From positions 1 to 37,251 of the IMG/VR virus record IMGVR_UViG_3300020051_001005: 37,251 bases of DNA. One strand, written 5' to 3'. The notes under the pieces were generated by a model. That model ran no database searches and had not been told where the DNA came from. It was given only the letters and a program-made list of their open reading frames with translations. Numbering within the stretch: the stretch's first letter is position 1; every line of letters begins with the position of its first letter. This DNA is from a virus. Both the position numbers and the translations under genes were made by a program. Below are positions 1 to 37,251 of this stretch, in pieces.

Positions 1-2
1 AT

Positions 3-512
3 TTTAATTTAAGTGATATATGTACAACATATGAATTAATTATACAGGGACCAGATTTAAGTTATAGAACAGTTTCATGTAATTGGGTTCCTATTGGTAG
101 TCCATTACCAATAGAATTATTAGAATTTAAGGGACAAGAAAAGGATGGAGTTAATGTTATATCATGGATAACAAGTTCTGAAAGAGATAATGATTATTTC
201 ACTTTAGAACGATCTAGAGACGCTATAAATTGGAAAGTGATAGATTATATAAAAGGTTCAGGAAATTCAACTACGGAGCTTAATTATGAGTATTTAGATA
301 ATAATTATGATAGTGATGTTTATAATTATTATAGATTAAAACAAACAGATTTTAATGGTGAATCTGAAATATTTGAAACTATAGCTATTTATAATAAATC
401 TAAAAAAATAATTAAAATATTAAATATTATGGGTGAATCTGTAAATATAAATACAAAAGGTTTAATATTTATTATTTATGAAGATGAAATAATAAAACAA
501 TATAATTTTTAA
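3..512 (+). CDS. C-terminal part of a type IX secretion-like protein (5' end outside window)
   Basis: The frame is open from the left edge, so the gene starts upstream of the window. The visible 169 residues contain a pattern typical of Bacteroidota secreted proteins: LLEFKGQEKDGVNVISW, then TSSERDNDYFTLERS, then YYRLKQTDFNGESE. It matches the fibronectin-like module (..L.W.T..E..ND.F.LERS...... YYRLKQ.DF.G) that precedes a T9SS type A sorting domain. The last 45 residues (ILNIMGESVNINTKGLIFII..) resemble a shortened sorting domain (V.N..G..V....G.Y.I). In hosts this module sends proteins through the type IX system. In a phage it could be a captured host module on a virion or secreted protein. 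The family pattern is recognised by eye; function is inference. Confidence 0.6.
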   Translation, partial: FNLSDICTTYELIIQGPDLSYRTVSCNWVPIGSPLPIELLEFKGQEKDGVNVISWITSSERDNDYFTLERSRDAINWKVIDYIKGSGNSTTELNYEYLDNNYDSDVYNYYRLKQTDFNGESEIFETIAIYNKSKKIIKILNIMGESVNINTKGLIFIIYEDEIIKQYNF

Positions 513-529
513 TTAATATAAATAATTCA

Positions 530-537
530 TATATTTG
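530..537 (+). promoter_or_regulatory. Host-type -7 promoter element TATATTTG
   Basis: Exact match to the Bacteroidota -7 consensus TAnnTTTG, 17 nt before the first gene of the LSE-repeat cluster. Start would fall near 541-545, giving a leader of about 10-14 nt. Confidence 0.5.
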
Positions 538-554
538 TAAAAAAAAAAATAAAA

Positions 555-1658
555 ATGAATTATTTAAAAATTATTTATTATACAATATTTTCTTATTTTA
601 TAAATTGGTATAATATTTCAGCAAACAATAAACTTTCTGAATCATTTATTAGAGAATTTCAACATAAAGTAAATTGGTATGAGATTTCAAAAAATCAAAA
701 ACTTTCTGAATCATTTATAAGAGAATTTCAAGATAAATTAGATTGGTATGAGATTTCAAAAAATCAAAAATTAAGTGAATCATTTATTAGAGAATTTAAA
801 AATAAATTAGATTGGTGGTTATGTATTTCTAAGTATCAAAAACTTTCTGAATCTTTTATTAGAGAATTTCAAGATAAAGTAAATTGGGATATTATTTTAG
901 AATATCAAAAACTTTCAGAAGAATTTATAAGAGAATTTAAAGATAAAGTATATTGGTCTTATATTTCAACTTATCAAAAATTAAGTGAATCTTTCATTAG
1001 AGAATTTAGTGATAAAGTAAATTGGTATTGGATTTCAGTATATCAAATCTTGTCTGAATCTTTTATAAGAGAATTTCAAGATAAATTAGATTGGTCTAGT
1101 ATTTCAGTGTATCAAAAATTAAGTGAATCTTTTATTAGAGAATTTAAAGATAAACTAAATTGGTCTAATATTTCTAAGTATCAAAAACTAAGTGAAGAAT
1201 TTATAAAAGAATTTCAATATAAAGTAAATTGGACTGGTATTTCACGTTACCAAATCTTATCTGAAGAATTTATAGAAGAATTTAGTGATAAATTATATTT
1301 AGCTGAAATTAGAGATAGTTGGAATTATGTTGATGAAGAATTTAAAAAGAAAGCAATTATAAAAAGTAAAATGTATGAGTGTCATGATGACTACTTTATA
1401 GCCTATAAAGGTATTAGAAGTAATAGATATTCAAAATATAACTTTCAATATAAATATTTTCCTAATGGAACATATAAGTGTCACGCTGACCATTCTAATA
1501 ATGAAAATTCTTTTGGTCTTTCAGTTTGGACAAAAAAAGAAGCAACTGATTATTGTGATGAATTAGTTGTAAAAGTAAAAGTCTTTTATAAAGATGTTGC
1601 TAGAATGGTTCACCATAATGGTAAAATCCGTTGTACAAAAATTAATATTCTAAATTAA
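555..1658 (+). CDS. LSE-repeat protein, copy 1 (10 repeats plus conserved C-terminal domain)
   Basis: A 367-residue protein. After a short N-terminus (LKIIYYTIFSYFINW) come about ten 23-residue repeats of the form QKLSESFIREFxDKVDWxxISxY, likely a helix-turn-helix solenoid. From about residue 250 begins a domain shared with the next two genes: EDSW, SKMYECHDDYFIAYKGIRS, CHADHSNNENSFGLSVWTK, and an end KIRCTKINILN. That domain resembles phage domains of the DUF7666 kind (AYKG... KvR...IL), which is tentative. One repeat has an extra residue (WWLCIS). It is first in a tandem family of four with 15-nt and 9-nt gaps, so probably co-transcribed from the TATATTTG element at 530. No catalytic motif is seen. 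Likely a protein-binding scaffold, function unknown. Confidence 0.8.
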   Translation: MNYLKIIYYTIFSYFINWYNISANNKLSESFIREFQHKVNWYEISKNQKLSESFIREFQDKLDWYEISKNQKLSESFIREFKNKLDWWLCISKYQKLSESFIREFQDKVNWDIILEYQKLSEEFIREFKDKVYWSYISTYQKLSESFIREFSDKVNWYWISVYQILSESFIREFQDKLDWSSISVYQKLSESFIREFKDKLNWSNISKYQKLSEEFIKEFQYKVNWTGISRYQILSEEFIEEFSDKLYLAEIRDSWNYVDEEFKKKAIIKSKMYECHDDYFIAYKGIRSNRYSKYNFQYKYFPNGTYKCHADHSNNENSFGLSVWTKKEATDYCDELVVKVKVFYKDVARMVHHNGKIRCTKINILN

Positions 1659-1673
1659 TTGTAAAAAAAAAAA

Positions 1674-2705
1674 ATGGAAAAGTTAAAAATTATTTATTAT
1701 AAATTATTTTCTTATTTTATAAATTGGTCTAGAATTTCATATAATCAAAAACTTTCTGAATCTTTTATTAGAGAATTTCAAGATAAAGTTGATTGGAATT
1801 GGATTTCAGAAAATAAAAAACTTTCTGAATCATTTATAAGAGAATTTCAAGATAAATTAGATTGGTATTGGATTTCATCATTTCAAAAATTAAGTGAAGA
1901 ATTTATTAGAGAATTTCAAGATAAATTAGATTGGTTATGTATTTCAAGGTATCAAAAACTAAGTGAATCTTTCATTAGAGAATTTCAAGATAAAGTTAAT
2001 TGGTCTGATATTTCATCTAATCAAAAACTTTCAGAAGAATTTATAAAAGAATTTAAAGATTATGTTGATTGGTCTTATATTTCGATTTATCAAAAACTTT
2101 CAGAATCTTTCATAAGAGAATTTAAAGATAAATTAGATTGGTCATGGATTTCAGTATATCAAATCTTGTCTGAATCTTTCATTAGTGAATTTAAAGATAA
2201 AGTAAATTGGTTTTGGATTTCTAAATATCAAAAACTAAGTGAAGATTTTATAGAAGAATTTAAAGATCATGTAATTTGGTCTTATATTTCAGAATTTCAA
2301 AATCTAAGTGAATCTTTCATTAGAGAATTTAAAGATAAATTAGATTTCAATTTTATAGAAGATAGTTGGTTGTATAAGGATGAATCATTTAAAAAGAAAG
2401 CAATTATAGAAAGTAAAATGTATGAATGTTATGATGACTATTTTATTGCTTTTAAAGGTATACGTTCAGATAGATATTCAAAATATAACTTTCAATATCA
2501 ATATCTAAAAGGAGAAACATATACTTGTCATGCTGACCATTCTAATGATGAAAATTCATTTGGATTAAGCGTTTGGACTAAACCTGAAGCAATTTATTAT
2601 TGTGATGAATTAGTAGTTAAAGTGAAAGTATTTTATAAAGATGTTGCAAGAATGGTACATAAAAATGGTAAAATCCGTTGTACAAAAATTAATATTCTAA
2701 ATTAA
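1674..2705 (+). CDS. LSE-repeat protein, copy 2 (9 repeats plus conserved C-terminal domain)
   Basis: A 343-residue paralogue of the preceding gene, starting 15 nt after its stop. The N-terminus (EKLKIIYYKLFSYFINW) matches copy 1 closely, followed by nine LSExFIxEFxDKxDW units and the same C-terminal domain (EDSW ... KMYECYDDYFIAFKGIRS ... CHADHSNDENSFGLSVWTK ... KIRCTKINILN). The last 39 nt, including the stop, are identical to copy 1, which points to recent duplication or gene conversion. Repeat number differs between copies, as expected from slippage or unequal recombination between 69-bp units. Function unknown; a repeat solenoid joined to a conserved domain suggests target recognition plus an effector or attachment module. 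Confidence 0.8.
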   Translation: MEKLKIIYYKLFSYFINWSRISYNQKLSESFIREFQDKVDWNWISENKKLSESFIREFQDKLDWYWISSFQKLSEEFIREFQDKLDWLCISRYQKLSESFIREFQDKVNWSDISSNQKLSEEFIKEFKDYVDWSYISIYQKLSESFIREFKDKLDWSWISVYQILSESFISEFKDKVNWFWISKYQKLSEDFIEEFKDHVIWSYISEFQNLSESFIREFKDKLDFNFIEDSWLYKDESFKKKAIIESKMYECYDDYFIAFKGIRSDRYSKYNFQYQYLKGETYTCHADHSNDENSFGLSVWTKPEAIYYCDELVVKVKVFYKDVARMVHKNGKIRCTKINILN

Positions 2706-2714
2706 AAATAAAAG

Positions 2715-3668
2715 ATGAGAACATTAGAACAAATAATTGAATTAGAAGGATTAAAAACAAATAGTAAGAATTTAAAACAATTCTTCTATGATAAATATAT
2801 TAGAAAAAATATAAAATATGATTTTCTAAAATATTATCCAGAATTAATCTCAATTTTCAAAAATTCTAAAAAATTAAATCTATCTAACATAGATTGGTAT
2901 AATATTTCTAAGTATCAAAAATTAAGTGAATCTTTCATTAAAGAATTTAAAGATCATGTAGATTGGTATAATATTTCATCTTATCAAAAATTGTCAGATG
3001 AATTTATAAGAGAATTTAAAGATAAAGTAGGTTGGTCTTGTATTTCATCTTATCAAAAATTAAGTGAATCTTTCATTAGAGAATTTCAATATAAAGTAAA
3101 TTGGTCTTTTATTTCACGTTACCAAAAACATTCAGAATCATTTATTAGAGAATTTAAAAATTATATAAATTGGTCTTATATTTCAGTGTATCAAAAATTA
3201 AGTGAATCTTTTATTATAGAATTTCAAGATAAAGTGGATTGGTCTTATATTTCAAAGTGTCAAAATCTAAGTAAAGAATTTCAAGAAGAATTTAAAGATA
3301 AATTAGGTTTCTATTCTATAGAAGATAGTTGGTATTATAAGGATGAATCATTTAAAAAGAATCGAATTATAGAAAGTAAAATGTATGAATGTCATGATGA
3401 CTACTTTATAGCCTATAAAGGAATTAGATCAGATCGATATAGTAATTATAACTTTCAATATCAATACTTAAAAGGTGAAACATATACTTGTCATGCTGAC
3501 CATTCTAATAATGAAAATTCATTTGGTCTTTCGGTTTGGACTAAAGAAATGGCAACAAGATACTGTGATGAACTAGTAGTTAAGGTAAAAGTATACTATA
3601 AAGATGTAGCTAGAATAGTACATGAAAATGGTAAAATTAGATGCACTAAAATTAATATTCTAAATTAA
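2715..3668 (+). CDS. LSE-repeat protein, copy 3 (6 repeats plus conserved C-terminal domain)
   Basis: A 317-residue paralogue, 9 nt downstream of copy 2. It has a different N-terminal domain of about 65 residues (RTLEQIIELEGLK..., FFYDKYIRKNIKYDFLKYYPE), shared with copy 4 rather than copies 1 and 2. Six 23-residue LSE repeats follow, then the full C-terminal domain (EDSWYYKDESFKK ... CHDDYFIAYKGIRS ... CHADHSNNENSFGLSVWTK ... KIRCTKINILN). Copy 3 is therefore a mosaic: head of one subtype, tail of the other. The amino-terminal switch suggests domain shuffling within the cluster. No enzymatic motif is visible. Confidence 0.8.
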   Translation: MRTLEQIIELEGLKTNSKNLKQFFYDKYIRKNIKYDFLKYYPELISIFKNSKKLNLSNIDWYNISKYQKLSESFIKEFKDHVDWYNISSYQKLSDEFIREFKDKVGWSCISSYQKLSESFIREFQYKVNWSFISRYQKHSESFIREFKNYINWSYISVYQKLSESFIIEFQDKVDWSYISKCQNLSKEFQEEFKDKLGFYSIEDSWYYKDESFKKNRIIESKMYECHDDYFIAYKGIRSDRYSNYNFQYQYLKGETYTCHADHSNNENSFGLSVWTKEMATRYCDELVVKVKVYYKDVARIVHENGKIRCTKINILN

Positions 3669-3693
3669 TTGTATTAAATCGAAAAATAATTTT

Positions 3694-3701
3694 TATATTT
3701 G
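3694..3701 (+). promoter_or_regulatory. Host-type -7 promoter element TATATTTG
   Basis: Exact TAnnTTTG match 16 nt before the fourth LSE-repeat gene, with an ATTG at 3668-3671 as possible -33 box. It would give copy 4 its own transcription start. Confidence 0.45.
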
Positions 3702-3717
3702 TAAAAACTAAAAATAT

Positions 3718-4398
3718 ATGTTAACATTAGAGGATATTATAGAAATAGAAAAATTAGATTGTGATACTATACATTATAATCAATTTTTTTATGATAAATA
3801 TATTAGAAATAAAATTGATTATTCATTTTTAAATAAATATCCAGAAATAGTTTTATTTTTTAAAACAGAAAAAAGAATTAAAAAACATAAATTGAATTGG
3901 TTAACAATTTCTACAGATAGAATATTGTCAGAAGAATTTATAGAAGAATATAAAGATAAAGTTGATTGGTATTATATTTCTAAGAATCAAATCTTATCTG
4001 AATCATTCATTAGAAAATTTCAAAATGAAGTTGATTGGAATTGGATTTCATCTTATCAAAAACTTTCAGAAGAATTCATTAGAGAATTTCAAGATAAAGT
4101 TGATTGGAATTGGATTTCAGTTTATCAAAAACTTTCAGAAGAATTTATCAGAGAATTTAAAGATAATGTTGAATGGACTAGTATTTCATCTAATCAAATC
4201 TTGTCTGAATCTTTCATAAGAGAATTTCAAGATCATCTGAGTTGGTCTTATATTTCTAAATTTCAAAAATTATCTGAATCATTTATAATAGAATTTCAAG
4301 ATAAAGTAAAATTGGAGTATATTTCTCAAAACCAATTTATGCCAGTTGACTTTATAAAAAAAATTAAATATAAAATAAATGGTAAAAATACAAAATAA
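3718..4398 (+). CDS. LSE-repeat protein, copy 4 (repeats only, no C-terminal domain)
   Basis: A 226-residue member of the LSE-repeat cluster. The N-terminal head (LTLEDIIEIEKLD..., FFYDKYIRNKIDYSFLNKYPE) matches copy 3. Six clear repeats and a degenerate seventh (FMPVDFIKKIKYK) follow, then the protein ends. The conserved 110-residue C-terminal domain of copies 1-3 is absent, so it is either a truncated paralogue or a repeat-only form. It has its own TATATTTG promoter element. A repeat-only version could compete with the full-length proteins for the same partner, which is inference. Confidence 0.75.
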   Translation: MLTLEDIIEIEKLDCDTIHYNQFFYDKYIRNKIDYSFLNKYPEIVLFFKTEKRIKKHKLNWLTISTDRILSEEFIEEYKDKVDWYYISKNQILSESFIRKFQNEVDWNWISSYQKLSEEFIREFQDKVDWNWISVYQKLSEEFIREFKDNVEWTSISSNQILSESFIREFQDHLSWSYISKFQKLSESFIIEFQDKVKLEYISQNQFMPVDFIKKIKYKINGKNTK

Positions 4399-4633
4399 AA
4401 AAAAGAAAAGTAATAAAATTAATAAAAATGATATATTAAATTATTTAAAAGTTACTATTGAAAATATAAAAAAATGTGATAGTGATGTACTAAAGCATCA
4501 AACATATTTAACAGCAAGACATAACATAATTAATATGTTTAAATATTCAATAGAATATATTACTAATTTAGAAGATTTTAAAGAAGATAAATGTATAACG
4601 TTTTTAGAAAATCAAATGAATTATTTTAAATAA
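4379..4633 (+). CDS. Small basic hypothetical protein
   Basis: An 84-residue ORF that overlaps the end of LSE copy 4 by 20 nt. The N-terminus is very lysine-rich (NKKKKSNKINK), followed by what looks like two or three amphipathic helices (DILNYLKVTIENIKKC, ARHNIINMFKYSIEYI). No recognised family. The start could lie a few codons further in. It is the last plus-strand gene before a convergent minus-strand gene, and no hairpin terminator is seen between them. Confidence 0.5.
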   Translation: MVKIQNKKKKSNKINKNDILNYLKVTIENIKKCDSDVLKHQTYLTARHNIINMFKYSIEYITNLEDFKEDKCITFLENQMNYFK

Positions 4634-4638
4634 TTTTA

Positions 4639-5019
4639 TTAATTATCGAAATATTCGTAATAATTTGTAAGAATATCATCAAAACTATATTTACATAATT
4701 CAATAACTTTATTCATCGTGTCTTCTGATAATGTATGATATGATTCTTTAATTTCATACCACATATTATCCATTTCAACAATAGATAATAATATATCATT
4801 ATCTTCATTTGGTGTAATATCTAATGGTTTAGATAAAATCATTTCATATATGTTTTTTAATTCTATACTAGTTTCATATCCATCAGAGAAAGATGAAATC
4901 ATATTATGAATATGCATATCTAATATTTTAATAAATTCTTCTTTATTTTTAGGTAATAATAAATCATTATCGATATTTTCATTTAAAAATTCTTTAAATT
5001 CATTTATAGTTGTTATCAT
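4639..5019 (-). CDS. Leader-bearing hypothetical protein (putative capsid-targeted)
   Basis: A 126-residue protein beginning MITTINEFKEFLNENIDND. This is the most complete form of the leader shared by eleven proteins here, with an LNE tripeptide at residues 13-15 matching the T4 gp21 cleavage consensus (I/L)xE. The body is acidic and probably helical (KEEFIKILDMHIHNMISSF, ESYHTLSEDTMNKVIELC) and matches no family I know. The candidate late promoter motif lies 24 nt upstream. Probably a late protein packaged with the DNA; cargo function unknown. Confidence 0.7.
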   Translation of the reverse strand: MITTINEFKEFLNENIDNDLLLPKNKEEFIKILDMHIHNMISSFSDGYETSIELKNIYEMILSKPLDITPNEDNDILLSIVEMDNMWYEIKESYHTLSEDTMNKVIELCKYSFDDILTNYYEYFDN

Positions 5020-5043
5020 TTTTAATATTTTAATATATTTTTA

Positions 5044-5056
5044 ATTATATATTAAA
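5044..5056 (-). promoter_or_regulatory. Candidate late promoter TTTAATATATAAT (minus strand)
   Basis: Perfect 13/13 copy of the motif recurring before leader-bearing and structural genes, 24 nt upstream of the minus-strand ATG at 5019. It lies back to back with a host-type element on the other strand. Confidence 0.5.
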
Positions 5057-5066
5057 ATATTTTTTG

Positions 5067-5074
5067 TATATTTG
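5067..5074 (+). promoter_or_regulatory. Host-type -7 element TATATTTG, probably giving a leaderless transcript
   Basis: The element ends only 4 nt before the ATG at 5079. A start about 5 nt after the element would put the first base of the mRNA at or next to the start codon. Confidence 0.5.
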
Positions 5075-5078
5075 TAAT

Positions 5079-5363
5079 ATGAAACATACTATAACAAATA
5101 TCGACACATATTCTATAAGATCTAAAAAATCAGATACAATTGTATTTAAATTAAATAGCGATGATTTTAACTCTGATAAAATTAGAAAAATAACTAACTA
5201 TATTAAAAGTTTAGGATATACTATTAAAAAAACTAGATCATATTCTAAAACTAAATTAATGTCATGGTGTAAATTTATTATTACAACAGAACAAAACAAT
5301 ATTTGTTGGTTTACAAATGATAAATTAGCATTAGATATTGTAAATAAAGCGTTATTAAACTAA
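5079..5363 (+). CDS. Small hypothetical protein
   Basis: A 94-residue protein (MKHTITNIDTYS...), basic in the middle (LGYTIKKTRSYSKTKLMSWCKF). I chose the ATG at 5079 because the TTG further upstream at 5064 overlaps the promoter element. Predicted alternating strands and helices, no known motif. The next gene, a nuclease, starts 2 nt after its stop, so the two are probably co-transcribed and perhaps co-functional. Confidence 0.6.
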   Translation: MKHTITNIDTYSIRSKKSDTIVFKLNSDDFNSDKIRKITNYIKSLGYTIKKTRSYSKTKLMSWCKFIITTEQNNICWFTNDKLALDIVNKALLN

Positions 5364-5364
5364 T

Positions 5365-5940
5365 ATGAATATAAAATTAGAACATATATTTATTAATCGT
5401 AGTCATGATTTAAAACAATTATTAAAAGATTGTTTTAAATTATCAACTTTTTGTTCAAGATTAGAAAAACAATCTTTATTATATCCAGATCGATATGATC
5501 CTGATAAATATAAAGGTGATGGTTTTGAATTATTTGTAGAAGCATTAATAAAATTATCACCAATAGATAATAGAATTGGAATAGCAAATTATCAAGTAGG
5601 TGATGAAACAAATGATAAAGGTATTGATGGTAGAGGACTAGGTATAGATGGTAAATTAGCTACTGTTCAAGTTAAATATAGATCAAATAATACGACATTA
5701 TTAACAGCAAATAAAGATCATTTATCAAATTTTGTTATGTCTTCTTTATTTGAAGGTGTTGATAAAGATTCAAATACAAATATGTTAATTATTACAACAG
5801 CCGAAAGTTTACACCACTTTACAGATAATGAAATGTTTTTAAACAAAGTTAGGTGTATCGGATATAAACAATTAAGAGAATTAGTCGATAATAATATAAA
5901 TTTCTGGAATAATTTTAGACAATTATTAAATGTACAATAA
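5365..5940 (+). CDS. PD-(D/E)XK (Mrr/restriction-type) endonuclease domain protein
   Basis: A 191-residue protein with a readable restriction-endonuclease fold. E55 lies in GDGFELFVEAL, D88 in NDKGIDGRG, and the QxK half-site is Q102-V-K104 in TVQVKYRSN. The order helix-E, GxD, QxK is that of Mrr-like and type ISP/III restriction nuclease domains, which need a divalent metal. The protein is only the nuclease domain. A superfamily 2 helicase lies 2.1 kb downstream and methyltransferase pieces follow, so together they look like a type I/ISP-like system split over several ORFs. Two unrelated genes now separate nuclease and helicase. Alternative: a stand-alone nuclease that degrades host DNA. Confidence 0.75.
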   Translation: MNIKLEHIFINRSHDLKQLLKDCFKLSTFCSRLEKQSLLYPDRYDPDKYKGDGFELFVEALIKLSPIDNRIGIANYQVGDETNDKGIDGRGLGIDGKLATVQVKYRSNNTTLLTANKDHLSNFVMSSLFEGVDKDSNTNMLIITTAESLHHFTDNEMFLNKVRCIGYKQLRELVDNNINFWNNFRQLLNVQ

Positions 5941-5972
5941 ATGTACATTATTTCATAAACAGAAATCATTTT

Positions 5973-5985
5973 ATTAATATATAAA
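5973..5985 (+). promoter_or_regulatory. Candidate late promoter (variant)
   Basis: ATTAATATATAAA matches the TTTAATATATAAT motif at 11 of 13 positions, 17 nt upstream of the terminase-like gene at 6003. Confidence 0.3.
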
Positions 5986-6002
5986 ATAAAAATGTACAAT
6001 TT

Positions 6003-6815
6003 ATGAAATATATTAATAAGGAATATGTAGAATCAATAGATTCAAAATATAATAGTGGTGAAGTAATATCACGAAGAAAATCAATTTATTATAAAGGAAA
6101 TCAATATACATTGAATGATAATGTATATTATGTATTAAACAATACAGAAAAAATTGAATGGGCTAAATGTTATAAAGATCCTATTTATTTTATAGAAAAA
6201 TATCTTAATATTAAATTAAGAAAATATCAAATTGAATGGATTAAATTATATAAAGAACAAAATATAATTTATAATGTTTCTAGACAAACTGGAATCAATT
6301 CTATATTATCAGCATTAAATTTACATTCTATGATATTTAATAATCAAAATATTATACTTATTCCATGTAAATATAATATTGGTGTTGAATTCATTAATTT
6401 AATTAAAAAATATTATATGTTATTACCATATTTTTTAAAACCAAATATAAAAACATGGAATAATAAATCTATTGAATTTACAAACAGTAAAATATGTGTA
6501 TTTAATAATGATACTAATTTAGTAGAATATGATATTTTAGAATATCATGATTTTGCATTTAATAGCAATTATCCTAAGTTTGAAGTAGACAATAATAAAT
6601 TAATTATTACATCAACACCAAATGGTAAAAATTATTTTTATGATCTGTATAAGAATAGTATATTACCAGAAGGACATCCAGATAAAAACAGTTTTAAATC
6701 TATTCAAACATATTGGTATGAAGTTGAAGGACGTGATGAACAATGGCGAATTAATGAAATAAAACGTTTAGGGAGTATTGATAAATTCAATAGAGAACAT
6801 AATTTAGAATTTTAA
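6003..6815 (+). CDS. Terminase large-subunit ATPase-domain paralogue, catalytically degenerate
   Basis: A 270-residue protein with the N-terminal architecture of T4 gp17-type large terminases. Landmarks: CYKDPIYFIEKYLNI (56-70), SRQTGINS (93-100), LPYFLKP (141-147), YHDFAF (181-186), STPNGKNYFYDLY (204-216), then GRDEQW and KFNREHNLEF at the end. Functional terminases read SRQxGKTT and DEFAF. Here Walker A has lost its lysine and hydroxyl residue (GIN in place of GKT), and Walker B DE has become HD. The C-terminal RNase H-like nuclease domain is missing altogether, with the ORF ending at the interdomain boundary. The frame is intact and has a promoter-like motif, so it may be a repurposed pseudoenzyme, for example a decoy or modulator of packaging, rather than debris. 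Confidence 0.7.
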   Translation: MKYINKEYVESIDSKYNSGEVISRRKSIYYKGNQYTLNDNVYYVLNNTEKIEWAKCYKDPIYFIEKYLNIKLRKYQIEWIKLYKEQNIIYNVSRQTGINSILSALNLHSMIFNNQNIILIPCKYNIGVEFINLIKKYYMLLPYFLKPNIKTWNNKSIEFTNSKICVFNNDTNLVEYDILEYHDFAFNSNYPKFEVDNNKLIITSTPNGKNYFYDLYKNSILPEGHPDKNSFKSIQTYWYEVEGRDEQWRINEIKRLGSIDKFNREHNLEF

Positions 6816-6835
6816 TAAAAAATATAAACATAATA

Positions 6836-7600
6836 ATGATAACAGAAATTAGTACATATAGATTAGTTAAAGATTTAATTCTTTTAGAAAATAAATTAAA
6901 TGAAGGATTAATAATGACTCATGATATACATGATAGTAAAAAAATTATTGAAAATTTTATTTCAGCTTATTTTTGGTATAATATAGAAATTGATATAAAT
7001 AAATTTAAAATATTGTTATCTGATGGAAAATTCAATACCAATTCATATTTAGAATTTTTAATATTAATAAATAATTTAGGATATTTTATATCAAATATAA
7101 AAGCAAAAAATAAAAATAATATTACAAATACAATTAATCCTAATGATTTTAAAAATAATTATTTGAATGATAAGTTTTTACAAAATATAATTGAATATAA
7201 TTTTGTTATAGAACCAAAATTTGATACAACACATAAATTAAAAACAAATATTTTATATCATGTAACAGAAACAAGATATTTATATAATATATTAAAAAAT
7301 TGGTTAGTTGCTAAATCAAAAAATACATTATCTGAATATCCAGAAAGAATATATTTTGTTTATAATATAGAAGACGCTAATACATATATAAAATCTAAAA
7401 AGTTTTATTATTTAATGAATCAAAAAAATGCTAAACAACCAATTAAATCAAATTTTAAAGAAATTAAATATGTTATTTTAAAAATAGAATTACCAGAAAA
7501 TAACAATTTAATATTGTATGAAGACCCTAATTTTGTTGGTAAAGGAATATATACATATGAAAATATTTCACCAAAATTTATAAATATAGAAAACAAATAA
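6836..7600 (+). CDS. Leader-bearing ADP-ribosyltransferase-like protein
   Basis: A 254-residue protein. It starts MITEISTYRLVKDLILLENK, a divergent form of the shared leader with an LLE site at residues 16-18. Residues 20-130 form an N-terminal domain also present in the genes at 7604 and 35168. Residues 139-254 look like an ADP-ribosyltransferase fold of the H-Y type (Tpt1/DarT-like): LYHVT with H142, a PERIYF with Y173, VILKIELPENN, and a closing GIYTYENISPKFI. ARTs of this fold move ADP-ribose from NAD+ to protein or nucleic acid. T4 Alt is an ART packaged in the virion and injected, so the combination here is suggestive. Substrate unknown. Confidence 0.6.
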   Translation: MITEISTYRLVKDLILLENKLNEGLIMTHDIHDSKKIIENFISAYFWYNIEIDINKFKILLSDGKFNTNSYLEFLILINNLGYFISNIKAKNKNNITNTINPNDFKNNYLNDKFLQNIIEYNFVIEPKFDTTHKLKTNILYHVTETRYLYNILKNWLVAKSKNTLSEYPERIYFVYNIEDANTYIKSKKFYYLMNQKNAKQPIKSNFKEIKYVILKIELPENNNLILYEDPNFVGKGIYTYENISPKFINIENK

Positions 7601-7603
7601 AAT

Positions 7604-7978
7604 ATGACAATATATAAATTAATTGAAAATTTAATTATTTTAGAAAATAAATTAAATAATAATTTAATAGAAAAACAAGATATAAATTTAACATTAGACG
7701 CTATAATTAACACATTAGATTTTAATGATTTTTGTAGGTGTGAAATAAAAGATAATAAAATATATACAACAATAGTAAATTATGATAATAATATAAATGT
7801 AGAAAAAATAATATATTTTCTATTATCTATAACAAATTTAGCATATTGTGTATCACACCTAACAATATATAATAAACGTAATAAACCATATACATTAGAC
7901 ATTGATATTTTTAAAAATAATTATTTATCGGATTATGAATTAGAAAAAATAAATAAATTTGATTTAATAATTGAATAA
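7604..7978 (+). CDS. Truncated paralogue of the ART-like protein (N-terminal domain only)
   Basis: A 124-residue protein starting 4 nt after the previous gene. It aligns with residues 8-126 of that gene (ENLIILENKLNNNLIEKQDI; IFKNNYLSDYELEKINKFDLIIE) and stops exactly where the paralogues continue into the ART domain. Just after its stop, 7977-7996 matches the 3' end of the preceding gene (7574-7593) at 19 of 20 bases. So the ART domain seems to have been deleted out of frame, leaving the tail of the old gene behind. It may still be a functional N-terminal-domain protein or be decaying. The initiating MTIYKLIENL lacks a good leader. Confidence 0.55.
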   Translation: MTIYKLIENLIILENKLNNNLIEKQDINLTLDAIINTLDFNDFCRCEIKDNKIYTTIVNYDNNINVEKIIYFLLSITNLAYCVSHLTIYNKRNKPYTLDIDIFKNNYLSDYELEKINKFDLIIE

Positions 7979-8003
7979 ATTTATAAATATTGAAAATAAT
8001 TAA

Positions 8004-8011
8004 TATATTTG
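8004..8011 (+). promoter_or_regulatory. Host-type -7 element TATATTTG, leaderless geometry
   Basis: Exact TAnnTTTG followed by CTAT and then the helicase ATG at 8016. The same element-CTAT-ATG arrangement recurs at 13378 and 13736. Confidence 0.55.
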
Positions 8012-8015
8012 CTAT

Positions 8016-9542
8016 ATGAAAGTATTAAGAACACATCAACAAGAAGCATTAAATGCTATTTCTAAAACAATTGAAGGTATTATACATTTACCAACAGGAA
8101 CAGGAAAAACATTTATTCAAGCAACTGCAATTGTTGATAATTTAGAAAATAATAGAGTATTTGTTGTATTAAGTCCTAGAATTTTATTAACAAATCAATT
8201 ATTTTCTGAAGTAAAAGAAATTTTACAAGTCAATAAAAAAGATTGTCAATACCTCATCGTACATTCAGGAAAAGCAGAAGATAAATCTGATTTCAAATGG
8301 ACCGAAAATATGCCTTATAGAGAAGTTAAATCAACAACTTCTGTTAAAGATATTAAATCAGAATATGAAAGATCACAAAGAGAAAATGTACCTTTAATTA
8401 TATTCGGTACTTATGATAGTTCTGATAGAATCATGTTAGCTAATATTCCTGTTTATATGCTATTATGTGATGAAGCTCATTATTTAGTTACCGAAGAATT
8501 TTCATGGTTACGTTATGAAAAATATACTGATGGTAGAAAACAATTTAATGCAGATAGAAAATATTATTTCACCGCAACTTTAAAAGAAACAGCATCAGAT
8601 GAAGGTTTAGGTATGAATAATAAAAAAGAATTTGGTCCTATTCTATATTCTAAAACACCACTTGATATGGTCGTTGCTGGTGAAATTTTAAGACCTAGAA
8701 TGCATCTAGTCGATGTAAGTTCTGATAATGTAGTTTCTGAATTAGATATGGACGTAAATGCTATATTAGAATCATTCACAGAACATAGAGTTCATTGTAA
8801 AATTGGTGCTAAATTATTAGTCGTTACTAAAGGTTCAGAACACCTAAATCAAATTGTAAACCACCAAAAAATACAAGAAGAATTAGACACTAGACCGAAT
8901 TTAAGAATCTTTGATATTACCTCAGCACATAAACCAAGAATCAATGGAACAATTGTAAAACGTGAAGAATTTCTTTCCGAATTACAATCAATGTCCGATT
9001 CAGATGAAGCTATTATATTACACGTTCGTATATTAACAGAAGGTATAGATGTTCCAGGTATTACTGGTGTTATGATTATGAATGATTTAACACTATCAAA
9101 TTTTTTACAAACTTTAGGACGTTCTACAAGATTATATAAAAAAGATAGAGAACGATTATATAATAATATTATTAAATATGATGAACTAAATAAATTTGTT
9201 AAATCGTTTGCTTGGATCATTATACCAATTTATGGTACTATAGGAAACGATTTAAGAACTAATATTAAGTCTATGATATATTCACTTAGATCATATGGAT
9301 TCAATGCAACAGAAGACGTCGTTATTAAACAAAGTAAAGGTAAAGCAGTTCCTGTTCCATTATCAGGTTTAAATGTAATAGATACAAGAGGTTTAGCATA
9401 TAGAGAAACATTCTTAGATATTGTTCATGATGTAGAAGAACAAGAAATTGCAGAACATCTAGAATTACAAAATTTTAAATTAGACGAAGAAATAAAAAAT
9501 GAAAGTCTTGACAAAACTATTGCAAGATTTGCAAATATATAA
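8016..9542 (+). CDS. Superfamily 2 DEAD/DEAH-box helicase (restriction-enzyme type)
   Basis: A 508-residue ATP-dependent helicase or translocase. It has Walker A PTGTGKT (residues 26-32), SPRILLTNQL (motif Ia), DEAH (152-155), TAT in YYFTATLKET (motif III), ILTEGIDVPGI (motif V) and QTLGRSTR (motif VI, about 365-372). The set and spacing resemble the motor domain of type I/III/ISP restriction enzymes and phage UvsW-like helicases. The C-terminal 130 residues are not recognised. It lies downstream of the PD-(D/E)XK gene and directly upstream of a membrane protein and adenine methyltransferase pieces. A motor of a split restriction-like complex is most likely; a stand-alone repair helicase is possible. 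Confidence 0.85.
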   Translation: MKVLRTHQQEALNAISKTIEGIIHLPTGTGKTFIQATAIVDNLENNRVFVVLSPRILLTNQLFSEVKEILQVNKKDCQYLIVHSGKAEDKSDFKWTENMPYREVKSTTSVKDIKSEYERSQRENVPLIIFGTYDSSDRIMLANIPVYMLLCDEAHYLVTEEFSWLRYEKYTDGRKQFNADRKYYFTATLKETASDEGLGMNNKKEFGPILYSKTPLDMVVAGEILRPRMHLVDVSSDNVVSELDMDVNAILESFTEHRVHCKIGAKLLVVTKGSEHLNQIVNHQKIQEELDTRPNLRIFDITSAHKPRINGTIVKREEFLSELQSMSDSDEAIILHVRILTEGIDVPGITGVMIMNDLTLSNFLQTLGRSTRLYKKDRERLYNNIIKYDELNKFVKSFAWIIIPIYGTIGNDLRTNIKSMIYSLRSYGFNATEDVVIKQSKGKAVPVPLSGLNVIDTRGLAYRETFLDIVHDVEEQEIAEHLELQNFKLDEEIKNESLDKTIARFANI

Positions 9543-9545
9543 ATT

Positions 9546-10133
9546 ATGAAAGATGAACAATTTAATATTTTAATAAAAACATTATCTGATAATTCTATGA
9601 ATTATGGTGATTATATTCAATTAATATTAGTTATTATAACATTAATAATAGGTTTTCAATCTATATTTAATATTTATGATAAATATATTTTACCGTTTTT
9701 TAATAAAATAAAAAACAAATATAATAAGATAAAAAAATATTTTATTGATAAAAAAAATAATAAATTAACATTTAAAAAATTACAAAAATTACAAAATTTA
9801 ATAAAAGATTATCCATATTATTATAATAAATTTATTATATTATGTTATAATAATAACAATAATTGTTTTTATGATTTAACATATAAAAACTATAAAAAAT
9901 ATAGAAATATTTATATTTGTATAGATCCACAAAACTATATAAAATATTATAAATCAACACAAAGTGTTTGTTTAGATATTACAATAGTAAATAAATTATA
10001 TTATCATACAGATTATGAAAATTTTGATTTAGTATATGATATTCAAAATCTTATTAAAAGAGATAATAATTTTGATTTGAAAAAAACACATCGGGTATCT
10101 AAAACACCACCATGTGAAATAATAGAGTTTTAA
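9546..10133 (+). CDS. Hypothetical membrane-anchored protein
   Basis: A 195-residue protein starting 3 nt after the helicase stop, so co-transcribed. One strong transmembrane segment lies at about residues 22-42 (QLILVIITLIIGFQSIFNIY), followed by a lysine-rich, probably cytoplasmic stretch (NKIKNKYNKIKKYFIDKKNN). The rest is Tyr/Asn-rich and unrecognised. A membrane protein between a helicase and a methyltransferase is unusual for restriction systems and fits a defence or exclusion module better. Function unknown. Confidence 0.55.
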   Translation: MKDEQFNILIKTLSDNSMNYGDYIQLILVIITLIIGFQSIFNIYDKYILPFFNKIKNKYNKIKKYFIDKKNNKLTFKKLQKLQNLIKDYPYYYNKFIILCYNNNNNCFYDLTYKNYKKYRNIYICIDPQNYIKYYKSTQSVCLDITIVNKLYYHTDYENFDLVYDIQNLIKRDNNFDLKKTHRVSKTPPCEIIEF

Positions 10134-10136
10134 ATA

Positions 10137-11003
10137 ATGAATAAAGAAGAAATAGTAAAATCATTAGAAAAGATTTATAGTGAATCAACAGATTCACATA
10201 ATATTTATACACCACTTGAATTGTGTGAAGAAATGATTAATTCATTAACTGATTTGAATGGTGATATTTTAGTTATATCTAATCTTGAATTTTTAATTGT
10301 TTTAAAACAAAAAGATGTTGATATGAATAATGTTCATTATTCAACTTCTTGTGATATTAAAAAACAAGTTGCAATTAGTTTAGGTGTTAATATAAACAAT
10401 ATTCATCTTTTAGAATATAACAATAAAGAAATCAATTTAGGAATAGAAGAAATGAAGTTTGATGTAATTGTTGCGAACCCACCATATCAAAAAGGTTTAC
10501 ATTTAAAATTTTTAGATAAATGTATTGATATGAAACATGATGATGGTGAAATTATATTTGTCCATCCTGCAGAATGGTTAGTACAAAAAAGACAAACGTC
10601 CAGAACTAAATTACATGATATATTAAAATCTAAAATAAATGGTGCAAATATAACATTTATAGATAATCCATGGAATAATGTTGCATTATGGGTTCCGCTT
10701 GTTATAACCAATATAAATAATTCTTGTATTTATAATTTTAATGAAAAACGAAAATTTGTAAATAAAGAATATTCATTAAAATTAAAATCATTATATGATA
10801 TATCATTTTTTGGTGTATTAACACATATGCAATCAGTATATAATAAAATATATAATAAAGCAAAAGAAATATCATTTAAAGATATTGAAAAACAAAATTT
10901 AAATTTAAACAAATATATAACTTTACATAGGTTTACTGGGTCTAATGTAGATTTAATAAATAAAACATCTTCTTTAGCTATGTTTAATAATATAGAAATA
11001 TAA
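10137..11003 (+). CDS. N6-adenine DNA methyltransferase, N-terminal fragment of a frameshifted gene
   Basis: A 288-residue ORF with an adenine methyltransferase core. It has a TPLELCEEMI segment, a degenerate SAM-binding stretch (GDILVISNLEFLIVL, 42-56) and catalytic motif IV FDVIVANPPYQKG with NPPY at 114-117. It would put a methyl group on adenine N6. The ORF stops at 11003, but homologous C-terminal sequence continues in another frame from 10996 to 11346, so one indel near 10980-10996 has split the gene. Either the methyltransferase is inactivated, the frameshift is programmed, or there is a base-calling error in this A-rich stretch. It starts 4 nt after the membrane-protein gene. Confidence 0.75.
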   Translation: MNKEEIVKSLEKIYSESTDSHNIYTPLELCEEMINSLTDLNGDILVISNLEFLIVLKQKDVDMNNVHYSTSCDIKKQVAISLGVNINNIHLLEYNNKEINLGIEEMKFDVIVANPPYQKGLHLKFLDKCIDMKHDDGEIIFVHPAEWLVQKRQTSRTKLHDILKSKINGANITFIDNPWNNVALWVPLVITNINNSCIYNFNEKRKFVNKEYSLKLKSLYDISFFGVLTHMQSVYNKIYNKAKEISFKDIEKQNLNLNKYITLHRFTGSNVDLINKTSSLAMFNNIEI

Positions 11004-11100
11004 AATTTATGATAGATTTTTATTACATAGAATAGATTCTAAACATTTTAATGTATTTAATGAACCACAATATGCAAGAACAGGGAATCAAAGATTATTT

Positions 11101-11346
11101 ATGTCTTTTAATACTGAAATAGAAGCTCAAAATTGCTTGAATTTTTTAGGAAAATCAAAAGTATTTGTAGCATATTTTTCATATATAAAAATTGACCAAC
11201 ATGCTGCAGATACGCTATTATCTTGGATTCCTTGGTTAGATTGGACACAAGAATGGACAGATGATAAATTAATTGAATTTTTTAATTTAACAGATGAAGA
11301 AGTTCAAAATATAGAAGAAATAATAAATATAATTACAATAAAATAA
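11101..11346 (+). CDS. N6-adenine DNA methyltransferase, C-terminal fragment
   Basis: An 81-residue ORF, but its frame is open from 10996, giving about 35 extra residues without a start (YDRFLLHRIDSKHF, EPQYARTGNQRLF). The sequence FNTEIEAQNCLNFLGKSK, then SWIPWLDWTQEWTDDKL, then FNLTDEEVQNIEEII is the characteristic C-terminus of phage Eco57I-like methyltransferases (FnT..EA.N...YL; iPwLD...WtD..L...F.Lt.eEi..Ie). It therefore belongs to the gene starting at 10137, in a different frame. The internal ATG at 11101 is only the first start codon in the leftover frame and is unlikely to make a working protein alone. Confidence 0.65.
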   Translation: MSFNTEIEAQNCLNFLGKSKVFVAYFSYIKIDQHAADTLLSWIPWLDWTQEWTDDKLIEFFNLTDEEVQNIEEIINIITIK

Positions 11347-11350
11347 AAAT

Positions 11351-11950
11351 ATGAATAACTACGAATATAAAATAATATTATCTAAAAATACAGATAATAC
11401 ATTAAATATTAAAAAACAAAACAATTTAAATAAAGATAATTTAATATTAATAAATTATCGATTTGAAAAAATGAATATAAAAGATATTGATAAAAATACA
11501 TATATTTATAAAAACAATGATGAAATTGTACAATATAATGATGACGATTTTAATAATTTAGAAATAACCAATAATTATCTATTTTGTTTAATAGATATAA
11601 ATAATAATATTTCAATATGTGATGAATCATTAAAGTTTTGGCATATAGGAAATTTAGATATAAATAATAAAATTAACGAATATTTAATTTATGATGATTT
11701 AGTTAAATCAAAATTTGGTTTATATACAAATAATACATTACCAAACAATTCTATTTTTTCAATTATTGAAAAAGAAAAACTATATTATTTACAAATAATT
11801 AAAACTAAATATAAAAATATTAAAAAAATTGGATTTATTATAATTAATAATAATGATATAATTAACAATAATGACATTTATGCTAATTATAATGGTATTA
11901 ATACCATTATAAACCCAGTAAATTCAACAATTGATGTTAAATGGATATAG
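11351..11950 (+). CDS. Hypothetical protein
   Basis: A 199-residue Asn/Ile/Lys-rich protein starting 4 nt after the methyltransferase fragment and overlapping the next ORF by 10 nt. It is probably a beta-rich soluble protein (KKIGFIIINNND, ANYNGINTIINPVNST). It has no signal peptide and no motif I recognise. Position suggests it is part of the helicase/methyltransferase transcription unit. Confidence 0.5.
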   Translation: MNNYEYKIILSKNTDNTLNIKKQNNLNKDNLILINYRFEKMNIKDIDKNTYIYKNNDEIVQYNDDDFNNLEITNNYLFCLIDINNNISICDESLKFWHIGNLDINNKINEYLIYDDLVKSKFGLYTNNTLPNNSIFSIIEKEKLYYLQIIKTKYKNIKKIGFIIINNNDIINNNDIYANYNGINTIINPVNSTIDVKWI

Positions 11951-12399
11951 TTAAGTATTTAAAGGAACAGATAAAGAATGAGTCAACTTATTCTAAGGAT
12001 AAATCTAATGCACATGGTGAGGTTTTTACGCCGCCATCATTAATTAAGGAAATGTTAGGATCTTTAGATGGAGATGCATTTACTGATCCTAATAAAACAT
12101 TTCTTGATCCATGTAGTGGGAAAGGTAATTTTCCTGTATTTATTATACAAGCATTGATGAAAGGATTAGAAACACATTTTCCTAAATCTAAACAACGATA
12201 TAGGCATATTATTGAGAATATGTTATATATGTGTGAATTTCAAAAAGAATCAGCAATATTTATTAATGATTTATTTGGTATGGATGGTGAATTTAAAGTA
12301 AATTTATATGTTGGTGATACATTAAAATTACCAGATGATTTCTTTGATTTATCATATGAAGATAGAAAAATTAAATATCCTGAAAATGTTATTGCATAA
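11941..12399 (+). CDS. Truncated N6-adenine methyltransferase (SAM-binding half)
   Basis: A 152-residue ORF with the start of a second type of adenine methyltransferase. HGEVFTPPSLIKEML (25-39) is the region X motif and FLDPCSGKGNFPVF (54-67) is motif I, which binds S-adenosylmethionine. Then comes QKESAIFINDLFG and a stop after RKIKYPENVIA, with no NPPY motif IV or target-recognition domain. A perfect palindromic terminator begins at its stop codon. It is a gene remnant or a partner for a separately encoded catalytic half. The methyltransferase starting at 10137 has NPPY but a poor motif I, so complementation is conceivable but speculative. Residues SYEDRKIKYP are also encoded in the remnant at 14431. 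Confidence 0.65.
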   Translation: MDIVKYLKEQIKNESTYSKDKSNAHGEVFTPPSLIKEMLGSLDGDAFTDPNKTFLDPCSGKGNFPVFIIQALMKGLETHFPKSKQRYRHIIENMLYMCEFQKESAIFINDLFGMDGEFKVNLYVGDTLKLPDDFFDLSYEDRKIKYPENVIA

Positions 12400-12429
12400 A
12401 AAAAGTCACAATTAATTGTGACTTTTTTT
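12398..12429. terminator. Bidirectional intrinsic terminator
   Basis: A 32-nt perfect palindrome: seven A, GTCACAATT/AATTGTGAC, seven T. It lies between the convergent genes ending at 12399 and 12443 and can serve both. Confidence 0.85.
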
Positions 12430-12442
12430 ATATTATATTTAT

Positions 12443-12718
12443 TTAATATCTACCTGATGATTTTAAACCTTTCCAACCATCTTTTACTGATTTAAATACA
12501 TCATTTAATTTCTTTTCATTATTTTTAAGTGCTTCGAATGATGTGATAGTAAGTAATTCATTTACTTGAACTTCTAAACCATCATCAAAATATGAAGATG
12601 GTAATTCACCTTCTCTACTTAATACTAATCTTAATTTACTAAAATAAAATCTTACAAAAGATTTAAATTTTTTAATTAATTTTTGATTTTCTGGAGTTTT
12701 ATAATTTAAATTTGACAT
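12443..12718 (-). CDS. Small hypothetical protein
   Basis: A 91-residue, probably all-helical basic protein (NQKLIKKFKSFVRFYFSKLRLVL; SFEALKNNEKKLNDVFKSV). It is better balanced in composition than its Asn/Ile-rich neighbours, which suggests it is well expressed or conserved. No family recognised. A host-type TATATTTG element lies about 42 nt upstream on the minus strand, and it ends at the bidirectional terminator. No leader, so probably not packaged. Confidence 0.6.
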   Translation of the reverse strand: MSNLNYKTPENQKLIKKFKSFVRFYFSKLRLVLSREGELPSSYFDDGLEVQVNELLTITSFEALKNNEKKLNDVFKSVKDGWKGLKSSGRY

Positions 12719-12760
12719 ATCTTTTAAGTTTTAAATTTTGTTATTATTAATTGAACAATA

Positions 12761-12768
12761 CAAATATA
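12761..12768 (-). promoter_or_regulatory. Host-type -7 element TATATTTG (minus strand)
   Basis: Exact TAnnTTTG match on the minus strand, leaving a leader of roughly 37 nt before the start at 12718. Divergent from the late motif at 12816. Confidence 0.45.
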
Positions 12769-12815
12769 ACAATAATATATGAATCGAGGTACTTTTTATT
12801 AAATATATTATGTTA

Positions 12816-12828
12816 TTTAATATATAAT
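12816..12828 (+). promoter_or_regulatory. Candidate late promoter TTTAATATATAAT
   Basis: Perfect copy of the motif, ending 4 nt before the ATG of the leader-bearing gene at 12833, so its transcript would be leaderless or nearly so. Confidence 0.5.
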
Positions 12829-12832
12829 TTAT

Positions 12833-13369
12833 ATGATAACAACAATTAATGAATACAAATTAATTAATGAAAAATTTGTAAATTTATGGAATAAAGAAGA
12901 TATGAAGTTATATATTGATGAAGTATTTTCTTTAATGATTAAAGCATACGAATCTATTGGTGGTTTTTTAACAGCAAAATCGGCTGATGAATTATGTGAA
13001 AAAACTGATTTAATTAAAATAATAAAAAGAAATGGAAAGATTAGTGCTGTTTCTTGTTATAAAGTATCTTCTTTCGGAAGAAAATTAATATGTGGTGCGA
13101 CTAATGCTACAGAACAAGGTAAAAAAGATTTGTTATCTATTATAAAAGAAGATATAACTCAAATAAAAAGAAATTCTTATTCTGAAGTTAGTGGTAAATT
13201 AGAACACATATATTTAAAATATGGTGCGACTGTTGTACAAAATTATTTGGTATCTGATATAATAGGAAAAGATATAATTATTGATAAAACAGATGATTTT
13301 CATTATTATAGAGAAATTAAAGGACAATTACATAGAAAATTATTAGTAGGAAATATTAATAAGTCATAA
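12833..13369 (+). CDS. Leader-bearing GNAT-like acetyltransferase family protein
   Basis: A 178-residue protein starting MITTINEYKLINEKFVNLW; the INE at residues 11-13 fits the prohead-protease consensus. The rest resembles a phage family I associate with an N-acetyltransferase-like fold: MIKAYESIGGFLTAKSADEL, LIKIIKRNGKISAVSCYK, FGRKLICGATNATEQGK, and SYSEVSGKLEHIYLKYGA. In that family the central strands around GKIxAVxxYK form the acetyl-CoA binding half. Catalytic assignment is weak because the usual RxxGxG loop is not clear. Its last 11 codons (KLLVGNINKS and stop) are repeated 358 bp downstream as part of a 59-bp direct repeat. Confidence 0.6.
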   Translation: MITTINEYKLINEKFVNLWNKEDMKLYIDEVFSLMIKAYESIGGFLTAKSADELCEKTDLIKIIKRNGKISAVSCYKVSSFGRKLICGATNATEQGKKDLLSIIKEDITQIKRNSYSEVSGKLEHIYLKYGATVVQNYLVSDIIGKDIIIDKTDDFHYYREIKGQLHRKLLVGNINKS

Positions 13370-13394
13370 ATAATTGTTATATTTGCTATATGAA
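13336..13394 (+). repeat. 59-bp direct repeat, copy A
   Basis: Identical to 13694-13752. Includes the last 11 codons of the GNAT-like gene, a TATATTTG promoter element and the start ATGAA. Copy A now reads into a 16-codon ORF (13390-13440). Confidence 0.95.
13378..13385 (+). promoter_or_regulatory. Host-type -7 element TATATTTG (orphaned copy)
   Basis: Part of direct repeat copy A; followed by CTAT-ATG at 13390. The downstream frame closes after 16 codons (MKIIFSYTINFYVKII), so this promoter probably lost its gene. Confidence 0.4.
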
Positions 13395-13435
13395 AATAAT
13401 ATTTAGTTATACAATTAATTTTTATGTGAAAATTA

Positions 13436-13448
13436 TTTAATATATAAT
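13436..13448 (+). promoter_or_regulatory. Candidate late promoter TTTAATATATAAT
   Basis: Perfect copy of the motif, 28 nt upstream of the small leader-bearing gene at 13477, inside the segment bounded by the 59-bp repeats. Confidence 0.5.
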
Positions 13449-13476
13449 AAAAAATAATAAAATCACTAAATAATTT

Positions 13477-13695
13477 ATGATAACAACTATTAATGAATTT
13501 AAACAATTTATGAATGAAAATAAAATAACATTACAACAAGATAGCGCTGATAAAATAAAAATAACGTTAGATGAAAATATTATTTTAACACATGCAAAAA
13601 AAATGTTTAAAAAAATAAAAACAATGAAAGATGTTTATGGTTTAGGTTCTATTGATTATAATAAATTAATTAAACATTTATCAAAAATTAATTAA
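13477..13695 (+). CDS. Small leader-bearing protein (putative capsid-targeted)
   Basis: A 72-residue protein starting MITTINEFKQFMNENKITL, with MNE at residues 12-14 as probable cleavage site. The remaining 58 residues are basic (KMFKKIKTMKDVYG, NKLIKHLSKIN). T4 internal proteins are likewise small and basic after leader removal, so this is the closest analogue to a classical internal protein in the window. The gene, with its own late-type promoter, sits between two identical 59-bp repeats, as if inserted between its neighbours. Confidence 0.65.
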   Translation: MITTINEFKQFMNENKITLQQDSADKIKITLDENIILTHAKKMFKKIKTMKDVYGLGSIDYNKLIKHLSKIN

Positions 13696-13752
13696 AATTA
13701 TTAGTAGGAAATATTAATAAGTCATAAATAATTGTTATATTTGCTATATGAA
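13694..13752 (+). repeat. 59-bp direct repeat, copy B
   Basis: Identical to 13336-13394. This copy carries leftover GNAT-gene codons that are not part of any gene here, plus the promoter and ATG of the hydrolase gene. Confidence 0.95.
13736..13743 (+). promoter_or_regulatory. Host-type -7 element TATATTTG, leaderless geometry
   Basis: Exact TAnnTTTG, then CTAT and the ATG of the hydrolase at 13748. Same geometry as at 8004. Confidence 0.55.
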
Positions 13753-14350
13753 CATTTTATATTTACACGGATTTCAATCATCATCAAGTAGTAATACAAT
13801 TAATTACTTGAAAAATAATATTAGTAATGATCACGTCGTGTTCAGTATTGATTTACCACATCAACCAGAATTAGCAATTAATCTTATAAGTGATACTATA
13901 AAAAAATTAAAAATAGATATTATTATTGGTACTAGTTTAGGAGGTTTATATGCTTATAATTTTGAAATGCCTAGAATATGTATTAATCCAGCTTTTCAAT
14001 TTGATATGAAGCCAGGAATTTATAAATATTTGAATCCTAGAATTAATAATGAAACACATTTTTCAATTGATTATAATGATGTTTTATATTTAAAAAAACT
14101 TAAAGAATCATATAAAAATAGATTACCGATTGATGAATTACATTATACATCATATATTTTAATTGGTAATAATGATGATGTAGTTAATTTTGATAAATTA
14201 TCAACATATACAAATATTTATGATGAAATTATTTATGATGATTTTGAACATAGATTAACTACTGAAATTATTGATAAACATATTTTTAATTTAATTGATA
14301 AATTAGATAAAGTTATCGAAACAATAAAAAATTATGGTATTTCTGATTAA
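13748..14350 (+). CDS. YqiA-like alpha/beta-hydrolase (UPF0227-type esterase)
   Basis: A 200-residue alpha/beta-hydrolase. It opens with NILYLHGFQSSSSS, the oxyanion strand of YqiA-type esterases. The nucleophile elbow is GTSLGG with S63, followed by the family signature INPAF. The acid is D143/D144 in IGNNDDVVNF, and the histidine is H168 in DFEHRL. All triad residues are present in order and the length matches the family. YqiA proteins hydrolyse short acyl esters. In a phage the role might be in altering host metabolites or surface lipids; that is inference. It has a host-type promoter and no leader, so it is likely made early in the host. Confidence 0.85.
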   Translation: MNILYLHGFQSSSSSNTINYLKNNISNDHVVFSIDLPHQPELAINLISDTIKKLKIDIIIGTSLGGLYAYNFEMPRICINPAFQFDMKPGIYKYLNPRINNETHFSIDYNDVLYLKKLKESYKNRLPIDELHYTSYILIGNNDDVVNFDKLSTYTNIYDEIIYDDFEHRLTTEIIDKHIFNLIDKLDKVIETIKNYGISD

Positions 14351-14355
14351 AATAT

Positions 14356-14490
14356 ATAGATGTATCTAATGTTACTTATATGTCTTATTTATTTAATAAT
14401 TCGAAATTTGATGGTGACATAATCAAAAGTTATGAAGAAAGAAAAATTAAATATCCAAATAATTGTATAAATTTTATAAATGAAAATTAA
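14356..14490 (+). pseudogene. Remnant of a BspA-like (DUF285) repeat protein
   Basis: The frame reads DVSNVTYMSYLFNNSKFDGDI and then SYEERKIKYPNNCINFINEN before a stop. The first part is a clear DUF285/BspA-like leucine-rich repeat (DVSNVTNMSxMFxxSKFxGDI). An ATG at 14380 would give only 36 residues, lacking most of one repeat. The 26 nt at 14431-14456 match 12355-12380 at 25 positions, the 3' end of the truncated methyltransferase. Probably debris of an accessory gene. Confidence 0.5.
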
Positions 14491-14518
14491 TTTATATTAT
14501 AACTAAAAAATTATATTA

Positions 14519-15526
14519 ATGGCAGAAGTTAGAAAAAGATTGTTTTATAGTAAAAATTCAAAAGTAATAACTATATATTCAGATAATACAAAAAAAGAAA
14601 GATATGTTAATTTACATGATTTATGTTTAAGCGATTGTACAGTACTTGTAACAAATAATTTAGAATTTAATCAAGTAAAAAATAATTTAACAAGTCTTGG
14701 TTATTATTCTTATGATTTATTTATGTATGATAGTAAACGTGGATATATATCTATATCATACGGTGTAAAGATAGATTGGGAATATTATCATGTACGTAAT
14801 CCATTTAATAAACCAACGTATTGTTATAGTATAAATTTCTCAAGTTATTTAAATGGATTATGTATATTACTTTCTTTATCAGATTATTTGGAATTAATAG
14901 AAATAAAACTAGAAGAAAAAGCAAAAAGAAAACAATTTAAACAAAAACAAGAAAAATTTAATTCATTATCTTTTGAAGAAAAATTAAAATATTTTAGCCA
15001 TTTAGATATAACGCATATTAATAAAACAATTATAGAAAATTTACATTTATTAATATTTACAAAAAGTGATGAATTTGAAGAAACAATAAACAGTAAATAT
15101 TATTTTAATAAATTACAAAATGATACTAGACAAGTATTACATAAATTAGTTCCATTAAAAAATGATGATATTATTGAAATAGATGCTATTGATAATGAAT
15201 TAGAATTATATCTTGATATAACAAAATATTTTTTTATTATTGCACCAAAATTTTATAACATAACACGTCCATTAAGTTGTAATTTAACATTTAATGAAAC
15301 ACTTAAAATGATAGATGTATGTCCACAATTGTTGGATTCACCTAAAGAAACTTCTATATTATTAGTTATTAAATCACAATTTGATAGTGTAATTAATAAT
15401 ATTAAAAAATTAGGAATAGATATTACAATACGTGAATTAATGAAATATCTTAAAAATGAAGATAATATAAATTATAAAAATACTTATAAAGCATATAATT
15501 TATTAATTTCTAATAATCATATATAG
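14519..15526 (+). CDS. Hypothetical protein
   Basis: A 335-residue protein, no recognised domain. The N-terminal 120 residues look mixed alpha/beta (VITIYSDNTKKERYVNLHDL; VLVTNNLEF). A lysine-rich helix at about 128-150 (EIKLEEKAKRKQFKQKQEKF) is probably a coiled coil, and the C-terminal half is helical (IRELMKYLKNEDNINYKNTYKAYNLL). No leader and no clear promoter of either class upstream. The ORF is long and intact, so it is real, but its role is unknown. Confidence 0.65.
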   Translation: MAEVRKRLFYSKNSKVITIYSDNTKKERYVNLHDLCLSDCTVLVTNNLEFNQVKNNLTSLGYYSYDLFMYDSKRGYISISYGVKIDWEYYHVRNPFNKPTYCYSINFSSYLNGLCILLSLSDYLELIEIKLEEKAKRKQFKQKQEKFNSLSFEEKLKYFSHLDITHINKTIIENLHLLIFTKSDEFEETINSKYYFNKLQNDTRQVLHKLVPLKNDDIIEIDAIDNELELYLDITKYFFIIAPKFYNITRPLSCNLTFNETLKMIDVCPQLLDSPKETSILLVIKSQFDSVINNIKKLGIDITIRELMKYLKNEDNINYKNTYKAYNLLISNNHI

Positions 15527-15577
15527 AATAGAAAATGAAAAGTTATGCAGTAGGAACAAATATTGATGTGAATATTA

Positions 15578-15823
15578 TTAATGATTTTCTATTTTTTGTA
15601 ATTCTGTATAATAATTAGGCATTTCAGTTAAATGATCTAATGCAATTTCTTTAGCTAAATTTTTATCACTAGTGTGTTCTAATTCAACATTAATTCCTTT
15701 TTTAAGTTCATGTTGTATATTTGAAATAGTTGTATTGTGTTTACTGGCAATATCTTCTATAGATAAATTATCACCAATTCCACCTTTTAAATAATTTTTA
15801 AATTCGTTTATTGTTGTTATCAT
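15578..15823 (-). CDS. Leader-bearing DUF5661 protein
   Basis: An 81-residue protein starting MITTINEFKNYLKGGIGDN. The body carries the DUF5661 signature: KKGINVELEHTSDKNLAKEI followed by ALDHLTEMPNYYTEL (G..VE.EHT.D...A..IA.DHL.E.P.YY..L). The invariant E, H and YY are present. The family is small, widespread in phages, and of unknown function. Here it is joined to the putative capsid-targeting leader, although the (I/L)xE site is not obvious between residues 9 and 16. A late-type motif lies about 23 nt upstream. Confidence 0.75.
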   Translation of the reverse strand: MITTINEFKNYLKGGIGDNLSIEDIASKHNTTISNIQHELKKGINVELEHTSDKNLAKEIALDHLTEMPNYYTELQKIENH

Positions 15824-15846
15824 ATTATATTTATGTGATTAATAAT

Positions 15847-15859
15847 TTTATATATTAAA
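15847..15859 (-). promoter_or_regulatory. Candidate late promoter (minus strand)
   Basis: TTTAATATATAAA on the minus strand, 12 of 13 matches to the motif, 23 nt upstream of the start at 15823; divergent from a host-type element at 15869. Confidence 0.45.
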
Positions 15860-15868
15860 AAATATAAT

Positions 15869-15876
15869 TATATTTG
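15869..15876 (+). promoter_or_regulatory. Host-type -7 element TATATTTG
   Basis: Exact TAnnTTTG match 36 nt upstream of the ATG at 15913, the first of three co-directional genes ending at the terminator at 17736. Confidence 0.5.
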
Positions 15877-15912
15877 TAAATAATTAAAAAGTACTAATTA
15901 AATATAATAAAT

Positions 15913-16767
15913 ATGGAAGTAATACACGCACAAATATTTGATGTTAAAAATGCGTTATTTAAACAGAAAGCATCAGTAAAAAGTAAATTAACAACAGTTT
16001 CATGTAATAATAAAGATAATTGTTCTTTATATAAAAAAGGTCAATGTTCTTTAGTTGGAATGTTTCAAGATAAATGTGTATACGGTAAAAAAGTATCTAT
16101 AGACGGATTTACTAGAAAAGCATCTAAATATAATTCATGGATAAATGATAATAAAGAACAATATAAAGATGTTTTTAATAAATTAAAGTCAGCAACAAAA
16201 AAAATGGCTATTGTTGGTGATTATATTTATTTACCATATTCACATTTAAATATGAATAAGAAATTACCATTTAATAATTTTGGTGGATTTATGAATGATG
16301 GTGATAAATATATGTTATTAAAAGATTTTACTGATGAGGTAATTTTTTCAATTATTACATTTTCACCACAAGCATTAATGGGTGGAACAATTAAATCATA
16401 TGCAAAAGAAGTAGTTCCTGATTTCATTACACATATAATAGAAGTGTTTCCTGATAAAGTTAAATCTTTCTTAATGAAATATCCAAATATGGAATTTATG
16501 TTTGTTATTAGATCTCCTATTGGTCGAAAAGCATTATTAGAATCATTAAAACCCGGAACAGTTATTACAAAATATCATGATTCTGATAAATTAAATACAC
16601 AACATTGGACATGGGATGGTGAATATATTACATCTACAGATTGTGGATATTCTTTTTCTGTTGTTGAATTTGATACAGTAGAGGTAAAATTAAAACCTAA
16701 AGAAAATACAGCGGTTGTTATTACTGATAAAAATCAAACAGATCAAGATACAATTTATATAGATTAA
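15913..16767 (+). CDS. Hypothetical protein with N-terminal cysteine cluster
   Basis: A 284-residue protein. Residues 30-55 hold four cysteines (SCNNKDNCSLYKKGQCSL, then DKCVYGKK), a plausible zinc site or metal cluster. The middle (GDYIYLPYSHLNM, FNNFGGFMNDGDKYMLL, FSIITFSPQALMGG) suggests a globular enzyme-like domain, but I cannot name the family. HWTWDGEYITSTDCGYSFSV near the C-terminus is distinctive. It is first in a three-gene unit, with the next gene 2 nt after the stop, and is driven by a host-type promoter. No leader, so likely acts in the infected cell. Confidence 0.65.
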   Translation: MEVIHAQIFDVKNALFKQKASVKSKLTTVSCNNKDNCSLYKKGQCSLVGMFQDKCVYGKKVSIDGFTRKASKYNSWINDNKEQYKDVFNKLKSATKKMAIVGDYIYLPYSHLNMNKKLPFNNFGGFMNDGDKYMLLKDFTDEVIFSIITFSPQALMGGTIKSYAKEVVPDFITHIIEVFPDKVKSFLMKYPNMEFMFVIRSPIGRKALLESLKPGTVITKYHDSDKLNTQHWTWDGEYITSTDCGYSFSVVEFDTVEVKLKPKENTAVVITDKNQTDQDTIYID

Positions 16768-16769
16768 AT

Positions 16770-17159
16770 ATGTATAAATATAAACCAATTGTAGAAATAA
16801 CAGATATAGCTAAAAAAATTATATTAAAAAATAAAAAACAAAAAAAATATAGTTATAAAAAATGGTATAATATTGCATTTGATGAAAGTCTTAAATATGA
16901 TGGTGATTATGTTAAAGCAAAAAAAAATGCTCTTTATGCTAGAGAAATGCATAAACTTTTATATAATGATTTTAAAACAGAATTTAAAAACAGAAAAAAA
17001 TATAAAACATTTATAAATTATTCTGATATGGGCGAATATTATTGCTATATTGAATTTGATACTAAAAAAGATAGTAATACTAATTATCATAATAGTTATG
17101 ATTTTGATTCAGATTTAAATAATAATGGTACGTATTGGCATACTAGTGCTGATCTATAA
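16770..17159 (+). CDS. Hypothetical basic protein
   Basis: A 129-residue protein starting 2 nt after the previous stop, so translationally linked. The N-terminal half is strongly basic (KKIILKNKKQKKYSYKKWYN) with helical character; the C-terminal half is acidic and Asn-rich (DFDSDLNNNGTYWHTSADL). Such charge polarity is common in small nucleic-acid-binding phage proteins, but no family is recognised. Confidence 0.55.
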   Translation: MYKYKPIVEITDIAKKIILKNKKQKKYSYKKWYNIAFDESLKYDGDYVKAKKNALYAREMHKLLYNDFKTEFKNRKKYKTFINYSDMGEYYCYIEFDTKKDSNTNYHNSYDFDSDLNNNGTYWHTSADL

Positions 17160-17215
17160 TTTTTTATTTAATATAGTAAAATAAATAATGAAAAAATATT
17201 AATACCTGTAACACA

Positions 17216-17731
17216 ATGGGATTAGTAAAAAAATATAAAGAATTAATGTTAAAAAAAAAAAATATGGAAGTAATAAATAGTTATCAAAAAGAAAAATTAA
17301 TTAAAGGAAAAAAATACTGGACGTTTTACACATTTACATCGAATAGTGGTAATAGCTTTTCTGAATATGTAAAAGTATTTCAAACTGAAGTATTAAGTAA
17401 AGGTCCTAGATTTATATTTGATGTTGAGAATGCACAAACAACAGAAAGATTTAAATCAAAATTAAATACATATATGAATGGATATGGTTTAGCAACTTGT
17501 AATTTTTATGAAACTGAAGAAGATGCTAAATTAGCGCATGATATGTATATCATATCATTTAGTAAATCTTTAAAAGGTAGTCATAAAGAAAAAATATTAA
17601 AAAAATTATATGATAACTCTTTAATTATTATTGAACCTATAGAAAAAGATTCTATAAATTGGTATAACTCTTTATCTGATAAAGAAAAGACATATTTAAA
17701 ATGGATTAAAGATTATTATACAAAAATTTAA
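17216..17731 (+). CDS. Hypothetical protein
   Basis: A 171-residue protein 56 nt after its neighbour. It reads as alpha/beta: KGKKYWTFYTFTSNSGNSFS, TERFKSKLNTYMNGYGLATC, and ETEEDAKLAHDMYIISFSKS. FYETEEDAKLAHDMYIISFSKSL reads like a strand-helix-strand element in which a region of a map or sequence is bounded, but I do not know the family. Sequence complexity is normal, so the gene is probably real. It ends at a strong terminator. Confidence 0.6.
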   Translation: MGLVKKYKELMLKKKNMEVINSYQKEKLIKGKKYWTFYTFTSNSGNSFSEYVKVFQTEVLSKGPRFIFDVENAQTTERFKSKLNTYMNGYGLATCNFYETEEDAKLAHDMYIISFSKSLKGSHKEKILKKLYDNSLIIIEPIEKDSINWYNSLSDKEKTYLKWIKDYYTKI

Positions 17732-17735
17732 ATAA

Positions 17736-17769
17736 AAAAAAACATATGATTATAATCATATGTTTTTTT
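17736..17769. terminator. Bidirectional intrinsic terminator
   Basis: A 34-nt perfect palindrome (A-tract, ACATATGATTA/TAATCATATGT, T-tract) between convergent genes ending at 17731 and 17788. Confidence 0.85.
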
Positions 17770-17787
17770 ATTTTTTAATTAAAATTA

Positions 17788-18564
17788 TTAATCTTGTCTT
17801 AATACATAACCTTCTTCGGAACAAAAATCTACCATTTTATTTAGTCCTGTTGAACCATAAGGTCCACCTGGATTAAAATTATAGAAAGATACAGTATTTG
17901 GTTGAAAAATTACATTAATAGATTCTTTTTCGTAATATATATATGATTCTAATTTAGTTTCTTTAATATCGTTATATGAATTTTCTTGGAATAAAAATAG
18001 TGCCCATCCTGGTTGTTCATTTTCATTAGCCATAACATCAAATCCCATTCTAAAATATCCACGTTCGTGATTATTTAAATCTTTATTTTTAATTTCAGAT
18101 GATAATATATTAATAGAATTTTGTACATCATTATCATCAACCGTACTAAAATTTTCGTTATCTTCTTCAGGTGACCCAGAATCTCTATATATTTCACCAG
18201 GAATATATGCTAAAAAACACTCTTGACTATCATAACCTTTTTCTTCAATCCATCTACTGAATTGTTCGGCATTGTTGTAAATTTTATTTATAGAATCACC
18301 ACCAGATGTTAATCTATCCATCCCTAAAGATTTAATCCAATTAGGTATTAATTCTCTATGGAATTTTGTATATGTATTATTTAGATTACCAGGACCTACA
18401 TGCAATGATGTGAATATAGTACCACTTTCAACTAAAGAAACTAATATATCTAAATCTTTTAAATCTGTTAAATTATTTAACACACCTTTTAAAATTTCAT
18501 ATGTTGAATCATTTTCTATATTTTCTCTAATATATTTTTTAAACTCGTTAATATTTGTTATCAT
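17788..18564 (-). CDS. Leader-bearing hypothetical protein
   Basis: A 258-residue protein with the leader MITNINEFKKYIRENIEND and an IRE tripeptide at 12-14 as cleavage candidate. The mature part is a single globular domain: VSLVESGTIFTSLHVGPGNL, RELIPNWIKSLGMDRL, FSRWIEEKGYDSQECFLAYI, RGYFRMGFDVM, then a C-terminal NPGGPYGSTGLNKMVDFCSE. I do not recognise the family. Composition is balanced and less Asn-rich than its neighbours. Upstream is a perfect late-type motif 17 nt before the start. Likely another packaged effector; target unknown. Confidence 0.65.
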   Translation of the reverse strand: MITNINEFKKYIRENIENDSTYEILKGVLNNLTDLKDLDILVSLVESGTIFTSLHVGPGNLNNTYTKFHRELIPNWIKSLGMDRLTSGGDSINKIYNNAEQFSRWIEEKGYDSQECFLAYIPGEIYRDSGSPEEDNENFSTVDDNDVQNSINILSSEIKNKDLNNHERGYFRMGFDVMANENEQPGWALFLFQENSYNDIKETKLESYIYYEKESINVIFQPNTVSFYNFNPGGPYGSTGLNKMVDFCSEEGYVLRQD

Positions 18565-18581
18565 TTTTTTTCTTTTTTTTT

Positions 18582-18594
18582 ATTATATATTAAA
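18582..18594 (-). promoter_or_regulatory. Candidate late promoter TTTAATATATAAT (minus strand)
   Basis: Perfect copy of the motif on the minus strand, 17 nt upstream of the start at 18564; back to back with a host-like element for the plus-strand gene. Confidence 0.5.
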
Positions 18595-18604
18595 AAAAAA
18601 AGAT

Positions 18605-18612
18605 TATATTTA
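18605..18612 (+). promoter_or_regulatory. Host-like -7 element TATATTTA, leaderless geometry
   Basis: One mismatch from TAnnTTTG; ends 4 nt before the ATG at 18617, the spacing seen at 5067, 8004 and 13736. It decides the start of the downstream gene. Confidence 0.4.
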
Positions 18613-18616
18613 CAGC

Positions 18617-19288
18617 ATGGAAACATTTAATACACCTAAAGACGATACATTACGAGGTACTGGTTACGGAAAATTAGATTATACTAATTCAAGTAAATTA
18701 CATAGTACTGCTAAACGTGTACAATCTACATTTAATGATGACCAACAAACTAGTAAACAAAAAACTAAATCCGTTTTTTGTTCTAAATGTAAAAATCATT
18801 TTAAAATTCATGATTCTAAAACTGATTTACCAACACATACTAAAGAGGTTACTAAATATGATAATCATAAAACAAAACCATATGTTGTAATTACAACATA
18901 TGTAAATGAACCATGCGTTGGTGGTGAAATTGTAAATTTAGGAAATAAAAATTTAGAAACTACTATTATTAAATCATATAAAAAAATTACACCAACTTTA
19001 GGTTTAATTTCATTTGATTTAGAAATTAAACCTAAAGATAATTTACTTGTTTCTTATATAGTAAAAAATAAAAAACATACTAAATATAATCGACCAGTAG
19101 ATAAAGAAGAAATATTTTTAATTGAATTAACTGTTAAATCTATTGTTAAATCAATTAAACGTGGATATAGAATGAGTAATAGCAGAACATTTAAGTGTTA
19201 TTCTACATTTGTAGAAAACATTGAAGTATATTTTACTGATGGATCTAAATTGAGTGATTATTCTACACGTGAAATTATTGTTATATAA
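18617..19288 (+). CDS. Hypothetical protein with a CxxC pair
   Basis: A 223-residue protein (METFNTPKDDTLRGTG...). The frame is open much further upstream over the divergent gene, but the ATG at 18617 follows a -7-like element and begins normal sequence. A short CSKCKNHF at about 55-62 could be part of a zinc knuckle. The C-terminal 140 residues look like a beta-sandwich (KPYVVITTYVNEPCVGGEI; LISFDLEIKPKDNLLVSYI; FVENIEVYFTDGSKL). No leader. No family recognised. Confidence 0.6.
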   Translation: METFNTPKDDTLRGTGYGKLDYTNSSKLHSTAKRVQSTFNDDQQTSKQKTKSVFCSKCKNHFKIHDSKTDLPTHTKEVTKYDNHKTKPYVVITTYVNEPCVGGEIVNLGNKNLETTIIKSYKKITPTLGLISFDLEIKPKDNLLVSYIVKNKKHTKYNRPVDKEEIFLIELTVKSIVKSIKRGYRMSNSRTFKCYSTFVENIEVYFTDGSKLSDYSTREIIVI

Positions 19289-19301
19289 TTTAATATATAT
19301 T
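19289..19301 (+). promoter_or_regulatory. Candidate late promoter (variant)
   Basis: TTTAATATATATT, 12 of 13 matches to the motif, ending 2 nt before the ATG at 19304. Confidence 0.4.
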
Positions 19302-19303
19302 AT

Positions 19304-19612
19304 ATGACAAGATTTATAGTTACCACACGAATTTCTGTATTAGAAATTTATGATTTTTTAAAAGAACACATTGAATTACCATTTTCTTATAAAGAATTGG
19401 AAGAACATATTCCATCTAATGTTTTACAAATAATTGCTGAACTTATGGTTGAATATAGTTATAGCCAAGATATATTATTTAAAAACGTTCAAGATGTTTT
19501 AGACGTTCATGAAATTAAATTACCTACAACAAATGAGGAAGTTCAAGAAGATGAAATCTATGAAAGTAAATTATATACAAATATAAATAGTTTTAAAAAT
19601 TCATTAAAATAA
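19304..19612 (+). CDS. Small hypothetical protein
   Basis: A 102-residue acidic protein with a winged-helix-like pattern (SVLEIYDFLKEHIELPFSYK; NVLQIIAELMVEYSYSQDIL). It has a late-type motif directly upstream. Its last residues, YTNINSFKNSLK, resemble the shared leader (TNINEFKKYI) but placed at the C-terminus, which may be coincidence. No family recognised. Confidence 0.55.
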   Translation: MTRFIVTTRISVLEIYDFLKEHIELPFSYKELEEHIPSNVLQIIAELMVEYSYSQDILFKNVQDVLDVHEIKLPTTNEEVQEDEIYESKLYTNINSFKNSLK

Positions 19613-19669
19613 TTTTTTTAATTCATAATAATCGATTAAACTTTTAAATAATTTATTCATATAAAATGT

Positions 19670-20113
19670 ATGAATAAATTATTTAAAACAATTTTAGGTT
19701 TATTTAAAAAATCTAAACCGATAAAAAAATCATATAAAAAAATTATATTAAAAGATCAAATCCTTTATAATGTTGATGTAGAAAAAATTAATGTAAATTC
19801 ACTTGAAAATTGTATTGATGATTTTAATAAAAAATTAGAAACTATTGGTGTTATGTATGGTGAATTAGATCATACATCAAAATTAGATATTACATTACAT
19901 AATGTATCTCATAGTATTGAAAAAATTAAATTAGATAATAATAACAATATAATAGCAAATGTAAAAACATTATCTACACCAAGTGGTAAAATATTACAAA
20001 ATTTAATTAATGATGGGTTTAAAATTAATTTTAAACCTAGTATGATTGGAATAAAAGATAAAAATAATATTTTTGAGGTAAAAGAAATACTTACATTTGA
20101 TGTATGTATATAA
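19670..20113 (+). CDS. Prohead-protease-like protein (gp21-type fold), catalytic serine not evident
   Basis: A 147-residue protein. After a basic N-terminus (LFKKSKPIKKSYKKIILKD) it shows the pattern of phage prohead maturation proteases: VMYGELDHTSKLDI (GELxHP-like, with the histidine), NVSHSIEKIKLDN, TLSTPSGKILQNLI, and DGFKINFKPSMIGI before a final strand ILTFDVC. In canonical enzymes the GFKINFKPSMIG segment reads GAKLGVSSRGLG, with the catalytic serine in SS. Here those positions are KP, so activity is uncertain. Such a protease would cut the leaders found on neighbouring proteins. Alternatives: an inactive paralogue or a capsid-core component. The window may not hold the active copy. 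Confidence 0.55.
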   Translation: MNKLFKTILGLFKKSKPIKKSYKKIILKDQILYNVDVEKINVNSLENCIDDFNKKLETIGVMYGELDHTSKLDITLHNVSHSIEKIKLDNNNNIIANVKTLSTPSGKILQNLINDGFKINFKPSMIGIKDKNNIFEVKEILTFDVCI

Positions 20114-20130
20114 AAAGAATTTAATTATGA

Positions 20131-20844
20131 ATGTTAGAAAACCTTATAGGAATTGATCCATCTATTATATCTACAGGATTAGTAGTTAATGGTATAGTAT
20201 TTAATTATTGTCGTGAAAAAGATGCTAAAAATACAAAATTAACAAAATTATCTAAATGGTATTTATTATGTGAAAGCGTTATAAATTATAGATATATTAA
20301 ATTGGATTATGTTGAAGGATATTCAAAAAATGAAATTCAAAAAATGTTTTTATATGACGCTATCACGGATATGATGATTGATGATATTATAAAAACAATA
20401 GATAATACCTTACCTACTAGAGTAGCAATAGAAGGATATTCATATTCATCAGGCGCAGGTGATATTATTGATTTAGTAACATTTTCAACTTTATTACGTA
20501 GAAAATTATTAACTATTACTACAGATATTACTATTTTAGCACCTATGACTTTAAAATTGGAATCATGTAAATTAACATATACTCCAATAGAAAAGAAAAT
20601 AGGCGGAAAGAATCCACGTACAGAATATATTTATAAAAGTAAATTAGGCATTCCTGGTGGATCATTTAATAAATTAGATATATTCCTATCACTTATTGAA
20701 AATGATTCATTAAATGATACATATGTTAATTTTTTAAAAGAACATAAAATGTCAATAGCATTTACAAAAAATATTAAAAAACCATTAGAAGATACTAATG
20801 ATGCATACACATTATATTTATTATTAAAAAACAATAAAATATGA
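20131..20844 (+). CDS. RuvC-like Holliday-junction resolvase
   Basis: A 237-residue protein with the RNase H-type fold of RuvC. The first strand is LIGIDPSIISTGLVV with catalytic D9. The second acid is E101 in VAIEGYSYSS, the RuvC ..EG... motif. The acidic pair at the end is D221/D224 in LEDTNDAYTLYLLL. The order D, E, D..D is that of metal-dependent junction resolvases. Phages use such enzymes to resolve branched DNA before packaging. It is followed by an overlapping gene (ATGA), implying coupled translation. Confidence 0.75.
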   Translation: MLENLIGIDPSIISTGLVVNGIVFNYCREKDAKNTKLTKLSKWYLLCESVINYRYIKLDYVEGYSKNEIQKMFLYDAITDMMIDDIIKTIDNTLPTRVAIEGYSYSSGAGDIIDLVTFSTLLRRKLLTITTDITILAPMTLKLESCKLTYTPIEKKIGGKNPRTEYIYKSKLGIPGGSFNKLDIFLSLIENDSLNDTYVNFLKEHKMSIAFTKNIKKPLEDTNDAYTLYLLLKNNKI

Positions 20845-21212
20845 AACATGCTAATATTATAAATATTCCAAAAAATCCAAAAAAACTTTTAGATTATGCA
20901 ATGTCTAAATCTTTTGATTATTGGATTGATGAGAAAAGTTCTATAGATAATCCATCAGTACATTATAGAGCAAATAGTAATTTAACATTTGATGAGGCAT
21001 TTAATATAATATTTAATAATAAACCACATTGGACAATTATTTTTAGAAATATGTCATATATTAATATCAGTGAAGAAGATTATTGGGAATTTGGTGGATG
21101 TAATATTGGTGCTAATTCTTATGGTGAAGTTTTTATTTGGATTAAAGTCAAAGTAAATATTGCCTATGAAATATTTGAAAAATTTAATCTACAAATTAAA
21201 TATATAAATTAA
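20841..21212 (+). CDS. Hypothetical protein
   Basis: A 123-residue protein whose ATG overlaps the RuvC-like stop codon by 4 nt, so translation is probably coupled. It reads as a compact alpha/beta protein (PSVHYRANSNLTFDEAFNII, HWTIIFRNMSYINISEEDYW, GGCNIGANSYGEVFIWIKVK). Coupling suggests a role connected with recombination or packaging, but there is no motif to confirm it. It ends in a stretch leading to a terminator at 21279. Confidence 0.6.
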   Translation: MKHANIINIPKNPKKLLDYAMSKSFDYWIDEKSSIDNPSVHYRANSNLTFDEAFNIIFNNKPHWTIIFRNMSYINISEEDYWEFGGCNIGANSYGEVFIWIKVKVNIAYEIFEKFNLQIKYIN

Positions 21213-21278
21213 ATATAATAAATATAATTATATCTTTTAATAGACGAAATAAATAATCAATAATATTTTTAATAAATT

Positions 21279-21310
21279 AAAAAAACCTAGAATTAATTCT
21301 AGGTTTTTTT
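21279..21310 (+). terminator. Intrinsic terminator
   Basis: Perfect palindrome: seven A, CCTAGAATT/AATTCTAGG, seven T. It separates the resolvase unit from the leader-gene operon, whose promoter overlaps the T-tract. Confidence 0.85.
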
Positions 21311-21320
21311 TATATATATT
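21308..21320 (+). promoter_or_regulatory. Candidate late promoter (weak variant)
   Basis: TTTTATATATATT, 11 of 13 matches to the motif, ending 2 nt before the first ATG of the four-gene leader operon. Confidence 0.3.
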
Positions 21321-21322
21321 AT

Positions 21323-21889
21323 ATGATAACTGAATTTAAAATATTTGAGAATAACAGAGCAGATTTATATCATGCAATAAAAACAAAATACGCTAATATA
21401 GCATTAGAAAAAAACGAATTAGATATTTATTCTTATCAACGATATTGGGCTAATGGAAAAAGATATAAAGATAATGAACCAGAATATAAAAATTCATTTT
21501 TTTATCGTGGTTTATCATTAACTAGAGATATAAATTATGCAAAAAATTGGGCTAGTGTTATTTTAGTTTTTGATACAAATAAATTAAAAGAAAAATATAA
21601 AATTGTTCCTTATAACTGGGGCTTTAGTATAGGTAATATAACTAATCAAAATATAAAAAAAGAAAAAGAAGAATTTTTAATTGTATCATATAATAAAAAT
21701 CATTTAACAGATAAAGAATTTATTAATATGTATGGTAAATCTGGTGGATCTATAAAAAATCTTTCTTATTATTTAAAAGGTTTTTATATAAATAAATCAA
21801 CATATAATATTTATACTGAAAATGATACAAAAATATATGAACCATATGAAAAATTAAAAAAAAATAAATTATATTTAGGACTACTATGA
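21323..21889 (+). CDS. Leader-bearing protein, possible ART-like fold
   Basis: A 188-residue protein with a short leader, MITEFKIFENN, where IFE at 7-9 matches the cleavage consensus. The body fits a phage family of the form LYHA...A..IL..N.L... followed by RGLSLTRDINYAKNWASVIL and VFDTNKLKEKYKIVP. It also has an acidic EKEEF around residues 111-115. LYH, S-L-T-R and ExE would correspond to the three ART active-site strands, but the match is weaker than in the gene at 23247. It is the first of four overlapping genes (ATGA junctions) that all carry the leader. Likely late-expressed and injected; enzymatic role not proven. Confidence 0.55.
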   Translation: MITEFKIFENNRADLYHAIKTKYANIALEKNELDIYSYQRYWANGKRYKDNEPEYKNSFFYRGLSLTRDINYAKNWASVILVFDTNKLKEKYKIVPYNWGFSIGNITNQNIKKEKEEFLIVSYNKNHLTDKEFINMYGKSGGSIKNLSYYLKGFYINKSTYNIYTENDTKIYEPYEKLKKNKLYLGLL

Positions 21890-23250
21890 TAACTGAATTT
21901 AAAAAATATTTACTAAATGAATCCACAAAATTTAAAGAAAGTGAATATGATTTAGTAATAGTGGATGTACAAGAAGGATTTAAGAAATTTTTTGGTGAAG
22001 AGTATTTATTAGCATTAGAAGAATATTGTGAAAATTTTACAAGAGTTTTTCAAATATTTGATACTAATAATACAAATCACAGTGATTATATATTTCCAAA
22101 TCAAACATTAGAAATAGAAAAAACGTATGGTGGTCAATTAGATGAAGAAGATATAGATTATTTATTTACTGAACCTATGCGAGATTATGTTAGATCTAAA
22201 ATGAATAATTTACAAGAACGTGACATTTTCGAAACAATAAATGGAGATTATTATGTATATGTTGATGCCGCACATGAATGGTTTTTTTGTACAAAAGAAA
22301 TGGCAGATTTATTTAAAAAATTTAAATCTGAAAATAGAAAAATTATGTTAGTTGGTGGTGCTGGTGGATCTAAAAAAAATCCTAAAGGTGAATGTTTACG
22401 AGATATTTATGTTACATTAAAAGCATTTGGAGTTGATACAAGATATAATTTAGATTATGTTTATTCAGCAGATGGAAATATGTTTAAATCAAATATTAAA
22501 GGCGTTCCGTTAACAGACGAACAACGAAATAAAGTAAAATCTACTAATGAAAATTACAATAATGATGATATAATTAATTTAAAAACTTTTGATTTTACTA
22601 CTTTATTTAATACTATAAATAAAGAGTGTTTTAATTCTTCTTTATCTATAATTCCTATCAAATTTTCTACTTCTAAATCATACACTGCACAATTTGTTAG
22701 ACCACGTTATCCTAAATATGATGGAACTGATAAAGAATATTTTGTTTTTTCTACTTTATTTGAAATGACATATAAAAAATTAAAAAATGTGTTAGCGCAT
22801 GAAATGATACATTATTATTTGTATGCTATTATGGATAGAGATAAATCACATCATGGATATTCTTTTCAAAATAAAATGAATTCTATTAATAATTTAAATT
22901 TAGGATATATCATAACATTAAAAGATGATGAACCAAGTAATGTATCAGAAGAAAATTTAAATAAAAAGTTACAAAAAAAGAAATTTATAACATATAAAAT
23001 AAAAGGACAAAACGGATATTCTTTAATAAACGAAATTACATTTATTAAAGATAAAGCTAATTTTTTAAGTAAAAGAACAATGTATGGTGTTACAGATATA
23101 AAAGTGTATGATACATCATCAGCACATTATAAAGTATTATCTGGATCTACAACAAAAATAAAATTATCAATAATAAAACCACAATATCAATATTTAATAG
23201 ACAATATTATTAATGATACAAAAAATACAAAATTTTTATATAATTTATGA
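21886..23250 (+). CDS. Leader-bearing isochorismatase-like / SprT-like metalloprotease fusion
   Basis: A 454-residue three-part protein. Residues 1-14 are the leader (MITEFKKYLLNEST; LNE at 10-12). Residues 21-200 look like an isochorismatase/nicotinamidase-type cysteine hydrolase: LVIVDVQEGF with D27 and Q29, RKIMLVGGAGG, and GECLRDIYVTLKAFGVD with C170 at the usual nucleophile position. Residues 235-340 match the SprT zinc-metalloprotease pattern: NVLAHEMIHYYLYAIM with HEMIH at 305-309, then HHGYSFQNKMNSIN with a third ligand near H323. SprT proteases act on DNA-bound proteins. The final 110 residues are unassigned. The fusion is unusual and may deliver two activities in one injected protein. 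Confidence 0.65.
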   Translation: MITEFKKYLLNESTKFKESEYDLVIVDVQEGFKKFFGEEYLLALEEYCENFTRVFQIFDTNNTNHSDYIFPNQTLEIEKTYGGQLDEEDIDYLFTEPMRDYVRSKMNNLQERDIFETINGDYYVYVDAAHEWFFCTKEMADLFKKFKSENRKIMLVGGAGGSKKNPKGECLRDIYVTLKAFGVDTRYNLDYVYSADGNMFKSNIKGVPLTDEQRNKVKSTNENYNNDDIINLKTFDFTTLFNTINKECFNSSLSIIPIKFSTSKSYTAQFVRPRYPKYDGTDKEYFVFSTLFEMTYKKLKNVLAHEMIHYYLYAIMDRDKSHHGYSFQNKMNSINNLNLGYIITLKDDEPSNVSEENLNKKLQKKKFITYKIKGQNGYSLINEITFIKDKANFLSKRTMYGVTDIKVYDTSSAHYKVLSGSTTKIKLSIIKPQYQYLIDNIINDTKNTKFLYNL

Positions 23251-23831
23251 TAACGACGATAAATGAATTTAAATTAAATATATCAGAATCCGTTCAAAAA
23301 TATGATTTAGATGCTATATTAAATATAGCATTAACATATAAAGATGATGAGTATTATTTTTATAAATATGCTGATGAAACTAATGATGATATAGATAATA
23401 TAGATGACGAAAGTGATGAATATATATCATGGTACAAAGAAGAAATTGAATATATAATAGAAAATATATATTTTTTAATGAAAAGTAATTATTCTTCACC
23501 TGGTTTAGTATATAGAAAAATAACTGTTAATGAAAATTGGTTTAATAATTTAAAATCTGGTGATAATTTAGGAATATATTGGACATATGATGAAAACTCA
23601 GCAGAATCACATTGGTCAAAAGAAGATATTGAAGTTTTATTAATAGCTGAAATTGATTCATCAAATATAGATTATAAAAATACATATTTAGCACATATAA
23701 TACCTTATACTGGCGAAGACGAAAAAGAAATAAGATTATTAAAAAATACAGAAATTAATATTAAATCTATAATTATAAAAGATGAAGAACAAGATTTATC
23801 TAAATTTGAAAATACAATATTTAAAGCTTAA
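23247..23831 (+). CDS. Leader-bearing ADP-ribosyltransferase-like protein
   Basis: A 194-residue protein with leader MITTINEFKLNISESVQKY (ISE at 12-14). The C-terminal 110 residues show an R-S-E type ART pattern. SPGLVYRKITV carries R90. GIYWTYDENSAESHW fills the second strand. GEDEKEIRLLKNTEINIKSI carries the ExE catalytic pair E159 and E161. ExE ARTs usually modify arginine or similar side chains. T4 Alt and ModA are phage ARTs of this sort, and Alt is packaged and injected. Start and stop overlap neighbours (ATGA upstream; TAATG downstream), so it is one cistron of the four-gene operon. Confidence 0.65.
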   Translation: MITTINEFKLNISESVQKYDLDAILNIALTYKDDEYYFYKYADETNDDIDNIDDESDEYISWYKEEIEYIIENIYFLMKSNYSSPGLVYRKITVNENWFNNLKSGDNLGIYWTYDENSAESHWSKEDIEVLLIAEIDSSNIDYKNTYLAHIIPYTGEDEKEIRLLKNTEINIKSIIIKDEEQDLSKFENTIFKA

Positions 23832-24472
23832 TGATAACAACGATAAATGAATTTATGATTAATGAAACATATTCTAAATTAGAATTTGAAAATATACATT
23901 TAGATTATCATAATCAACAAAACTGTTATAAAATGAATGCTAAATTAAATGGTGAAATTGTAGCATATTGTGATTATACAGAGTATAATGGTATTTATCA
24001 AATAAGTATGATAGAATCATTAGTTAAAGGCCAAGGATATGGTAAAGCTATAATGATGGAATTAGCTAGATTATATGGATATAAGAATATAGAACGAAAT
24101 AATTTAACTCCTGATGGTCAAAAATTACGTAATAAAGTTGATAATGAATTAGGTTTTGATTACACCGAGTATAAAAAATCATTAAATAAACATTTATCTA
24201 ATGAAGAATCAATAGATAAAATAAGAATTAAATATCCTTTATGTGCTGATTTTATGTCTGAAATTATATTATTTGATTATAGTGACACATGGTTAAAATG
24301 GAAAAATAATAATAAAATAAAAAATATAGAACAAGAATTACAAAATACAGATATAGATATAAATGATTTATCAGATATAACAGAATGGATAAAAAATTCA
24401 GCGACAAATAATAATTCTACTACAGAATCTGTTCCAGATTATATTTTAGAATATATTCAAAAATTATCATAA
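23831..24472 (+). CDS. Leader-bearing GNAT acetyltransferase
   Basis: A 213-residue protein with leader MITTINEFMINETYSKLE (INE at 10-12). Residues 20-115 are a GNAT domain: KMNAKLNGEIVAYCDYTEYN, ISMIESLVKGQGYGKAIMME with the acetyl-CoA loop KGQGYGK at 66-72, then LARLYGYKNIERNNLT and KVDNELGFDY. It would transfer an acetyl group from acetyl-CoA to an amine; T4-like phages have similar proteins, substrate unknown. The C-terminal 95 residues (KYPLCADFMSEIILF, NDLSDITEWIKNSATNNN) are not recognised. It is the last gene of the operon, with its start overlapping the previous stop. Confidence 0.75.
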   Translation: MITTINEFMINETYSKLEFENIHLDYHNQQNCYKMNAKLNGEIVAYCDYTEYNGIYQISMIESLVKGQGYGKAIMMELARLYGYKNIERNNLTPDGQKLRNKVDNELGFDYTEYKKSLNKHLSNEESIDKIRIKYPLCADFMSEIILFDYSDTWLKWKNNNKIKNIEQELQNTDIDINDLSDITEWIKNSATNNNSTTESVPDYILEYIQKLS

Positions 24473-24485
24473 TTTTTTTAAACTT

Positions 24486-24498
24486 TTTAATATATAAT
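24486..24498 (+). promoter_or_regulatory. Candidate late promoter TTTAATATATAAT
   Basis: Perfect copy, 19 nt before the ATG of the repeat-bearing virion-type gene. It sits directly after a TTTAAACTTT sequence seen before three other genes. Confidence 0.5.
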
Positions 24499-24517
24499 AA
24501 TAAAAAACAATTATATT

Positions 24518-25564
24518 ATGGAATATATTAATGTATATAATTTTTTAAATTATTTTAAAAGACCTGGTGATAAGAGATTAGCTAGAATAGGACATGTTAA
24601 TGAAGTTATTGAAAAAATTAATGAAGGTGGTTCTGGTGGTGGTTCTGCTGGTGTAATAGAAAATACGTATGAGGAATTAACTATATTAAAATCAAATAAT
24701 GAATTAATTCCTGGAGCATTATATAAAATAACAGACTTCCAAACAATTTATGACCAACCAGATTATACAAGTGGTGGTTCTTTAAAAGGTACATTAGTAA
24801 CTAAAACAGCTAGTATTGATCCTATAATTTTATTTGCAATATCTAATAACGAATTTCATATCACAGCATATAGACCAAGTACACCAAATCATAAAATAGA
24901 ATTTGATTTTGATTTTAATCAAACTGAAATAATGTCAGCTCCAGCTAAAGGTAGAATTAGTTCTTTAATAGACGAATTTGATAATCATACTAATTATGAT
25001 CATTCAGTAGTTCTTTTAAAAAGATATGAAACAGTAAGTGGTTCTGGAATTTATAATTCATATAAAGACACTGGTTTTGGTTCAGTTGAAGTAAATACAT
25101 TTGGAACAAATTGTAATAACAATACAATGTATTATAAAGTTACTTCTGGTATTTTAATTTCAAATAATACATTTGGAGATAATTGTTTTGGAAATTCATT
25201 TAGAAATAATTGTCGAAATAATTCATTTAGAAATTATAGTGTTATTAATATATTTGGATATAATTGTTTTGGAAATTCATTTGGAAATTATTGTAATACT
25301 AATTCATTTGGAAATGATTGTCAATATAATTCATTTGGTGAAGATTGTTATAATAATACATTTGGAAATGGTTGTAGTAGTAATACAATTGTAGATAGTT
25401 GTCGATTTAATGATTTTAAAAAATCACAAAGTTTGAATTATACAACGGCAACTCATATTTACACTGATTATACTTGTACTATTTCGGTAAGACTGGATGG
25501 AACATATATATTACAGTATATTAACAATAGTGATGTTCAAGTGATAGTAGCAGCGAATGCATAA
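24518..25564 (+). CDS. Probable tail/baseplate appendage protein with beta-helix repeats
   Basis: A 348-residue protein. The N-terminal part has a flexible NEGGSGGGSAG linker and then ELIPGALYKITDFQTIYDQP, a motif seen in fibre and tail proteins of Bacteroidota phages. Residues 217-300 hold nine tandem 9-residue units of the form N-(S/T)-F-G-N-x-C-x-x, with Phe and Cys ladders that suggest a parallel beta-helix. The C-terminus (YTTATHIYTDYTCTISVRLD) may be a trimerising cap. Likely a spike or fibre structural protein, so expressed late, as the upstream motif suggests. Confidence 0.7.
   Translation: MEYINVYNFLNYFKRPGDKRLARIGHVNEVIEKINEGGSGGGSAGVIENTYEELTILKSNNELIPGALYKITDFQTIYDQPDYTSGGSLKGTLVTKTASIDPIILFAISNNEFHITAYRPSTPNHKIEFDFDFNQTEIMSAPAKGRISSLIDEFDNHTNYDHSVVLLKRYETVSGSGIYNSYKDTGFGSVEVNTFGTNCNNNTMYYKVTSGILISNNTFGDNCFGNSFRNNCRNNSFRNYSVINIFGYNCFGNSFGNYCNTNSFGNDCQYNSFGEDCYNNTFGNGCSSNTIVDSCRFNDFKKSQSLNYTTATHIYTDYTCTISVRLDGTYILQYINNSDVQVIVAANA
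25166..25417 (+). repeat. 27-bp coding repeats (9-residue N-S-F-G-N-x-C units)
   Basis: Nine in-frame units of 27 bp plus a partial tenth within the appendage gene, recurring as AATTCATTTGGAAAT and close variants. They encode a likely beta-helix. Confidence 0.85.
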
Positions 25565-25638
25565 AAAATACTTTAGTAGTGGTAGCACCAACAGTTTAAA
25601 AAATAATAATCGGTAACTATTCGTAAAAAATAATTCAT

Positions 25639-25681
25639 AAAAAAAAAACATAAAATATTAAATATTTTATGTTTTTTTTTT
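25639..25681 (+). terminator. Intrinsic terminator
   Basis: Long A-tract, stem ACATAAAATATT/AATATTTTATGT around a single A, long T-tract; 75 nt after the appendage gene stop. The 185-nt gap 25565-25749 also holds the gp32 promoter region. Confidence 0.8.
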
Positions 25682-25749
25682 TAAACTTTTTAATTAAAAT
25701 ATTATATAATATATATAAAAAATAATTAAAAAGAATAAAAGGAAAAATT

Positions 25750-26748
25750 ATGGCAGATGTATTTAATTTAGACGAATCAGCAGAAGTAAGCTCATGGTCA
25801 GAATCAAAAAAAGTAAACAATGATGGTCTTTTAAGACCGAAATTAGAAGAAGGAAAAGATGGTAAACGTGAATTAACTATTCGATTTTTACCAAATATGA
25901 TTTCAGAAAATCAATTAGGTCCAACAGCAATTGAAAAACATATTCACTATGCAAATTTCAAAAATAATCCAGAATTACAAGGATATTATGACTGTTTAAA
26001 AAACACAAATATTGGAAAAGATTGCCCATTATGTAAAACATTTTGGTTATTGAAAAATTCTAATAATCCAGCAGAACAAGAAAAAGCAAAATTAATAAGT
26101 AGAAATACAAAATACTATTCATATGTATTAGTAGTAGATGATGAACAAGTTCCAGAAAACGAAGGAAAAATCTTTATTTTCCCATTTGGATTTAAAATCT
26201 ACGAAAAAATTAAAGCAAAATTAGAAGCTAAAAAACGTCCATTTAAAGTAGAAGATTTAATTAATGGTGCTGACTTTAATTTAGTTATTAAAGAAGTAGC
26301 AGGTTTTTATAATTATGATTCTTCTGAATTTGATACACCAGAACCAATTACTATTAATGGTAAAATGTTAAAAGTAAATGATGATGGAACTATTGATAAA
26401 TCAGAAAGAAAACGAGTAATTGAATTCTTATTATCAAGAGAACACACATTAGAAGAATTCTTACCTCAAGATTGGACGCCAGAACAATATGATAAAGTGG
26501 AAAAAATTATTTCTGTATTATCAGGACAAGCATATACTGGACAATCTAGTAATAACAACACAACAACACCATTAAGTACATCATCTGTATTTTCTGATGA
26601 TGATGATGATGATGATGAAGTGGTAGTAACGAAAACTAGAAAAACTAAAGTTGTAGAAGCAGTAGAAACAGAAGAAGAAGAAGCACCACAAGCTTTGAAA
26701 GCATCTAAGAAAAGAGCTGCACAATTTTTTGATGACGATGAAGATTAA
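25750..26748 (+). CDS. T4 gp32-like single-stranded DNA-binding protein
   Basis: A 332-residue ssDNA-binding protein. Landmarks are a basic/aromatic core (RPKLEEGKDGKRELTIRFLP), the zinc site IEKHIHYANF ... YYDCLKNTNIGKDCPLC with C82-x9-C92-x2-C95, and H64 or H66 as fourth ligand. The Cys spacing equals that of T4 gp32 (C77-x9-C87-x2-C90). The C-terminus is acidic (SDDDDDDDE; FFDDDED), as needed to contact replication partners. It coats ssDNA in replication and recombination. AAAGGA 7 nt before the ATG is one of the rare SD-like sites here, fitting high expression. It has its own promoter region and terminator. Confidence 0.9.
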   Translation: MADVFNLDESAEVSSWSESKKVNNDGLLRPKLEEGKDGKRELTIRFLPNMISENQLGPTAIEKHIHYANFKNNPELQGYYDCLKNTNIGKDCPLCKTFWLLKNSNNPAEQEKAKLISRNTKYYSYVLVVDDEQVPENEGKIFIFPFGFKIYEKIKAKLEAKKRPFKVEDLINGADFNLVIKEVAGFYNYDSSEFDTPEPITINGKMLKVNDDGTIDKSERKRVIEFLLSREHTLEEFLPQDWTPEQYDKVEKIISVLSGQAYTGQSSNNNTTTPLSTSSVFSDDDDDDDEVVVTKTRKTKVVEAVETEEEEAPQALKASKKRAAQFFDDDED

Positions 26749-26764
26749 AAAATTTAATTTAATT

Positions 26765-26798
26765 AAAAAAAACCATTACTAATGTAATGGTTTTTTTT
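26765..26798 (+). terminator. Intrinsic terminator
   Basis: Eight A, stem CCATTAC/GTAATGG with TAAT loop, T-tract of at least eight; 17 nt after the gp32-like gene stop. Confidence 0.85.
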
Positions 26799-26833
26799 TT
26801 TAAACTTTAATAAAAAAAAATAATATAATAATT

Positions 26834-27778
26834 ATGGAACAAATTTTAAATAAAAAATATATTAGAAAAAATAGTATAAATTCTGATATATTTATACCTA
26901 TTAATATAAATGATCAAGATATACACTTTTCTAATGGCGCCATAGGTAACATAAATTCATTTATGAATGATTTTGAAGAATATAAAGAACAAATAACTGA
27001 ATCATTAGAGTTAGATCCAAATAGTTTTTTTAATACTCCTACAAATGATCAAAAACTTTTAAATGATGTTGAAAGTATAGCAAAAAATCCTAGTGCTAAA
27101 ATAGGTATGAGTCAAAAATATCAAGAAGAATTACAAAATCAACCATCATTTTTAAATTATAATAATACAAATAATAATACAGAAGATACTGAAATTAATT
27201 ATACAGTACAAGAAAATACATCTATACTAAATAAAGTAAAACCTTCTAATAGATTACCAGAATATGATGTTTTCGATCGTATTAAAAAATCAGAAGAAAT
27301 TGAAATACTTATACCATTTACAATTAAATTACCACGAGCTGAAAAAATTGATGCGATAAATGATATGTTTGAAACATCACTAACAGATTATTTATCTAAA
27401 ATGTATATAGAAGATAATATTTCTAAAAATTCTAAAAAATTACAAAAATTAATTAAAGATTCAATAGAAGAATGGGTTGAAAAAGAATTATATAGTAATA
27501 AAAAACCTAGAAAAGTACGAAAAAATAAAGTTCAAGAAGTAGAAAAAGTTCAAGTAGAAAAAGTTCAAGAAGAAAATATTCCAATAATTGATGATATTTC
27601 TGTTTTTACTACACCTATTAAAAAATGGGATAAAGATTTGAAAAAATTATTTGTAATAACAACTGAAGAACAATTTATTGAAGTAGAAAAAGAATATAAT
27701 AGACTGAAAGATAATAATATAATAAATGTTGATTTTGACAAATATGAAGATATGATTTTTCAATATAAAAATAAATAA
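26834..27778 (+). CDS. Hypothetical protein with charged C-terminal half
   Basis: A 314-residue protein. The first 150 residues are low-complexity and Asn-rich (YNNTNNNTEDTEINYTVQEN). A helical domain follows (FTIKLPRAEKIDAINDMFET, KLQKLIKDSIEEWVEKEL). Then comes a KPRKVRKNK patch with short repeats of VQEVEKVQVEKVQ, then another helical unit (TTEEQFIEVEKEYNRLKDNN). No family recognised. Position right after the gp32-like gene may indicate a replication-associated or structural role. A TAAACTTT sequence precedes it. Confidence 0.6.
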   Translation: MEQILNKKYIRKNSINSDIFIPININDQDIHFSNGAIGNINSFMNDFEEYKEQITESLELDPNSFFNTPTNDQKLLNDVESIAKNPSAKIGMSQKYQEELQNQPSFLNYNNTNNNTEDTEINYTVQENTSILNKVKPSNRLPEYDVFDRIKKSEEIEILIPFTIKLPRAEKIDAINDMFETSLTDYLSKMYIEDNISKNSKKLQKLIKDSIEEWVEKELYSNKKPRKVRKNKVQEVEKVQVEKVQEENIPIIDDISVFTTPIKKWDKDLKKLFVITTEEQFIEVEKEYNRLKDNNIINVDFDKYEDMIFQYKNK

Positions 27779-27789
27779 ATAAATAAAAC

Positions 27790-28164
27790 ATGGTAATAGA
27801 TAATATTTACATATTAGAAACAAAAAGAATTTTAGATAATTTTAATTACATTTTTAATGAAATTTCAAATTATGAAAAAACATTAATAGATAAAAAAAAT
27901 AAGATGTTAAACATCAAAAAAGAATTATCTGTTATAAATAAATCTAATAAAGATGATTTATTTAAAGAACAAGAAATATTTAAATTAATAGACACATATA
28001 ATTTAGAAATTTCGAAAATAGAAAAAGAAATAAGTCCATTAATAGAAAAAATAGAATTAACAAAAAAAGAAATAGCTATTTTATATAATACAATTATTGA
28101 AAAATATTCAGATTATACAGAAGAAGAAATTAAAGAAGCAATAAAAATCCAATTAGAAAATTAA
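27790..28164 (+). CDS. Coiled-coil hypothetical protein
   Basis: A 124-residue protein that is nearly all heptad-like helix (LIDKKNKMLNIKKELSVINK; LEISKIEKEISPLIEKIELT). It starts 11 nt after the previous stop and ends within a terminator. Such small coiled coils occur among phage head-core, chaperone and replication accessory proteins, but the sequence does not decide. Probably oligomeric. Confidence 0.6.
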   Translation: MVIDNIYILETKRILDNFNYIFNEISNYEKTLIDKKNKMLNIKKELSVINKSNKDDLFKEQEIFKLIDTYNLEISKIEKEISPLIEKIELTKKEIAILYNTIIEKYSDYTEEEIKEAIKIQLEN

Positions 28165-28174
28165 TTGGATTTTT
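28143..28174. terminator. Bidirectional intrinsic terminator
   Basis: Stem AAAAATCCAATTA/TAATTGGATTTTT with a 6-nt loop. It overlaps the last codons of the coiled-coil gene and faces the end of the convergent minus-strand gene. Confidence 0.8.
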
Positions 28175-28176
28175 TG

Positions 28177-29649
28177 TTATAAATAATTTATAGTAAAATC
28201 AAATTTATAATCACAATTTACTTCAACCGCATATCGTCTAGCTTTTAATAAAGGACCTTCTGTTGCACTAAAATCCCATATAATTTCTTCAATAAGTGTA
28301 TCATTATATATTTCAGTTAATTCTGGTGTACCTACTGATGTATATGTAGTACCACTACCTGTGCTTATATAATAATGTTTAACTTCATATACAGCGTATT
28401 TTGTAGATAATGGTAATTTTATAAATAATTTACCAATTATACAAAACATACCATCTATTAATGGTAAATGATTTGTGATATTAAATAAAGTTGTTAATGT
28501 TTCATCTATAAATGAATTTTTTGATATGTTTTTATAATATTTTTTTTCTAATTCTACTAAACCATCATCTTGTACTGATATTTTAATATTTTTAGATACC
28601 ATTTCTAATATTGTAGGTTTATATTGTGTATATGAATATAGATTTCCTATATATAATGAACCAACACCATCAGATTTGACTATAGCAAACATATTACTAC
28701 CTCCATAATTATGATTTATATTAATTCCTGTTTGTGTTATTTCAAAATACATTTTTTCATCATTTGTATCTTGGTCATTAATTATATAAACTAATTTACT
28801 TCCATTCGTATTATGTACTAATGGATCATATATTGCAAAATTACTTCTTTCATTATAATATGGATTAACGTCATTTAAAGTATTTATTTTAAAATCTATT
28901 TTATTAGATAATATTTCATTTGATATAATTTGTCTACCAGCATTATCATATATACTATATAAATAAGATTCATAATCATGTATAATTTTAGATCCTCTTG
29001 AGCCTGTATTTTTACGAATAAATGTTGTTTTATTGGATAACAAATCAGATTTAAATTCTTCATGAATACCTGCTGCATCTAATTTATAATATCCAGCGTA
29101 TGCTTCTTGTCCGTAATATAATAATGATTCTGTTTCAGATAAATTTAAATTTGTATTATGTCCATTATCTAAATTTCTATATGCTAATAAAATGTCAGAT
29201 TGTCCAATACTTGCACCACCAATAATTATATTATTATATATCCCAGATGTTGGTGGTGTAGTTAAATCATATATATCTCCTAAATTTATAAAATTTGGTG
29301 CTGAAACTGGTGTATTTAATCCAAATAATATACCAAAAGTACTATTTGGATTATAAATTCCTTGTTGTCTATTTATTAATATATCATTAGAACCTGTTAA
29401 ATTACCTAAAACTAAAGTTTGTGCTAATGTTTGATCGCCACCAGAACCTACTAATGAATTTAACCACGCTACTTCATCACCAACAAAACCATTATTTACT
29501 GCTATTTCATACGCTGATAATCCTGTACCATTATTTAATAAATTAGTAATAGCTTTTAATAATTCATTTAATAATGGACCAGTAATTTTTTTTTGTCCAT
29601 TTGAAATTATATAATTATTTATAAAATCTAATATTTCTTGTTTGTTCAT
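28177..29649 (-). CDS. Tail-fibre-like structural protein
   Basis: A 490-residue protein. The N-terminus carries a segment characteristic of phage fibre proteins: NGTGLSAYEIAVNNGFVGDE continuing into VAWLNSLVGSGG at about residues 40-70. The rest has beta-rich, fibre-like sequence (YLYSIYDNAGRQIISNEIL; GVGSLYIGNLYSYTQYKP) with a C-terminal YAVEVNCDYKFDFTINYL. No chaperone or peptidase tip was recognised. It follows the 1360-residue gene by 24 nt on the same strand and has its own late-type motif 3 nt upstream. Most likely a distal tail fibre or receptor-binding accessory. Confidence 0.75.
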   Translation of the reverse strand: MNKQEILDFINNYIISNGQKKITGPLLNELLKAITNLLNNGTGLSAYEIAVNNGFVGDEVAWLNSLVGSGGDQTLAQTLVLGNLTGSNDILINRQQGIYNPNSTFGILFGLNTPVSAPNFINLGDIYDLTTPPTSGIYNNIIIGGASIGQSDILLAYRNLDNGHNTNLNLSETESLLYYGQEAYAGYYKLDAAGIHEEFKSDLLSNKTTFIRKNTGSRGSKIIHDYESYLYSIYDNAGRQIISNEILSNKIDFKINTLNDVNPYYNERSNFAIYDPLVHNTNGSKLVYIINDQDTNDEKMYFEITQTGININHNYGGSNMFAIVKSDGVGSLYIGNLYSYTQYKPTILEMVSKNIKISVQDDGLVELEKKYYKNISKNSFIDETLTTLFNITNHLPLIDGMFCIIGKLFIKLPLSTKYAVYEVKHYYISTGSGTTYTSVGTPELTEIYNDTLIEEIIWDFSATEGPLLKARRYAVEVNCDYKFDFTINYL

Positions 29650-29652
29650 AAT

Positions 29653-29665
29653 ATTATATATTAAT
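29653..29665 (-). promoter_or_regulatory. Candidate late promoter (minus strand)
   Basis: 12 of 13 matches to TTTAATATATAAT on the minus strand, ending 3 nt before the fibre-gene ATG. Confidence 0.4.
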
Positions 29666-29673
29666 AAATTATA

Positions 29674-32600
29674 CTAAATATAAAAATCATCATTATAATC
29701 GTCATTATAATCACCTAAATTAATAATATAATTATTGATGTTATTATCATTAGAGTTTGGAATTATATACGATTTAGTCATTTTTTTTGTATTCGAATAT
29801 CCAGAATGCCAAAATACTTCTACTATAAAATATGGGTCTATATTTTGATTTATTGAAAATGATACAGGATCAAGATCGTTTTTAGAAGATCTTAAAATTT
29901 GTGTATTTTGTAATTTATCTAATGTTGTTATTTCCCATATATTATTAATACCAGGTTCATCTGTTGGTGAAGATGTAACATTATTAATCCAAATATTATT
30001 GTTATGAAATAATATAGTTTCTGGTAAATATGTAATATTATTCCATTTAGATAAATTAAATGTTTTAATTACATAATCGAACCAAATATCTTCTGAATTA
30101 GTATTAGTACTAATAAATTGTACAGATATATTATATAAATTAGAACCTTGTGATATTGGCTGAAGATAACCTGTTACATGAAATGATATAGCATCACTGT
30201 ATTCTTCGGTTCTAAAATTTTTAGTCATATATGATTCGTGTTCTAATATAAAATTATTTTGTATTTTATATTTACCATTAATATCTAATATTTTTGTGCC
30301 TATAGGTATAATATTTTCAGTTAACCAACGTTTTAATCCTAATAATTTAACTTTAACTTCTTCTAATGAATAAGCATTTATAAAATTTCCATTATCATCA
30401 GTAATTTTATAATTTAATGAAAATAAATTAGTTTTTCTAAATCCTTGATTTCTATAATTTTCATATGCTAAATTAGAATATAAATATTCAGTAGAGTCTT
30501 TTGTTAGTAAATTTAATAATTCTAAATTAAATAATTTTCCAAATTTACTATTTTCTGGATCTATATTTTGAAAATATTCTGTAAACGTCAAATCATTATA
30601 TCCAAAAAAGTTAATTGCATATATTACACTTTTATAACTAGCTAAATAATTAAATATTTCTGGGTATATTTCTATTAATTCTTTACGTTTTCTATTCATT
30701 AATACCCAATCAATACCATTTTCATTTATATCTACTTCTTTAAAAATAAAATAATCTTGTAATTTTAAAATATTTAAATTTTTATTGTTAATATTTATTT
30801 CATGTCTAATATCAACTCCTTCAGTTTCACCATATAAATCAAAATATGCTATTTGTTTTGGTAAAACTGATATATTTACGTTTAATAATCTATTTACATA
30901 TAATAAATTACCATTAATATCATAAAATGGTAAAGTATTTTTAACTACAGATTTAACACTTGTCTCTTCTATAACATTTTCTTCAAATACTAATTTATTT
31001 AAATATATTTCTTTTATTGTATAATCTATACCATTATTACTTAATTTTCCTAATAATTGTCCATCTGAACTTGTATCATTAGATGAAAATTGTATAATTT
31101 GTCCTGTTTTAAATCCTAAAGAAATAAAATCTATAGTATTTGTAGAAAATTGTATTTCTACATAATTATCTTTAAAAATAAATAAATCATCATACGAAGA
31201 TCCAACACTTGTTGTAGTTAAAGAAAAAACAACATCTTCTATTTTTTCTAAATATAATCTAGCATTAGTCCATCCTTCATTTAATGTATTATAACCTATA
31301 AATATTTGCATAGGATCTGGTTCTAATTGATTATTTGTTATATTAGAATTAATATAAGGTATGTCAAAAGTTATCGTATCAAATATTGTTTGTTGTTTAT
31401 ATGGATTAGATATTTCATTAATATCAGTATTAGGTTTATAATTTAATGTAATATCATATTCACCGTTTTCACCACATAATGGTGTTATACCATTATAATT
31501 TGGAAAATATTCAGTATAAGGTTGTAATTGTGTACCACTAAAATCATATAAAAACATATCATTAATTTGTGTATCTTTCCAAGTCCACTTATATTTAGTT
31601 TGAACATTAATTCCATCTAAACCAGATTTAGGATAACGTATAAAAAAATCAGATTCAATATCTAAATCTAATAAAGAAATATTCCAAAATGGACCTTGAT
31701 ATGATAATGAAATAATATTTTCTGTTAAACCAATAATATTAAACGATTTATTTTGTGAAATATATGTTGAACCATTAATACTAATTTTTTGTCCAACTGA
31801 ATAATAATCTAAAAAATTATATAATCCAGGTGCACAAATAATTTCATTTCCAGAAATTACACTACCACTATAATTTATAGCGTGTAATGTTTCTAAAATA
31901 GATAAATCACCGGATTTTGGTATATAACCAATATTATAAAATATATCTAATTGTCTTTCAGGATCTAATATATTAATAAAAATAATCGTATTAGATACAG
32001 AAATAATGATACCTAACAACTTTAATTCTTCATACCATGTATTATACCAATCTAAAATAGTTTGTGCGTCAGATGTGTTATATGGAACAATATAATCTAC
32101 TTCATTAATATTTATTAATAATTGTGATTTAATATTTGTAATATTTATATCTAAATATTTAATATCATAAATAGTTCCATCACCAAATAACATATTTAAA
32201 TAAACAGGTATATTAGGATATGTATTTGTTAAAGTTAATACATTTAAAGTTGAACTTATATTAATTCCTAAATTAAATAATTCTGTTTGATATGTAGAAA
32301 CAAAATCATTTATTGTTGTATCAATGTCTGTATTAAATGGTACATAATAATTTTTAGAATTAATATTAATTTTAATTCCAAAATTATCTATATTATAAAA
32401 TTCAATAATACGTGTATATAAATTAGAATCTTTTTTTAATAATTCTAATTCTTTTAATGGTTCTTGTACATATAAAGGTGTTACATCATAAATTGTTGTA
32501 TTTATTGATGTTGTATAATCCGTAATTACATTATTTATATTTATTATAGATAATGATATTGTACTATAATTATCTGTAAATATTGAAATTAAGTCTAATG

Positions 32601-33756
32601 AATTATCTTCTTTGTTATATTCTAAATTATATCCACCAGCTAATTCTGCTAATTCTTCACCATAATTATTCATTATAGAAAAATATGTTAATGGTAATGA
32701 TAATAAATTATTATTATCATATAAAATATTTGATTCTATAGAAAATATATTAGATGCTAAATATAAATAACAATCAACTAATTGTGTTGATACGGTATTA
32801 CCTATATCAAATGTTAAAGTATTTGTAGAACGATCTATATTAGTAATTATAAATTGTTGTTGGTTTAATAAATTTAAAGATGTACTTTTTTCTTTAAATA
32901 TTACACTATCACCTATTTTAATAAAATATGGAACATAAGGTATAGATACAGTATTAGTACTATTATCAAAATTAGATTCACCATCACTAATTAAAATATT
33001 AGATGTTTTTAATTGTATATTTATTTTGATTTTATCACCATCTGATGGAGTATAAAATAAGTCTGGAATGTTATAAGAATATCTATTTTTAGTATTTGTT
33101 TTTTTAGATATAGTATAAATACCATCATTATCAGTATTTGATATTAAAGATATTTTTTTATTTTCATAAATATTTGTTAATGAATCATTCCATATCGGTT
33201 CATTATATTGTTGAACTTCAATAACATCTACTGGTATAATTTTAGCATTAGTTATATTAAAATTTGGTAATGCTGTAAAATTATTAGTACTTGTATAAAC
33301 TAATATTTTATCTTTTTTAACATCTAATATTTTAAATAATTGGTAATTAGTATTTATAGTGTCGAAATCAGTATTATGATATGAATCTAATCCAGTAAAA
33401 TAACACCACATTCCTGTATAAAAATATTTATGAATATTTTCTGATGATACCCATTTAGTATTATAATTAGAATCTATGATAGTACTTTCTATATTAGTTA
33501 TAATAAACTCTATAGCATCATATTTAGGAAAAAAATTAAATCCATTAGTATTAAATACTTGAAATTTATTCAATGATGTATTAAATGTATTTTGTGTTCC
33601 TTCTATTTTTTCAAATGTATAAATTCCTTGTGTTTTAAATGTATCTGTTGAATTTTTATCAAAAAATAATGATGTATAATACATTTTATTATTCTCATCA
33701 TAATTCATATTTAATTGATGTCCTTCTTTATTAAAGAATATTAAGTTTTCTTCCAT
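29674..33756 (-). CDS. Large virion structural protein (baseplate/tail, 1360 aa)
   Basis: A 1360-residue protein, the largest gene here. The N-terminus (NLIFFNKEGHQLNMNYDENN ... YYTSLFFDKNSTDTFKTQGI) resembles large structural proteins of Bacteroidota phages, which also start with an FF.K.G..L...YD pattern. The body is a chain of beta-rich domains. Two adjacent segments at about residues 460-525 and 545-610 look duplicated (I.IN...Y.VPFNT....TI.D......EL..LGI.IS). No catalytic domain is recognised. The fibre gene follows immediately, so a baseplate-tail-fibre connector is plausible. It lies on the strand opposite to most genes and has a late-type motif 2 nt upstream. Confidence 0.75.
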   Translation of the reverse strand: MEENLIFFNKEGHQLNMNYDENNKMYYTSLFFDKNSTDTFKTQGIYTFEKIEGTQNTFNTSLNKFQVFNTNGFNFFPKYDAIEFIITNIESTIIDSNYNTKWVSSENIHKYFYTGMWCYFTGLDSYHNTDFDTINTNYQLFKILDVKKDKILVYTSTNNFTALPNFNITNAKIIPVDVIEVQQYNEPIWNDSLTNIYENKKISLISNTDNDGIYTISKKTNTKNRYSYNIPDLFYTPSDGDKIKINIQLKTSNILISDGESNFDNSTNTVSIPYVPYFIKIGDSVIFKEKSTSLNLLNQQQFIITNIDRSTNTLTFDIGNTVSTQLVDCYLYLASNIFSIESNILYDNNNLLSLPLTYFSIMNNYGEELAELAGGYNLEYNKEDNSLDLISIFTDNYSTISLSIININNVITDYTTSINTTIYDVTPLYVQEPLKELELLKKDSNLYTRIIEFYNIDNFGIKININSKNYYVPFNTDIDTTINDFVSTYQTELFNLGINISSTLNVLTLTNTYPNIPVYLNMLFGDGTIYDIKYLDINITNIKSQLLININEVDYIVPYNTSDAQTILDWYNTWYEELKLLGIIISVSNTIIFINILDPERQLDIFYNIGYIPKSGDLSILETLHAINYSGSVISGNEIICAPGLYNFLDYYSVGQKISINGSTYISQNKSFNIIGLTENIISLSYQGPFWNISLLDLDIESDFFIRYPKSGLDGINVQTKYKWTWKDTQINDMFLYDFSGTQLQPYTEYFPNYNGITPLCGENGEYDITLNYKPNTDINEISNPYKQQTIFDTITFDIPYINSNITNNQLEPDPMQIFIGYNTLNEGWTNARLYLEKIEDVVFSLTTTSVGSSYDDLFIFKDNYVEIQFSTNTIDFISLGFKTGQIIQFSSNDTSSDGQLLGKLSNNGIDYTIKEIYLNKLVFEENVIEETSVKSVVKNTLPFYDINGNLLYVNRLLNVNISVLPKQIAYFDLYGETEGVDIRHEININNKNLNILKLQDYFIFKEVDINENGIDWVLMNRKRKELIEIYPEIFNYLASYKSVIYAINFFGYNDLTFTEYFQNIDPENSKFGKLFNLELLNLLTKDSTEYLYSNLAYENYRNQGFRKTNLFSLNYKITDDNGNFINAYSLEEVKVKLLGLKRWLTENIIPIGTKILDINGKYKIQNNFILEHESYMTKNFRTEEYSDAISFHVTGYLQPISQGSNLYNISVQFISTNTNSEDIWFDYVIKTFNLSKWNNITYLPETILFHNNNIWINNVTSSPTDEPGINNIWEITTLDKLQNTQILRSSKNDLDPVSFSINQNIDPYFIVEVFWHSGYSNTKKMTKSYIIPNSNDNNINNYIINLGDYNDDYNDDFYI

Positions 33757-33758
33757 GA

Positions 33759-33771
33759 ATTATATATTATA
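33759..33771 (-). promoter_or_regulatory. Candidate late promoter (minus strand)
   Basis: 12 of 13 matches to the late motif on the minus strand, ending 2 nt before the 1360-residue gene's ATG. Confidence 0.4.
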
Positions 33772-33828
33772 TCTATATAATTCTGTTTAATTATTTAAAC
33801 TAATAGTATAATTTATTATAAAATATAT

Positions 33829-34377
33829 ATGGAAAATAAAACTCTACATATAAATTTATATGCTGGACCAGGTACAGGAAAATCAACAATGGCAGCTGAT
33901 ATATTTTCAAAATTAAAATATAAAAATATTAATGCTGAATTAATAACAGAATATGTTAAAGAATTAGTTTGGGAAGAATCATTTAAAAAAATAACTAATC
34001 AAATATATTTATTTGCTAAACAATTAAAAAAACATTCTACTTTAGAAAATAAAGTAGATGTATTAATTACCGATTCAGCATTACCATTAGGATTAATTTA
34101 TGATAATGGTAATACTAAGTATTTAAAAGAATTAATTCTTTCTGAATTTAATAAATTTGATAATTTAAATATTTTTTTAAAAAGAACTAAAAAATATAAT
34201 CCTAATGGTCGAATGCAAACGGAATTAGAAGCAATAGAAAAGGATAAAGAAATATTATCGTTTTTAGAAGAAAATAATATAGAATATATAACTATAGAAG
34301 CAACAAATACTGCTTATATAGAAATATTAAATATTATTAAAAAAAGAAGACCTAATTTATGGAACAACATACAGTAG
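33829..34377 (+). CDS. P-loop ATPase, AAA_28/NadR-like
   Basis: A 182-residue P-loop protein. Walker A is GPGTGKST (13-20), preceded by strand HINLYA. The next block ITEYVKELVWEES recalls the TEYaRE motif of NadR-type kinases and AAA_28 ATPases. VDVLITDSALPLGLIY supplies the Walker B aspartate, and the basic stretch LKRTKKYNPNGRMQTE may form a lid. Could be a nucleoside or ribosylnicotinamide kinase or a phage ATPase; the exact substrate cannot be told. It overlaps the next gene by 19 nt. Confidence 0.75.
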   Translation: MENKTLHINLYAGPGTGKSTMAADIFSKLKYKNINAELITEYVKELVWEESFKKITNQIYLFAKQLKKHSTLENKVDVLITDSALPLGLIYDNGNTKYLKELILSEFNKFDNLNIFLKRTKKYNPNGRMQTELEAIEKDKEILSFLEENNIEYITIEATNTAYIEILNIIKKRRPNLWNNIQ

Positions 34378-35165
34378 AAAGTATAAAAGAAAAACTAAAA
34401 GTATATAATGATAAAGATTTTAAATTTGATCCTGAAAAACATGTATACACTTATAATGGTAATGTAATGAGAGGAACAACCGGATTTTTACATAATTTTG
34501 TAAAACCATTTGATTCCGATTATTGGTCAAAGAAAAAAGCAGAACAGGCTGGAATAACACAAGAAGAAATGTTAGCACAATGGGATGCAAAACGTGATAG
34601 ATCATGTGACTTAGGACATATGGTACACGATTATATAGAACATTTTTATGAAAATAATTCAACTAAATTAACAGAAGATGAAGAAGCTAATTTAAGAATT
34701 GCTAAATTTCATACTATTTATGAAAATAAATTAAAAAACTTAATTTCAGTAGGATCAGAAATTAAAGTTTTCTCAAAAAAATGGAATTTAGCTGGAACAA
34801 TAGATAAGATATATTTATATGAGAATTCTATTATATTAGGTGATTGGAAAACTAATAAAGAAATCAAAACAGATAAATCATTTTGTTTCGGTAAATTATT
34901 AACACCATTTAATAATTACAAAGATAATGAATTAAATAAATATTCTTTACAATTATCTATTTATGCCTTATTATTAGAAGAAGCTGGAATATATGTAGAT
35001 TATTGTTTTATTTGTCATATACCAGAAAAAGGTGATTCTGAAATTTATAAATTAAAAGATTTTAGAGCTGAACTTAGAGCATACTTTACACATCAATTTT
35101 TAATGACTGAAGTTGTGGATATAAATAAAGAAAAAGAATTAGTAAAAATGGAGGTAATATGGTAA
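34359..35165 (+). CDS. PD-(D/E)XK nuclease, RecB/Cas4-like
   Basis: A 268-residue protein with the PDDEXK_1-type core: DLGHMVHDYIEHF (H87, H90, E94), SEIKVFSKKWNLAGTIDKIY (E134, D149), ILGDWKTNKEI (D162 and K164, the DxK signature) and YSLQLSIYALLLEE (Q198, motif IV). This is the RecB-like exonuclease set, seen in phage recombination nucleases and Cas4. Likely processes DNA ends for recombination or degrades host DNA. It overlaps the upstream ATPase gene by 19 nt, and the ATG of the next gene lies at or just past its stop, so they form one unit. Confidence 0.8.
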   Translation: MEQHTVESIKEKLKVYNDKDFKFDPEKHVYTYNGNVMRGTTGFLHNFVKPFDSDYWSKKKAEQAGITQEEMLAQWDAKRDRSCDLGHMVHDYIEHFYENNSTKLTEDEEANLRIAKFHTIYENKLKNLISVGSEIKVFSKKWNLAGTIDKIYLYENSIILGDWKTNKEIKTDKSFCFGKLLTPFNNYKDNELNKYSLQLSIYALLLEEAGIYVDYCFICHIPEKGDSEIYKLKDFRAELRAYFTHQFLMTEVVDINKEKELVKMEVIW

Positions 35166-35167
35166 AT

Positions 35168-35941
35168 ATGATAACAGATATAAATTTATTTAGAATATAT
35201 GAAAATTTTAAAGACTCAGAAAATAAATTAAATGAAGGATTAATTAAATCCTATCCTATAGATAAATCATTTGATATTTTAATTAATAAAACAGATCCTG
35301 TTTTAGATAATGTAAAAAGAGAATCTATGATACAAAATAATAAAATTATGTTATGTTGTAATAAACTAAATATTAGTGAATTTTTAGATTTATTAACTAC
35401 AATAAATAACTTAGGTTATTTTATATCAACTATTAAACCATATCAAAATACACCATTTAAATTTTTACAATTTAATGAGTTTAAAATAAAATTTTTTAAT
35501 GAAAATAGTTTAAACAAATTCACATCTTATGATATAATAATAGAAGCAAAGTTTGATATAATATACAAAACTAGTAGTAATAAATTATATCATGTAACTG
35601 AAGATATTTATGTTAATAAAATTTTTAAAAATGGTTTAATTGTTAAATCATATAATACATTATTAGATTATCCTGAAAGAATTTATTTAACAGATGATAT
35701 ACAACATAGTAAATTATTTATAGATAAAAAGAAATTTTATTATAATAATTATCAAGATAAAAATATAGAAAGAAGAATAGGTAAAGATCAATATAGAAAA
35801 AAATCAGATAATGTTTATGTTATACTTGAAATAGATAATTCTAATAAAGATATTATTTTGTATTTAGATCCAAATATGTCTAATGCATATTTTACTTTAA
35901 ATACAATACCACCAAACAAAATTAAAAAATATGAAGAATAA
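35168..35941 (+). CDS. Leader-bearing ART-like protein, paralogue of the gene at 6836
   Basis: A 257-residue protein from the second ATG; an ATG at 35159 adds only MVN. I prefer 35168 because MITDINLFRIYENF aligns with the leader family (IYE at 10-12) and GGAGGT at 35150 lies 12 nt upstream, though that SD-like match falls within the previous gene's codons. It aligns along its whole length with the 6836 protein: ENKLNEGLI, NNLGYFIS, then the ART-like domain with LYHVT (H142), YPERIYLTDD (Y173), VYVILEIDNSNKDIILYLDP and IPPNKI. H142 and Y173 fall at the same positions in both. Substrate unknown. Confidence 0.65.
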   Translation: MITDINLFRIYENFKDSENKLNEGLIKSYPIDKSFDILINKTDPVLDNVKRESMIQNNKIMLCCNKLNISEFLDLLTTINNLGYFISTIKPYQNTPFKFLQFNEFKIKFFNENSLNKFTSYDIIIEAKFDIIYKTSSNKLYHVTEDIYVNKIFKNGLIVKSYNTLLDYPERIYLTDDIQHSKLFIDKKKFYYNNYQDKNIERRIGKDQYRKKSDNVYVILEIDNSNKDIILYLDPNMSNAYFTLNTIPPNKIKKYEE

Positions 35942-35944
35942 TAA

Positions 35945-36490
35945 ATGAATCGAGTAATAATAATAGAAGGTGTACGAAATGTAGGAAAATCATTCTTAAT
36001 ATCTAAAATAGATAAACCTGAAAAATATAAATTTATGTTTTCAGATTATTTTGTAAATTCATTTATATATGATTTTGATGAAACTACAATTGAATGTAAT
36101 GATAAAAAAGAATTACACTATTTTTTATTAGGAACTGATGTATCTTTTCTAAATTTAATAAAAGAAAAAATAATAAATAAAGATTTAATCATAGATCGTG
36201 GATTTATTTCAACATTAGTTTTTGGTATTCAAGCAAATAGAATTACTTATAAACAAGCATTAAATCAAGGAAAATATATTTTAGACAAATACGGAAATAA
36301 TATTAAAATAATTTTAGTATCATCAGAATTTAAAGAAGATAATAGAAATAAAGACATGTGGTCTTTTTATAATCAAAAAGAAACTAATGATTTATATTTA
36401 AAATTATTAAAAGATTTAAATATAGAATACGTAATTTTTAATAATGAATTTAAAGAAAAAAATATAGAAGAATTTAGAAATATGTTTTAA
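35945..36490 (+). CDS. P-loop kinase-like protein (thymidylate/dNMP kinase type)
   Basis: A 181-residue protein with Walker A EGVRNVGKS (8-16) and a strand-helix DLIIDRGFISTLVFGIQANR, the DR.. element of thymidylate and deoxynucleoside kinases. The lid region (FKEDNRNKDMWSFYN) is variable. Family-level assignment only; it probably phosphorylates a nucleotide or related small molecule for phage DNA synthesis. It starts 4 nt after the ART-like gene. Confidence 0.65.
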   Translation: MNRVIIIEGVRNVGKSFLISKIDKPEKYKFMFSDYFVNSFIYDFDETTIECNDKKELHYFLLGTDVSFLNLIKEKIINKDLIIDRGFISTLVFGIQANRITYKQALNQGKYILDKYGNNIKIILVSSEFKEDNRNKDMWSFYNQKETNDLYLKLLKDLNIEYVIFNNEFKEKNIEEFRNMF

Positions 36491-36506
36491 TATTAAAAAA
36501 AAATGT

Positions 36507-36514
36507 TATATTTA
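36507..36514 (+). promoter_or_regulatory. Host-like -7 element TATATTTA
   Basis: One mismatch from TAnnTTTG, 20 nt upstream of the ATG at 36535. Confidence 0.35.
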
Positions 36515-36534
36515 CACAACTAAAATAACAATAT

Positions 36535-37230
36535 ATGAAAAGTATTAAAGAAATTGTTTTAAATTCTAATTATTCATTTGATTTTGATAATAGAAATAAA
36601 GCAGTTAAAAGTATTAATAATGTATTAAATAATAGTAATATTGAAATTGTTTTAGCAAAAAAAGGATATAGTTGGAAATTAACAACTGGAATGTCTGTTA
36701 ATTTAATTATTAAATTAAATGGTAAAAGAATAGGATTTGATTGTAAAGATATTACACCATATCGTATTCTTACAAATTTAGGATTTTTTCTTAAAAAAGA
36801 TTGGGTTAAAGAACACATTTATTCTGAAGTTCAAACTAAATATAAATGTAGTAAATGTAATGGTACAGGATATTTACCAATGTTTGCACATTATGCTAAT
36901 GGTGTTTGTTTTGATTGTATGGGTATAGGTATTAGAGGAAAATTAAGTGTTAATAATATACAAGATCAAAAAAATCTAAAAGGACACCCATATTTAAGAT
37001 CATTTTATGTTAGTAAAGAATATTCTACATATTTTCCTAATGATGTTAAAAAACTTAAACCAATTTCTTATATAAATCACCCTACAGCAGAAACATTTTT
37101 AGGAGAAAATGATACAAATTATTTTATATATCAACCAGTTTGTCAAGCTAACTCATGGTATAGTATTCCTAAAAATGATTTTGATAAATTTAAAACTGAA
37201 TGGAATAAATTAAAATATGATTTTATTTAA
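36535..37230 (+). CDS. Zinc-finger hypothetical protein (DnaJ-like CxxCxGxG knuckles)
   Basis: A 231-residue protein. Residues 105-133 contain two DnaJ-type zinc knuckles, CSKCNGTGY (C105, C108) and CFDCMGIG (C125, C128), which together can bind one Zn2+. The N-terminal 100 residues (GYSWKLTTGMSVNLIIKLNG; RIGFDCKDITPYRILTNLGF) and C-terminal 95 (HPTAETFLGENDTNYFIYQP) are unassigned. No J-domain, so it is not a complete DnaJ; perhaps a nucleic-acid or protein-binding accessory. MKSIKEIVLNSN at the start only vaguely recalls the leader and was not counted as one. Confidence 0.6.
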   Translation: MKSIKEIVLNSNYSFDFDNRNKAVKSINNVLNNSNIEIVLAKKGYSWKLTTGMSVNLIIKLNGKRIGFDCKDITPYRILTNLGFFLKKDWVKEHIYSEVQTKYKCSKCNGTGYLPMFAHYANGVCFDCMGIGIRGKLSVNNIQDQKNLKGHPYLRSFYVSKEYSTYFPNDVKKLKPISYINHPTAETFLGENDTNYFIYQPVCQANSWYSIPKNDFDKFKTEWNKLKYDFI

Positions 37231-37251
37231 TTTTTTTTTTTTCTAGTATTT

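Follow-up and report, generated by a model that had tools for sequence, protein, structure and literature searches.

Four overlapping leader-bearing, enzyme-like genes in a viral genome fragment are candidate head-loaded cargo

Four overlapping genes at positions 21323 to 24472 of a 37,251-nt DNA from an uncultured giant phage (the window; IMG/VR record IMGVR_UViG_3300020051_001005) probably form a late unit of head-loaded cargo proteins, which would be targeted by a shared N-terminal leader peptide, cleaved by a protease and injected into the host. All four open reading frames lie on the plus strand and encode proteins of 188, 454, 194 and 213 aa (21323..21889, 21886..23250, 23247..23831 and 23831..24472, respectively). 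The overlaps that the original prediction had described were confirmed together with the coordinates, namely ATGA at 21886-21889 and 23247-23250 and the 1-nt overlap TAATG at 23831. Upstream of the cassette, a perfect palindrome (14 bp, including A- and T-runs; AAAAAAACCTAGAATTAATTCTAGGTTTTTTT, 21279..21310) represents a bidirectional intrinsic terminator, which ends the upstream transcript; terminator-like sites number five in the region as compared to 0.4 in shuffled sequences. The strong terminator proposed as left border was thereby recovered, whereas the proposed virion-type gene on the other side (24518..25564, plus strand, 348 aa) appears virion-like by sequence only: it encodes FGxNC-type repeats and possesses its own late-type promoter element, and its product has no match in Pfam or PHROG.

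The cassette occupies a syntenic slot between a RuvC-like gene (20131..20844, plus strand; leaderless and without promoter element) and a gene for a gp32-like single-strand DNA-binding protein (25750..26748, plus strand; leaderless). Synteny in related phages had been suggested as a check. The genes for SprT, ART and isochorismatase/GNAT are unlinked in relative G002, at contig positions of 7, 12.7 and 83 kb, respectively. The fusions differ as well, i.e. isochorismatase-like plus SprT here and isochorismatase-like plus GNAT in a relative with the same RuvC-to-SSB slot, and the domains recombine between genomes. The idea that tight coupling implies fixed stoichiometry had to be abandoned, because the genes are unlinked in G002 and such 4-nt overlaps are ordinary (in LR756501, they precede 11 of 70 leader genes and 83 of 700 others). 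A 55.8-kb contig, IMGVR_UViG_3300018410_000011, carries the identical cassette and, owing to its 100% protein identity, does not provide independent evidence.

As claimed originally, each of the four products opens with the leader, which is also seen in other genes of the window. The cassette genes all begin with MITEFK or MITTINEF (in gene order MITEFKIFENN, MITEFKKYLLNES, MITTINEFKLNISES and MITTINEFMINET) and contain one [I/L]-x-E site each within residues 9-14 (IFE9, LNE12, ISE14 and INE12), the corresponding leaders reading MITEFKIFE/N, MITEFKKYLLNE/S, MITTINEFKLNISE/S and MITTINEFMINE/T (a slash marks the putative leader end). A leader regular expression matches 5 of 47 window ORFs versus 0.2 in shuffles, which is above chance, and at least nine genes, about a fifth of the window ORFs, bear the leader. 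Since five further ORFs also start with it, the leader is a genome-wide rather than an operon-specific feature. These are located at 4639..5019 (minus strand; MITTINEFKEFLNE/N, with TTAATATATAA 36 nt upstream), 12833..13369 (plus; MITTINEYKLINE/K), 13477..13695 (plus; MITTINEFKQFMNE/N), 15578..15823 (minus; MITTINEFKNYLKG, no xE site, DUF5661 body) and 17788..18564 (minus; MITNINEFKKYIRE/N), the latter four having the promoter element 16, 40, 35 and 29 nt upstream, respectively. Leader codons show mostly synonymous variation, roughly as expected from the codon use of the genome, with the exception of codon 2, which is invariably ATA. The leader is conserved as a peptide and not as DNA; a DNA element or a recent duplication was considered and rejected, as most codons vary synonymously.

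In T4 IPIII, residues 4 and 7 of the capsid-targeting sequence (CTS) mediate targeting and residues 8 and 10 direct processing, with gp21 cutting after L/I-x-E (PMC9026906). The window leader has the geometry of this pattern, that is aromatic-xx-aromatic followed by hydrophobic-x-E. It does so in relaxed form only: relaxed spacing occurs four times in the window (0.36 expected) and the strict 10-residue T4 spacing in none of 47 genes. A strict regular expression built on the CTS rules retrieves exactly ipII and ipIII from T4 (2 versus 0.03 expected) and ten genes from the 735-kb LR756501 (0.15 expected), and the exact T4 leader spacing is present in L142 and L147; MKKFSQYINE is an example of a leader with such spacing. 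The relaxed expression yields 70 versus 5.8 in LR756501, 36 versus 5.1 in LR756504 and 19 versus 2.5 in a 430-kb phage; the expected false-positive share of the leader expressions is ~8-14%. One Portal_T4 match among the LR756501 proteins retrieved by the leader expression was not used as a control, since its gene of origin was not traced.

Related megaphages (635-735 kb) contain tens of leader copies per genome, whose wording is specific to each and may be called a dialect. In SCTP-2, a phage cultured on Salicola whose leader genes include gp108 and gp109, the dialect is MKIxxLLxE (18 versus 3.5 expected). Its homologue of the 188-aa protein has the N-terminus MKIKDLMEA, and the gene shares an ATGA overlap with another leader gene. 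Likewise, at least 12 standalone relatives of the 194-aa protein open with leader-like residues in a dialect of their own, such as MINYKNFINE/A or MLKYSEFLNE/A. Where a homologous body occurs in another phage, its leader is thus written in the dialect of that phage. In G002, an early [I/L]-x-E is found in only 5 of 12 MIT-leader genes. The capsid proteins of five relatives contain a conserved (I/M/V)(N/H)E/N near residue 35-60 (HE in one case), and their propeptides include an xNE motif similar to that of the leader. A gp21-type S77 protease was found in LR756501, LR756502, LR756504, LR745206, G002, SCTP-2 and five more records; neither this protease nor a capsid gene was found in the 55.8-kb twin contig, which is a fragment.

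A promoter-like element, TTAATATATA, is common to leader, capsid, portal and head-tail genes. It is present upstream of 42 of 48 leader genes versus 115 of 568 other genes (p 4e-21), and further comparisons gave 20/21 versus 48/346 and 37/55 versus 150/579; in the near-identical contig of the window, the numbers are 11 of 12 and 6 of 40. All five capsid genes are preceded by the element. Non-leader genes possessing it include those for portal, major head protein, head-tail adaptor and endolysin, and genes lacking it include DNA polymerase and methyltransferases. In the window, 8 of 8 TTAATATATAA sites sit 15-40 nt upstream of an ORF on the same strand, and the TTAATATATAA element of the next gene (24487..24497, plus strand) marks the downstream border of the cassette. 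Because the element is shared with capsid, portal and head-tail genes, the leader genes are probably expressed late. For the cassette as a unit this call is weaker than for the class, since its own element, TTTTATATATATTAT (21306..21322, plus strand; ~13 nt before the first start codon), is an ATATATA variant overlapping the T-run of the terminator, and ATATATA is common at 21% GC. The promoter elements speak, indirectly, against early transcription, which would have contradicted the original prediction. The T4 late promoter TATAAATA is not enriched upstream of leader genes, and sigma-70 consensus promoters in the region were uninformative (73 versus 76 expected by shuffling).

The enzyme assignments differ in firmness. 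A SprT-like zinc metallopeptidase domain is solidly predicted at residues 240-344 of the 454-aa protein: PF10263 scores above cut-off (E 7.5e-11), HEMIH (HExxH) and HHG are conserved, and a Spartan chain is matched at E 1.3e-4. It is fused to an isochorismatase-like domain (~20-205), in which Asp27 and Cys170 are invariant and whose best PDB profile match is a nicotinamidase (E 0.025). The Lys of the Asp-Lys-Cys triad is not conserved, which renders activity of this domain doubtful. The G002 copy is further diverged. The 194-aa protein is a good candidate for an R-S-ExE ADP-ribosyltransferase (ART)-like protein: R90, GIYW-[ST]-x-D, E159 and E161 are conserved in 16 of 16 aligned sequences, and the top six PDB matches of its AF2 model (pLDDT 82.6) are ART/PARP folds (E 0.1-0.9). 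Its family has tblastn matches in IMG/VR contigs and none in the annotated phage collection, and relatives of the domain reside inside proteins of 474-1283 aa, e.g. together with GNAT/ParB or poly(A) polymerase/Acb1. The 213-aa protein is likely a GNAT (~14-110, plus a conserved C-terminal extension), as suggested by a motif-A-like KGQGYGKA and by homology to the G002 domain that is fused to an isochorismatase-like protein; its PF00583 match (E 0.002) remains below cut-off (18.9 versus 20.7 bits). PDB profile searches with the 213-aa and 194-aa families returned nothing informative. Finally, the 188-aa protein, which has homologues in SCTP-2 (gp109) and in marine phages, is possibly ADP-ribosyltransferase-like; profile comparison revealed no relation to the 194-aa family, and its AF2 model, built from three sequences, reached a pLDDT of 43, at which the fold search, giving no significant match, is meaningless. 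Thus, the SprT call, the fusion and the ExE ART-like protein at 23247 withstood scrutiny, the GNAT call is weaker, and an ART identity of the 188-aa protein is tentative.

We infer packaging, cleavage, injection and targets of the leader proteins as follows. The cassette would be transcribed late as a unit encoding four cargo proteins, whose 9-14 residue leaders would bind to the prohead's scaffold core. As the head matures, a prohead protease of the gp21 type (S77) would cut after [I/L]-x-E, freeing the enzymes inside. Upon infection they would be delivered together with the DNA and would be active ahead of all phage gene expression. ADP-ribosylation and acetylation of host proteins, SprT proteolysis of host proteins and perhaps nicotinamide/NAD chemistry would serve to subdue the host and to weaken its first-line defence. 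The co-packaging suggested originally is still the best reading of the leader, given its CTS geometry, the xNE motif in the capsid propeptides and the protease of the relatives, and the late-type element.

It is unlikely that the leader, rather than being a cleaved capsid-targeting propeptide, serves to dock or localise the proteins at a different phage structure, such as the outer virion, a replication compartment or a membrane. A short amphipathic aromatic peptide could indeed dock elsewhere, and some leaders have no clear cleavage site; yet the leader fits both the targeting and the processing positions of T4, capsid propeptides of relatives have a matching xNE motif, leader-bearing relatives encode S77 proteases, and the late-type promoter is shared with head genes. 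Somewhat less probable still is a structural or assembly module, in which core-associated proteins are retained in the head, the enzyme folds being relics and the cargo inactive in the host. The missing Lys and the diverged G002 copy of the isochorismatase-like domain would suit such a module, whereas distant relatives retain the SprT HExxH and the ART R/ST/ExE residues, and the domains have been exchanged from genome to genome in a way that structural proteins are not.

We consider it very unlikely that the four are ordinary cytoplasmic takeover enzymes made after infection, sharing their N-terminus through duplication or a translation-start element. The precedent is T4 ModA/ModB, ARTs that are made after infection and, unlike Alt, are not injected from the head (PMC5512222), and genes in these genomes are frequently coupled by ATGA. 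Against this stand bodies unrelated to one another, a leader kept as peptide while its codons vary, homologous bodies adopting the dialect of whichever phage carries them, and a promoter element that groups with capsid genes.

Head-loaded cargo has counterparts in known systems. As in T4 IPI-IPIII, unrelated proteins are preceded by a short leader whose two aromatics lie three residues apart and are followed by hydrophobic-x-E, and the S77 protease that cleaves the CTS there (gp21) is found here in relatives. Among these T4 proteins, IPI is known to counteract first-response defence, and IPIII likely does so too (PMC9391042, PMC9026906). Unlike the three T4 internal proteins, the leader is longer and genome-specific (MITxINEFKxxINE here), uses a different promoter element and occurs on tens of genes per genome, whose bodies are often enzyme-like and arranged in overlapping cassettes. 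Propeptides of phiKZ and SPN3US are longer than this leader. Their inner-body and ejection proteins provide a giant-phage parallel, in that many proteins are packaged into the head and lose a propeptide to a protease (PMC9026906, PMC10052503); the phiKZ/SPN3US texts consulted do not mention a comparable short leader recurring on many proteins. The open literature searched, which includes few subscription papers or preprints, likewise gave no account of such a leader in huge phages. Similar to T4 Alt and other packaged phage ARTs, the ART-like protein is predicted to be head-carried and injected, and ~44% of phage ARTs are in contexts suggestive of packaging (PMC9503650); unlike Alt, to which no similarity is detectable, it has ~190 aa and a GIYW[ST] motif. 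Polyvalent proteins, which are linked to DNA delivery, draw on the same palette of ART, GNAT, zincin peptidase and NTase domains (Iyer et al. 2017, PMC5512222). Their large multidomain form is absent from the window and seen in relatives L156 and L157; in the cassette, most domains stand alone as small proteins with their own leader, apart from one two-domain fusion of 454 aa.

Most megaphages have been seen only in metagenomes, and a function has been assigned to a minority of their genes. Should the leader act as a capsid-targeting tag, dozens of their uncharacterised proteins could be recognised as injected effectors from sequence alone, providing ranked candidates for counter-defence and host-takeover enzymes as well as a test of cargo-scaffold co-evolution, and the T4 internal-protein idea, which covers three proteins, would extend to an estimated 3-7% of giant-phage genes. 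With some reserve, we lean towards a general system of head-loading addresses in the largest phages: each lineage would use its own dialect, matched to its scaffold and protease, for tens of late genes, and exchangeable enzyme bodies would become injected effectors simply by acquiring the local leader. As the same kind of tag is found on tens of late genes of other giant phages, leader and late-promoter element together may then allow the injected proteome of uncultured megaphages to be read from their sequences.

ORF, palindrome and N-terminus checks on the window, a 37.3-kb fragment of 21% GC, recovered exactly what the original prediction had described, that is four overlapping ORFs (21323-21889, 21886-23250, 23247-23831 and 23831-24472) with common N-termini behind a terminator. 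The cassette region is also present, with 100% protein identity, on one 55.8-kb IMG/VR contig (L002, hereafter the twin contig), and the nearest kin of the gp32-like SSB of the window are the SSBs of 635-735-kb uncultured phages (LR756501-LR756504 and LR745206). Two further perfect palindromic A-run/T-run hairpins resembling the pre-cassette one lie at 12398-12429 and 17736-17769, and these hairpins appear to be a recurrent bidirectional terminator type. Elsewhere, the 1360-aa minus-strand gene at 29674-33756 gives way to a different-looking 341-aa ORF at the corresponding place in the twin contig (L002:15788-16813), which is otherwise near-identical, apparently marking a strain-variable, tail-fibre-like position. 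Two tandem pairs with similar N-termini (555-2705, MNYLKIIYY/MEKLKIIYY; 2715-4398, MRTLEQIIE/MLTLEDIIE) are likely diverged paralogues, and two ORFs within 10137-12399, which have similar adenine-methylase-like N-termini (YTPLELCEEMI, FTPPSLIKEML) and enclose unrelated ORFs, may represent an Eco57I-type methylase gene that was broken or duplicated.

In the 454-aa product, the SprT domain scores above the Pfam cut-off with HEMIH and HHG conserved; its isochorismatase-like partner has an invariant Asp and Cys, lacks the conserved Lys and gives a weak nicotinamidase match. The 194-aa ART-like protein retains R, GIYW[ST] and ExE in 16/16 aligned sequences. Its AF2 model (82.6) finds ART/PARP folds as best, non-significant PDB matches and matches one viral model (E 2e-5), while residues 1-12 are of low confidence, as expected of a detachable leader. 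For the 213-aa protein the GNAT match is sub-threshold, with motif A present and a 44%-identical domain in the related contig G002.

The leader, MITxINEF(K)xxxNE, begins at least nine window ORFs on both strands and about 16 of the 77 ORFs of the twin contig. This dialect is shared by G002 and two further related contigs, G003 and G004, and other phages have their own: MIKKFxLFE-type in LR756501, MKYLKLFE in LR756504, MENIxxFxxFINE in a 430-kb contig (400 kb covered) and MKIxxLLxE in the cultured halophage SCTP-2 (400 of 440 kb covered). Leader counts exceeded those in composition-preserving shuffles in all four (70 vs 5.8, 36 vs 5.1, 19 vs 2.5 and 18 vs 3.5, respectively). Alignments of 59 or 72 leader proteins have the leader itself as strongest common feature, with a consensus that opens with MITxIxxFxxxINE or MxxxYxxFxxE. 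Around residues 18-29, two long-leader proteins (6836-7600 and 35159-35941) have ENKLNEGLI in common; they may represent a second type of leader, cut after KLNE.

Head targeting of T4 IPIII needs no more than its first ten residues, of which positions 4 and 7 contribute to targeting and 8 and 10 to processing, and gp21 cleaves after L/I-x-E (PMC9026906). A strict regex of these four positions matches only ipII and ipIII in T4 and ten genes in LR756501 (0.15 expected). It has no match in the window, where relaxed spacing matches, since the putative cleavage site of the window leaders lies a few residues later than that of T4; I/L-x-E occurs at residues 9-14 in 4/4 cassette genes. Judged by sequence, the leader fits the T4 capsid-targeting rule. 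Capsid proteins of five relatives carry a conserved (I/M/V)(N/H)E|N at about residue 35-60, which could be the end of a T4-like propeptide, and the same genomes encode S77 (gp21-type) proteases. The proteases occupy 650-820-aa open frames in several huge phages (L016-L019, L021), perhaps as protease-scaffold fusions, and about 210 aa in SCTP-2.

A k-mer test revealed strong enrichment of ATATATA 5' of leader genes. Counted where it lies 8-45 nt ahead of the start codon, the element precedes 42/48 leader genes vs 115/568 others in LR756504, 37/55 vs 150/579 in LR756501, 20/21 vs 48/346 in the 430-kb phage and 11/12 vs 6/40 in the twin contig; the contrast is smaller in G002 (only 3/4 vs 34/104) and G004 (only 5/7 vs 20/86). 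It lies 5' of all five capsid genes. Among the non-leader genes, those for portal, major head protein, head-tail adaptor and endolysin have it; DNA polymerases, DNA methyltransferases and a translation factor are examples of genes that lack it, and some homing endonucleases and helicases fall into each group. In the window, 8/8 TTAATATATAA sites are placed 15-40 nt 5' of a same-strand ORF. Five of these ORFs are leader genes, and two of the remaining three are virion-like. As this band before the 47 ORFs makes up 1.6% of strand positions, such placement has a probability of ~5e-15 under independence. The cassette's own element is a variant, TTATATATATTAT, which overlaps the terminator T-run. 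The element is absent from T4 and SCTP-2.

Comparison of sequences across phages indicates that bodies are conserved while leaders and gene neighbours vary. Standalone leader proteins of ~200 aa in LR756501, LR745206 and LR756502 are homologues of the isochorismatase-like half. In G002 this half is fused to the GNAT-like domain (398 aa), and the fusion gene is flanked by the RuvC-like and gp32 genes, in the slot that the cassette occupies in the window. The SprT (45% identical) and ART (42%) genes of G002 sit elsewhere, each with its own leader. The 188-aa body, a possible ART-like protein, starts with the leader MKIKDLMEA in SCTP-2, where an upstream leader gene overlaps it by ATGA, and with MRLHQITEG in marine contigs, directly 5' of gp32. 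Among 32 IMG/VR loci for the 194-aa body, at least 12 standalone proteins begin leader-like in various dialects, and other such bodies are embedded in proteins of 474-1283 aa. In one 1036-aa phage protein (L157:352-3459), a 194-aa-type ART domain is combined with poly(A) polymerase and an Acb1-like anti-CBASS domain.

T4 offers precedents in its packaged ART, Alt, in IPI, an inhibitor of a restriction system, and in IPIII, without which a resistant strain cannot be infected (PMC5512222, PMC9391042). Earlier work proposed that ART, GNAT and SprT genes of jumbo phages serve as takeover factors (PMC7824862) and inferred from context that phage ARTs are packaged (PMC9503650). The novelty here lies in the leader, read as a mark of packaging at the sequence level, together with its dialects, its density and the link to a late-type promoter element. 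That the leader proteins are packaged and injected is a prediction. The cassette proteins would be made late in infection, dock on the scaffold through the leader, be trimmed by the prohead protease and enter the host with the phage DNA, where the injected enzymes may modify and proteolyse host proteins before phage transcription starts.
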